Source: Mesostigma viride (Eukaryota > Streptophyta > Mesostigmatophyceae > Mesostigmatales > Mesostigmataceae). From it: DNA of 64,000 bases. Location: positions 3,161,262 through 3,225,261 of the forward strand of contig RPFO01000156.1 in the NCBI GenBank assembly GCA_009746045.1, read 5' to 3'. The position numbers were made by a program, and so were the translations under genes. Shown in pieces: positions 1 to 64,000 of the stretch. Within the stretch, counting starts at the first letter, position 1. The number at the start of each line of letters is the position of its first letter. The notes beneath the pieces were generated by a model. The model made no database searches. It saw only the letters and a program-made list of their open reading frames with translations, and was not told where the DNA came from.

Positions 1-125
1 ACGAGGAAGTTAGGTGACGAAGTTATGTTGTCTGCCAACAAGGGCGCGCATCTGGCACCTAACATTTAATCGTAGCACAATTGACATCCAGGCACCATGG
101 CTAGCGACGGTGATGGTGCGGGTCT

Positions 126-231
126 ATGGAACACGATGATGATGGGGCCGACGAGATGCAGGCGGTATTCGAGACTGTCTGGACGCACATCGTGAAAGAA
201 CAGACTCTCAACAAGAAAGGGCAGCCGACAG
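126..231 (+). CDS. Putative first exon of an unrecognised host gene
   Basis: An ATG at 126 opens a frame of 35 codons that starts MEHDDDGADEMQAVFETVW and runs into a good 5' splice site, ACAG|GTAACT, at 231/232. In-frame stops follow just inside the intron. The acidic start and the helical-looking segment after it read like real protein, but I do not recognise the family. The exon ends in phase 1. The next convincing exon on this strand (about 1182-1282) can be entered in phase 1 if the AG at 1180-1181 is the acceptor, so the two may belong to one gene. This link is inference, and another exon could lie between them. Confidence 0.3.
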
Positions 232-1181
232 GTAACTAAAGCTCAGTGACGTGCACACTTTTGGATGCGAAATTATCGGGTTCTACCACCCGAGCAAGGC
301 TACCACCCGAGCAAGGCTAGCACCCGCCATATCATGGGCGCCACGTATGCGAAGGAGGCAAGAGTGAGCGAGTGCAAGAGGCCGCCGGAGGCATTGCGTC
401 GATCGCAGGCGGCGGGGTATTTGGTGGCGTGACTCGCGATGCACATAAATGCCTTATTATTTAGCCATGCCGGCTGCTGCTAGCCAGCCACCGTACCATA
501 TGTGTTAATGGTTTAGGGAAGCTGGGTCAGGTTGCTGGCATGCATGGTATCCTGCACGCTAGCCACATTGTTGGCAGCCCGCATGGATTCTTGCTTCATG
601 TAGATCAATATTGCATGGTGGCCAACCACGAGTACGGGCAAGATGTCCGTTTCTGGCATAATGTCTTATTACTTTTGGCAAGTTGGCCAACTGACCGTGT
701 GCTGTATTTCAGTCTTAGTATATAGCAATTCCATGCTGCCAGAGATGACGTGGTTTTAAGTTCAACCTACAGTAATAGTGGCAGCAATCTCTATACCTCT
801 GCAAGTGTCATTGCGCATGCATATCTACTTGTGTTATTATCCTTTTCAGGTGTGCACTGATTGTGCATACAACTTTGATATGGTGTGCGTTTAATAGACT
901 TAACAATTAAACAGGACAATGCTTGTACTTGTAAGCAGCAACGGTAATGCCAATGTCATGAGATGATGTGTCACATATAGGCATGTGGTGCATTGCAAGA
1001 ACACAAAGAAAACATGCCTGATTGGTCAGCATGTTGAGGAACCCCCTGAACCATTAAAAAAACAGCATTTTCAAGAGTCACCGTACGATTTGCGTATAAT
1101 ACCCCGTACGAGCGTATTATACCCAATAACCATGGGCCCCGTACGATTGCGTATTGCGTATGCCTGTTCACTGCAGCGAAG

Positions 1182-1282
1182 ACTGCGCTGCCGTTCCAGT
1201 GTCGGCGGTGCAAGACATCGTCTCCGTGCAGGCCGGCTACTGGCAGGCGGACTTTTACAGCTGGGCGGACTACACCGTACAG
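1182..1282 (+). CDS. Internal exon of the same unrecognised host gene
   Basis: The frame is open from 1130 and encodes a segment ending QAGYWQADFYSWADYTVQ, then meets the donor CAG|GTACTT at 1282/1283. Two acceptors are possible: the AG at 1175-1176 (next exon in phase 2) or the AG at 1180-1181 (phase 1, compatible with the upstream exon). It joins in phase 0 to the exon at 1788 through a 505-bp intron. GC-rich coding sequence sits here in AT-richer surroundings, which supports a real exon. Function unknown. Confidence 0.45.
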
Positions 1283-1486
1283 GTACTTTCTGTTTATAAT
1301 GTCCTCTCTATATTGCATGCATTTGATGCGGCTGGCTGCGATGCCTCATTTGCTTTACTGCTGGAGGTGACAGAAAAGTCATAAAGCTTGCTGCCTGGGT
1401 GTTCGATCAGAGAACATATTTTGTCTGTGTATCTGCTTCTTTTTTTTTCCCTCTGTAATCTTTGGTTGTCTACCCTTTTTCATCCT

Positions 1487-1671
1487 GGTGGTTGGGTGGT
1501 TGGTTAGTTGGTTGGTTGGTTGGTTGGTTGGTTGGTTGGTTGGTTGGTTGGTTGGTTGGTTGGTTGGTTGGTTGGTTGGTTGGTTGGTTGGTTGGTTGGT
1601 TGGTTGGTTGGTTGGTTGGTTGGTTGGTTGGTTGGTTGGTTGGTTGGGTGGGTGGGTGGGTGGGTTGGTTG
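1487..1671 (+). repeat. (GGTT)n microsatellite inside an intron
   Basis: About 40 tandem copies of GGTT, grading into GGGT at the right end. They lie wholly inside the intron 1283-1787. Long ORFs read through this array as Gly-Trp-Leu-Val repeats and are not genes. Confidence 0.95.
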
Positions 1672-1787
1672 TTGTATACTCACTATTGTTGTGATTGCTA
1701 GAGAACTGTCACTTATATACCATTGTTTACTCGCATGTTTGCTTGCTCATGCTCCTGCCTACCATATCATGTGCACTTACTTCGCAG

Positions 1788-2171
1788 TTCTTCTACTCCA
1801 AGGAGAACGCCTGCCTACAGCGCGTGCGGGGACCGGCCAAGCTGAAGGAGCTCAAGGCGGCCTTTCAGGCGCGCAACGAGGTGCTCATGGCTGGCTGCAG
1901 CGAGCCCACCCGACGCACCCTGAACCAGTCCCAAGCAGCGGCTTTCAGGCCGGTGGCGCAGAAGAAGTGGGGACCCAAGAAGTCAACCCAGGACCCAAGC
2001 GTCAAGGGCTACGTCCAGTTCCCCACCTCGCCGGTCATGATGAGCGCGTGGCCGCGCAGCATCCGGCCTCAAGCGGTTTGTCAAGAATCCTGTCTTGAAT
2101 ATGCCCATTATGCTGACCGTGCAGAAATCTATAATACGGGCAATTGTATTCGAGCCCTAATTAACAAATAG
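1788..2171 (+). CDS. Terminal exon of the unrecognised host gene
   Basis: The acceptor TTCGCAG at 1781-1787 is followed by an open frame of 127 codons ending in TAG at 2169-2171. It begins FFYSKENACLQRVRGPAKLK and joins in phase 0 to the exon ending at 1282. The protein is basic, with lysine/arginine clusters around a KKWGPKKS segment. The last 37 codons, after about 2058, are lower in GC and read less like conserved protein, so a further splice near 2066 cannot be excluded. No domain recognised. Confidence 0.5.
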   Translation, partial: FFYSKENACLQRVRGPAKLKELKAAFQARNEVLMAGCSEPTRRTLNQSQAAAFRPVAQKKWGPKKSTQDPSVKGYVQFPTSPVMMSAWPRSIRPQAVCQESCLEYAHYADRAEIYNTGNCIRALINK

Positions 2172-3266
2172 ATATGCTCGGATAGTAGTACCTAAGTGGG
2201 ATTTGTCCTATACGTGAACGGACAAGTATGACTATGTGCCAAGTTGTACAATGGCACTAGGACCATTGGTCACTATCTTCACCAGATTATAGTATGGTGT
2301 CATCACTGTCATGTGCATGTCATACCATGCCGTACCGAGTCATGCATGCGCATGCACCATGTTCCAACATACCAGCTGTCGTTATCGACCCATTGTCGGC
2401 CCATGCGCATACCAGGGCCGCCGCCACCACTCACCTACCATAATTACCAATGTTCACGCTACCTTGAGGTAGCCATGGAAAGCCACACCATATGGACGTA
2501 ATAAATAATTTTCCTGGCTCCTGACGCTTAAGTCGGCAATGATTCACCACCTACAAATTATTAATTCCCATAATAATCACACATGCCTTTAACACGGTTC
2601 AAGGCGGAGTCAGATGGCACCACCTTGAAAGTCAGTGTTTCTAGTAAGGGTTTTTGGCACGCGTCAGACGGCTGACACGCCGCTGTTGGCAGCGCGTCAG
2701 ACCATTCCAGTTAGGGGCGGGTCCCAGGGGCCCCACGTACATCTAGGGTTGATTTACCCTCAAAGACCATAAGAAGCGGAATCACTGGGGGATGGGGGTT
2801 GGGGCAGCCAAATTGGGGGCATGGGTGCAAGATGGGACAGGGACATGATGAAATGGGGTTTCAAGCTATATATAGGTGAAGTGCATGGCAGGACAGATAT
2901 TACGACAATATTTCTCATACATGCTTCATACTCAAGAAAACTGGCCTTCTCAAGCTTTGAAAAAGAAAATTTCCAATTTTCCATTCCACAATGTCACAGG
3001 TTTCTGGTGGACTTTAGAAAACTTAAAATCATGTTATAACTTAATAAAAGAATACAAATTACCAGCGGGACCAAAAAGCTTGATTTCTCAAAACTCAAAT
3101 GGCTAGCAAGTAGCACGTCGATCTAGATGTGCATAAAACAGGAGCCCTTAGCTACAAATAACACAAACTGTCAAGCCCCCGGCCCCCCATCCAATGTTCT
3201 CAAGGTATAGGTGCCGCTGCTGACTGAATCTCCCGGGGCCTGTGCATCTAGCCTCACTAGGCACTC
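2172..3266. other. Intergenic, no gene seen
   Basis: AT-richer sequence with only short chance ORFs. It separates the host gene on the left from the 3' end of the hAT-type gene on the right. I looked for a hAT terminal inverted repeat here and in 14640-14960 and did not find a convincing pair. Confidence 0.5.
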
Positions 3267-5161
3267 TCAGTGTAGCTCCAACTCATCATCCTCAGATGCA
3301 TCTTCCACATCTTCTTCTACATTGCATGCCAACTCAGCAGCCTCTGGCTTTTCCTTTGCCACCGTGCAGCGGTTGCCAGTCTTGCCATGTAGACGGCGTT
3401 TCACTCCCCTGTCCATCCAGTGCCGGTACGCGCGCACAATCCCCCCGGCCGGGCTTGTCAAACTCAGGCAGGGGCAGGGCATTCACACGCGTGCGCATGG
3501 CAGCATCCAGGTGCACCTCCTTCAGTAAGGTGCGCCGCTTGCACTTGATCTCATTCATGGCGGAGAAAACCCTCTCATTGGGCACGGAGCCCACCACCAG
3601 GGACAGGTATACCCGCGCCTGACCGTCAGCCATGCCGGTATCAGGTTGATCAACGCCGTGCACCGCACCTTCTTAGCCCACTCCTGACGCCATGGCGCGT
3701 AGATGGTGCGGCCGTCCTTCTTGTCAGTACCTTGCGTTGCCCACTCCTGCATCATCTTCTTAAAGTCCTTGTACTGCGCCATCAGGTCCTCCCTGCGGAC
3801 AAGCGGGTCCACCTCGAACGGCTCCACCCCGGGCGGCTTGCACTGTTGCGGGTTGCAGTACAGCTGCACGAGCGGGTCGAGGGCCTCAGCAACCGCGGTG
3901 CTGGACTTCGGCTCCTCCCAGTACTCCGGGTGGAACACCTCAAACGCCTGCATGATGGCAGGCTCCGGGAAGCGCGCCTCAAAGGAGGTGAGCACCGTCT
4001 CAGCCACGGCTGCCAGCTTCTGCTTGACCGCGGTGACCTGGTGCTTGAGCTTGGCGGTGTCCGGCCGCCTGCGTGGCCAGGCGCACCTGCTTGCGGGAGC
4101 GCGTGACCCTCGCGGCATTCACCCGCTCAGTCGTTGGCCTGCCCCGCGTGTTGAAGGACACGTCGTAGCCCACCTCGTTCGCCATGCGTCCACGAGCTTG
4201 ACCGACCCACCCTCCCCCTCTTGCAGCCTCACCCTTGTCGCCACAGGTCGCTCTGGCTGCGGGGCGGCCCCGCGCAGCACCAGCTGATCCTCCCCCGCCT
4301 CCCCCCCATCATCATCCCCCGCCTCATCCTCGCTGGCCTTGCAGTTGGTGCCCTCTAGCAGGGCCTGGAAGGCAGCACCGCATGTCGCGCCACCCCCCAC
4401 GTACAGCTCCTTGATCGCGCTCGTGGTGTTGGTCAGCAGCCTGCCCACGTCAGCATAGTGACTGTCCTCCCGCTGAAAAGCCAGCGAGAGGATATCCATC
4501 TGCTGGAACATGGCCAGCAGGCCGTGCGCGGCAAGCACGAACTCCGCTGAGGTCAGCCGGTCGTAGATGTGCTCTGCCTTGTCCTTGTCATCCGCCTTGG
4601 TGGCCGTCTGCACCCGCTCCGCATAGAATGCCAGCAGCGCGTCATACTCCTCGATGACACGCTCCAGCGCCCCGCAAATAGACACCCACCGCACATCGTG
4701 CACTGCCTTGATCTGCAGCGACTTGCAGTGCCCGCGCACCAGCTGCTGCAGCTGGAACGCGCCGGTGCGCACGGTGCTCTTGCGAATGTCACCAGCCACG
4801 TCGGCCAGCAGCAACTGCAGGCGCTCCACGATGTCGTGCTCCAACGTGGCCTTGTAGACCAGGCTGTTCCGCGGTGGGCAGGGCACCACGAGGGCAGGGC
4901 AAAGGGAGCAAACCACTGGCGGCAGAGGGTAATGGCGCCCTTGTCTGCCCCTTGCATGACGTTGGCGCCATCGGATGCAATGGCAGTCACCTCCCTCGCC
5001 AGGGCCTTCAGCCCCCCGTGCTCATCATCAAAGCCCCCCGTGGTGGTGAGGCACTCGAGGATGCCCTTGGCGATGTTCTCAGCCGTGGCCACCCCCTCGG
5101 GGAGCTCGTGCAGCTCAAGGAACCGGGTGGTGCGGAGCGTTCTCCAACGGGTAGACCATGA
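3267..5161 (-). pseudogene. hAT-type transposase gene, C-terminal half (interrupted)
   Basis: Read from 5161 down to 3267, this encodes the catalytic and C-terminal part of a hAT-superfamily transposase of the zinc-finger/DUF4371-like type. Recognisable segments in order are FLELHELPEGVATAENIAKG, a DGANVMQGADKGA segment carrying the catalytic Asp, a CPAHRG segment, LQIKAVHDVRWVSICGALER, and a C-terminal dimerisation region with VPNERVFSAMNEIKCKRRTL. The tail is acidic and ends at 3267. At least three single-base frame changes are needed (near 4900, 4120 and 3660, with another near 3450), so the copy is broken. Its N-terminal half lies 8.4 kb away at 13613-14622. The two were one gene before the element at 5162-13612 inserted. 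Confidence 0.8.
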
Positions 5162-5344
5162 AGTTAGGTTAATATTGTGCGGAAACCTTTTTGCCACTTG
5201 GGCTTCTCAGGCTCCGCACAATATTACCGGCGATAACCACCGGTGTGAACTTGAGTGTCCGGCGAGTGGTTATCGCTGGTAATATTGTGCGGAACCTGAG
5301 AAGCCCAAGTGGCAAAAAGGTTTCCGCACAATATTAACCTAACT
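5162..5344. repeat. Palindromic end unit, copy 1
   Basis: A 183-bp imperfect palindrome with AGTTAGG...CCTAACT ends and an internal CCGCACAATATTACC segment present on both arms. Compared with copy 2 it has lost about 24 bp from one inner arm, so its hairpin is asymmetric. Confidence 0.9.
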
Positions 5345-5579
5345 AAAACCTAGCCTCTTGGTGCGAGGACGAATCACTAGGCTCGGAACACCCGTATGCA
5401 TGAATATGATCGAATATAAGCATCTCGTTGGTGCAAATATCGATATGAATATGATCGAATATGAGCATCTCCTTGGTGCGCATATGATTAGAGCCGGGTG
5501 CCAAATCGGAACGAATTATTCCCCAAATAATCCGCTTCCGAGTGGATTCGAACCTGCGCCCCGCAAGGATCCAGGTCTT
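5345..5579. other. Internal segment of the composite element, with a near-duplication and a tRNA-like T-arm
   Basis: The segment contains two direct copies of a roughly 35-bp block (ATGAATATGATCGAATAT followed by an AGCATCTC-type stretch) about 46 bp apart, beginning near 5400 and 5446. On the minus strand, around 5535-5560, the sequence GCAGGTTCGAATCC resembles a tRNA T-loop, but the stem does not pair and no acceptor or D-arm follows. It may be captured tRNA or SINE debris. No coding capacity. Confidence 0.5.
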
Positions 5580-5726
5580 AGTTAGGTTAATATTGTGCGG
5601 AAACCTTTTTGCCACTTGGGCTTCTCAGGTTCCGCACAATATTACCGGCGATAACCACTCGCCGGACACTCAAGTTCACACCGGTGTGAACTTGAGTGTC
5701 CGGCGAGTGGTTATCGCCGGTAATAT
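5580..5726. repeat. Palindromic end unit, copy 2, left part
   Basis: The first 147 bp of a near-perfect palindrome of about 206 bp. It is broken at AATAT (5722-5726) by copia element 1 and resumes at 13549. Its centre, ACACCGGTGT, has longer arms than copy 1. Confidence 0.9.
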
Positions 5727-6343
5727 AGTTAACGTAAAGGATTTACGTTAGATGGATAGAGATTGTTACGCTCTTTCCAACGGCACCTTGAACGCCTCAT
5801 TTGGTTAAGGAACGTAAAAGTTATGACGTTTCCTAGGCTGTGCCGACAGTACCCGGCGCGCCACTGTGGGCGCGTACGGACACAGGATGTACAAGTGTCA
5901 CTTTGATAGTCCGCAGGACGTTGACAGGACTTGTACAGGACTTGATGGTCAATTGATAGGTAGGCGTGCTGTAGCGCGCCAGGACCTATGAGACAATTGA
6001 TGCTGACTAGTGTACGGATAGGTCCACAGGACTAGCCGTATGGACAATTGATAGATCTGCGCGCCAAAGGCGTGCCAGAGTCTGTGTAATCAATTGATTG
6101 ACAGTTCAGCTGTGACAGTGCAGCTGAATACTTGGACGCGTCCCTAGCAAGCTATATGAGTGACTTGGTCACACCGGGACGCTAGTTCTTGCGTGCACGT
6201 TCTCTTGGCACTGCGACCCTGTCGTCTGTGCTGCGTGCAGTCTTGGAAGTGACGTGACTTACGTCTGTGTTTCCTTGTTATTAATAAAGGCAACTTCCTG
6301 CAAGAACCATGGCGGAATTCGTGGCATTCTCACCCTCACAACT
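5727..6343 (+). repeat. 5' LTR of copia element 1
   Basis: 617 bp, starting AGTTAACGTAAAG and ending CCTCACAACT. AATAAA at about 6282 could serve as the polyadenylation signal, and CTATATGAG at about 6152 is a possible TATA region. The next bases, CGTATTACACG, do not begin with the TGG expected of a primer site for an intact tRNA 3' end. Confidence 0.93.
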
Positions 6344-6367
6344 CGTATTACACGCTCTGTTAAAAAG

Positions 6368-7076
6368 ATGCCAAATTCTGAAGAATTCCGGATTCCCGAC
6401 GATGAGGAAATAGCCGCTCCGCCGGCTGGTCCTTCGTCAAGACCGACTGCGCCGTCGTGGCAGCAATTGCTCGACGAAGTTACGTTCGCTCGACGAGCTT
6501 CATCGTCAGCAGCGCGCAGCTCACGCATTGCTCGGGGATAACCCCGAGGACCCCGATTTGCCAGCACTGGTGCCGGCAATCCGCAACCTGTTGGACCAGA
6601 TTCGAAACATTTTATCGACATTTACGGTCCAGGTGCGGGGAGGTTTGCGGTCGGTGACCGAAGTCACGACTGCCATTGAGGAGTTGGACAACGTCCTCTC
6701 TTCACTCACCGGTTACCAGAGAAACCTGCAAAACTGGGCATCGCTACGCACGGGGGGCGCGCCGGCGGTGTCAACAAATTTGTTTCAGGATCTCGCGCTG
6801 CTATCGCTGCTCACTCGCGGCGTACGCAGTCGCGAGCGCCAGGTTTTAATTAACCTGGTGGCATTTCTCGCCTCTGTGCGAGAGTGGATTCCCGCGGGGT
6901 GGGAATTGTTGACGATCTTTACACATCCTCTGCGCCTCGTCGCGCGTCGGCGCGTCGCAACTTACGCGGCGGGGAGCACACCGGTTTTAATTCATACCGG
7001 TGCAGGTCCGGAGCTGGATATGGAGGATCGTGAGTTCGTATACACGTACTGCGACTTCAGGGGCCTTGACTACTAG
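6368..7076 (+). pseudogene. Leader ORF upstream of gag in copia element 1
   Basis: It starts at an ATG at 6368, 25 bp past the LTR (MPNSEEFRIPDDEE). With one base change of frame near 6475 it continues to the stop at 7074-7076, about 235 residues in all. The second part is leucine-rich with heptad-like spacing (NLLDQIRNILSTFTVQVRG, then EELDNVLSSLTGY), suggesting a helical or coiled-coil protein. It does not resemble the gag at 7246. It could be the true N-terminal part of Gag, joined by splicing or recoding, or a separate structural protein. TTTCTTTGCAG at about 7088-7098 and GTAGTGCAG just before the gag ATG look like splice acceptors. Function unknown. Confidence 0.45.
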
Positions 7077-7245
7077 TCGGCCTAATTTTCTTTGCAGTAC
7101 TCGTCGACATTTTTTTGTCGAATTTTCGGCGGCAATTCGCGGGGGCGGCAGCGACACCGGCGCAGGCGGCAGTGGCGACACAAAAATTTTGTACATATTT
7201 TCTGCTGCTTTGTTAAGGTGTTCTTTGAATAGCTGGTAGTGCAGG

Positions 7246-8356
7246 ATGGCTGAGGGACGCCGTAGCAAGGGTCCAGCCAGTGGGAATAATAATGGGGGTG
7301 CTGGTAGTGGAACCGCTCACGTAGATGACGTGGGGCTTACCGGAGAGATTACCAACCTTCCTCACAATAATAATAATGCACAAGCTATTCATGGCTTTGA
7401 TCTTACCACACAGGGTCTTTTAATTGTCAATCAGTTGCAGCCTGTAACCTCAGACTCCAAGCCTAAGCAGGCTGAAGAGTTTGTGGAGGGATTGGAAGGG
7501 TTCCCTAGCTTGTACGGTGGTACAAATTACTATCAAATCTGGATAGGCAGTAGCACTTTTGGCAAGTGTACTGACCAGATTAAGGACCTAACCAGGGAGT
7601 GCAAAAGGCCAATAAGGCCTGGGCACTGTACGTGGCTGAGCTGAAGGAGCTGCTGGAAGACCAGCGAAGAAGGTCGGCATCCATTGGCAGGACAAGTATC
7701 AAGGGTGGGAGGTCAAGGGGGACCTGATCCAGAACTTTCTCAACTATTGTAAGATGGTTGAGGAGGGCAGGGCTCACGGCTTTAATGTCGCTGATAACAT
7801 AGCCCTAACCAACTGGCTCAAGGTTTCTGGGCTGGATAAGGCGACACGTGGCTCCTTAAAAGTCATGTGTGCCCCACACTCTACCCTGAAGGCCTACAAG
7901 GTCATCATTAAACAAGCTCGAGGCAGAGGAGCTGTTTGAGGGTGGAGTGCCAGCAGTGAAGGCTACCCAGGCAGGCGGGCGTACCCAGGGTGGCTCCAAG
8001 ACGTCTGAGGCTGACCGAAGCCAAGGAGGGCGTAGGGGCAACCATAACAAGCGCAAGGGAGATCATTCACCTGATTCTGACAGGAGGTCACACTCCAAGT
8101 CGGTGTTCAGGCGGGTGGGTGGTCAGCCCAAGCAGGGCAACGCGTCTGACAATGGGGGCAGTGGCCAGGGCAAGTCCAAGATACAATGCTACCTGTGCAA
8201 GGGGTGGGGGCACATCAAGAAGGAGTGTCCCAGCTTCAAGAAGTCCCAGGGCCAGGGCAGCAACAAGAATAACAACAACAACAAGAAGAACAACAACAAG
8301 TCCCAGGCAGGCCAGCCTTCAAAGGGCAGTCAGCAAGAAGACAACAAGGAGCAGTG
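7246..8356 (+). pseudogene. gag: gag of copia element 1
   Basis: ATG at 7246; Asn/Gly-rich N-terminus, then a capsid-like helical region (segments ADNIALTNWLKVSGLDKA and LKAYKVIIKQA) and a basic tail. A CCHC zinc knuckle, CYLCKGWGHIKKEC, lies at about 8192-8233 and matches C-x2-C-x4-H-x4-C, the nucleic-acid-binding motif of retrotransposon Gag. The reading frame changes near 7590, 7660 and 7935, so this copy cannot make a single Gag as it stands. The final Lys/Asn/Gln-rich stretch ends at the stop at 8354-8356. No D-S/T-G motif lies between the knuckle and the integrase. Confidence 0.7.
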
Positions 8357-8498
8357 ACTGTCTGAGGCAACCCCTACACACCTTAATTCACCCAAGGGGG
8401 AGGCCAGGTGCTCCAATGCAGATTTTATATCTGGGCAACAAGAGGGTGATCTCCAGGTTCAGTGTGGCCCCAGGTCACCTGGAGAGGTACAGGTTCCT

Positions 8499-10220
8499 AT
8501 GAAGACGTCCTTGACAGCTGATGCAGCTGTAAGAATGTCTGACCCTATGCATCCTCGTGCTGGGCACGAGGGTGGACCTCTCATTTTGAGAGAAACCAAT
8601 GTACAACCACAGAGGGGTGTGAAGGCCTCTGGTGGTATGCATGTGGTCCCTGCTGGCGGTCCAGGTGTTGGGCATGAGCAGGGTGACTCAGGCTCTGAGT
8701 CAGAACAGGATGGAAGTCAGCATGGTGATGCTGGACAACCTGACAGCACAGTCCTGACTGTGCCAGGGACTGCTTCCTCTGTGTACCAGGAGTTGGGTGC
8801 CCGAATCCACAACATGTTTGGGCATGCCACTTCTCTGTCAAACAACTTTGCCTTCCGTATGGGCAGGGCACCCCTTCTTAAGGCGTGTCAGCAAGCTGCC
8901 TCACGGTGTAAGTGCCAGTTGTCCTCCAACAAGCCCAGGAAATCACATGCCAAAGCTCTACCTCAGAGCATTGGTGATCTGCAGTGTGATATCCAACACA
9001 TCAGGGGCATGCAACTGTTGGTGTGCGTGGACAGGTACACGAAATACAAGGTGCTGGAGCATTTACCTTCTATGAAGAACAGGTACTTGCTGGCTGCCCT
9101 GCAGAATGTAAGAGCCAAGTTTCCTACCACAAGGATCCAGGTGGACATGCAGTTTCAGCATCTCAAGGGTGATCCTACCCTTCCTGAGTTGCTGGTTACA
9201 CCTAGGGAGGCTCATGGGCAGCAGGGTGCTATCGAGAGGGCAATCCAGGAGGTCAAGAAATTGATCATCTCTGAAGACTGGGTACCCTTGTCTGCACCTG
9301 CACTTGTCAGGAGTGCATGGCTGAGGAACGTGGAGCAGCAGCTGAACAGCAGGGTTAACTTCTACTATGATGGAGTTGCTGTCAGCCCAATGGGTCTATA
9401 TCATGGCCTGTGCCCACCACATGTGCTGGAGGGCTGGAAACATGCTGCACATGTCACCTTTGCCAAGCTGAGGGAGAAGGACCGGGGTTGGAAGATGCTG
9501 GAGCCACAAGTGGGTCAGAAGGTCCTAGCTTGGAAGGAACCTAGCCTTTATGGCAAACGTGGTAGCTGGAGTCCTGGGGTGGTTACCCAGGTTGATGAAG
9601 CTAGCCACGCATGCTTGGTCAGCATGGAGGACGAACCAAAGCATGTACACCGGCTGAGTTGGTCATATGTCAAGCCTAACCTGATGAATGAGGGCAGTCA
9701 GGCACAAGGCTCACAGGATCTGCAGGATTTTCAGGTCCCAGGTGACATCACTGACGCAACGACCACATCTGTTGCAGGGGAATCTGTCAGCCCTGGCCAG
9801 GTTGCAGAGGTACTTGTTGAACAGGCTGCAAGGTCAACAGCTGGGGAGTCAACTGTCAAGCCCAAGGCACTAACCAAGCCCAGGGGGACAAGTTTGGCTG
9901 GATTGATTGGGGCTCTACAAAGGGCCAAGAAGCAGCCCAAGGTAGCCAAGCTCAGGTGGCATGGCAATCTGGGGCTGGACACTGCCTTAGAGGTAGACAC
10001 TAATTCTCAGGTTTCCATCATTGGGACCAGGGCTGCAGCAGGGTACAGCATGTCTGAACCCAGCTATCAGTTTGTGTCTGACTTCAGTGGCGGGGTACAC
10101 GTGAAGGTACTGGGTGAGGTATTCATTCCTATCCTTGGACAGGACACTGCTTTTTGTGTCTTGGAGGGCTATCAAGGACCTGCTCTTCTGGGGCAGAATT
10201 TCCTATGCCAGGATGGGTAG
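8499..10220 (+). CDS. Integrase plus aspartic-protease-like domain, copia element 1
   Basis: A 573-codon frame. Residues 1-95 are low-complexity. An integrase-like zinc-binding region follows, then the catalytic core with Asp at 8988 (QCDIQ), Asp at 9144 (QVDMQF) and Glu at 9234 (GAIERAIQEVKK), a D-D-E triad. A C-terminal integrase region around WSPGVVTQVDEAS follows. After a linker of about 100 residues comes a retropepsin-like domain: LEVDTNSQVSII (residues about 497-508, nt 9993 on) and near the end ALLGQNFL, the usual second protease signature. The Gly of D-T-G is replaced by Asn. The frame stops at 10220, but the protease continues in the next frame (VVITSSLLTKEGAGQVPL). Confidence 0.78.
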   Translation: MKTSLTADAAVRMSDPMHPRAGHEGGPLILRETNVQPQRGVKASGGMHVVPAGGPGVGHEQGDSGSESEQDGSQHGDAGQPDSTVLTVPGTASSVYQELGARIHNMFGHATSLSNNFAFRMGRAPLLKACQQAASRCKCQLSSNKPRKSHAKALPQSIGDLQCDIQHIRGMQLLVCVDRYTKYKVLEHLPSMKNRYLLAALQNVRAKFPTTRIQVDMQFQHLKGDPTLPELLVTPREAHGQQGAIERAIQEVKKLIISEDWVPLSAPALVRSAWLRNVEQQLNSRVNFYYDGVAVSPMGLYHGLCPPHVLEGWKHAAHVTFAKLREKDRGWKMLEPQVGQKVLAWKEPSLYGKRGSWSPGVVTQVDEASHACLVSMEDEPKHVHRLSWSYVKPNLMNEGSQAQGSQDLQDFQVPGDITDATTTSVAGESVSPGQVAEVLVEQAARSTAGESTVKPKALTKPRGTSLAGLIGALQRAKKQPKVAKLRWHGNLGLDTALEVDTNSQVSIIGTRAAAGYSMSEPSYQFVSDFSGGVHVKVLGEVFIPILGQDTAFCVLEGYQGPALLGQNFLCQDG

Positions 10221-11981
10221 TGATCACGTCCTCTCTCCTGACTAAGGAAGGGGCTGGTCAGGTCCCACTGATTAATTTCAGGACCACTCACCTATCACGT
10301 GCAGTAACCAGGTCGGTTAAGCGTGTGCAAGTGTGCCAGGGGCAGGAGCCCTTGGTTGATGACCTCATACTGCCAGCTGCTAGTCATCCAAGCAGTTTGG
10401 GCATTGGTCCTCACTCACTTGCTGGACACAGCCCTATCAACTACCAAGGCCTGGTGAAGCTCATGTCCTCTCCCATTATGTGTCCCCAGGTCACACTGGG
10501 TCTGATTAAATCTGGGGAGGACTGGATCTCCAAGAAATGCGTGGAACCTGTCAATGACCTGCCTCCTGCACGACGTCTACTCAAGCTCAAGTTTGTCATC
10601 AAGATGAAGGAGGTGGACGGGGTCAAGGTACCACATGTCAGGCCAGTGCTGAATGAGTTCAAGGGTACTGGTGAGTGCACTGCTGAGGAGTTGTATACCC
10701 CTGGCATGCTGCATGATACTTGGAGGCTGCTGCTGTGTGTATTTCTAGGCCTTCTCAACAAGGGCTTGGACTATGGCTCAGTGGTGGTAGACTTCAAGAG
10801 GGCATTTCTGGAGGGGATGCAGATGTGGCACAGGAAAAGTGGGAGGGCAAGACGCCTTTCTATGTTAGGGTGCCTGCTGTATGGAAAAGGGACATCCACA
10901 CGGAGTTCCTTAAAATCCTCAAGGGCCTGGAGGGCCTGAGGTCAAGTCCAATAATCTGGAGGGAGACTCTCAACCGTTTCCTGAAGGAGCATTGCAACTT
11001 GAAGGTCTCTCCTGTAGACCCCTGTCTGTTTCTGGGGCAATGGGAAGGCCTGCCAGTGTATGCTTCGCTGCACGGGGATGACCTACATCTGATAGCTCCC
11101 ACGTCGTGGCTTAAGGAGCTGATCTCCATCATTAAGTCCAAGTTTCCTCTGGGTAGGGAGCAATGGCAGGTGGAGAATGAGCCTCTGCTGTTTGTGGGCA
11201 TGGAGGCCACACTGGTGAAGAAGGGGGGGAGTGGCGTATGCTGCTGGTGGGGGGCAATGATTATCAAGAGACCCTCATTAGCAAGCTTCCTCCAACCATC
11301 ACACAGGCACTGTGTCCCATGGTGAGGGGCATGGTTGCTTGGGTGGCAGGCATTTCCAGGCCAGACCTTATGGTCATAGCCAGGTTGCCTGATGACATGC
11401 TGGTGGAGCTAGGGTCTGCCAAGGTGGCTGATCAGGTCAGGGCTTCATCTGGCATTCTGTTGTCTGCAGTGGATTTATCACAACCCATTTGCATGGAGCT
11501 GTATGTGGATAGCTCAATGGACAGCAGGCAGGTCTCCAAGGTCAGGGGCAGGGCTGCAGGGCTCTTTGTGCTCAGACAGGAAGGCCTGGGGAGTTTGGTG
11601 AGCTGGTTTAGTCGCCTGCACAAACGGGTGGCTGTCAGCAGTGATGTGGCAGAATGCAGGGCTATTTGTGAAGGCATTCACACAAGCCTTTATCTGAAGG
11701 AGTTGCTTCATCAGATGACTTCTAACACTCCTTGGCCACTTCAGGTTACCACTCTTCTAAAAACAGACTCCATGGGGATGGTGCAGTTTGTGCACAGGCA
11801 GATGGCCAGAAGTAGGGACTTGGATTATCTCCTTCTTAAGGAGTTGTCCTCCTTGGCCAATATTGAGCATATCCCTGGGGTTGACAATCCTGCTGATGCT
11901 TTGACCAAGCTAGTGCAGAAGGCAGCAGTGCAATACAAGGTTCTTCAGTCTCTGATGGACCCATCTCAGCAAGCTGTCTAA
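10207..11981 (+). pseudogene. Reverse transcriptase and RNase H, copia element 1
   Basis: Three overlapping frames (to 10840, 10830-11230, and 11238-11981) together give a copia-type RT and RNase H. RT signs are ARRLLKLKFVIKMKE, VRPVLNEFKG, ELYTPG, VVDFKRAFLEG (first catalytic Asp) and LHGDDLHLIA (catalytic Asp pair, nt 11071-11082). Most copia elements have YVDD where this has HGDD. RNase H shows ELYVDSSMDSRQVSKVRGR, WFSRLHKRVAVSSDVAECRA and LLKTDSMGM, with Asp-Glu-Asp in the right order, and ends in the common copia tail IPGVDNPADALTK. The frame change near 11225 lies in a run of seven G. Confidence 0.82.
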
Positions 11982-12931
11982 GCTGGTGCATGGTTATAGG
12001 GCATTGGAGAGCAGATTGTGTGGTAGTGTCAGCATTGTGACTGGCATAATACCTGTATTTTAGTCTGTACTAAGGCTCATGGACCATGGTACACTCACTC
12101 TGATTTTAATCAGGATACAGCCAGGTTTTGGCTGGGGTTCATGCTGTTGACTACACAAGGTTGACAGGTCCATTACAGACCATGTATTCTATTTTAAAAG
12201 AAATGTATATTTGTACATACTTCTCACAATGGTCTGGGAACCTTTATTCTGGGGTTTATAGGGCGGGGTTCGATTCCCTGGTATTATGTTTCTACAAGCT
12301 GGCCTGTTCAGGTGTTTGCCTGTTCAGACTTCCCTAGTTCCCCAGGGCAGGATTTAATTGTTGCCTATGTGTTTCATTTTGTCATTTGTTTGCTGTGGCA
12401 GTTTACCATCTGGCAAGTAGACGGGCGCCGTAAGACGGGCGCCAATAGACCCCTGTTGAGAGAATGACAGGCAAACTATTGTAATACGCCTTACTTTGTC
12501 AAGTGGTATTTTAATTGTCATGGATTTATTGTACTTATATTGAATATGTACTGGGTTTTATGGGATTAGTATCTGGGATTAATGTAACTCACCGCCAGAA
12601 GGTCATTGTACTGGAGGCTCTACCGAGGTGATGGGATTAATTCCTGGAGAAGACCTCATAGAATTAACCTGTATGTATTTAATTTTGTGTGCTTCTAATA
12701 TCTGGTGGTACTCTGTAATGCCACTTCCATAGGTTTTTATCCATTTCTCATGGAATGGTTTTCCCTGTGGCAGATCTGTTTCTTTTCCAGTTCCTTAAAA
12801 GAAAGGGCTGGGGGAATGGCAATGGCCATTAAAGACATCTGTTCAAGCTTCAAGCTGGAGTGAAGGACATTTCAAGCTACTTCAAGGGTCCCTGGCAGGG
12901 GATGTGATCCCTAAAGAAAAGAAGGGATTGG
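11982..12931 (+). other. 3' untranslated region of copia element 1
   Basis: AT-rich stretch of 950 bp without coding capacity between the pol stop and the polypurine tract. It includes a short direct duplication, GTAAGACGGGCGCC, near 12425. Confidence 0.7.
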
Positions 12932-13548
12932 AGTTAACGTAAAGGATTTACGTTAGATGGATAGAGATTGTTACGCTCTTTCCAACGGCACCTTGAACGC
13001 CTCATTTGGTTAAGGAACGTAAAAGTTATGACGTTTCCTAGGCTGTGCCGACAGTACCCGGCGCGCCACTGTGGGCGCGTACGGACACAGGATGTACAAG
13101 TGTCACTTTGATAGTCCGCAGGACGTTGACAGGACTTGTACAGGACTTGATGGTCAATTGATAGGTAGGCGCGCTGTAGCGCGCCAGGACCTATGAGACA
13201 ATTGATGCTGACTAGTGTACGGATAGGTCCACAGGACTAGCCGTATGGACAATTGATAGATCTGCGCGCCAAAGGCGTGCCAGAGTCTGTGTAATCAATT
13301 GATTGACAGTTCAGCTGTGACAGTGCAGCTGAATACTTGGACGCGTCCCTAGCAAGCTATATGAGTGACTTGGTCACACCGGGACGCTAGTTCTTGCGTG
13401 CACGTTCTCTGGGCACTGCGACCCTGTCGCCTGTGCTGCGTGCAGTCTTGGAAGTGACGTGACTTACGTCTGTGTTTCCTTGTTATTAATAAAGGCAACT
13501 TCCTGCAAGAACCATGGCGGAATTCGTGGCATTCTCACCCTCACAACT
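12932..13548 (+). repeat. 3' LTR of copia element 1
   Basis: Same 617-bp length as the 5' LTR. Differences seen are C for T in GGCGCGCTG, G for T in CTCTGGGC and C for T in GTCGCCTG. The purine run AAAGAAAAGAAGGGA just upstream fits a polypurine tract. Confidence 0.93.
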
Positions 13549-13612
13549 AATATTGTGCGGAACCTGAGAAGCCCAAGTAGCAAAAAGGTTTCCGCACAAT
13601 ATTAACCTAACT
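13549..13612. repeat. Palindromic end unit, copy 2, right part
   Basis: The first five bases are the AATAT target duplication of copia element 1. The other 59 bp complete the palindrome begun at 5580 and end in AACCTAACT, next to the CATGA duplication. Confidence 0.9.
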
Positions 13613-14622
13613 CATGATGCATTCTTGCTCCTTCTTGCTCAGGTCGCTGCTGTCATCCACGCTGATGCCGAAGAATGGCGTGCCATGCAGCACGTCACGC
13701 AGGTCCTCCTTCTGGACCTCGTTGAGGCACTCAGCGAACAACCCCCCCGCGTCGTCATTGCTGTACTTGTCGGGCATTGGAATGCTGCCTGTGCTGCCAT
13801 CACGGCGGTTGATGTACCTGACAACCTCCATGGACTGCTCAAACGCCAGCATGGGACGCGCGTGCAGGAGGGTGTGGTAGGCCAGGGTGAATGCATTCAC
13901 CATGCGTTCCTGATGATTCCCGGCCCGCTGTGCTCTGCATGGCAGCCAGAAATGACTTCCCACCTGTCCCATACAGACGAGTGGCCAAGGTGTTGTCCTT
14001 CATTGGCTGGCCCTGTGCCACTTGCTTGTTGTGCTTCATTTGGTTCGTCTTGTGGGTTTCCGTCTCCTCGTGCTTTTTCAGTCGCTGCAACTTGCACCGG
14101 CCCAGCAGGAATGGCTTCAGCAGGCCGTTGGAACAGACCTTGCACTCAATCCTCCATCTGCCACTGTCAGGTGGATGCTCCACCTTTTTGGCCCAGGAAA
14201 ACTTCTCTCCCTTAAACCATTCATCCCTGGGAGGACGCTTTCCATGATAAGCGCGTCCTCTCGCTTTCTTCTTCTTCTGCTGCTGCTCCACCTTCCGCTT
14301 CTTGGCTGCTTTCTCGTCGTCAACTGAGCTGGACTCGACAGTGACTCGCTGTCCGCTGGAATTCGCAGCAGCTGACCCAGCATTGTCCTTCCCAGAATCC
14401 AATGAAGTTTGTGTCCCGGACGTTAGACGTAGAACTCGTGTCTTCATCGGCATGACTGGACTGTTCAGCGGATTTCGTTGCCTCGGACTTATCTGCGGTT
14501 GACCTTTTCCTCTTGTTCCGCCTTTCTAGCTCCTTCACGGCCTTGTTTACATCGACGAGAGCGGGACTACTGGGTCCTGCCCCGTCGGCGGTTTGCCTCT
14601 TGAAATATGACGAAATCGCCAC
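13613..14622 (-). pseudogene. hAT-type transposase gene, N-terminal half
   Basis: This is the 5' part of the gene continued at 3267-5161. It encodes a lysine-rich, nuclear-localisation-like leader, then a zinc-finger-like segment (CKVCSNG followed by about 20 residues and LKKHEETETH) that would bind DNA. Next come MVNAFTLAYHTLLHARPML and FFGISVDDSSDLSKKEQECI, which is a standard motif at the start of the hAT catalytic region. Reading frames change near 14440 and 13960. No ATG is visible at the N-terminus; the frame opens with GTG at 14622, so a 5' exon may be missing. The coding sequence stops exactly at the duplicated target CATGA (13613-13617). Confidence 0.78.
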
Positions 14623-14639
14623 CGAATGAACCTTTTTAG

Positions 14640-15264
14640 GAACCCGCCTCCTAATTCGATCCCATGGCCAGATGTGCCCTAAACCCTAAAACCTCGCTGA
14701 AGATCCGCGAGTCAGGTACAAGGCAATGTAATGCAGAAATACGAAAAAATGTTGCGTGGACTTACAGATAGGCCGCTGAGGTTGATCGACGAATTTTATT
14801 TCCTACCGCCTCAGCATGATACCTAAACCGATGCAACCCGCAGGTTGCAAGAAAAGTAGAAAAGGCTCCTACGAAATAGCAGCTGCTATTAAAATGCATC
14901 CATCGTAAGTCTACGTAATAATGCTTTGCTTACAAAGTATTCGCTAGCGCTGCGATGGCTATCACCACCTCGGTGGCTGCACCCAACAGTTATGTTGTCT
15001 CGCGTTGGCAAGCCAGGCAGACGGGCCGGCAGGTCTTAGCATACAGGCACCGAACGTTCCAGAGAGAGGTGAGAGGTTCCACATGGCCAAGTGCGGCCCA
15101 CATTTCAGTCAGTCACAGTCAGTTTCAGTGCATGAAAATCTCAAGTACGATTCGGTGGGCCTGGATGGGCTTATACTTAAGACTATGGGCGCGACGAATA
15201 GACTGGTTGACGCGGCGAACCTGTACCCAGGCACAACATTGACGTGCCTGACGCGTGAGGACTT
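14640..15264. other. Undetermined segment between the hAT gene and the gypsy element
   Basis: No recognisable gene. The plus frame from 15005 to 15334 (segment LKYDSVGLDGLILKTMGATN) reads somewhat like protein but has no known match and runs straight into gypsy sequence in another frame. The left edge of the truncated gypsy element lies near 15265. Confidence 0.3.
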
Positions 15265-15740
15265 TGTACCCTTACCCATCTGCTCTCCCAACCCAACCTT
15301 ACCCCTCGTCAAGCGCGCTGGATGGAGTTTTTAGCACAGTTTTCCCCTTTTAACTTCAGTATGTTAAAGGTGTAGATAACATAGTACCTGATGCACTCTC
15401 CCGTCGCGCAGATTACTCCTTTTTCGAGGACTTGGATGTTCTCAATACTACTCTAGTTCCTACTACTATGGGTGTAATTCCTTATGGTGAACTACCTGAT
15501 GATGAATCTTATGCCTTTCTCTTTCATACAGCTGTTCGCATGCCTGATCTCCTTTCTCACGTAGGACTCTCTCTCCCGTGTGAGGCCCTTCCTGTGGTCT
15601 CTGTGGGGGGGGAGGGGAAAAAGAAAATTTCTATACCGCTTAGCCATATAGCGACTAGGTCAGGCAAGTCTTATGATAACATAGTCCCTCTAGGACCTGA
15701 GTCCCCTTCTCTTTGGCAAGGCGGTAGGAGACCTCTTTAA
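15265..15740 (+). pseudogene. End of RNase H and spacer, gypsy pol
   Basis: In two frames joined near 15355 it encodes HLLSQPNLTPRQARWMEFLA and YVKGVDNIVPDALSRRADY. These are the standard end of gypsy RNase H (RQARW ... G-x-N-x-x-x-DALSR). A linker continues to the stop near 15740. Confidence 0.8.
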
Positions 15741-15765
15741 ACCTGTTCTGGATACCTCTGTAGCG

Positions 15766-17293
15766 ATGCCTACCTCTGATCTTGAACGCCTTATTAGTAG
15801 ATTTACTGCCACTGAGCCGGAAGCTTTAGCTGCCATTGCCTCCCATCCCCAACAATTAGGCAAGCACCCTTGTAAATTTGTAGGTGGGTTTTTATATGTG
15901 CAGATAGCAGATTCTCCCCCTCAATGGCGCCTGTATGTCCCCCCTATATGACGCTCCTCCCTGCTCTTTGAGTAGCATGACTTTGCTGCTCACCAGGGTG
16001 GTAAACGGGTACGGGACCTAGTAGCTCGCTCTTACTATTGGCCTTCCCTTTTAAAAGATATAGATGAGTATGTTAGGACCTGCCAATCGTGCCAGGAGAT
16101 GAAACCTAACAATGTAGGACAGATAGCAGAACCTAGAACCCTACCTGATCCCATCATGCCGTGGGACTCTATTATGATGGATTTTGTAGGACCTTTTAGG
16201 AAGAATGATAGAGGTAACGCTCAGATCCTTGTTTTCGTAGATCATTTTACTCGTATGTGTCATCTCGTGCCGTGTCGTTTAGAACTCACCGCACGCGATT
16301 GCGCACGCCTATACCTTAATAACGTTTATAGATATCATGGTTTGAGTAGGCAGTTTATTAGTGATAAAGATAAGTTATTTACCTCTGACTTTTGGCAGCA
16401 GTTTTTCGCTGCTATCGGTACCAAGGTTACGTTCGGTACTGCCTACCACTCCTCCTCCTCTCATTTAGTAGAACGTCTTAATAGGGTAGTGGAAGAAGCG
16501 CTTAGGCACTATGTTAACGGCTCTGGGAGTGATTGGGAGGATTATCTATGCCTGGTAGAGTTCTCCCTTAACAATTGCCCTCAGGCTGCGCATGGCTATA
16601 CGCCTTTCTTCCTAGATACAGGTAGACAGCCTCTTACCCCTACCTCTCTCTTAGCTAGTCCTTGGGACAGGGACGATGTGTCCCGGGATACCGTAGAAGG
16701 CGTGCAGGCCTTATTAGATAAAATGAAAAATGCACATGACCACGCTATTTCAGGGTACCATAAGGCTCAGGCCAAGTACCTTGCTAGGTTCAGTGCGTGC
16801 CTCCTTAGATAGAAGAGCTCCTGAAATAGATATAGGAGATTTAGTCTTAGTAGAAGGCCCCCGTGTTGGCCGATTTGCTCACAAGTTCGAAGCTGAACTT
16901 AAAGTGAAGCTTAGGCCCGCCTTCTTAGGACCCTTCCGTGTGTTGTCTAGAGTAGGTAATTTCTTATATAAAATAGATATCCCTACCTCTTGGCAGACTC
17001 ATTCAAACACCTTCCATAGAAGCCAGCTGAAGCTTTATCACCAAAGCACGTTCGCTGGTAGAGAATTAGCCCCTGCCCCTTTAGAGCATAATCCTGATAC
17101 TGGTGAGGTAGAAGACGAGGTAGAGAGTATCGTGGCCCATAGGGATATTAAAAAGGGCCGCGGTACTCAACGCCAGTATAAGGTGAAGTGGATGTATGCT
17201 CGTAGTGAGGTAGATAAAGTATGGTACACGGAGAGTGAGTTAGATGGTTGTAGCCGTTTGTTGCAGGATTACAAAACCCTACACCAACTCTAG
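15766..17293 (+). pseudogene. Integrase with chromodomain-like C-terminus, gypsy pol
   Basis: The HHCC zinc-binding part is at about 15975-16105 (HDFAAH ... CQSC), preceded by stops. The catalytic core (frame 16099-16812) has Asp in IMMDFVGPF, Asp in FISDKDKLFTSDF and Glu in HLVERLNRVVEEALR. After a frame change near 16790 the C-terminal part has a GPFRVL motif and then a chromodomain-like region, EVESIVAHRDIKKGRGTQRQ followed by YKVKWMYAR and VWYTESEL, ending at 17293. In chromoviruses this domain directs integration to particular chromatin. That role is known for the family and is not shown here. Confidence 0.85.
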
Positions 17294-17369
17294 CTGGCGA
17301 CCTGCCCCTCCCTTATAGTATGCCTGCTGTCGATGGGTGGTTGGTTGTCCCCTCCCCTCCGCAGCCATC

Positions 17370-19686
17370 ATGGCGGAACCTGCCTCTCCGACGGAGATCG
17401 TGCCGCCTTCCCCCGACCCAGAGTTCTACTATGAGGCCCTTCCGGGCCGATGGGTTTCCCGTTCCAGTTATCCGGGTGGCCCCTTTCATCCTGCCCTTCA
17501 GGCTCATCATGCGGCCTTGGTCCGGGCCGCCCTCTTTTGGGTTTCTTGGTTCGGCCCAGATCCCGATGATCCGCAACAGCTGGTCGTGCATGGGTTTGCC
17601 GATGCTGGGCACTGTCTGTTGGGGTGTGGTTCCCGCTGCCTTGCCTTGGGGCAAATAGATGCCGTTCTTCAGTGCCCTAGGTTGTTCTCCTACCTGTCTA
17701 CCCCTGTGGGCCGCTCCTGCCTTCGGGAGGTTTTCCCTTGGCTTCCGGCCGAGGGCGAGGCCGAGGTAGATGAGCACCCCTGCGACCTCCTACGGGCGGT
17801 TGAATTTATGGAGATTGCGGATCAGTCAGCGGGGATGTTAGCACATGGCGATCCTTCCCCTGTGGATGCGCCAGTAGAGACGCAGTACACGCCAGAGTAT
17901 TCGGCCTCAGTCGCAGCGTCCTCCTCCTCCGTGTCGGCTCCTTCCCCTGTCCCGTCTTCACCACGGTCGACCCAGCGCGTGTCGGTGGAGCCTACCCCTC
18001 CGGGCTTGGATCGCCAGCCTGACCCTCTTGCGGCTACCGTTTCTGCAATGCAGGCTCAGATCCAGTCCCTGGTCTCGGCATTCGGGGCCTTCATGGCGTC
18101 CCAGTCGCAGGCTCCAGCCACGCCAGGTGGGGCGTCTGTTGCATCCGTGTCTCCTACCCCTCCTGTTGCCTCGGCGACTACGGCTTCGCCTGCGTCCCAG
18201 GGCGAGCCCTCGGTCGCTGTTGCGGCTCCGACGCCTCCGGCTGCCTCTGCGCCCGCGACCGCCGTACCTGCGCCTTCGCGCGAGTCTTCTGCCCCAGCGG
18301 CCGCGCCCACCGTCGCTGCTTCTGAGCCTCCACAAGCTCCGTCGCAGCCATCGCGGGGCTTCTTTGGCGATACGAGCGGGCTTCCCAGGCTCTGGGAGGG
18401 TGGTCCTCCGCAGAGGATTCCAGTGCCAGACTGGAGCCTGGATGGTAACCAGTCTTATGCCAACGTGCCTGTCCCTACGGGCCCTATTTTCAACATGTGG
18501 CCTGAGGGTGCGCCTCCACCGGAGACCGGAGCGCCAGCTACGGTTGCGGGTCCGTCGCGACCCCCTTCGGCAGCGGGTCCGTCGCGGCCTCCTGTGGTAC
18601 CGGCGCCGCCTGCGCCGGTGCAGGTTCCTACCCCTGTTTCGGTTCCGGCCCCTTCGGCATCGCGGTCCTTGGCTGCGGTTGTTCGGGCCAGCGGCCTTGA
18701 TCATCGCGCCATCCGCGCTGCTGACTCCCTCCGGGAGTTGTCCCCGGGGTGAAGGCGACCGGGACCGGGCCCCTTCTGTGGTACATGCGACGCCGGAGTC
18801 GCGCGACACGCCCGTTCCTGGGTACGGTATGTCTGCGCTCGCCTGCCGACAGTGTGACCTGCCGCGCGCCTCCGCCGAGCTTGCCATTTCGCCCATGTCC
18901 TACGGGTTCTCCCAGGTGTGTCGGGCGCCGCGGGACCGTGGCCTACCCATTGAGACTGATCGGCCTCCTTTCGATATGGTTATTTTAGCTGATCCTGTGT
19001 TCCAGGGCGAGATCCTGGTTCGGCGAGTCCTGTATCGCTGGGCTAGGCGTCACAATGACTTGGACACCTACGGTGGTTTCCAGTGGGCTTACCCTCCGCC
19101 TCTGGGCATTATGGCCTCAGATGCCCTTACGGTAGAGTTTCCTGCGGTGCCGGGTGCTACGTACGGCGCGGTTCTTCTGCAGCCCCTCCTGGAGTGGGAT
19201 GCCCGTCGTCCAGCGCCCCTCCCGGGCCAGGGCCTGGACTCCCGTGGCCATCCTCCCCCTCGGGCTAGCGACTACCTAGAGACGTTCGGGTCGCGACAGT
19301 GCGCTCGTCGGTGGCGCTCACGTGAGGTTCGGCACATCCGGTTGTGGCCGGCTAACGTGGAGCCTCTGATAGATCTGTTCTTCCCTACGGGTTTGCGTCC
19401 TCGGATCCGGTACCATCGCCTACTCCTGCGGGCTCTCTGTTTGATCGCGGTAGAGCCTTTCCTACGCCTCTTTGCCTGTGGCTTCCTGGACTGGGCCCGT
19501 GGCCAGGTCGTTCTTACGCAGCATAGGTATTACTGGGCCTTTCTGGGCCTTTTTCCTGATGGCGTGTGGGCCGATGTTTTCCTCACTGTAGATAGGCATG
19601 ACAATGCCGATGATGTGGCCCACTACCAGGCGTATCTGGATGTTCTGCTGGCCTCGCGTGGCACTTACCAGACTGATGGCAACTAG
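17370..19686 (+). pseudogene. Additional large ORF after pol in the gypsy element
   Basis: ATG at 17370, 74 bp after the pol stop. The first frame runs to 18752 (460 codons): an N-terminal globular part (PEFYYEALPGRWVSRSSYPG to about residue 150), then a Ser/Ala/Pro-rich stretch of about 280 residues. One base change near 18740-18790 leads into a second frame to 19686. It encodes about 300 residues rich in Arg, Leu and Trp (for example YHRLLLRALCLIAVEPFLRL and QHRYYWAFLGLFPDGVWADV), with no clear signal peptide. It resembles neither a zinc-knuckle Gag nor an envelope protein that I recognise. Its place between pol and the 3' LTR is where extra ORFs occur in some gypsy lineages. Function unknown. 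Confidence 0.6.
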
Positions 19687-20057
19687 ATAGAGGGCCTTAG
19701 GCCCGACCTGAGGGTGTTGTCCCTCCGGTATATAGAGTCGCCCTCATATTCTGGCCAGTTGATTGGTCGTTCTTGGTCCTTGGTACTGATTTGTTTACTC
19801 TGTGTGTCCTGCCCAGTGCCGTCCCCCCCGGCAAGGACTCTGTTCCAGGCAGTTAGGGGAACCTCCCACCAGGCTTGGTGCTGGCTAACCCTACACCACT
19901 CGGCGTAGTGGTGGAACCGAGTTAACCTGTTGGTGCTTTGTACCTTGGATGGCCTGTCGATTGTGTTGGTGTGTGCTGGGTGCATTAGGTTTTTCCTACC
20001 CCTTGGTTTCCTCCCTGTGCGTAGGGAGAGGGCTCCCTACCTTTGTGGGGGGGGAGG
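19687..20057 (+). other. Untranslated region and polypurine tract of the gypsy element
   Basis: No coding capacity. It ends with the run GTGGGGGGGGAGG at about 20045-20057, immediately before the LTR start TGTTACG, as expected of a polypurine tract priming plus-strand synthesis. Confidence 0.7.
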
Positions 20058-20227
20058 TGTTACGTCGCGTAACAATTCGTTGTAGTTACGGACGTAAATT
20101 AGGTCCCTTGCCTTGGTCGTTCCTAGGTTTACGTGTAGTTCGTACTAGGACACTGTCGTCCTCGTAGCAGTACTGTGGTGCATTGGATGCTTTTGGGCGT
20201 CGCGCCGAGTACTTTATTAGTGGTCCT
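20058..20227 (+). repeat. Gypsy 3' LTR, first half
   Basis: Starts TGTTACGTCGCGTAAC. It ends at the GTCCT (20223-20227) where copia element 2 entered. The other half is at 26385-26534. Confidence 0.75.
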
Positions 20228-20572
20228 AGTTGAGTAACTCTAGAGCCCTAGGATCTGGCTCTGAGTTCCCCATGTCCATCCGCACGCCATCCGCTAGCGT
20301 CCGCTCAGCCGCCGGCTATAATCCGGCGGTCCGATGCGGGCGACCGGTCTAAGGGCGGCGCCTAGGGCCGGCGCCACCTAGGCCCCAGTCCGGGGCCTTA
20401 TCCGGGTCAGTACGGACGGCTAGCTTGTCCCACGGTTACGGCTAACCGGATAGGGTTTGCTGGCTAAGACATAAACCAGTGGTGGGCCAGCTCCGACAGT
20501 AGTTCTCTGTGTTCACCTTATCCCAAGCTCAACGTGACCGACCGCCATAGCTGAGCCGGTCGGGCTTTAACT
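20228..20572 (+). repeat. 5' LTR of copia element 2
   Basis: 345 bp, starting AGTTGAGTAACTC and ending GGGCTTTAACT. It contains a GC-rich inverted segment (CAGCCGCCGGCTATAATCCG) in which CTATAATC may be the TATA region. The bases after the LTR, TGTATTCATAAA, again do not start with TGG. Confidence 0.93.
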
Positions 20573-20591
20573 TGTATTCATAAAAATCCCG

Positions 20592-21300
20592 ATGGCTTCC
20601 GGTACACGGAGCCGCACGGGCGAACACACAGATACGCCAAGTGGCGAGGCCGCAGGGTCCGTCCTGCCACGCTTTAGTGCGGACGAGGCCACGAGGTTGA
20701 TGCAAACCCTCGTGGCGCAACCTGAACTGGCCAAGCAGTTCAAGCATCTCATGCTGCTGCTGACGATGCACTAAATCGCGGCCCTCTCAAGCAAACGGAG
20801 GTGCCCGCAGATCTACCGGCCGACTATACGGCGGACGACGCAGCAGATTTTCTAGCTGCTCTCAAGCGTCTGCGCGATGGACGCGCAGACAAAGATTCGG
20901 AGCTGATTGGCAAGTTCCGTGCAGTATTCTGCAGTACAACAAAGCACCCAAACATTGCCAATCTAGTTCGCATTGCGGACGACAACAAACAAACCTGGGA
21001 AGTTTTTTACAACGGTCTAGATGCCCACTTGTCGCGGTCTAAGGAAGAGGCCGACGAGCAAGCCTTCAACGACTTCGAGGGCTATGCAGTTAATAAGGCA
21101 AATTTGCCCGGGGCTGCACGTGATTTCCAGGTCTTCGTGCACAAGCACAAGCTGCTAGATACTCTCAAGCCCATTTTCCTGTGCAATCGATTTCTCAAGA
21201 AATGCGACCTGTCGTCGGATGTGCATCTGACCATAGCGACGGAACTCAAAAAGAAGAGTGCCGTCAGTTTCGACGAGGGCATGCTGTATTTGATTCATGC
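20592..21300 (+). pseudogene. gag: gag N-terminal and capsid region, copia element 2
   Basis: ATG at 20592, 19 bp after the LTR (MASGTRSRTGEHTDTPSG). A one-base change near 20755 links this to the frame 20801-21300. That frame carries a helical capsid-like region (ADFLAALKRLRDGRADKDSE, NGLDAHLSRSKEEADEQAFN). Another frame change near 21290 leads to the nucleocapsid part. Confidence 0.6.
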
Positions 21301-22560
21301 TTCAAGAGTGCGCAGTCCAAGCCGGCTGCCTCGGCTGCTCTGCCATCCCTGCGCAAGGTGGATGCCGGCGCGTCTTCTTCTTCAGGCGCAGAGGCTCCAA
21401 TTACGCGGTCGGAGCTTACGGCCATCCTGAAAAAGGTCGTCGGCCACGGCAACAACGGGGGCCAGCGAGGGCGCAAGCGCGGGCATGGTGGCGACGCCAA
21501 GCAGGGTGATAATCCCCCGGCCAAGCGGCAGCAGGGGGCGTCTACTGACCGCAAGCAACGCTGTGAGCGCTGCTTCGGACGTCGCCATGTCCGGGATGAC
21601 TGCCGAGTTCGCCCGGACCTGGAGCTCGAGGACAACCTTTGCCGCAAGTGCCACGACGTTCTGCGTGGTCACAGCGTGGAGGCGTGCAAGGCCAAGCGCA
21701 TCGTCGTCCACGGCACACGCGAGGAGTGGGCAGAGCGACGGGCAGCACGAAAGTCAGGTGAGAGCACGCTCGATACCCCTTCTTTTGCTCAATGCGTCAC
21801 GCTGAACCGGGCCGTCGTAGAGCCTGACGTCGTTCCTAAAAGCAACGTGACTGCATCCTCTGTCTCATTCCGTGATGTGCTCACGCAATCCGTTGATGCT
21901 GCTCTGGCTCTGTCGCGCCAGGATCACGTGCTTCCTGAGCACGGGTCTACAATGCGTGACCTAAGCAATGTGGTGTCTTCTAGGTCGGGTGTGTACAACG
22001 CCGAGCGACCAAGCACTACTGCAGCACCCCAGCTAGATACTGGGGCGGTTGGGCCTATGAGGAATGTTGTGACAGTGCAAGAGAATGCTGGGCGGGCAGA
22101 TGTTCTCGGTACACACCACCCTAGTGTGGATCTTCACATTGGCAAGGTGCTCACACGGGCGGCCTTTCGTGCAGCCTCTGAAGCTGCCCAGTTAGCCAAT
22201 GTCACTACCCCAGTAGTCACCCCACCTGTTGAGAATCCTGACAATGCCACTGCACCTCAGGCTGTCACCCTGAAACTGTTAGCATACCAGATGCACCGTG
22301 CATACGGGCATGAGGCCCAAGCCGAGGTAGAGGGGGCACACATGTTGGGGGCACCTTTATACAACGAGCTGAAGAATGTGCGTGCTCAGTGTCCTGCCTG
22401 CATCAAGATCAGGAAGAAGTCGCGTAGGCGGCATGCCAAGACTCCACCCTTGGAGCGAGGGTACCTTGTGGGGGATGTCATGCACATGGAAGGGGGGGAC
22501 ACCTATTTCATAGTCAAGGATAGGTTCAGCAAGGCCACCTACATTGAGCCGCTGCCCACA
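21300..22560 (+). pseudogene. Nucleocapsid and N-terminal integrase, copia element 2
   Basis: A basic region followed by two zinc knuckles: CERCFGRRHVRDDC (C-x2-C-x4-H-x4-C) and CRKCHDVLRGHSVEAC (spacing C-x2-C-x6-H-x4-C). A linker of about 230 residues follows, then the integrase zinc-binding region (MHRAYGHEAQ ... CPAC) and the start of the catalytic core, GDVMHMEGGDTYFIVKDRFS. The first catalytic acidic residue appears as Glu (MHME), where integrases have Asp. The frame leaves the coding path near 22560 and continues at 22560-23340. Confidence 0.7.
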
Positions 22561-23372
22561 TGTTTGAGGCTGACCTGCACAGGGCTATCAAGATCAGCCT
22601 GGCTTTCTTTCATCCCGTAGTGGAGCTCATGCTAGACCAGCAGTTCCGCTGTGTGCAAGGTTTGCCGGGGATGGAGGCCGTGGTCATCGTGGGGCGTGAG
22701 GATCACGGCAATATGGGCATGATAGATCGCACTGTAAGCTATGTCAAGACTGTGGCAGCCAAGCGACAGGATAACCCACATGGCAAATCCTACGCGGTCA
22801 AGACGGCGTGGTGCAAGGAGCTCATGCATGTGTGCAACCATAGGCACGTGCTTGATGTCAAGGGCTTTGGGCTAGTCACGCCTCGGGGGCTGTCAGCGGG
22901 CACCTACTCACCCGAGGTAGTAGAGGCATACCAACAGCATCTACAGGATACCGCCGCCAAGCTGCGGCTCAAGGATGCCACGCTGCCTGATTTGTCTAGC
23001 GCTTTTGAGGTCGGGCAGTTGGTCATGTTCCACAAGGAGAGCTCGCCCAGCGGCAAACGGGGCACCATGCAGGGGCCTGGGGCCATCACAAAGTTAGACT
23101 GGCCGCTGCGGGTCATAGACATAGAGTGGAATGATCGGGTGTATAGGGTACCATGGGCATCGGTGGCAGGCTATAAGCAAGGGGATAGCATGGAGAGTGA
23201 GCTGGCAGCCAACAGGGCACTGGGGTGGGTAGTGAAGGATAATGCGCCTGTCGTAGCATCTGAGGTGGTACCCCACGGGTCGCTCCCAGGGGCAGACACA
23301 GCTACACCCCCCCCTCCCCTGGGCCCCAATATGACCCCGTGGATGGGTGGGATGAGGATGGGGTGGGTTTGA
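22560..23372 (+). pseudogene. Integrase core and C-terminal region, copia element 2
   Basis: Continues the integrase. The second catalytic Asp lies in ELMLDQQF. The position of the catalytic Glu reads Asp (HGNMGMIDRTVSYVK). The C-terminal part carries FEVGQLVMFHKESSPSGKRG and YRVPWASVAGYK, comparable with the element 1 segments QKVLAWKEPSLYGKRG and HRLSWSYVK. Compared with the usual D-D-E triad this copy would be E-D-D. That could be a dead copy or a lineage variant; element 1 keeps D-D-E. Confidence 0.7.
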
Positions 23373-25657
23373 CGGGACCTAGTGCACGTAGTGACTCACC
23401 TCCTGTGCTAGCCACGGATAATGTGGGAGGCCCGCCTAGCGTGGCCTCGCCGGAGGGTCAGGGTCCTGCCCATGCGCCTCGCCCACCTAGGGACCTGGCT
23501 TCAACGGTCACGGCCTTGTGGCGTGCTCAGGCGCTTAAAGCGAAAGCTGCATCAGGGGTGGCTCAGGTCAAAACTCTCTCACAGGGGGTCAGGCCGGTTA
23601 AGTCAGCCTTGTTTCCTACGTGTAGACCGTGGCAGCTGGTGGCTGTGGACACGCAAGCATCCGTGTCTATTATCTCTCGTCGGGCAGCCACCCTGTATCC
23701 AGTGCTAGAGTCGCCGTACAAATCGGTGACCGACTTTGCAGGCACTTCGGCATATCAAGTTACCGGGATGGTGGTGCTGCCGGTGTTGGGCATTGACACG
23801 CCGTTTCACGTCGTGGATGGCTACGAGGATGTGGCCTTGCTGGGCGAACCTTTCGTATCATACCCGGGGTTCTCAGTGTCCGCTGACTTGCTGTCAGTCG
23901 CGGGGGTGGGCAGCATCCCGCTTCGCGAGTACCACGCTCCATTGGGGGTGGTGGTCGGGCAGCCCGGCGTCGTGCGGCGCTTACCGATGGCGGCGTTTTC
24001 CACACCGCCGCTCGTCCAGTCCATCATTCAGCCTCAGGATTGGCACCCGCGCAGCTTCGGCCTCCACTCACACTCACTGGCGGCGGATAGCCCTGTGACG
24101 TGGGAGCAACTTGTCCTGGACTGTCAAGATCCTCTCAAGTTTGCTTTGTGGCGCGACGCGTTCATTCGAGCCAAGGAGCAGTGGCGAGAGCGCGAGGTCT
24201 ACCGAGGATTGGAGAGTGTGCCAGCCGGGGCCACGCGGTTGCGGTTGAAGTTCGTGCTCACCTACAAGCCGGACGAGACCAACTCTTCGGTGGTGTTCCG
24301 GGTAAGGCCCGTGGTCACGGAGACGAAGGGGTCCTCCCCGCTGGACGCCAAGGATCTTTATACCCCTGGGCTCAACCATGTTTCGCATCGGCTACTGACG
24401 GTCATCTACTTGGGCAAGCGGAACGCGGGCAAGGACTACGGGATGTGGTGCGGTGACTTTCAGCGGGCATTCCTCCACAGCGACGCTGGGGTCGCGCAGC
24501 AAACATGGCAAGGCACCCGCTACGTGGTGAAGGTCCCGGTGGTCTGGCAGGATGGCACCATTGGCAGCGAGTATATCGAGCTGTTGACAGGGGTGGAGGG
24601 GCTGCAGAGCTCTCCCATCATCTTCCGCATTTCCGCGGAGGAGGTCTTGCAGAGCTTAGGGGCCACGTACCATCGCGCGGATCCTAACTTCTTTGTGGTC
24701 CCCACCGGCGTCCCTGGCGAGCCAGCCCTCTTCGTGTGGCATGGCGATGACTTCAAGCTGGTGGCACCTCGCACCTTTGCTACCCAGTTTCTTGCTGCAG
24801 TGGCGGCTAAGTTTCCCCTGGGCAGGGCGGTGGATCATGAGGAGGGTAAACCCGTGGTGTTTTGCGGCGTGCAGTCTACGTTGCAGCGGGATTCGCGTTC
24901 TGGCGAATGGGTCATGCACATGCAGGATAGCCGCAACTATGTGGTTGACCTGCTGGCCGACCTCCCGTCCCCGCTGTTGGCAACCCATGGGCCCTCGGTT
25001 AAGGGCAAGCTCGGGTGGTTGGCGGACACGGTGGCACCTGATTTGGCAGTGCTCGCTCGCCTGCCCGATGATGTGCTGGAAGGACTAGGGTCCATTCATG
25101 TTCGGCGGCAGCTGGCCATGACGCCCGGCATTGTGCTTCGTGGGCTCGATTGCTCACAGCCGGTGCACCTCGAGATAGTGACGGATGCTAATCTAGAGAC
25201 GCGCACAGTCAGCCAAGTGCGGGCCCGCATGGGGGCACTGTTCTTTATCAGCAATGAGGGCCAGCCTGGCATGTTGTTAGATTGGTACTCGCGCTTGCAC
25301 AGCCGCATTGCCACTAGCCCCAACACGGCTGAATGCCGGGGCATTGTTTCAGCTATCTCACATGGCATGTGGCTGCGGTACTTGCTGGGTTGGGTATTTG
25401 GCTCGTGTGGGTTCACTCTTCACTGGACTAGCACGGTGCACACTGACTCACAAAGTTGTTTGGCCTTCCTTGACAATCCCTATGCGCGGTCACAGGACGT
25501 TGATTACCTCGTACTCGCTGAGGCGGCCTCCTGCGTCACGCGTCTCCAGCACATCGCGGATGAACTCAATCCCGCGGATGCACTCACCAAGGAGGCGCGG
25601 GAGGCTGCCCCGCAGTACGCAGTGTTGCGCAAGCGCATGACGATGCAACACCCGTGA
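23339..25657 (+). CDS. Protease-like domain, reverse transcriptase and RNase H, copia element 2
   Basis: An intact 772-codon frame. After a linker of about 95 residues comes a retropepsin-like domain: LVAVDTQASVSIISRRAATL (residues about 100-120), VTGMVVLPVLGIDTPFHVVD and ALLGEPFVSYPGF. The active-site motif is D-T-Q-A in place of D-T-G-A. RT follows: RLRLKFVLTYKPDETNSSVV, VRPVVTETKG, DLYTPG, WCGDFQRAFLHSD (first Asp) and VWHGDDFKLVAP (Asp pair at 24746-24751). RNase H has EIVTDANLETRTVSQVRAR, WYSRLHSRIATSPNTAECRG and VHTDSQSCLAFL, ending LNPADALTKEAREAAPQY. With the integrase just upstream, the order is integrase, protease-like, RT, RNase H. Confidence 0.88.
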   Translation: MDGWDEDGVGLTGPSARSDSPPVLATDNVGGPPSVASPEGQGPAHAPRPPRDLASTVTALWRAQALKAKAASGVAQVKTLSQGVRPVKSALFPTCRPWQLVAVDTQASVSIISRRAATLYPVLESPYKSVTDFAGTSAYQVTGMVVLPVLGIDTPFHVVDGYEDVALLGEPFVSYPGFSVSADLLSVAGVGSIPLREYHAPLGVVVGQPGVVRRLPMAAFSTPPLVQSIIQPQDWHPRSFGLHSHSLAADSPVTWEQLVLDCQDPLKFALWRDAFIRAKEQWREREVYRGLESVPAGATRLRLKFVLTYKPDETNSSVVFRVRPVVTETKGSSPLDAKDLYTPGLNHVSHRLLTVIYLGKRNAGKDYGMWCGDFQRAFLHSDAGVAQQTWQGTRYVVKVPVVWQDGTIGSEYIELLTGVEGLQSSPIIFRISAEEVLQSLGATYHRADPNFFVVPTGVPGEPALFVWHGDDFKLVAPRTFATQFLAAVAAKFPLGRAVDHEEGKPVVFCGVQSTLQRDSRSGEWVMHMQDSRNYVVDLLADLPSPLLATHGPSVKGKLGWLADTVAPDLAVLARLPDDVLEGLGSIHVRRQLAMTPGIVLRGLDCSQPVHLEIVTDANLETRTVSQVRARMGALFFISNEGQPGMLLDWYSRLHSRIATSPNTAECRGIVSAISHGMWLRYLLGWVFGSCGFTLHWTSTVHTDSQSCLAFLDNPYARSQDVDYLVLAEAASCVTRLQHIADELNPADALTKEAREAAPQYAVLRKRMTMQHP

Positions 25658-26034
25658 GCCACACAGGGTTACGGCTCGGGCGCTTTATGAATACAGCCAT
25701 AACTCACCCTGTGTTGCTAGCATTCACGAATATCATGGTGGTAGTTTTTTTGCTTGTCCTGACCATACCCTAGCCACGTTGGACGGTGCCTTGGGCCCGT
25801 CGGCGGGTCACTGGTCCTAATAAATGGGTCACCTTTTGTCTGGTGGCATAGTTGTTTTTTTCTCGCTACTTATTACATCACTATTCATGTGTGATCACAA
25901 GGGCGCGGGTCGATACCGTGGTGATTTTGACGGCCTTGAGGCCCCCTTGAGTTCCCTACCTTAGAGGGTTTTGTATGGTCTGCATTTGATGTAATTATTT
26001 TGATAATTAATCAAAGAACAAAAGAGTATGTCGG
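25658..26034 (+). other. 3' untranslated region of copia element 2
   Basis: 377 bp without coding capacity. It ends in AACAAAAGAGTATGTCGG before the LTR, a weak polypurine tract. Confidence 0.6.
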
Positions 26035-26379
26035 AGTTGAGTAACTCTAGAGCCCTAGGATCTGGCTCTGAGTTCCCCATGTCCATCCGCACGCCATCCG
26101 CTAGCGTCCGCTCAGCCGCCGGCTATAATCCGGCGGTCCGATGCGGGCGACCGGTCTAAGGGCGGCGCCTAGGGCCGGCGCCACCTAGGCCCCAGTCCGG
26201 GGCCTTATCCGGGTCAGTACGGACGGCTAGCTTGTCCCACGGTTACGGCTAACCGGATAGGGTTTGCTGGCTAAGACATAAACCAGTGGTGGGCCAGCTC
26301 CGACAGTAGTTCTCTGTGTTCACCTTATCCCAAGCTCAACGTGACCGACCGCCATAGCTGAGCCGGTCGGGCTTTAACT
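26035..26379 (+). repeat. 3' LTR of copia element 2
   Basis: 345 bp; no difference from the 5' LTR was seen by eye, indicating recent insertion. It is followed by the GTCCT duplication. Confidence 0.93.
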
Positions 26380-26384
26380 GTCCT

Positions 26385-26534
26385 TATCCTTCGGGTAGAA
26401 TGTAGTGGACCAGCGTGCATCTGTGCAATTGTAGGCGAGGGCCAGGTCGGCCCGAGCATGTTGGACCGTTGGTGACCATTTATGCACGTTCTACCCCTCG
26501 TGTTGGCACTCGGCGTGTGTTAAATGAATTAACA
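26385..26534 (+). repeat. Gypsy 3' LTR, second half
   Basis: Continues directly after the second GTCCT (26380-26384) and ends GAATTAACA, inverse to the TGTTA start. The rejoined LTR is about 320 bp. The end is assigned from the inverted tip only, because no second LTR is in the window. Confidence 0.6.
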
Positions 26535-26554
26535 CATATTGTCTAATCACCAAG

Positions 26555-26580
26555 AAAATGTCCTCATATGAGGACATTTT
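26555..26580. repeat. Perfect 26-bp palindrome
   Basis: AAAATGTCCTCATATGAGGACATTTT; each half is the exact inverse of the other. A close relative lies at 28279-28298. Confidence 0.9.
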
Positions 26581-28278
26581 TAAGCATGGATACCATTTGT
26601 AATAACTCACACATTTCAACATATCCATGGGTACGGCATGGAACCATGTTCATTTATGATATGTTCAAGAGTAGCAATGCTTAACATCCATGAAATATGC
26701 TCATTGTATAATTGTTTACGATTTATGAATGCAGGGGGGTCGCTACGCGAGTGACCAACAAGCACTCAAGTCAACAATATGCCCAGAAAGAAGGCAGGGC
26801 CAGGTCATGGCTGGTCCTGAAAATGCACCCAAGGTGCCCACAACATGTCTACATTACACCCTCGCTATCCTAGACCCTGCAGCCTGCCGGGGGGGGGCAC
26901 AAAATGTAACTGGCAGCCAGGGACCATGGTGCAGGCCAAATAGCAGGTGTAAAGCTAGCTCAAAGCTAGCTCAGTCCAAAGAATGAAATAAGAAGCAAAT
27001 ACTTGCCAAGGTTAGGTCTGTGATCGTTATTGGAGGCTTGGCTGCCACCACGGTGCTCGACGATGATGCTGAAGCAGATTCAATCATATATGAAGCAGAT
27101 ACTGCAAAGAGGCACAAATAGCAATACAAGCACAATGTAAGCATGAAAAGCTCAAGTTTCCAAGCCAGTCTAGCTCACTTGGACATGAGGTTAAGCGTTA
27201 GAAACACATGGGCAACATCCCAGCAAGCCTTGAAAAAGTTTTCAGCAACAAGGCAGTATATGTGTTAAATCAAACTACCACATTGCAACTAAGCACAGTG
27301 ACTTCTACTTGCTGCTGTTTTGACGACGCAAGGCCGTTTACCTTTTCATTGACACCACGGGAAAAGAAAGCATTACCCAGCAAACTTCCTTTAAGTTCCC
27401 CGGACATAGGCGTAATCACAACCACGACGTTGGGCATTGAAAAGAACCGGAATCATTAAGTCTGCGGGGGTTATAAGCTACGATACTCTTGACACGCTTA
27501 TTTAGAACGATGCGGTTGCGGATGACATCCGGAACCTTGTTCTTGACGTGCGCCCAGGCCGCCAGCTGCGCGGGACAGCTCAAGAAATATATATTAAAGG
27601 ACGGTGACGCCCGGGAAGCACCCAGCCTTGCGGCAAAAGTAAAATATGGCTCGCGCTCGCCGTGGTTTTCGCCAGGCGTGACTGCGATATCACGACGAAA
27701 AAATGGAGACTCTTTGACCCATCTAACTGCCCAGGTCCCTCTGTTGCCCGGGTCGCCCATTAACCCAGAAGCGTACCATAACCCATACTCGCGATATCCG
27801 CAGCTACTGGGCGGAAAAAGAAATTGTAAAACCGAACTGCATACTGACCTATCATGCCATCTACGTAGCTTCCAGATTTTCTTCAACGATGCCAAAATCC
27901 GTTCATGAACAATATTTTCGACATATACAAAGCACCTGCACGTCAAAAGCAGCATCTTCGAAATGACTAGATGATGATCTAAAGTTCTGTCTTCATTCGG
28001 GGCAAAATAATGGCCTATAACGTTCAGGCAAGCCTCAGAACTGGAACGACCCCATAGCCGTCACTCGACAAAATGCTCGATTACATTGCAACGTTCTTGC
28101 TGTAGTAGGTACTTTTCCTCGCCTCATATTTTCCAGGTACGGTCGGCCCCTGTCGACCCCGGGGGCTTGGCGCGCTCAGTACCTATCCCAGTTTCGCGCC
28201 AAAACCCACCAGGGATCCTCAGGACCAACTTTGGCGCCAAAACCGCCCCCCTGACCCCCCCCGTCTCAAACGAGGACT

Positions 28279-28298
28279 ATGTCCTCAAATGAGGACAT
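28279..28298. repeat. 20-bp near-palindrome related to 26555-26580
   Basis: ATGTCCTCAAATGAGGACAT, with one unpaired central position. Together with the palindrome at 26555 it may mark the two ends of a 1.7-kb element; no target duplication was found to prove this. Confidence 0.75.
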
Positions 28299-28794
28299 TT
28301 GGTTTTTGGACAATATAGGCTTGGGTCACGGCAGTGTAGTGTGTTTCCTTCCTCTATTCCTGGAATAAACGGGTTCGGGTAAATGGTTGTATGGCGTATT
28401 ACAGTAATACATACGTGAATGCATTGAGATCAGCTCCGTCTCGTTCGTCTTTCGCTAGGGGTTTGAGTAGAGGAGGCCTGACTAATTTAGGTTGGGTTAG
28501 GCCAGGTAGAGGTAGAGGTGGTGGTAGAAGTTTAGGACGTAACAGCAGATGACGCCTAAGGATCAGGTGACAGACAGTAATGAAGGCCACCACCCCGTGG
28601 GCAGTCGGTGGGGCCTCCGCATGTGATTAAGTTTGGCATGCATAGCGCGATTCGGGTCGTGGTGCCTGCAATTAACCCTGTCACTAGGAACTAGACATAG
28701 CTACATCCATCCACCCCATCCCATATTCATGTCCCTGAGGACTCATGCTCACGTGACGCAGTTACGTGTAAATAAGTAAATACTTCTATATTAA

Positions 28795-29130
28795 TTAATT
28801 AATTAATTAATTAAAATCATAGCTCCGTGGGGAGCATATGTAACACATAGCCCTGAGAAAGGGGCATCTATGGGTTTGTAATACAATCAGGGCGACAACC
28901 TGCAGGTGTAGGATGTACAACTATCACCTGCTCTGGGTGCACTAGGTGCACCTGCACCTCCATGGTGGTTCATGCCTCCTAATCAAGCACAGGCACCCAG
29001 GGGGGGCTTGAGGAGAGGGCCTAGAAGGCCTGCATGACATATGGGGTGGAAGGTATGTGGCTAGGCTATAGCTAGGGTACACATGGCCTCTCAGCAGGGA
29101 GTAACTCCCTGCATGGGCAAAGCATGACTC
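28795..29130 (+). repeat. Dispersed repeat family, copy 1
   Basis: Starts in an (AATT)n run, then CATAGCTCCGTGGGGAGCAT, CATATGTAACACATAGCCCT, GGGCGACAACCTGCAGGTG, and ends near CATGGGCAAAGCATGACTC. The same series of blocks occurs inverted at 36165-37800, with a transposon inserted in it. A partial copy is at about 60370-60470. Confidence 0.75.
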
Positions 29131-30114
29131 GAAATTGCTACGGCTATTGCAAGGGCGGGTGTGGGCCCGTCACGTAGGCATACATTCTGATCAGACACTC
29201 CGCAAAGGTGAAAACATGTGTGTAGGCATACATGGCCACGTCACTAAGCTTTCTAGTCTACACTACTGCTATATAGTCCCTAGGCTGGGGTGGCTGGGGT
29301 GGCTGGGGCGGCAGGGGTCGCCTGCCAGGCACTTCTATATTAATTACGTAATGCTTTCATCCACTATGCTATGTCGAAGCTTTATTGCACCCACAGTAGT
29401 TGCTAGACTCTCCCAGCGAGTCATTTGATTAACTGGACATGTGACCTGCCTTGCAAGGCAAGGAAAGAAATGAATTAGAAGCGTCGTGCATGTAGGAAAT
29501 CCGTTTTGCCTCATTTTTGGTGACCAGTCATAAGCCCATGGCACTAAATCATAGTTAGTGTTGTGGCTTGTTCAACTTACAACGGCCCGGGGCATACCCC
29601 ACTTTGGTCGCCATTTTCGATGACAATGCATCTTAGTTGTGAGCTGTTAGTAAAATTATGACCAAATAATGACCTTTCTGATTAGCCGAGCTTCCAGCCC
29701 GCCTTTTATGTTTTAGCCAACACCTCCCAAGGCTGGCTTACATGTGATCGGTTGTTGGCCAGGTCTATTTGTCACAGGCCCCGTGCTGTTGCCATGCTTT
29801 TATCAGGCCGTGATGGAGCTGCTGCAAGTACCAGCCATCATTGCGAATGGCCCAGAATGCATGTCAAAAGCCAGTTCAACACAAAGATGTAATGGCTGTG
29901 ATTACCTCACAGCCTTTCCATGGCATAGCGCCAGTGGTGCATATGCTGCCAAGGGTACTCATGCAGTAAATTCGGTATGCGGTACATCTTCAGAATGCCC
30001 ATGGTAGGCGGGTCGATCCATGGCAGGTGCATGGTAAATGGCAACCATGAGACTTGATATGAGGCTGTGCCACAAACCAATCCAGCTCATCAGAACCAAC
30101 TTTTGATTTATGAA
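29131..30114. other. Intergenic, downstream of glyoxalase II
   Basis: No gene seen. On the minus strand this is the 3' flank of glyoxalase II and must hold its 3' untranslated region; no confident polyadenylation site can be named. Confidence 0.4.
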
Positions 30115-33100
30115 TTAAAACTTGTCCTTCCGGGCTCGAATAGCAGCCATGGCTTGAACAGGGTCTGTGCACCCGGCAGACGCCTGGCATGCAGCGCATT
30201 CATGAATGGTTCAGGCCCACATAGCCACGGGAGCGCGCCCATTCACACAAATGTGCGTGTGGGCACACACTACATGAGAAGGTGCGCAACCATTGTTAAA
30301 CAGCAAGTGGAAATACACATATGGGATTGATTAACAAGGTCATGGAAGACCGTGCTTGCAATGAAAAACCTACAACTCATAGCCACGCAGCCTAGTTACC
30401 TGAATTGATTGCAAACGCATCAACATGGTGCACGCAGCAGCATGTCACCAACAATAGCACTCATACATACCATGTTTCGAAACTTGATGAGTATTGAAAA
30501 ACCAACCCAGAAGCGGGGCGACGAAATAAAAGAACGTCACAAAGAGCCAGCGCAGCATAATATTTCCCAAAGCAGAATAGCAGTATTTCTCTAGTGACTC
30601 CGGTCATGCTAGCTCATCTGACTGCTTAGTTGTCGCGCCGACATCACTCCAGTGTGCTCATCATGCTGGCTCATCTGACTACTTAGTTGTCGCACCGACA
30701 TCACTCCGGTGTGCTCATCATGCTAGCTCATCTGAATGCTTGATAGCAGTAGCGCCAATATCACTGTTGGACATGGCACTCACATTTTGATAGCATAAGA
30801 CCATGATATTTGTACATGGCATGCATCTGTGCAGCACATGTACAGGCTATAGATAGAGCACAACTCACGTTAATTATATAGCACAGCACGTACACCGATG
30901 CTACAGTACAAATGCCAAGGTGATTGGTATTACATATACAAGAATGTATAATCACAGCCGCGCGTAAAACCATGGAAGGTCGTATAAGTAACTGATTTCA
31001 TAAACAACCACGTCGGACTCAAGAAACATACCGGCTACCACAAAGATAAGATGATTGACTTGTATACTTATTAAAATGAGTAGATGGCACGAGAATAGGC
31101 TAGCCCGCTAATTAAAAGCCATGGCCAGCCTCTGTGTCCTATATAATGCTTAACTTTTAGCTTCCTGAAATTACCAACATATTTAGCACTACTGGTACAG
31201 TTATAACAAATACATACTAGTATGATAACGTGAGGGTGTAACCCCAGGGGACTTGAGGTCACTCAAAAATTGCCAGTATTACTGAAATCATGCTCCTAGC
31301 TATTGCCGATTTTAAACCACATTGCTAGAAACTGACGTTGTGGACGACGACTTGCACTTTTTTTACGGCTTTGGTGACAGCATATGGCACACGTACAACA
31401 GCCTCCTGGAGACACGTACTGCAGGTAATGGTCATACGATCACTAGCAGCAGACTATACCGCATTGCGAGATACCACAGTTGACACATGTGCCGACAGCA
31501 TTGCATATATAGAGCCCTAACAGTTTGTTAAAAACACATAAGCTATCGAGCTCTAACCCATTCTGTAGGTAAAAGCTAGTACGCGGCGCACTGCATGGTG
31601 CACTTTCAGAACAGCAACGCATAGCCTGCAAGCCAAACTGTTGACTGTCCATTCGCAACATTGAAGTAAAACTAAGCCTTAACGGATTCGCGCTGGCTTC
31701 CAGCGCTGTGCGACTGCGTTAGCACGTCCATGTGACAATACAACAAGACGGTCATTCCCCACGGCGCCGTGATCAATCACTGGCCTCACCATCCTTCCAG
31801 ACACACTGGCATGCATTTCATGCTGGACCAGTCGAACATACCCATTTTCTGTTCAATGTGCACAGCAGACCACTCATCCCCGACATCCCCATGGCCACCT
31901 AAGAATCGCCATCGCACACATTGCATCCCTCAATTCTCCATCCTCCCCACTGCGCCCCACAATCTCCACGCCTGCCCCGGCTCCTGCTTGCGTGCTGGCT
32001 CTCGTGACAGTGATCCGCCATGCCATTTCAATCTAGAATCAGAAGTCGATGCATCGGTGAGCCTGGGCGGCAAATCAAAACAGCAAAACAAGTCTGACTA
32101 TACCGCACTAATAAAGTCCCAAGCTTGTGCTGGCAATTCTACGTCACCATCCATCGTCTCAAAGCAGGGCCTGACCCCTACAGTCACGCGATGTGCTAAT
32201 TGGCTGCGCGGTCGCATCAGGGGTGGCCCCCTATTAGTAGGCCTTCACTTGCACATCCAGTCTTGCCCAAGGCGTACCTTCAAGGCCGGTTCCCGCACCC
32301 GAAGAAAAGGGTTATACGTAAGCTCCTGCCCCATCGTGGACGGCACGGTCGGGCGACCACCCCGGAGCTGTTCCACCACCCACGCGAGCTTTTCGTGGAC
32401 CGCCGTGTTGTCGGCATCCACCGTGCGTGCAAACTCCAGGTTTTTCTTTGAGTACTGCGAGCCAGGTGTCAGAAATGCCAGCGCAGATGAGGGCATGATA
32501 AACAAAGCTGCAGTATTGGACCAGGAGGTTAAGTCTAATATTTCTAGCTAGTCTGCGCCGGGTATGCTATTCCAACCAATCTGAGCACTGATTGGAGTGA
32601 GTAGTCTTCATCATGGTAATTTATACCAGGATTAACAATCATGCACGTAATGATGGCACGCACTATATAAACCTGTATGGTAGGGAACACATATACACAG
32701 GAGTGGAAACGAAAACGGTAACGACATCTGGCTGGAAAAATGTACATCTGGTTGACAAATGTTGTACATAGTAATGTCAGAGCACAGAGCTCTAGATAGC
32801 AATGCCTAATTGTGTGAGTTACTTGAAAACTTGTTATACTTGAAATGGATGAATGAAATCTTAAGCTGCTTGGAATGAACGGTGGGCGTTAACAAAAAGA
32901 ATGCCAGATCGGATGGCTGAGTCGGATGGGGGAGGGTGCATGCATGGGTGATTAAGGCGTACTGCTGGATATGATGATCACCTCATGTGCCAGTTATAAT
33001 ACGATGTTACTTTCACCTCTGTCATCGATTCCTTCTTTCCCCCCAAAATTATCTGACATTAATAATTCCAATGTTGAGTTGCTTTACCTCCAATATGCCA

Positions 33101-36100
33101 GCTTATTTCGATTTGTCGGCTTGTGTGTCGGATGAAAGAACTAAACATGGTCCATGTGTCAGCAGTTTGGCTTGTGTGTCGGATGAAAGAACTAAACATG
33201 GTCAATATGTCAGCAGGAATACGCTAACAGCGCAACATAGTGCATGCACACCATGCCTGCATCAATACCAGCGTTCATGCGTATGGGCAGAATCATACAC
33301 TGCCTCCCTCGTGGGATATGGTCACTTATAGCGCACCTCGTGCCCTCAGCACGTGCATCGCCAGTGCATGGATTGATTTGTTGATTAAAACCCACGTCGG
33401 ACTGCGTCATGTGAGTCCCAAGACAGGAGATTTCAATATTTGAAACACCACAAGAAGCAGAGTCAGAGCGCCCTACCTTTTCTCACAGCCTAGACGGGCA
33501 GGCCGCAGATCGAGAGAGTACTCTCTCTGCATCATTGAAGGTGCAGGTGCCACAACTATGGACCCATGCTGAATGAGACCTCGCGTTTGTTAGCACGTGG
33601 CGGGATTCTTCAGTCCACATGCCACCTACATGGGCCGCCAGTGGGTCACTTTTGGGTCACCCTTCGGTCAGCCTTGGGTCAGCTCCCATCCATCCCATGA
33701 TCGATGGCTCAGAATCAAGCTTCATGACTCAAGCAGACCCAAGGCTGACCGGGGCGCGGCCCATGCGCTCACGGGCATATTTAGTGATTGTCTCCCCAGT
33801 ATTATATAGTGCTTGAACCTGATTAACACCTGCTGATAGCTTACCTCGTGCCTGGCTGCCCGCAGCACACCAGTCCATGCATGTGGCCAATGGGCATATT
33901 TGTTGACCGTTTCCCCCATGCAGGACACCATGTACTGTACCCCCGACATCGAGTACGTCGTGATCGCAGTACAAAAGTCCACGTGGCCAATGGGCATATT
34001 TGTAGACCGTTTCTCCAGCACACCATGTACAATACCCCCTAACGCCTACTATAGCATACCTCGTGGCCGCAGTACACCAGCGTGTCGGGTGGCAGCTTGG
34101 CAAGCACCCCATTGAGTGCGTGGTCCATGTCTGCTGGGGATCCTTCGAAGAACCGGCCACACCCGGCCACAAACTGCAACCGGCCGTCCAACGGCATGCA
34201 CCATAAATAGCAGCATAAATAAATAGCAGCGGATTAAGCCGACACTGCTGTAGTCAGCAGCCCGGTCGGCATTGATTAGATAAAGATGGAGGGTTAGATC
34301 AAGATCGAGGGTAAGTAGATATAACGATCGAGGGTAAGTAGATACGATCGAGGGTGATTCGATAACGATCGAGGGTAAGTAGATAACGATCGAGGGTGAT
34401 TAGATAACGATCGAGGGAAAGTAGATAACGATCGAGGGTGATTCGATAACGATCGAGTGTAAGTAGATAACGATCGAGGGTAATTAGATAACGATCGAGG
34501 GAAAGTAGATAACGATCAAGGGTGATTAGATAACGATCGAGGGTAAGTAGACAACGATCAAGGGTGATTAGATAACGATCGAGGGAAAGTAGATAACGAT
34601 CGAGGGAAAGTAGATAACGATCCAGGGAAAGTAGATAAGGATTGAGGGTGATTAGATAACGATCGAGGGTAAGTAGATAAGGATCGAGGGTAATCAAGTT
34701 CGGCGGCTCAAGCCTGGCTGAACAGACACCTCAGAGCAGCAAGGCAGTTCAGAAAAAAACTAAGGATGCATGCATGATAGTTGGTTGGAAAGCGCTGGAA
34801 AAACCAAATGCCAATGGCTGAATTCTGGAGCCACGTTAGGCTAGGGATTCGGCTGCGTTGGAAAGCGAGTATCGCCAGGGACTGGTAAGTTTTTGGACTC
34901 CCTTGATTGGATCCCAGATGCATGTGGCGTAATACTCAATGATCGCTGTCAACTGACATTCTGTCATGATTTGCTTGCAAAGTGTAATGCTGATTGCTGA
35001 ACTATGTCTACACTGAGCTTTCTCTACCTGGCCAGCAAGATCATGCTCAAGCGCCAGTGCACGCTGAAGTAGCTGCTTCTGGATGGACAGCAGTCTAAGG
35101 GCACCCCACATGCAAGCCGAATGATAGAACAGTCTAAGGGCAAGTCACATGCCGAATGATAGAACTGTGTGGCCAGCCATGCAAGGGTCAGGGTTACTAT
35201 CGCAACCATGTCTGCTGACAAATCCTATCTATCGCCAGCCACGCAATGATGCATGAGGTCGGCAAGTGGGATGCAGTTGACATCCACGAATGTTCTGTCT
35301 GTTTATTGACATAAACCCAACATGAAAAGTGCTCACATATAAAAATATATACTACTAAGCCCAACATGCACAGCGCTCACAGGCACACTTGAAGGCGGGT
35401 TGTACGATGAATGGTAAGTACTAAGAGATAGTGTATCCCCCTTCTACAGTGACCAAGTTATGATGCACCATGTTAATGGTTCCCTGCACGAACCTCTCCG
35501 CCATATTTAAAATCTAGCATTTGTGACAGCCGAGGCAGCTCCGCCTTGACAACCAACGAGTACCAACAAACACGCCCATGCAGTTCCCACGTACACAGCC
35601 AGCCTCCCTCTGCGCCCTGGCAGCGATGCCCCAGCTGTTCTGGGCCGACCCCCGGGCTCGGCTAAGCGACCTAATCCTGCCCTAGCACAATATAACACAA
35701 CCAGCAGCCTCAGTGAGTGCTCACGAACCGACCGTTAGTATGTTGGTCAACTAATTACATCACTCCGCGGCCATTGGTTTCTGATGGAAACAGGAAACCA
35801 AATTATGGTGCATCTACCCTGTGATTGTATGCAAAAACTAAACTATAACCCAGGATGCCTCGCCTCACGTCCCTCTAATAATCCATTTTGCTCTTCATGC
35901 TCTTCATTTGCTCCATGCGAAGCTCTAAGAACACCATCCCGACCTTCTCACAACACTCACAGTTCTCACAGCGTGACACCCACCCTATAATATAGTTCAT
36001 CATGGCCAACTTGGGGGGTTGTGGGTTGTGGGTTAACCCTGGGTATGCCCCTAAAAACCCTCAGGCTCCGGGAGAGGCCTTTATACTCAGACTCCCAAAC

Positions 36101-39100
36101 TGGCGCCTCTAAATGTGATCCAAGCCTATCTGTGGGCTCTGGACCATGGGGCAGCCTTACTGCATCCGCTATGAGTCAGCCATGCTTTGCCCATGCAGAG
36201 AGCCACTCCCTGCTGAGACGCCATCATGCCCTAGCCATTGCCTAGCCATGATCATCTTCCACCCCATGTCCGCAACTTTGCACAGCTGCTGGAATACATG
36301 GTGGTGCAGGTGCACCTCAGTTGTGCACCCCGAGTAGGTGGCAATTTACACCCACCACCTGCAGGTTGTCGCCTAGAATGTATTAACCCTTAGTCGGGAA
36401 ACTACCCGACCTGTCGGGTAGTTTGACTAACGGTCGAATTTCGCGCCGCGCCGTGAGCGCCGCGCCACCTGTGACGGATGTCAGTGGTCCGGTGGGTCCG
36501 GGAACACTTATGGACGAGGGTGATGCATAGGTTTGGGGGTAATATTCGCCATAGCTTGGTAATTACAACGTGCATTGAGCAGGTATCACGTGACTTTGGC
36601 GGGAAATTTTCACTCGCGCGCGCGCGTAACGAGATATGGCTGCCAGCATGCCGTTCTCACGGAAATTTTGCGTGTCGAGGCTAGAAACGGTTCAGAATTT
36701 TGCTCAGAATGACTATGCGTGATTTTCGTAGGTCAGGCATGGCCAAACTTGTAGGATTGGGAAAATTCAGGTAGGAAAATACTGCCTTCTGGGTCGTCAG
36801 TGCCAGATGAGTAATCGCTTATCATATTTCCATTTTATCCTCATGGCCGGGCAGTCTGCGCAAGCCCAAGCATCCAGATTTGGTACCGGATGTCCGCTGA
36901 TGCGTTTGCTGGGAATGCGGACGCGTTTACAGGTAATATTTGAACGGAGCATCAACCTTGTAATAATAAAGGATGCATGCATGATGCGGCTATGGCGACC
37001 TATGCCTGTAAAGCAATGGTATGTGTGAGATATGAGGGTCCCGGCCAGTGAAATCCGGGCAGGACGTGAACGAGCCAGGTACGGCAACGTGTTTGCGTGT
37101 CCTTTGCAGCGGATTACGTCTCCCATGCATTATATTTGACGAGCTTTTTAGTGCACCTTTCAGCAAGCCTCCATGCCTGCTGTAAAGAGGGGTATTAGCC
37201 CTGAAAGTGACCAGTTTATGGCATTTCTTTGGAGCATATCATTTCGTTAATGCAGGTAGGCAACATGTTTGTATTCCAGCACCTTTGGCAATCTTTTATA
37301 GCTTGTTATAATGCATTCTTGTATTGCATGTCATAGATGGCTGTTTACGCGCGCGTAACCCACACACATGTATGAGCACCTTATATAGGTCTAATGGGTT
37401 ATCCGGGTGGTCTGACCCAAGGAAAGCACCATTGGACTATCCAACTAAGTTGTCCAATGTTGTTGTTGAGGTTCCATACCCTCCCTGGGAAGTTAGGTGG
37501 GGGTTCACTTTTCCTTGGGCAAAAAAGATCGTCTTTTGGCCAAGTTTGACTGGAGCTATCATCCAAATGCTTCGATAAACCTGTGGTATTATTGCATATT
37601 CTGAAAGCCCTCGAAGTGTAGATACTCCTAGCATCTTGGTTGGGGGCATTTGGAGTTGTGGCCTGTGAGTTATGATTTTTCTCATTTTCAGGGGTCTGAA
37701 AGTGCCAAAAATGGTCCTCCCGACTAAGGGTTAAAAACCATATGCCCCTTCTCAGGGATATGTGTTACATATCCTCCCCATGTGCGGAGGTATGTTCTTA
37801 ATTAGTTCAACTTCTACTTTCTAGGGATATTGAGGCCATTAATGCCAACGACTTACCAGGGTGTCCCCGGTGAACACCGCCCCAGGCTCGTTGGGCGTGC
37901 GCTTGTCTGTCACGTAGTAGCAGATGTGGCCACCCGTGTGGCTGCCCGCCGGGGACCAGCATGCGACGCAGGGTGCAAGCAATGCAAGGGTTTCCAGCGG
38001 AGCAGCGGATGGCACTTGGTGAGGACGATAACGATTTCCGAGGATGGAGTTATTGCTGATGCAGCACATGAGATATGTAATTTAAGTCCTCCATTATGCA
38101 GTATATTTTGTAAAATGAGGCAGTACAAGCGTTACCTGAGACCTTAAAAGATGTTCCTAGGGTCTTGCTCACAAGCTCGACTCTTGTTTCCCACAGATTG
38201 ATCCTTTAAAAAGCCAAAGCCAATCCCATCAGGGGGTTGATGAGCCGCATGAACTTGGCTACTAGCTAACACGTTCAACTGTCCTCACGTGTACGCACCC
38301 TCGTCATACTGGGAGCGCCATGCTCTATCTGCCTATTTCTACCCGCCCTATACCACCTGTCCACGGGGGGGACTAGGACAAGAAGGCGGCAGATATCTCT
38401 AAAGCAGAGCACCGCGGAGTGCCACGTATAGGCGATCGACACGGAAGAATACAGCTGCAGGCTAAATATAGAGTAACTCAAAGCCACAGGATGTGACTGC
38501 ACAGAGATACGAGACAACCAACATGAGGCACTTCATCAATAATTGCAGTTGTGTCCCCACTCAATACATGCGCCGCACCGGTCACGCGACTGCCGGTGTC
38601 TGCCTCACAGCGGAAGCAACGGACGTAGACCAAAATCACATTTTGGCGAGAAGGGCGAGCTTAAAATTGTCTGCTATTATGTCACATGGTGCAAAAAGTC
38701 ACTATTAATAACGGCCAACAGATGCAGGTCACTATGCTGGGTGCAAACAATTCCAATAATTATAGCTAATGCACAACTCAGCAGGACAGGATGGCCGAGC
38801 CGCTTACCATGCATGCGCACATTTCATCCCTCATCATGGTCATCATGCAGCCACACACGTTATTGTCCCCCGATGGGTCCCTGGCATGCTCAAGGATTCG
38901 TACGAGGTTTTGAAGAAATACCCACCAGGGTGTGTGGAGGCAGGTGACCTCCAGGGAGGATGCCAGGGTGAACGTGTCGCCATGCTGGACGGGCTTGGTG
39001 CAGGCAGGGACCTTGTCCAGGGTGCCGCCCACGATTGTAACACCTGGCAGGGACGCGGCCATCGTCTCGTTCCCCCCCGCGTGGTCCCTGGGTGGTTGAG

Positions 39101-41864
39101 TGGGTGGAGGCGCCGAGAGAGTTGGGACGCACCCCATTCGTGCAAAAAGGCAGAAAGGCATTAGGCTACACATTAGTCGATAATGCTCTGACACTCACGC
39201 AAGTCATTACAATCAAAATCAAATCAACAGGCCCAGCCACACCAACAAGCCCAGCCTGCACAGCCAGCCACACCAACAGGCCTGGCCACAACCATCCACA
39301 CCAACAGGCCTGGCCACACCCAGCCACACCAACAGGCCCGGCCACACCCAGGATGTCAGGTTTCTCTTCACATGATCCACAGGCAATTGTGCTGGGCGTC
39401 GCGAGGGCTACCCCTTCCATAAGGGGTGAGGGGTCATTCTGCTTAGTTCTAGTTACACGGCACCACTAGCATTATATAATGTGATGTCCAGTTGAGCTTC
39501 GCGAGGGCTACCCCTTGAGGGGGTAGGATTCCCTAGTCCCTCGTCCTAAAGGGAGCTTACCAGTGCCGGTGCGTGGTCAGGTCCTAAAGGGAGCTTACCA
39601 GTGCCGGTGCGTGGTCAGGTCCTATAGGGAACTTACCAGTGCTGGTGCGTGGTCAGGTCCTACAGGGAGCTTACCAGTGCCGGCACGTGGTCAGGTCCTA
39701 AAGGGAGCTTACCAGTGCCGGTGCGTGGTCAGGTCCTACAGGGAACTTACCAGTGCCGGTGCGTGGTCAGGTCCTAAAGGGAGCTTACCAGTGCCGGTGC
39801 GTGGTCAGGTCCTACAGGGAGCTTACCAGTGCCGGTACGTGGTCAGGTCCTACAGGGAACTTACCAGTGCCGGTACGTGGTCAGGTCCTATAGGGAACTT
39901 ACCAGTGCCGGTACGTGGTCAGGTCCTACAGGGAACTTACCAGTGCCGGTACGTGGTCAGGTCCTACAGGGAGCTTACCAGTGCCGGTACGTGGTCAGGT
40001 CCTACAGGGAGCTTACCAGTGCCGGTACGTGGTCAGGTCCTACAGGGAACTTACCAGTGCCGGTACGTGGTCAGGTCCTACAGGGAGCTTACCAGTGCCG
40101 GTGCGTGGTCAGGTCCTAAAGGGAGCTTACCAGTGCCGGTGCGTGGTCAGGTCCTACAGGGAGCTTACCAGTGCCGGTACGTGGTCAGGTCCTATAGGGA
40201 ACTTACCAGTGCCGGTGCGTGGTCAGGTCCTACAGGGAGCTTACCAGTGCCGGTGCGTGGTCAGGTCCTACAGGGAGCTTACCAGTGCCGGTGCGTGGTC
40301 AGGTCCTATAGGGAACTTACCAGTGCCGGTGCGTGGTCAGGTCCTACAGGGAGCTTACCAGTGCCGGTGCGTGGTCAGGTCCTAAAGGGAGCTTACCAGT
40401 GCCGGTGCGTGGTCAGGTCCTACAGGGAGCTTACCAGTGCCGGTGCGTAGTCAGGTCCTAAAGGGAGCTTACCAGTGCCGGTACGTGGTCAGGTCCTACA
40501 GGGAGCTTACCAGTGCCGGTGCGTGGTCAGGTCCTACAGGGAACTTACCAGTGCCGGTGCGTGGTCAGGTCCTATAGGGAACTTACCAGTGCCGGTGCGT
40601 GGTCAGGTCCTACAGGGAGCTTACCAGTGCCGGTGCGTGGTCAGGTCCTACAGGGAGCTTACCAGTGCCGGTGCGTGGTCAGGTCCTATAGGGAACTTAC
40701 CAGTGCCGGTGCGTGGTCAGGTCCTACAGGGAACTTACCAGTGCCGGTGCGTGGTCAGGTCCTACAGGGAGCTTACCAGTGCCGGTGCGTGGTCAGGTCC
40801 TACAGGGAGCTTACCAGTGCCGGTGCGTGGTCAGGTCCTATAGGGAACTTACCAGTGCCGGTGCGTGGTCAGGTCCTACAGGGAACTTACCAGTGCCGGT
40901 ACGTGGTCAGGTCCTACAGGGAGCTTACCAGTGCCGGTACGTGGTCAGGTCCTACAGGGAACTTACCAGTGCCGGTGTGTGGTCAAGACGGTCGTGATCT
41001 GCACGCCTTCTGCCTTCGCAGCACTGAGCACCTTCTCGGGCCCTGCTGGGTCAACGGCGGCCGCCTGCTTGGTGCTGTCGTCCACTACCCTGTGGAGTAG
41101 TAGGGACACACATGCGCCTGAGTGAGTGCATTCCCAGCGTAAGTTGTGAAATTTTAGGCGCAGGGAAATTTCCATGCAAAGCGTTGAGAAAAACAAGGCG
41201 CTGAGAATCGTCGTCGTCACGCCAGCTAGACGTATAGTCGGCCCGTGGTCCCGGCGTGCTGATTCGGACGTGCCTCACCTGCCGGCCATGGGTGACTATC
41301 ACACACAATATATATATATATATTGCAACGGATAGCAATCAAAGTCAGGCGAATGACCTGACAGATAACAAATATCAACATCTTGAACATACATAAAGCT
41401 ATATAACTTAGTAATTTCATCTAACAAACTACAACAAAAGAGCCCCCTCCCCAGGCATTTCTAATTCTAAGCGATTCAACTTGCATAGTGGAAATTCAGT
41501 GGAAAACACTAGTCGACGCAATACTTCCACGAAGATGACATTACTACTACATTAACCAGAGCGACAACTCTCCCCTTAACAAATAGCGAAAGAATGCGTA
41601 TATACAGGATACTGTGATGCCGACCAGTGAGCTGCAAAGTAGCAACTTATTAATTTCTTGGGTCGTTAGCAAGGTTACACTTTTTCATTACATTGTCGAG
41701 ATAGTTTCCCACACTGAGCAAACAAGTCACGTGGGGTAGAACGCTCAGTGAGGTGCTGCGAAGTATATATCATCCATAGCAATTTATCGGAATGCTACCT
41801 CGACAAGATCCACTTACAGGTAGGAAAAATTATCCTCTAGGACCGGGACAATAACAACTCTCAT
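30115..41864 (-). CDS. Glyoxalase II (hydroxyacylglutathione hydrolase), seven exons
   Basis: It hydrolyses S-lactoylglutathione to lactate and glutathione, the second step of methylglyoxal detoxification. Exons in transcript order: 41818-41864, 40967-41089, 38926-39087, 37857-37941, 34060-34173, 32278-32454, 30115-30183. All introns are GT-AG and every phase fits. The joined frame is 777 nt, 258 residues, the usual cytosolic length. It starts [16 protein letters not shown]. The metal-binding motif is THRHWDHAGGN, split W (TG|G) between exons 2 and 3. Other metal ligands are His in [11 protein letters not shown], Asp in [17 protein letters not shown] and His in VYCGHE. The C-terminus [11 protein letters not shown] carries the basic glutathione-binding residues. 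No transit peptide is visible upstream of the ATG. The introns total about 11 kb and are full of repeats. Two LINEs begin 258 bp upstream of the ATG. Confidence 0.96.
30184..32277 (-). other. Glyoxalase II intron 6
   Basis: 2.1 kb between the exon ending at GCCTTGAAG|GTACGC and the last exon (acceptor CATGCCAG). Apart from the 57-bp repeat it holds nothing recognised. Confidence 0.8.
30598..30770. repeat. 57-bp tandem repeat, about three units
   Basis: Units start near 30605, 30662 and 30719 with CATGCTAGCTCATCTGA; the third is diverged. The array lies in the last intron of glyoxalase II. Confidence 0.85.
33118..33220. repeat. 51-bp tandem duplication
   Basis: GGCTTGTGTGTCGGATGAAA occurs at 33118 and 33169 with the same following bases; it lies in intron 5 of glyoxalase II. 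Confidence 0.85.
33775..34090 (-). repeat. Tandem duplication of an exon end and its 5' splice site (glyoxalase II exon 5/intron 5)
   Basis: The true exon end CTGGTGTACTGCGGCCACGAG|GTATGC (at 34060) recurs twice downstream in the intron, as TTTTGTACTGCGATCACGAC|GTACTC (33957) and CTGGTGTGCTGCGG...CACGAG|GTAAGC (33845). The spacing is 103 and 112 bp. The intron block between them (AAATATGCCCATTGGCCAC) is repeated too. Confidence 0.8.
34262..34693. repeat. 21-bp minisatellite, about 20 units
   Basis: Unit GATAACGATCGAGGGTAAGTA with GTGATTA and GAAAGTA variants. It lies in intron 4 of glyoxalase II. A minus-strand ORF through it (Leu-Asp-Arg-Tyr repeats) is a by-product of the 21-bp period. Confidence 0.92.
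36165..37800 (-). repeat. Dispersed repeat family, copy 2 (inverted, interrupted)
   Basis: The inverse of copy 1 (28795-29130), block for block: CATGCTTTGCCCATGCAGAG, GGTGCAGGTGCACC, CACCTGCAGGTTGTCGCC, then after the interruption CCCTTCTCAGGGATATGTGT. The piggyBac-like element 36387-37730 splits it at TTAA. It lies in intron 4 of glyoxalase II. Confidence 0.75.
36387..37730. mobile_element. piggyBac-like non-autonomous element 2 (TTAA target)
   Basis: 1,344 bp bounded by TTAA at 36383-36386 and 37731-37734. Terminal inverted repeats are perfect for 13 bp: CCCTTAGTCGGGA...TCCCGACTAAGGG. Removing the element and one TTAA restores the dispersed repeat as seen in copy 1. TTAA duplication with CCC-type ends is characteristic of the piggyBac superfamily. 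It encodes no transposase that I can see. Confidence 0.82.
39215..39345. repeat. Minisatellite with core CCACACCAACAGGCC
   Basis: Four to five imperfect units of CCACACCAACAGGCCTGG-type sequence with variable spacing, in intron 2 of glyoxalase II. Confidence 0.8.
39546..40985 (-). repeat. 38-bp minisatellite built from the glyoxalase II exon 2 end and 5' splice site
   Basis: About 38 units. On the gene's strand each unit contains TGACCAC, then a G/A, CACCGGCACTG|GTAAGC (or GTAAGT), TCCCT and AGGACC. The first 20 bases are the last 20 coding bases of exon 2 (encoding TTHRHW of the metal-binding site); the rest is the start of intron 2. The unit nearest the gene is the real exon end at 40967. 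The variable positions are A/G, T/C and A/C/T single-base changes. Because 38 is not a multiple of three, long ORFs through the array are an artefact. Confidence 0.93.
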
Positions 41865-42121
41865 GGTGTCGATTCTTGGCGCAAGGGGCTCGTAATTCCG
41901 TCCCTTGCAAACTGGGAAGCAGGCCCTCGATTACTGGGCATACCAAGATGAGTATTGAGAGCTCTATCCTGTAAACATTGGGTGATGATAATTGTTGACG
42001 GCCTGCTACCAGCTTGCAACTTGCAACCAAAATGTTGCGTAGCGCTACTGTAGCGCATCGGCCGATCGGAATCGAGATTGCTAATTCTGATTGCTCCAGA
42101 ATTGCCATCGCCAACATTTTC
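41865..42121. promoter_or_regulatory. Remaining proximal upstream region of glyoxalase II
   Basis: The 258 bp between the ATG and the first LINE must hold whatever proximal promoter remains, unless transcription starts inside the LINE. No TATA box stands out. The last 13 bases (42109-42121, CGCCAACATTTTC) are the LINE target duplication. Confidence 0.4.
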
Positions 42122-42201
42122 CAGGTAAATAGGTGTACGTTTATTCCAAATATAGCCAGTAGGTAATCCCTGCTAAGCCTAGGGTATCAAGATGTCAGTG
42201 G

Positions 42202-43440
42202 CTAAAACGGAGCCTTACTAGACCACGGAAGCCACTGGACTTCTAATGGGTTGTCATTGGGCATGTGGGTAAAGATCCTGTTTTTGCCCATGAGGTCATG
42301 AAAGATCTCAAGTGGGCTGGGCTTATCCTGGTCCGCGCCAGGGTCCCAGATTTTGTTTTGTTCATTTGCAACCATCCAGTAGCGTCGCATGCCGGAGTTC
42401 CATAGGTAAATGAAGCGTGAGAGAACCCCAGCTTTGTCGAAAACTGTGCGCCTATTGAACACCACATCGTTTCGCACCGTCCAGATTGTATATAACATGC
42501 ATGTGCGGAGCCATATCCACGCTTGTTGTGAAAAGGTGAGCTCAAGGCCAGGGGTGCCAGTGATGCCAAAGATAATTGAGCGGGTAGACACCGGTATGAT
42601 AGGCTCAGACGTCCAGGCTGCCCATAAACCAATCAACCAGGTCCAAACTCCCTGGAGGTTACACCATAAAAATCGGTGTTCCACAGTTTCAGTGGGGTTG
42701 GTACATAAACATGTAGCAGGGTGTTGAAATCGCCGGTGGAGGATCTCCCCGACCCCGATGGACCGGTGCATCAAGAGGTGTTGTACGTCGGTCGCGCGGC
42801 GATCAATCAGCGGGTGGTCAACGGCGAGGGTGATGTTGCGGACCCAGGTGTGGCCAGGCCACTCAAAAGCGCCCCAGCGTGTCCGTCCGGGGTGGAATTG
42901 ATGGTTTTTATGCAAGAGCATTGTGTAGCCCCACTCTGCCGTGTACTCGTAAAGGCCTTTTACAGTTCTGCTGTCACCCTGATTTAGCACCCAGCCAAAT
43001 TCCACTGGATCCAATGACAACATGTCCAGGCGGGTTGATCCCACATGTAGCCAAATAATAGCAGCGTCTGGAAGGTTGGGGTTGGGTTGGTATACACATG
43101 ATTGTTCAAGGGACCAAGGTACAACCCGAATCCGGTGGCATAGCTGGGTGGGGAGGAACACCACTGCAGTTGTAAGTTGAGCCAGACTGCCATTGTGGCC
43201 GCTCAGCGGCGCCAGTAGTTGAACGTGCAGGGTTCCAAGGGGGAGTTCTGCGATCACCTTCCCCGAGCATGTTGCGGTCGTGCTGTATGGACAAAAGCAG
43301 CACCATTCACCAGCTTTATAGGGGGCACGGGGAGAAGTCATGAGTGTGTGCCAGCGGGGGGGTATGGCTTGTACTAGCGCGGCCCAGGCAGCATAAGTAG
43401 GCATATTGGGGACCCAGGCAGCCAGTTCGTTATATGTTAA
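42202..43440 (-). pseudogene. LINE 1 ORF, C-terminal part with zinc-binding region
   Basis: The continuation of the RT ORF after the insertion at TTAA; removal of the insert joins YRLL to TYNELAAWVPNMPTYAAW in frame. Near the middle, CLCTNPTETVEHRFLWCN resembles the zinc-binding domain at the end of plant LINE reverse transcriptases. It ends QWLPWSSKAPF at 42202. Conserved almost throughout with the same region of LINE 2 and LINE 3. Confidence 0.8.
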
Positions 43441-45159
43441 CACGTCCCCTGTAGAAACTCAGTCCTAAAAATAGGACTGAGTATACCATCTTTGAGATCA
43501 TGTGGCGGTAAGGGTAGGGGGGTACCCCATATATTTGATATGCATCATAGCACTCAATATCATGCTAATGCTTGGGTATGTGCTTAAAAAATCATATGTT
43601 GACCAAATCATGTAAAATTATACATGACTCTCAACCCTTACTCGCGATTTTGGAATTTTCTGTGGAAGCACGAGTGTGTAAAATCCAATAAAATCCATAT
43701 TCACTATTAAAAATCATAGGCGTGTAGATATTAGAGTTCTTGAACTGTGGAAAAAAACTGGACTCAATTCGGCCACTGGCACTGCCTGAAACATGCAAAA
43801 CACTGCCAGTCCTATAAATAGGACTGGGCCTTGGTAACAAAATGCTAGCATGGGAGTGCGGTCGTACTACACACCACCGTGGCCACCAACCATGCCAATC
43901 AACTCATTTCCCTTCCAGCATAATAGGACAACATGCTTGCATCATCATATTGCAGTTATATTATACCTTATAATGTGTGAGAGCCTATGCAAGCACGTAG
44001 GGAATGGGTTTGGATACCTACCCACGAAAGGTTTTTTTGTGTGTGTTAACCACCAATGTATTGGGCAGGTTAAGCATATTTCAAGTGTCTCTAACAAGAA
44101 TGGACATGGATGAAACTGTTTTGCCTTGCCATGGCATGGCCAACATACTTGCTGGCACATGATGACAGTGGTTTACCACCAAGATCTTTCACTCACCCAT
44201 ATAAGCTTGAAAGCACCCTTGACGAGGCCCATGGCCACACAATTATGCAGTATGAACGTAGCAAAAGAACAACTAACATCTATGAAGGTGTTTAAACCCA
44301 TACAGCGCCTAAAAACCTGCACAACTACACCAGGGCAAGGCAAATGCCTGGCAACATCATCTAAAAAGGGGGTTTTGGAGAGGGGCAGGCAACGGTCAAG
44401 AAAGAGCATCAAGACTCGAAACTGGCAACACCTCGCAAGCTTAAACTCATGTAAGAACATCAAGAAATGATGAGACAACGATATTCCGGCTTTACCTTGC
44501 ATGGCTGGCGTTACCTTGGCCCAGGCGGTGCCCGCAAAAGTGGAACTTTGAGGCACACACACCATGAAGTGACAGAGTGGTCGAAATCATCAAATCTATA
44601 CTGCCACTAAGTCAATTCTATGACCATGCATGATAACAAGTAGAAAGAAACCTATAAACCCTTTGACTTGCGCCGGAAAGCAGTTGTAGTAATCAATTCC
44701 GTCGGCCTGCCTGATCGCAGCTTTTTCCAGCAAGAACGGTGCCGACACCTAGTAAATCGCATTTCCGCGAGCTGAAAATTGACTTGTATCATCTCTATGA
44801 TATATAAAAACTATTTCCTGAGTTTGGCCAGCTATATCGTCGGAAAACGTAAACTGCATGCATGGGCGCAAGCCGCCATGGCTAGGTCGTGCATTTCCGG
44901 AACGCACGTTTCATGTGGAAAAGTACCCTTACCACCTGTTCTTTGACCGTACATTTAGCCGCTCATACCAAATCCAAAAAAATCGCAAAAATATGTCCAA
45001 GAAAGATCTTTTCACGTAGTATTTGAATAAATTTTGAGGGAATTTTTTTGACAAACCTTCCGATCGGGGCAAATTTTCTACGAAACCCCAAATCTCAGTC
45101 CTAAATTTAGGACTGAGTTGAACTCAGTCCTAAAAATAGGTGTGGCTACAGACGACGTG
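43441..45159. mobile_element. piggyBac-like non-autonomous element 1 (TTAA target)
   Basis: 1,719 bp between TTAA at 43437-43440 and 45160-45163. The terminal inverted repeats are CACGTC-NN-CTGTAG (12 of 14 positions match). Just inside both ends, and at about 43812, lie palindromes of the type CAGTCCTAAAAATAGGACTG. Removing the element and one TTAA restores the LINE 1 reading frame exactly. Internal ORFs (e.g. 44173-44565 minus, 130 codons) are unrecognised, so it probably relies on another element's transposase. Confidence 0.85.
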
Positions 45160-45163
45160 TTAA

Positions 45164-47404
45164 GAGGCGGTAGCAGTCACCGTGGAGAATATACAGGTGG
45201 AGAATAGTGGTTACAGGGTGGGGGGATGTTATGAAGCCTTCATAGGGGTTAGGGCCACTTAAGCATCCAAAGGGGCGATTAAGGGGGTTGAGGTATATAT
45301 CATTAAAGAATAGGGGTTGGCGTGCAACTTCCTCACGTAGTGTGGGGAATAGTAGGCGGTCGGGTTTAAGTGCCATAAAGCCTTGCCATATACGAGCCCA
45401 GTACCAAGGAAGACCTCTGGTGAGCTTCGGGGAGGGGAGGCGAGCAGTAAGCAGTGCGGCTCCAGAGTGCCAGGAAATACCATTGGAGTGATGAGTAAGA
45501 CGTGAGAGGGTTACACGTGCCAGAAGACATCCAGGGTGGGTGTTGACACCAATGTGGGCAGAGATAACTTGTTTGGCATACACAGACCATAAACGCCATT
45601 GCATATTGTGTAAGCCTAGTCCTCCAAGAGGCCACGGCATAAAAGACATTGACTCTCTGATCCATCCGTGTACCTGGCGGCTGAGATCGCTCGATTTTTT
45701 CCAAACAAAGTTATGCCCCAGTCGTTGAATAAGAGACACGGTGTGTTCATCCGGTGGGTGGGCCTGACCGAAGTACAGCAGCTTGGAGAACAGCAGCTGG
45801 TTCGTAACGAGGACCTTGCCCCGGAGGCTGAGGCGGTGTACGCCAGCCCAGCGGTTGGCCACCTGTTGTACACCAGTAAGTTTGCCCAGTTGTTGTGATT
45901 CGTCGTATAAAAAGGTTTTGACTTCCAATAACCTCCCTTCGGCTGTCCGACCGATAGGGCAGTTATGCAAAAGGTGGTATCCTCCTGGCGGGACCCATGT
46001 CACCGCCAGGTTAGTAGGTTGGAGAGTCGGGTTGGTTGTTCTGCCAATATGCAAGCCCGTGGACTTTTGCACGTTGCAGCGTTGTTGGGAGGCGGTACAG
46101 TATGTAGATATGTTCTCAAGCACAGCATCAACATCACGCAGGGAGGTGCAAATGTTAGTAGTGTCATCGGCGTAAGCAGTTTGAAACAGACCACGTGTGT
46201 GGTGAGGGAGGGGGTAGCCTTGAATACGGCTGTCCTGTTGATGAAGAAAGAAGAGGCCAGCGTGAGCGAGCAGAAAGAGAAGGGGAGAGAGACAGTCGCC
46301 TTGTGGGAGAGAGCGTGTGCTATGGCCTATTTGGGATTTATGTCCATTAATTAGTAGGTGCCAAGTGAGGGATTTGATCATGCCTAGACTGACCTTAATA
46401 AGTTTAGGTCCAAATCCAAGCCCGTGTAGTATAGCCTCGAGGTATTTCCAACATATGCGGTCGAATGCCTTTTCAAAATCCCAAAATAAAATAAGACCTA
46501 TAATATTGTTGCGCCATGCGTCATCAACAATGTCCATGATCATGGTGATGCTGTCGCTGATGTGTAGGTTGGACCTGAATCCAACTTGTTCCGGGCCGAT
46601 CAGATTATCTAGTACACTGTAGAAACGGCGTTGCAAGAGTTTGCTGGCTAGTTTGTAAGGGACTGTGAGCATGCGAATGGGTCTATAATTTTTCCAACTT
46701 GTTTTATCCCCTTTTTTGTGTAAGAGGATGAGGATTGTTTCCGACCACTGGCCCACAACAGTTTCGGTGTTCCAGATTTCCAGGATGCATTGGTATAGAT
46801 CCCTGCCTATGAGGGGCCAGAACGTTTTAAAAAACTCTACTGGAAGGCCATCTGCACCAGGTGCGCTACCGGTTTTGAGATGTTGGAGTGCTAGAGATGT
46901 TTCTTCCATAGTGGGGCTGGCGTCTAGTAGAGCTTGTTGTGACGGAGAGAGGCGGTGGGGAATTGCATCGAGGATTTTTTGTGTGGCTGTATTTGCAGAG
47001 GGGTCGGGTTCTGTCCGGAACAGGGTGGAGAAAAAAGCATGTCCAGATTGTAGGATGTCTTGGGGGGTGGTATGGGTGCCAGTCTCGTCTGTAATTTCTG
47101 TGATGGTGGTTTGTGAGCGCGGGGGTGGGATAAATGCAAAGAATTCCTTATTCATTCGTTCACCCTTGACATGCCACCATGTATTTTCCACATCTAGGGC
47201 TTCTGCGTGGCGTTCAAGGCGTAGCTTATCCATCTCAGTCTGGCACAGTTGCAGTCGTGTTAACTCGTGCGGGGCTAGGCGGGGTTTGGATTGCAACATA
47301 GTAATAACGCGTTTGTAGTAATTGTAGTCTTTGCCTTTTATGCGGCGTTGTTCTAGATCGTAGGCCTTAGAGGAGTCAAGGATGTGCGAGAGGCATGCTT
47401 GCAT
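45164..47404 (-). pseudogene. LINE 1 reverse transcriptase
   Basis: A 746-codon open stretch. RT motifs in order are LKTGSAPGADGLPVEFFK, HKKGDKTSWKNYRPI, GPEQVGFRSNLH, FWDFEKAFDRI (first Asp), LPQGDCLSPLLF and TAYADDTTN (catalytic Asp pair). The thumb and connection follow, to CYRLL at the transposon junction. The N-terminal join to the endonuclease needs one base near 47470; the bases just upstream in the RT frame read VREQWRDWK. Confidence 0.9.
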
Positions 47405-47466
47405 CCAGAGAGTAGTGCTTGGGTATTCTACTTGCTTGGTTTTCCAGTCCCGCCATTGTTCTCGGA

Positions 47467-48327
47467 CTAGGGGCGAAAGGCGGGGTCAGCCAGCAGCTTT
47501 TTATTGAGGCGAGGGACGCCTGGTCCTCTGGGGGGGCTGGAGTGATACACCATGGTGAGAAGGCAGGGGTAGTGATCAGAAAAAACTGTGGAGCGTATGA
47601 CCTCTGCGTGACAAATGAGGGATGCCCAAAAAGGTGACATAAATATGTAGTCTAGACGGCTAGTGATGCGGGTGCCCTGACGAGTGGACTCTCGAGTATG
47701 CAGATGGTCGCGAGGTTTGATAACATCCTGTAGTGAGAGGCGTGTGAGGTGGTTGGCTAACGAGGTCGTCTCAAGCCCAAGGCCATGGTCTAGGTCAACA
47801 TTAAAGTCACCCATTAGTATGACCTCATGAGATTGGTCCAGGAGGGGGGCAACCATAGCAAACAAATCATCAAAAAATTTTATACGGTCAGAGTGTTCGT
47901 TGGGGGCATATACCGATATAATATAGCCAGTCTTACCGCCCCAGGAGATGCATTGCCGGGTCCAGCGACCCTGCCATGTGTTGGGAGCAGTATCTGTGTG
48001 CTGGGCCCATGGGTGCAGTTGAACATGAGGGTGTGGCGGACGTCGATATTGTAGCAATGCAGTGCCTCCACTAGTCCCCCGTGCCCATGCCCATCTGCGT
48101 TCCATGTCTGGGGTGCGTCTTGTAAAGGATTGTAGCGCTTTGGCGTCTATTCCAGGAAATTTATGTTCTTGTAGGCCTACCCAGATTTCATGAGATGGGC
48201 CGACATAGGGTTGGGTGATACTGGCTAGTTGTGCCTGGAGCGCAGATATTTTAGACTGTCCCTGGGTGCGAACACCATAAGTATTTAAACCCTGAACGTT
48301 CCAAGATATTATAGTAAGTTGACTCAT
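47467..48327 (-). pseudogene. LINE 1 AP-type endonuclease
   Basis: ATG at 48327 (MSQLTIISWNVQGLNTYG). It has the endonuclease motifs WVGLQEHK (catalytic Glu), ISVYAPN, LMGDFNVDLD, SRLDYIF and FSDHYPCLLTM (catalytic Asp-His). It makes the target nick in target-primed reverse transcription. The frame runs to a stop at 47467, where LINE 2 is open through, so the stop reflects a single-base change. Confidence 0.9.
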
Positions 48328-49043
48328 AAGTTAGTAGAAGGGGAGAGAATGCAGAAGGATGCGAGCGTTGGCGTACCTCTCATGCCTTGGAAGACGACGC
48401 ACGCGCCCGCTTGGTTGCGTCGGCTGTGGTGACCGTTGGCTGCGCCCGTTTGGCCGAGGGGTCGTCCTGCGCTGTCGCTTCCTCGAGAGAGCCAGTTGAG
48501 GAGGGCATCATGTCGAGATCATGGGGTAGGACCGGCAGCCGTGCCGCCGGAGCAGGTATGACAACGAGGACAACAGGAGCAATAAAGAGTTAGATAGCGA
48601 AAAAAGGTGTCCCATTCCAGGGGTTATGCTGGGGGAAGCCTGCATTGCACCATCCGTGACTGCAATGTCAGGTTGGGTCTGTATCGGGTGTCATGGTGAC
48701 TTCCGGTCACCGAGTTATGCGAGAGCCTGTTCCTCAGCAGGATCGCATGGTTAAAGGTGTAAAGGGTGAGTAGAAACAGCACTACCAGGAAGCGTCCAGC
48801 TTCCTGAGCTGTTCTACCACTATTCCAGGTCCATTTGTAGTGAGCCGTCACGCTATTCTGTATGCCTCTAGGCATCAGCCGTACTTCCTGTACGCCTTGC
48901 CAGCCGACATCACAGATAGCGTGGCGGCTCAAGGACCAAATGAAAGTTGCTTATATGGGTATCGTTAGACGCACCTTTTCACGGCGAATCCGTTGGTATG
49001 TCGCTGGTCGCGGATGGCCGAAGCTATCGCCTGCTATCCTCTA
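48328..49043 (-). other. LINE 1 5' untranslated region
   Basis: No coding capacity. A block near 48960-48995 (TTAGACGCACCTTTTC) is similar to one near 57250-57275 at the 5' end of LINE 2. LINE 1 stops where the second copy of its target duplication begins (49044). Confidence 0.6.
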
Positions 49044-49174
49044 CGCCAACATTTTCGGGGAAATGGGTATATTTTATTAGCCAATTATGGACCAAAGAGG
49101 TGAGAGGGGAAATGAGTATCAGCGAATCCTAATGAAGGTGGGCACACACACGTGTGGCGGTGACAGGTGAAAGG

Positions 49175-50410
49175 CTAACAGGGCGCGTTATTAGACCAGG
49201 GAAGCCATTGGACCTGAGTAATGTCGCCATGAGGCATACTGGTGAATACCTGATTACGGCCCAGTAGATCATGAAAAAGCTGGAGCGGGCTGGGCTTGTC
49301 GTTATTGGGCCCTGGGTCCCACACCCTGTGTTGTTCCTGAGCTAACAGCCAGTAGCGGCGCATAGCCGCATTCCATAGGTATATAAAGCGCCGGACTACG
49401 CCGCCGCGGGTATACTCCTCGCGGACCTTAAAGACTGTCTCGTTGCGTATGGTCCAGATCGCGTATAGCATAGTAGTGCGTAGCCATATCCATTCTGCTT
49501 GGGAAACTGAAAGCTCGGTCCCTGGCGTGCCAGCAATACCGAAAATGATGGTACGCACGCTAATTGGGAGAGTGGGTGGCGATGCCGTCCATGCGGCCCA
49601 GATGTTAATGAGCCACGTCCAAACCCCAGGGAGATTACAGTAAAGAAACCTGTGCTCAATGGTTTCACTAGGGTGCGTGCACAGGCATGATGCATCATGA
49701 CCGAAACGCTCGTGGAGCGTAGCGCAGACCCCTATCGCCCTATGCATCAAAAGATGTTGTACATCAGTGGCCCTGCGGTCCACGAGAGGGTGGTCTACCG
49801 CCAGGGTAATCATCTTGACCCAAGTGTAGCCCGGCCAATGTATTCCCCAGCGGGCTCGGCCCGGATGGGGCTGATGGTACTTATGCAACAAGATATCATA
49901 ACCCCAATCTGCGGTGTACTCAAAGATACATTTGCTGGTTCTGATGTCCCCCTTGGTTAAGACCCATCCAAATTCAACCGGGTCCAGATGTAGTAGATCG
50001 AGCCGTGTGTTGCCCACGTGTAGCCATGTAATGCTCTCAACCGGGGATAATGGGTCCGGCTGGATCATGCAAGATCTTGGCACAGACCATGGGACTACGC
50101 GTATGCGGTGACACTGGGAAGCTGGCGTGTACGCATATAAGGTGGATAGTTGATACAGACACCCATTGTGGCCAGAAATAGCTTCCAGCAGTTGTAGTTG
50201 GAGCCCCTCATGTGGCAGAACCGTCACGACTAAACCCTTGCACGCAGGCGTGACTCCGTCGGCGTAGAAGCTAACCCAGTCGCCGGTTATAATTGGCTTG
50301 CGTGGGGCAGTCATCAATGCATGCCACGCAGCTGGTATCGCACTTATAAGAGTTTGCCACGCTTGCAGGGAGGGCATGTGGGAGACCCAAGTGCTGACCT
50401 CGTCGTAGCT
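49175..50410 (-). pseudogene. LINE 2 ORF, C-terminal part with zinc-binding region
   Basis: Close homologue of 42202-43440, from SYDEVSTWVSHMPSLQAW to QWLPWSNNAPC, with CLCTHPSETIEHRFLYCN as the zinc-binding stretch. It is open throughout. Removal of the 3.1-kb insert joins it in frame to YRRL of the RT. Confidence 0.8.
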
Positions 50411-50549
50411 GACACATCAATCCGAAAACCCATTTTCTTCCCCTGGAAAATATTTGGAGATGGAATAATGGTCAGTTTGACCTCAAATTTGGCACCAAGG
50501 TTCCTTATCAGATATCTTATGATGTCATGTGGTCAAAAAAATTTTTGGG

Positions 50550-51330
50550 AGTTGGCAGCATGGTAACATGGTGACATTTGCTAGCAAAAAATACCGTATT
50601 TTCAGCACTTTCTGGCATGTATGCATATATAATGACATCAAATGAACTCAGTTGGGCCTGGAACTTTGCACATGTTCTAAACACATCCCATGCAGCATGC
50701 CCACAAAGTTTCAGGCTGGTTGGATGACACATTGGTGACAAATGCTAGCATAAATACCCAAAAAATGCAGTTTTTCATGGTTTTTTAAGGGTTTTATCAC
50801 ACATATGCATACATAATGACACCAAATGAACTCAGTTGGGCCTGGAACTTTGCACATGTTCTAAACACATCCCATGCAGCATGCCCACAAAGTTTCAGGC
50901 TGGTTGGATGACAAATTGGTAACAAATGCTAGCATAAATACCCAAAAAAAGCAGTTTTTCATGGTTTTCCAAGGGTTTTATCACACATATGCATACATAA
51001 TGACACCAAATGAGCTCAGTTGGAGCTGGAACTTTGCACATGTTCTAAACACATCCCATGCAGCATGCCCACAAAGTTTCAGGCTGGTTGGACGACAAAT
51101 TGGTGACAAATGCTAGCATAAATACCCCAAAATGCAGTTTTTCATGGTTTTCCAAGGGTTCCAACACATGGGTGCCTATATCAATGAACTCTGAACAGCC
51201 TAGAACTTTGCACAGCTCATAAAAACATCTATGTTAACTGCCCACAAGAAATTCAGACTATTTGCATGACCAATAGGTGACAGATGCTAGCAACATTGCA
51301 CAAAAAATGCAGTTCCTAGTAATTGTTTTT
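50550..51330. repeat. 184-bp tandem repeat, three good units plus decayed ones
   Basis: Units marked by AATGACACCAAATGAACTCA at 50631, 50815 and 50999 (period 184), then a strongly diverged unit near 51180-51330. AT-rich with no coding sense. Lies in the left part of the TIR element. Confidence 0.9.
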
Positions 51331-51532
51331 CAAGGGTTTCATCCCATAGTTGCAAGTCAACCATTCCAGTTTGGGATATATAGTCAGGTTCCCAACAACA
51401 CATCTTGATGATATATTATGTGATATTGCAGGAAGGCAGACTTAGGGGCACACGCCCATGATACAACGTCAACATGTACATCAACAACACACACGTAACT
51501 TAGCTAATCATCATAATAAAAAGCACACCTTC

Positions 51533-52076
51533 CCCACCCACCCACCCCACCCACCCACCCACCCACCCACCCACCCACCCACCCACCCACCCACCCACCC
51601 ACCCACCCACCCACCCACCCACCCACCCACCCACCCACCCACCCACCCACCCACCCACCCACCCACCCACCCACCCACCCACCCACCCACCCACCCACCC
51701 ACCCACCCACCCACCCACCCACCCACCCACCCACCCACCCACCCACCTGCACCCACCCACCCACCCACCCACCCACCCACCTGCACCCACCCACCCACCC
51801 ACCCACCCACCCACCCACCCACCCACCCACCCACCCACCACCCACCCACCCACCCACCTGCACCCACCCACCCACCCACCCACCCACCCACCCACCTGCA
51901 CCACCCACCCACCCACCCACCCACCCACCCACCCACCCACCCACCCACCCACCCACCCACCCACCCACCCACCCACCCCACCCACCCACCACCCACCCAC
52001 CCACCCACCCACCCACCCACCCACCCACCCACCCACCCACCCACCCACCCACCCACCCACCCACCCACCCACCCAT
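51533..52076. repeat. (CACC)n microsatellite, about 540 bp
   Basis: Nearly pure CACC repeats with a few CCTGCACC-type or 3-bp interruptions. The G-rich strand is minus. ORFs through it (Thr-His-Pro-Pro and Gly-Gly-Trp-Val repeats) are artefacts. Confidence 0.97.
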
Positions 52077-52081
52077 ATAAC

Positions 52082-52250
<169 letters not shown>

Positions 52251-52265
52251 ACACACAAAGTCATG

Positions 52266-52512
52266 CCTTCCCTCCCTCCCTCCCTCCCTCCCTCCCTCCC
52301 TCCCTCCCTCCCTCCCTCCCTCCCTCCCTCCCTCCCTCCCTCCCTCCCTCCCTCCCTCCCTCCCTCCCTCCCTCCCTCCCTCCCTCCCTCCCTCCCTCCC
52401 TCCCTCCCTCCCTCCCTCCCTCCCTCCCTCCCTCCCTCCCTCCCTCCCGCCCGCCCTCCCTCCCGCCCTCCCTCCCTCCCGCCCTCCCTCCCGCCCTCCC
52501 TCCCTCCCTCCC
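52266..52512. repeat. (CCCT)n microsatellite
   Basis: About 60 tandem tetranucleotides; the right third carries CCCG variants. Confidence 0.97.
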
Positions 52513-52799
52513 CCCATCAATCATGCATCCATTCATTCATGCATGCATCCACTCATTCATGAACATGCCTCCGTTGGCCAGGGGTTCAAAATGATGCAAC
52601 AGGCACCAAAAAAGGGAGAAGGAGCCGCCTCCCCAACGTGCCGCCCGGCGACGGCAGCGATGGGCCCAGGGGGGGAACAGTGCGCTTTGTCTTGTTCGCC
52701 GGGGGTGAGCCGGCGGGGTGCGGGCACTGTCGCGTTTTATTTAGCCCGCCCGCCCCAGTCCTTCTCGGAGTGCCTTCTCAGGCCATGGCGTCAGGGTAA

Positions 52800-52856
52800 G
52801 AGTTCGTTTCGCCCGTCGCCGGACGCTTAAACCACTAGACTACGCCGGTTAATTAC
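52800..52856 (-). other. tRNA-like A-box sequence
   Basis: On the minus strand, TAGTCTAGTGG fits the RNA polymerase III A-box consensus (TRGYNNARNNGG) within CCGGCGTAGTCTAGTGGTTT. No matching B-box (GGTTCGANNCC) lies at tRNA distance and no cloverleaf can be folded, so at best this is the head of a decayed tRNA-derived SINE or tRNA fragment. Confidence 0.25.
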
Positions 52857-53520
52857 GACAAGAAAGCGGGTTACGACGATAGAAACCAGTAGATGGTGGT
52901 TCTCCCGCACCCCGGGCACACCAGCGACGTCGGCAGCGAGCCCCGCCCGCAGGTTATGCAGCTGACGATGTTGCTCTGCCCAAGGGAAGTCATAAAGCTG
53001 CAAAAAAAGGGGTAAAAGCGATTAAATCCACGACATGCATTTTTGCCCCTGTCAGCGCTCCTATAAATCTGACTTTTACGGGAAAATTGCGTGCAACATG
53101 GAAACGCAAAATTAAGGGAATCGCTGTGCTGGATTTCTTCGAAATGATATAAGGAATCGTTCGAAAGTGTGCCCTCCCACCAGTAGCGTCTAATCTGTGC
53201 TAGCCATTACCTTGAACACGCAGGGGTGGCTGCGCTCGGCGCGCGAAACTGGCCACTGCTGCGTGTTTGCCCTCGCACACACACACAAAAAAACTGTTTA
53301 CCGACCTTTTTTTTGCAGAATAAATTTCCTTACGTCAATGCCGATCGAACAAGCGAAATCCGGTACAAAATGGCTTCGTAATCCGTGCACAGTAAATTTT
53401 CACGCCACCATAGCCTTCGCAATGAAATTTGCACTCAACATCTCCCGCGCGCACCGAATTTCGTCAATTTCACCCCGGATTTGCCGCGGACACTTCGGCG
53501 CGGCGTCGGATTGATGTGGA

Positions 53521-55107
53521 GCCGTCGATACGTAGCGCCGTGCCCCAGGTAGAGGTCCAGCACCCTGACAATCGGCGGTGACGCGCGCAGAAAGCCATCA
53601 TACGGGTTGTGTCCGTGGAGATTGCCAAGGGGCTTGTTAGTAGCGTCTGTGATTAAGTCATTAAAAAAGAGTGGCTGCCGTGCCACCTCCTCTCGAGTAG
53701 TAGGAAAGACTAGGCGACCCGGCTTGAGCTTATTGTAACCTGTCCATATGCGCTGCCAGTACCATGGGAGTCCTTTGTACGAAATAAGGGTGCTGCCCAG
53801 TATGCCCGCCCCCAGTACGTTGCCACGAGGTGCCACTAGCATGGGTGGAAAGAGAGGCTAGCGTTTCACGTGCAAGCATGCAGCCAGGGTGTGTGTTAAC
53901 GCCCATAAAAACGGATATCACTTGTTTAGCATACAGCGACCACAGACGCCATTGTATGTTGTGGAGCCCGAGGCCCCCGTGCACCCATGACATGAAGGAC
54001 ATCTCTCTGTTGATCCATCCGTGGACCGTGTGGGAGATTAAGCCTTTCTGTTTCCAGACAAAATTGCTGCCAAGGCGTTGGATGAGCTGTGTGGTGGCAT
54101 CATTGGGTGGGTGTGCTTGGCAATAATACAAGACCTTAGAGAACAACAGTTGGTTGACGATCAGGGTTCGCCCTCGTAGGCTCATGCGGTGGACGGCCCC
54201 CCAGCGCCCTGCGGTAAGGAGAACGCCTGCAAGCTTGCCCACGTGGTTGGTTTCATCATACATGAAAGAACGTTGTTCAGCCAAGCGTCCCTCGGGTGTG
54301 CAGCCGATGGGACAATTGTGCAAAAGGTGGTGATCCCCCGGCTTGACCCAGGTCACAGCCAGGTTGGGGAGGGCGTAGCGTAGGGTGTTGGTTTTGCCGA
54401 TATGCAGTCCCGTGGACTTGAGCACATTGCATCGTTGTTGTGTGGCAACAGAATAGGTAGTGATATTATCCATGACAGCATGCACTTCAGGCAGAGAGAT
54501 ACAAACATTTGTTGTGTCATCCACATAAGCCGTTTGGAATATACCTTTACCGTTACCTGTCGGGAAGCCCCGAATGCGAGGATCGTTCTGGTGTAGCCAG
54601 TAGAGTCCTGCGTGGGCCAGAGAAATAGAATAGGGGACATGCAATCTCCTTGTGGTAGCGATCGTGAGCTAGCGCCGGTCGCTGACTTGTGTCCGTCTAT
54701 TAGTAAATACCAAGCCAGGGATTTGATCATACCCATAATGACGGTCATGAGTTGTGGGCCAAATCCTAGTGCGGTTAGAATGTGTTCTAGGTATTCCCAG
54801 CACATACGGTCAAAGGCTTTTTCAAAATCCCAAACAATATGAAACCCTCTATATCGTCGCGCCAGGCTTTTTCCACAATGTCCATGATGAGGGTAATGCT
54901 GTCGTTGATGTGGAGATTGGCCCTAAAGCCCACTTGCTCCGGACCAATGAGGAAGTCTAGGACGGTGTATAAGCGTCGTTGGATTATTTTACTGATGATT
55001 TTGTACGCTACCGTAAGGAGACGGATTGGGCGGTAGTTTTTCCATAGAGTCTTGTCTCCTTTTTTGTACAGTAAGATAAGCGCAGATTCAGCCCATCTGC
55101 CGCTCAC
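53521..55107 (-). pseudogene. LINE 2 reverse transcriptase
   Basis: Read from 55107 to 53521 in four frames with changes near 54800, 54600 and 53800. Motifs are YKKGDKTLWKNYRPIRLL, GPEQVGFRANLHINDS, LPQGDCMSPILF and TAYVDDTTN. The catalytic pair is VDD here, against ADD in LINE 1. It ends TYRRL at the TIR element; the joined reading continues SYDEVSTW. The numerous frameshifts make it inactive. Confidence 0.85.
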
Positions 55108-56686
55108 CTTACCGTGCCGCCAAATTTCAAGAATACATTCGTAAAATCTATGTGTAGAAGGGACCAGAACGTTTTCCAGAATTCAATAGGCAGACCGTCG
55201 ACCCCGGGGGCGCTACCGGTTTTGATGTGTTCCATAGCTGTTGTGGCCTCTTCCATGGAGGGGATTTGATCGAGTTCCTGCTGTTGAGCTGGTGTAAGGC
55301 GACGGGGAATGGCATGTAGGATTTTTTGCATGGCTGCAGATGAGTCAGGATGGGGTTCGTTTAGAAAGAGAGCTGAGTAGTAACGGTGACCACTCTGTAG
55401 TATGGAGGTGATGTCTCGGTGGCTGCCGTGTTCGTCTTGGATTTCCGTGATAGAGGAGTGAGCTTTAGGGGTAGGAATCAGAGCAAAGAACTCTTTGGTC
55501 ATTCTTTCTCCTACCTGGTGCCACCACAGATTTTCTGAGTCTAGTGCTAATGTGTGACGCTCGAAACGTAGTTTGTCAAGTTCGGTCTGAGCTCTTTGAA
55601 GTTTTGTTAGTTCCGATTGATACAGGGTAGGCTTCGCTTGGAGTTTATTCACTATGCGTTGGTAGTACCGATAGTCCTGTCCTTTCTGGCGGCGGATATT
55701 TTGTGAATACAGTTGGGAAAATTCTAGAATGTTAGCTAGGCCCTCCTGCATCCAGCTGCAGCAGTCTGTGTAGCTACCCTTGCTGGCTCTCCACGACTGC
55801 CAGCGTGTCATGATCTCAAAGTAGTACTTATCGTCCGCGAGTAGGTGTTTGTTTAAGCGGGGAATGCCGGGGCCCCGGGCGGAGTTGGTGTGATGGGCAA
55901 GGGTAACGATGAGTGGGTAGTGATCAGAAAAATTAACAGAACGGTCGACCGATGCGTAGCAAACTAGGTCCGCCCATGCGGGTGTGATGTAGATTTTATC
56001 AAGACGACGAGTAGTGCGTACATTTAAACGTGTGGCCAGCCAAGTGGGCCCGTGGTCTCGTGAGCGGATGACATCCTGTAAGTTCAGGTCCATGATCTGT
56101 TTACTGAAGGCCGCTGTGCGTATAGGGGGGTGTTCATCCAGGTCTATATTGAAATCGCCCATCAACACAATTTCGAACCCCTGTGAGATAAGGTCAGCGG
56201 CCATTTTGAAAGGGAAGGGTAGAATGAGGCTTGATCCGTTGGCTCGGTTGGGGCATATACACTAATAATGTATCCCTTATTTCCTGCCCATGTAATGGAC
56301 TGCCGCGTCCAACGGCCCTGCCATCTAGCCGCGCTGTGTCGGTAGCTATAGCCCAGTCCTGGCATGTCAGCGTAGGGTTGGGAGGTTTACGGTATTGAAT
56401 GAGGGCAGTGCCCCCTTGTGTACCGCGTGCCCATGCCCAACGGTGAACTGTCCTAGGTGCAAGTGCTCTAGCAGCTCTAAGGGCTGTGCGTGTGGCAGCT
56501 TCTTGGATTTTATGTTCCTGCAGTCCTATCCAAATTTCATGCGGGGCCCACGTAACGCTCGAGCAAGTTGTGTAATGCATTTGCTAATTCTCGTGTGCGA
56601 GGTATTCGCTGTCCCTGCCCTGGTGTGTGTGACCCGTATGTGTTCAGCCCCCTGACATTCCACGATACCAGTGTTAGTTGACTCAT
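55104..56686 (-). pseudogene. LINE 2 endonuclease and endonuclease-RT linker
   Basis: ATG at 56686 (MSQLTLVSWNVRGLNTYG). After frame changes near 56560, 56330 and 56200 it continues with IWIGLQEHK, YIISVYAPTEP, VLMGDFNIDLDE, RRLDKIYITP and FSDHYPLIVTL, so the catalytic Glu, Asp and His are all present. From 56204 to 55104 it is one open frame through the linker (RHTLALDSENLWWHQVGERM) to the start of RT (IKTGSAPGVDGLPIEFWKTF). Confidence 0.87.
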
Positions 56687-57429
56687 GTCATTGCAGGGCT
56701 CCAGCGGACCAGGCCGGGTAGGTTCCGTGTAGGTCCCCATGGCGAGGTGAGATTGGACCTGCGAAAGGTGAAAGACACGGCACAACATGACAGGGCGTGG
56801 GCGTGAGATAGTCATTAAAAGAGAGACCTACTGTGCAGTGTGCTGTGAGCAGAACCAAAGCGATTGGAAAGGCTGCATTACACCCACGTTTGGGTAATGG
56901 CAGCAGGTATTGAGAAAAGTCGTTATGGAGGTGTCTTGGTGATAGCGGATCACCTGGTGTGGCGATAACTATTCCATAGTCATTGCGCCTGTGAAAGGGT
57001 AACCGAGGGTACAGGAGGTCACGCTCCAAGGAGACTACTCGCCCACCCAGGTGGAGGGGCCCAGGCCAAGTCCATCCTGCCGATGGGTTTTCGAATCCGA
57101 GCCGTGGCTCACTGACCGAATGCCATAATGGGGTAGCCGTCACTAGAAACAGTGAGGCGAGGGGCGGACTTACGAATTTCGTAAGGCCTGCTCCTTCTAC
57201 CCACACGTTTCAAGTGACGGCTAGCTTTTCCGCCCCTCAAAAGAGATGGCTAGACGTACCTTTTCGTGCTGAATCCGAATCTGCCCTTTGTTTCGCGTTT
57301 AGATTACTACGTAAGGTGCTATCTCGTCCGCCGTCAGGGCCACCATAGCCAGCTGGTGAGCATAGATTCTATAGTTATATATATTCATTGCATATAGTCA
57401 TGAGCATAGATTATATAGTTATATATAGT
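56687..57429 (-). other. LINE 2 5' untranslated region and adjoining AT-rich end
   Basis: No coding capacity. It shares the block around 57250-57275 with LINE 1. The part 57360-57429 contains a roughly 30-bp duplication (GAGCATAGATTNTATAGTTA). Confidence 0.55.
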
Positions 57430-57443
57430 CATCGCCAACATTT

Positions 57444-57566
57444 AATATTTATAACTGCCAAGTGCAGTTGCAGTTGTTGTTGTTGTAGGTTGTTGTTGTT
57501 GTTGTTGTGTCCCACGCCGCACATGGGCAGCAGAGATATAGTGGCCGAGGGCCGGATATATGTTAA
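57444..57566. repeat. Duplicated segment, copy 1
   Basis: Contains a (GTT)n run, then GTCCCACGCCGCACATGGGC and GTGGCCGAGGGCCGGATATA. The same series recurs at 62922-63022 in the same orientation. Confidence 0.85.
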
Positions 57567-57696
57567 AAATATAATTACTTACAGCAGAGTGAAATCACTC
57601 AAACCAAAGCAAACGCCCAGCTATAAACCTATATACAGAGCCATGTCAAAGCTCTATACTACGATAAGACCAATGGAAACGCCTAACGGGAGGAAC

Positions 57697-57930
57697 CTAA
57701 TAGCCCTGCTGCACCGCAAAATCAGCCCGCGTACGGCGGAGCATGATGTCAGCCATGGCCCGAGTCAGCGCCACCGACAAGCGCTGACGCCAATATGACG
57801 TCCAGGTCCGCGCCGACCATGGGGCCCGCTGGCCCTCCAGGTCCAGCCGGTCCTCCCGGAGCCGGCAACACTCCTTGAAGAAGGCGGAGGTCAGGGGCCC
57901 CATGGCCCCAAACTCCTCGGCCGGATATAT
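57697..57930 (-). CDS. Last exon of an unrecognised host gene
   Basis: A GC-rich minus-strand frame of about 75 codons ending in TAG (57697-57699). It starts about EEFGAMGPLTSAFFKECCRL and ends ADIMLRRTRADFAVQQGY. The composition and lack of repeats suggest a real coding exon. A possible acceptor is CCGAG|GAG at about 57925-57930. Upstream exons are not in the adjoining DNA, which is a LINE tail, and must lie to the right of 63022 if the gene is intact. I do not recognise the family. Confidence 0.5.
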   Translation of the reverse strand: MYPAEEFGAMGPLTSAFFKECCRLREDRLDLEGQRAPWSARTWTSYWRQRLSVALTRAMADIMLRRTRADFAVQQGY

Positions 57931-58123
57931 GTAGTAGTTGCAGCAGTAGTTGTTTTTTTTTTTTTTTCGGGGAAACGGGTATATTTTTATTAGCCAATTA
58001 TGGACCAAAGAGGTGAGAGGGGAAATGAGTATCAGCGAATCCTAATTAAAGGTGGGCACACACACGTGTGGAGGTGGCAGGTGAAAGGCTAATAGGGCGC
58101 TGGTCGATACGTGGTACCTCTAA

Positions 58124-60818
58124 ACACTCCGTCTGTAATTTCGGGCGTGGCCCGTATTACGGGCGTGGCCCGTAATGGAGGCATGGTTTTTCTATTGGTG
58201 GTTACTAATGTACTAATTGTCAGAATGCGCTTTTTATTGGATAGGATGAAAGCTGACTTCAAGGCCTAAAAGAATATCTAATTTTCACGGCCACCCCATG
58301 TCAGATGCTCCGTGGCCACCCCATGGAAAAAAGGTGCTTTTTTGGACTTTCTTGGGCTTTCAATCGGACCGCCGAATGCCAACAACGGTGCAGATGCAGG
58401 CAAATGCTAGCAACGTCGGCTGCAGAAGGAGACTGTCTTTTCGTCACGACTGCTTCGGTCGCGATGTCGTATGCCGAGGTATCCTCGGGTGCTCCTAATC
58501 TTGGCACTGGCGATGAACTGTACGCAGTCCTTGATGGTTGGGCTGTGAGCCTCGGCTTTAAATCATGAGGATTTTTGGCGGCCGTGTTGGGCGATTGATT
58601 GATCAAGACACGTCCTTTATCACGTAGTAGGGTCCTGCTTGGTCGAAGGAGCAAGGAGCAGCAAGGAATTCAGATTTCACTCGAGGCGATGGGTAGCGAA
58701 CCTTACGTAGACTTGGGAGACTGAAGACCTCGCTCGGCCAGGCAGTGTCGCTGAGGTTACGTACTTCATGCTCAAGAAAAGGTGGCCCGTCGAGGACCGT
58801 ACCTTAAGTAGCTAGTGCGCGCTTCATGATTCCGGGTGTCGAGGCGTGTGAAGATTACCTGCATCCGGCTGGGAGAAGGTTTATGGCAACTTTTGGTTCG
58901 TAACTCTGCCAGTTTTTATCACATGTGATCACGGCACATGGCCGCTGTGATTTCAAGGCAGGTTATTGCATAATGCTGCGCTCTGCGGCTGCGCCCCGTT
59001 GCGTAAACGTGGGTGCTTTCTCTAAGATGCATGACTGGGGATCCCCTCTGTCAGTTCCGGCTGCTACGTTGCCCATGTCACAAGCAAGCCTTGCAAGACG
59101 GTCCCCCAAAGCGAGGTAGAGGTTTAGAGAACTGGGTATGGGTGTCCATTCATGCTTGTATCCATATCTTGCCTGATGCTATTCTTGTCCTACCTTAACG
59201 GCAGCACCTTGTCATAAACTCTGATATTTGAATCGGTATTTGGGCTTGGTTTGCGAAGTTAAGCGCTTGGAAGTTCACAGCTGTCATTATAATGCATGAA
59301 CCTTTTGCGTGTTTGTAATAGAGGCTGTGGATTCCTCGTAGTAACATGCAATACCCATGGCAGGCTATTACTGCCTGCAGTGCTTTGCGACAGCCCCAGC
59401 CGTGCATGTGTGTGTGCGGTCCCTTGGGGAGCATGCCTTGCCATGCTAACCGTATCGCGGGCAAACCTCGCAAGGCCCGAAAGATATTTGCGGTTAACCG
59501 ATGTTCCCGGACATTCATGGTATGCACGTGGCCATGAGTTTCTCAGGCTATATTGTTGCTTCGTATGCGTTTGCCTGTCAGACAGGCACACAAGAAGATT
59601 AGTATGATGATATGGCGATGCCTTTCTTTTCAACATTTTCAGAATGTGGACTTGCACCACGTCGTGGATTTACATGTGCTGCCGTCTTATGCATTGACAG
59701 TTGTGCTGCACCACGTGCGGTGGGTTATTATCTATGCATTTGTTTATATAGCATGGTGCATGCTATGAGCTGGACCCTCATTGCAAGTGCCCTATATTTG
59801 ATAGCTTTAGTAATCATATTTCTTGTGAAATAGCATCATCCTAGTGTGTCCATTTCAACACCATATCATTTCAAAATAGAGAGGATGTGCCATGGCACCA
59901 TAGACGGCCATGCCACATGCACGGCGCATTTGACCCATAGCATGGTGCGCCCTATGGGTTGAACCCTCATTGTGCCCTACATTTGATAGCTTTAGTAAAT
60001 TATTTCTTGTACAAAAGCATGTCCTATGTGCCCATTTCATCACCATATCATCCTCTAATGAGAGGATGTGCCATGGTACCACAGATGGCCATGCCACATG
60101 AATGGCACGCCCAAAGGCTAGAATGGAGCATTCTAGTTGTTATTACGGGTGTCACCCGTAATGGTTTGAGTCCCTAGATATTTGGAAGCTTGTTCATGAT
60201 TGATGCTGAATTTCTCACCAAGCGTCCATTATGTAGTGTACTTTTGGGTTTAGGAGGTTTTTGGTGCCCTCAACTTTATCATCATACCCAAATTTTGAAC
60301 CATCTCATCACCCCTTTTTTGTTAACATTTGTAGCCAAACCCCCTCATATTAAATTAAATTAAATTAAATTATAACATGCCTCCGTGGGGAGGTCATGTA
60401 GCACATATTTCATGATGGATGGGGTGCATGGAGGAAGCCGCGTGATCGAACTATCCTAACTCTATCTAGAAAATCCTAACTACACTACTCATCAAAACGC
60501 CTCCTCCGCTTGGGGGGAGGTGGCTTGCCCACAGGGTCGGGCGTGTGCGCCTTGACAATCTTCTTCCACCGCGTCTTGTCCTGCATGGCAGGCCAAAGAC
60601 GGGAGTGGCATCCCCTCATATGGCAACGTGCAATTCACCAATACTTGTTATCCAAAAAAAAATTAAAAATATATTAAAATAGCCCAACATTGGATCTCGG
60701 ATCCCATCGAACCGTTTTTCCGGATTCGGCGCGACGCTTCGGCACCCGCATCTGGCGCGATTCTGCATTCTACGAAAAATTACGGGCCACGCCCGTTATA
60801 AGTTCACAGACGGAGTGT
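58124..60818. mobile_element. 2.7-kb TIR element with 3-bp TSD (TAA), Harbinger-like?
   Basis: The terminal inverted repeat is ACACTCCGTCTGT (13 bp, perfect), followed on both sides by CGGGCGTGGCCCGTA. The duplication is TAA at 58121-58123 and 60819-60821. A TAA/TTA 3-bp target is typical of PIF/Harbinger, so that assignment is plausible but unproven. Internal ORFs up to about 130 codons (e.g. 59259-59660 minus) match nothing known. Inner palindromes such as ATTACGGGCGTGGCCCGTAA near the left end and ATTACGGGTGTCACCCGTAA near 60138 are related to the ends. Confidence 0.8.
59785..60118. repeat. Tandem duplication of about 194 bp
   Basis: ATTTGATAGCTTTAGTAA followed by GAGGATGTGCCATGG and GGCCATGCCACATG occurs twice, starting near 59796 and 59990, inside the TIR element. 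Confidence 0.85.
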
Positions 60819-60858
60819 TAACCTAACGATCCTATTGGTTAATAAAAAATACCCATTT

Positions 60859-62868
60859 TTTTTTCGGGGAAATGGGTATATTTTATTAGCCAATTATGGA
60901 CCAAAGAGGTGAGAGGGGAAATGAGTATCAGCGAATCCTAAGGTGGGCACACACATGTGTGGAGGTGACAGGTGAAAGGCTAATAGGGCGCGTTATTAGA
61001 CCATGAAGGCCAGTGGACCTGAGTCATGTCGCCGTGAGGCATAATGGTGAATACCTGATTACGGCCCAGTAGATCATGAAAAAGCTGGAGCGGGCTGGGC
61101 TTGTCGTTATTGGGCCCTGGGTCCCACACCCTGTGTTAATGTTCCTGAGCCAACAGCCAGTAGCGGCGCATATCCGCATTCCATAGGTATATAAAGCGCC
61201 GGACTACGCCGCCGCGGGTATAGTCCTCGCGGCCTCGCGGACATTAAAGACTGTCTCGTTGCGTATGGTCCAAATCGCGTATAGCATAGTAGTGCGTAGC
61301 CATATCCATTCTGCTTGGGAATCTGAAAGCTCGGTCCCTGGTGTGCCAGCAATACCGAAAATGATGGTACGCACGCTAATTGGGAGATTGGGTGGCGATG
61401 CCGTCCATGCGGCCCAGATGTTAATGAGCCACGTCCAAACCCCTGGGAGATTACAGAAAAGGAACCTGTGCTCAATGGTTTCACTAGGGTGCGTGCACAG
61501 GCTTTTTGCCTTTACACCGTGTGCAGTTCTTGGACGTTTGGAATCATGGCATGGCTAACGTGATGACTGACTAGCTACCTTTTCAGTGGTTTTCCATTTG
61601 CGGGTATTTCCTCGTAAATGGTGGGAGAGCGATCGCAGCAATGGTGCTCACCACCAGACACTCCCGGCCAGCTAGGCTCGAAACACACGCCATGATCAAG
61701 CATGCTGTTTCCGGCCCCACCGTCTAGGTCATCTAGTCGCTCTACACGTAAGCCAGCCATAATTTCAATGCACACGGATACACATTTCCATCACCATTCA
61801 TATTCATCATCTTGAACGACTCGAACACGCGGACAAGATAACGGCAGGCTCGAGCTACCATGGTCCGGATTCTCCCGATTTCTGGCCTGCGCTGGTTGTC
61901 TCCTTGATGATGCATCGTGACCAAAACGCTCGTGGAGCGTAGCGCAGACCCCTATCGCCCTATGAATGAGAAGATGTTGTACATCAGTGGCCCTGCGGTC
62001 CACGAGAGGGTGGTCTACCGCCAGGGTAATCAACTCAACCCAAGTGTAGCCCGGCCAATGTATTCCCCAGCGGGCTCGGCCCGTATGGGGCTGATGGTAC
62101 TTATGCAACAAGATATCATAACCCCAATCTGCGGTGTACTCAAAGATACATTTGCTGGTTCTGATGTCCCCCTTGGTTAAGACCCATCCAAATTCAATCG
62201 GGTCCAGATGTAGTAGATCGAGCCGTGTGTTGCCCACGTGTAGCCATGTAATGCTCCCAACCGGGGATAATGGGTCCGGCCGGATCATGCAAGATCTTGG
62301 CACAGACCATGGGACTACGCGTATGCGCTGATACTGGGAAGATGGTGCGTACGCATATAAGGTGGATAGTTGATACAGACACCCATTGTGGCCAGGAATC
62401 TATAGCCGGCTTCCAGCAGTTGTAGTTGGAGCCCATCATGTGGCAGAACCGTCACAACTAAACCCTTGCACGCAGGCGTGACTCCGTCGGCGTAGAAGCT
62501 AACCCAGTCGCCGGTTATAATCATGGGCTTGCGTGGGGCAGTCATCAATGCATGCCACGCCGCTGGTATCGCACTTATAAGGGTTTGCCACGCTTGCAGG
62601 GAGGGCATGTGGGAGACCCAAGTGCTGACCTCGTCGTAGCTGAGCCGTCGACTGATACGTGGCGCCGGCCGTGCCCCAGGTAGAGGTCCAGCACCCTGAC
62701 AATCGGCGGTGACGCGCGCAGAAAGCCATCATACGGGTTGTGTCCGTGCGGTGGAGAGCGCCCGCGAGCCGGAGGGGCTTGTTAGTAGCGTCAGTGATTA
62801 AGTCATTAAAAAAGAGTGGCTGCCGTGCCACCTCCTCTCGAGTAGTAGGAAAGACAGCTAGGCGGGTA
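60859..62868 (-). mobile_element. LINE 3, 5'-truncated copy (TSD TAAAAAATACCCATTT)
   Basis: A perfect 16-bp duplication, TAAAAAATACCCATTT, lies at 60843-60858 and 62869-62884. It contains the LINE 3' tail, the C-terminal ORF region (closely matching 49175-50410) and the last part of RT (62640-62858), where it is truncated. The C-terminal region is interrupted by about 407 bp of foreign sequence (61501-61907). At the join of RT and C-terminal region the reading SRRLSYDEVSTW is uninterrupted, giving the empty site for the insertions in LINE 1 and LINE 2. Confidence 0.87.
61501..61907. other. Foreign segment inside LINE 3
   Basis: Replaces a few bases between GTGCACAGGC and ATGCATCGTGACC that are continuous in LINE 2. 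No terminal inverted repeats and no clear target duplication. It could be a filler insertion from break repair; content not recognised. Confidence 0.6.
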
Positions 62869-62921
62869 TAAAAAATACCCATTTACCCGGAAAGGCTAAT
62901 AGGGCGCGAGTAGTTGTTTTT

Positions 62922-63022
62922 GCCCATGCCGCAAGTGTAGTTGAAAGTTCTGTTGTTGTTGTTGTTGTGTCCCACGCCGCACATGGGCAGCAGAATCTAT
63001 AGTGGCCGAGGGCCGGATATAT
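62922..63022. repeat. Duplicated segment, copy 2
   Basis: Same order of blocks as 57444-57566, including the (GTT)n run and the CCGCACATGGGCAGCAGA block, ending GGCCGGATATAT. It lies immediately right of the LINE tail's target duplication. Confidence 0.85.
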
Positions 63023-63858
63023 CAAGTTCTGTAGCTTAAAACTGTAACGGATAAGATACTTTTAGTTTCTGCAGTTCGTGGCCGCTATTTTCACAAGACC
63101 GTTGGCTTCCGGTACCGTCCATAAGTGTCGACCCTCGGGTACACGTGTCAATAGGCAAGACTGCCCAAGGAAGGAAGTTGACAGTTGACAGCAAATATCA
63201 CTTTGTCGTCTCGTCAGAAAAGCGCGGGGAAAACACATAATTCGACGTGACGAGCCAGGTGCCGGCCGAGGTCCTGAATCACAGCTGGACTTGGCGTATG
63301 TAGGTAATTAGGGATTTTACGCGGGTGAGTGACGAACCAGGTTGTGGCCTTGTGGGGACAAGCGAAGGGTGTGCAGTTGGTTACCCGCGCGACAGTTCCA
63401 GTGATTAAGCTTCCCTCAGTCTCGCCAGCATGCCAGCAAATTGCTACCCGCTAGCATTTTAGGTCCACCTCGCAGGCGGAGAATCGGTAACAGGACGAAT
63501 GACCGGAAGCTAGGGCATGAAGGTCCGAGGCGTGGGGTACCTGCCCGCAATTCAGAGACTGTCGCTTTGGTCAACGCGAATAGGTGCCGTGCAAAAGGTT
63601 TCTGTAGTGTCTCTGCATGTATATGCACAGGGGGGAGATGAGCGACCGCGAAGCTTTGCTATTTTGTCGAGGGGAAGCGATGATAACTTGATTTGCCGAA
63701 ATCGAGTCGCGTATTCATCAAGAGAATTTAAGCCAATGTACGACGTTCTGGATTAGACGCTTGGCTCGATGATATGCCATCATCCGTGCGGTAGCTGAGG
63801 CGTGCTCCTGTTCTTAAGTTTGGCTTGTCAGCACCTTTACGACTGTCGACACGTTGAG
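63023..63858. other. Intergenic, upstream of the HUS1-like exon
   Basis: Single-copy-looking sequence. Short ORFs on both strands (e.g. 63517-63756 plus) look like chance. The promoter of the gene starting at 63859 should lie here; no core element stands out. Confidence 0.4.
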
Positions 63859-63910
63859 ATGAAATTCAAGGCGATTTTCAGAGAGCATGGGGCCGACATC
63901 CTGGAAAAGA
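63859..63910 (+). CDS. HUS1: Probable first exon of HUS1 (9-1-1 checkpoint clamp subunit)
   Basis: ATG at 63859 opens MKFKAIFREHGADILEK and ends in phase 1 at A|GTACGT (63910/63911). HUS1 proteins of plants begin with a very similar MKFKA...G...LLEK(R) stretch, and the split codon starting with A would allow the next Arg. HUS1 forms the RAD9-RAD1-HUS1 ring that loads at damaged DNA. The rest of the gene lies beyond the window, so the call rests on 17 residues and the splice site. Confidence 0.5.
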
Positions 63911-64000
63911 GTACGTGGCTAGCTATGTATATTTTTTTCTCCTACTCAAAGTTTCTGCCCGCAAAAAAGGCGAAGCATGTCCGTACCTGCCCCCTCAAGC

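Follow-up and report, generated by a model that had tools for sequence, protein, structure and literature searches.

A 38-bp minisatellite spanning an exon-intron boundary lines up 38 donor sites behind exon 2 of a glyoxalase II gene

RESULTS

An intact glyoxalase II gene with a repeat array at the end of exon 2

The window, i.e., the whole 64,000-nt stretch of Mesostigma viride DNA analyzed here, carries an intact glyoxalase II gene on its minus strand. Its seven exons, joined and translated, yield 258 codons followed by a TAA stop, and its six introns all have GT-AG borders (Table 1). Glyoxalase II is a detoxification gene. The best match of the 258-aa product in the Protein Data Bank was human glyoxalase II (1qh3, residues 1 to 258, E = 6.6e-94), and a 236-aa version without exon 7 matched the Pfam families HAGH_C (1.3e-18) and Lactamase_B (1.3e-13). 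The full-length match, the THxHxDH motif, and the HAGH C-terminal domain assign the gene to glyoxalase II, the identity that an earlier note on this DNA had given it from the letters and that the intact translation also bears out. The motif lies at the junction of exons 2 and 3; in the human enzyme, the counterparts of its His, His, Asp, and His bind metal. Skipping of exon 2 or exon 3 was computed to leave the reading frame intact.

A search of the genome with glyoxalase II gave eight matches, six of which were exons 2 to 7 of the window gene itself, while the other two were weak and fell on contig C302; thus, no second close copy was found in the genome. The C302 locus (G000:C302:40405-43916) is a distant second glyoxalase-II-like gene, identical at 40% and 57% in two short stretches. 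A pattern search of viral contigs revealed no relative of the GLX2 protein.

Table 1. Positions of the glyoxalase II exons, the parts of the donor array, and two donor-like arrays elsewhere in the genome
Feature	Position	Strand	Remark
Exon 1	41818..41864	-	start codon to donor CCT|GTAAGT
Exon 2	40967..41089	-	123 nt
End of exon 2 copied in the array	40967-40986	-	last 20 nt; codes LTTHRH and two bases of Trp57
Exon 3	38926..39087	-	supplies the rest of Trp57, then Asp58-His59
Exon 4	37857..37941	-	
Exon 5	34060..34173	-	
Exon 6	32278..32454	-	
Exon 7	30115..30183	-	TAA at end
Donor array	39543..40966	-	38 donors in 37 full 38-nt units and one last unit of 18 nt
Complete units	40966 down to 39561	-	37 units
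Last incomplete unit	39543..39560	-	donor and first 18 nt of intron; continues into unique intron
Functional donor	40961..40966	-	GTAAGT; sole one of 38 yielding the 258-aa protein, by translation
L118	G000:C2:4704566-4704776	minus	34-bp unit, 7 GGTAAG sites
L129	G000:C1:13782557 onward	plus	mostly 38-bp spacing, 16 sites

TRF detected a 38-nt tandem array at 39543-40985 (38.0 copies, 95% matches). Read on the minus strand, its first unit begins at the exon 2 donor (40966) and directly touches the 3' end of the exon. The array accounts for 1,424 of the 1,879 nt of intron 2. Each unit combines about 20 nt of the exon end with 18 nt of the intron start, and its last 20 nt are identical to the end of exon 2 at 18 of 20 positions, with the splice point in register. 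All 38 donors read GTAAG[T/C] after CTG (15 GTAAGT and 23 GTAAGC). An 18-nt donor-side pattern, with up to three mismatches allowed, occurred 39 times in the window, 38 times inside the array, compared to a mean of 0.22 and a maximum of 2 occurrences in 100 shuffles. With an array touching the exon end, and with a usable-looking donor and a piece of exon in every unit, the locus has the layout of a donor-spanning minisatellite. The description in the earlier note, about 38 minus-strand units of some 20 exon and 18 intron bases following exon 2, is borne out by TRF, the listing of units, and the 18 of 20 identities. Its placement of the exon boundary at the unit touching the gene likewise agrees with the intact 258-codon translation through the first donor. 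The range given there, 39546 to 41089, also takes in exon 2; the array proper spans 39543 to 40966.

Variants are interleaved along the array, only 4 of the 36 neighboring pairs of units being identical. None of 18 lags stood out as evidence of a higher-order repeat, and the longest repeated block, four units, was reached or exceeded in 148 of 1,000 shuffles. Folding of 267 nt revealed no special RNA structure (z = 0.55), and the window yielded neither a tRNA nor an Rfam match at gathering score. Despite a stop-to-stop open stretch of 307 codons, coding of the array on the plus strand was rejected: no ATG is present, and the three plus frames contain 6, 7, and 2 stops.

The gene span holds eight tandem arrays, among which the donor array alone crosses an exon border; one small array sits within exon 6. 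Intron 4 contains a minisatellite (34273-34693, 21/42-bp period, about 20 copies) that touches no exon and whose plus-strand consensus includes the donor-like motif GGGTAAG, in antisense orientation to the gene. A 28-bp tandem repeat of 4.2 copies (39232-39351) lies in intron 2, between the donor array and exon 3.

Inner donors lead to an immediate stop at strengths comparable to the first

For each of the 37 inner donors, a transcript was assembled in silico in which the retained units stood between exons 1-2 and exons 3-7. In all 37 cases, TAA followed directly after Trp57, giving a product of 57 residues, since the retained sequence opens with TGG TAA. Counted by length, 25 of the 37 donors would shift the frame, close to the two times in three that had been expected in the earlier note; instead of a frameshift, however, the uniform outcome is this stop, and the frame is irrelevant to it. 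Only the first of the 38 donors thus makes the enzyme, which supports its designation as the functional one. Two other gene models were rejected: an exon 2 ending at an inner donor, for which TAA, also the stop codon of this gene, is reached at once in 37 of 37 constructs, and a 23-nt mini-exon running from the TAG of a unit to the next donor, which meets a stop after Thr58. CTGAC and TAGG are present in all 37 full units. The pyrimidine content at the unit TAG sites (0.625) falls within the range at the six real acceptors (0.44 to 0.75), so that these sites rank as middling acceptors.

Predicted pairing with the U1 5' end amounted to -9.1 kcal/mol for GTAAGT and -8.0 kcal/mol for GTAAGC in the array, compared to -5.6 to -10.3 kcal/mol for the five other donors of the gene. 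Both U1 genes found in the genome (2/2) have a canonical 5' end. Under a weight matrix based on human donors, 41 of the 749 GT sites in the gene reached at least the score of CTGGTAAGC, and 38 of these 41 lie inside the array. The GTAAGT of the first donor is common to 15 of the 38 donors, and the first is not stronger than the inner ones; it therefore cannot win by strength. A greater openness of donor 1 in predicted RNA structure was inconsistent over three settings. Earliest transcription, exon definition, and enhancers in exon 2 would be the usual candidates for a first-donor preference.

Genome matches fall in this array alone, which most likely derives from the exon

A 76-nt array probe was searched against the genome of origin (440 Mb, 2,243 contigs) and matched 17 times, always inside this array; the search passes over very common words, and such counts are lower bounds. 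Occurrence at unrelated loci, which the earlier note had named as evidence against an origin from this exon boundary, was thus not observed, and the copies at unrelated loci that mark an introner or another dispersed intron-borne element were absent from the same matches. No exact pattern match turned up in contigs of prokaryote genomes or in viral contigs.

Copying most likely proceeded from the exon into the array, since human and bacterial relatives share the conserved motif and its copies in the array no longer hold up as coding sequence. T53, H54, H56, D58, and H59 were retained in all 63 bacterial rows counted. This sample is biased, as the motif HWDHAGGN was part of the basis on which the loci were retrieved, and it leaves out three rows with an extra letter. 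No insertion was present at the position of the exon 2/3 junction in 66 of 70 bacterial loci covering residues 50 to 63. Two bases, both synonymous, separate the exon from the unit consensus. In the exon part of the units, four positions vary, one of them synonymously and three altering His54 or Arg55; at His54, 12 of the 37 units carry a replacement (11 to Tyr, 1 to Cys), all of these being small numbers. Judging by these 12 units, the array copies are freed from coding constraint. At the distal end, the sequence continues into other intron sequence after the last 18 nt (39543-39560), so that this unit probably keeps the original intron start. The position 28 variant was clustered along the array (P = 0.006), and all six T variants at position 12 fell in units 14 to 37, a weak distal bias (P = 0.06 to 0.09).

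Donor columns and genome-wide searches give no sign of selection

Six of the 38 columns of the unit vary, none of them among the six donor columns; as zero variable columns among six are expected by chance with P = 0.33, the donor columns carry no constraint signal. Across the whole genome, triples of donor-like motifs at short spacing were not enriched over the reversed-pattern control (TGGTAAG, 925 versus 2,910; AGGTAAG, 1,177 versus 2,522). These counts are overlapping matches rather than separate arrays, and the control strands differ widely, so that a few large arrays weigh heavily and the numbers indicate no enrichment, not depletion. The suggestion that the array could tune splicing gained no support from either analysis.

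Thirteen other donor-like arrays were chosen by eye among the matches listed, and two of them, L118 and L129, have an exon-like open frame up to the first donor (Table 1). Their 5' flanks resemble a coding exon ending at that donor and had no Pfam match, so that both are unproven candidates. Two further arrays, L119 and L123, have open frames of 189 to 296 codons at the same place, and frame length alone does not single out L118 and L129. Array L117 (G000:C224:5698103-5698918, minus strand) is complex; it is built on a 34-bp unit in which GKDYDIMNL precedes GTAAGG, and copies of a longer unit are interspersed with it.

DISCUSSION

We interpret the array as a minisatellite of the exon-intron boundary that grew in the ordinary way and is tolerated through use of mostly the first donor, without being tuned (probability of about 0.7). 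The homology between unit and boundary is observed directly; it would be explained by a duplication of some 38 bp that took in the end of exon 2 together with the beginning of intron 2, and slippage or unequal exchange may then have raised the number of donors to 38. The intact coding sequence suggests that splicing to exon 3 mostly starts from the exon-proximal donor and that the gene keeps working, the remaining 37 donors acting as decoys within the intron. Use of one of these would, by translation, end the protein after Trp57 and leave a useless and perhaps degraded message. The array would then be at most mildly harmful, and first-donor choice is a plausible reason for its tolerance. Against this stands the behavior of duplicated equal donors in cell extracts, where the one nearest the acceptor is often favored, which would be the worst choice here. 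In ABCA7, a printed parallel, the first donor dominates over single-unit retention, which amounts to 2 ± 1% (PMC5954066).

A dosage device, in which the number of decoys would determine what fraction of messages stops at Trp57 or loses an exon and would thereby tune glyoxalase II output, is very unlikely in our estimation. It would account for the common end point of all 37 inner donors and for the frame-preserving skipping of exon 2 or exon 3, and there are precedents for an influence of repeat length: longer ABCA7 VNTRs show reduced expression together with increased skipping of exon 19, the next exon (PMC5954066), and a title cited in PMC2630376 links the 31-bp VNTR of CBS with reduced activity. 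The lack of a constraint signal in the donor columns and donor-like triples no more frequent than their reversed control speak against it, however, as does the independence of ABCA7 unit retention from VNTR length (PMC5954066). The wider proposal that unit number sets the amount of productive message via built-in stops, and that exon-end donor arrays, with L118 and L129 as unproven candidates, recur in this repeat-rich genome as strain-variable splice-site rheostats, is a similarly long shot.

We regard it as unlikely that the window contains a damaged allele, i.e., a recent expansion in which most messages use inner donors or skip an exon, leaving a weak or dead allele with intact coding sequence. 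Inner donors do outnumber the true one 37 to 1 at like strength, and no other close glyoxalase II turned up in the genome, but the coding sequence, the borders of all six introns, and the stop codon are intact, and the spread of unit variants along the array suggests that it is not brand new. An assembly effect, with a real boundary-spanning repeat in the wrong number of units, would be a natural suspicion for tandem arrays, which are often misassembled; the interleaved variants, the few identical neighboring pairs, and a longest repeated block no longer than some of the shuffles produce make it highly improbable. As for a dispersed satellite or transposon part that adjoins the exon by chance, the abundance of transposon-like frames in the window is outweighed by the confinement of the genome matches to this array, the empty prokaryote and viral scans, and an exon part that codes for an old conserved motif, and its probability is negligible.

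Comparison with known splice-site arrays

The 31-bp VNTR of CBS was reportedly described first by Lievers in 2001, and Turri (1995) is said to be the source for the minisatellite of IFI6 (6-16), the unit of which is 12 nt. Although the earlier note knew of no description of such splice-site arrays, cases are in print for ABCA7 (PMC5954066), CBS (PMC2630376), and IFI6 (PMC4526556). Since similar arrays have been printed from a few human genes, the glyoxalase II array is a further example and not a new kind.

The VNTR in intron 18 of human ABCA7 has a 25-bp unit in 12 to 427 copies, the first two bases of which are the exon 18 donor, and its single-unit retention is unaffected by VNTR length (PMC5954066). 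As in the glyoxalase II array, with its 38-bp unit, units begin at the donor GT and retention leads to a premature stop. Retention of an ABCA7 unit breaks the frame (PMC5954066). Exon sequence is part of the glyoxalase II unit, while the ABCA7 unit is described by the two donor bases at its start (PMC5954066). Human population data and measured RNA use exist for ABCA7, whereas donor use in the glyoxalase II array is predicted from the sequence of one assembly.

In CBS, the human VNTR is named c.1444_1467+7(16_21), i.e., 24 nt of exon end and 7 nt of intron start in 16 to 21 repeats, a layout like that of the glyoxalase II array, with a shorter unit, less intron, fewer copies, and polymorphism in people (PMC2630376). 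According to the same paper, of the two copies of an intron-exon junction created by a 68-bp duplication, one is mostly used, a further case of the cell choosing one of duplicated borders (PMC2630376). In human IFI6, repeat units serve as donors for three mRNA species, two downstream units being used as well and giving different isoforms (PMC4526556), whereas the inner donors of glyoxalase II all give a stop. In a potato RdRp gene, an intron was gained through a tandem duplication that, like the one proposed here, crosses an exon-intron boundary and carries splice signals; unlike here, it is a single acceptor-side duplication that produced a new intron and no array (PMC4974935). The glyoxalase II gene reads without a new intron, and its array lies within one intron, so we found no intron gain of this type.

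By itself, the array leaves the understanding of splicing unchanged. Its contribution lies in how many donors it has, in the immediate stop common to all inner ones, and in being a non-human case, in which a metabolic gene joins a kind of repeat that published work has linked with CBS activity and ABCA7 expression. It can be seen as a natural experiment on the choice of one donor among 38 nearly identical ones, only the first of which gives a working protein, and the donor used can be read directly from RNA.

Remainder of the window

Other parts of the window are rich in transposon-like open frames. LINE-like frames with Exo_endo_phos and RVT_1 matches lie on the minus strand upstream of the glyoxalase II gene (45146-48330 and 55104-56261), and a Gypsy-like integrase with matches to Tf2-type SH3 and chromodomain families lies on the plus strand (15976-17293). 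No relative of two window transposon proteins was detected in a pattern search of viral contigs. About 1 kb of tetranucleotide repeats (51533-52516; TRF consensus CCCA, 244 copies) is adjoined by a 184-bp tandem repeat at 50620-51314.
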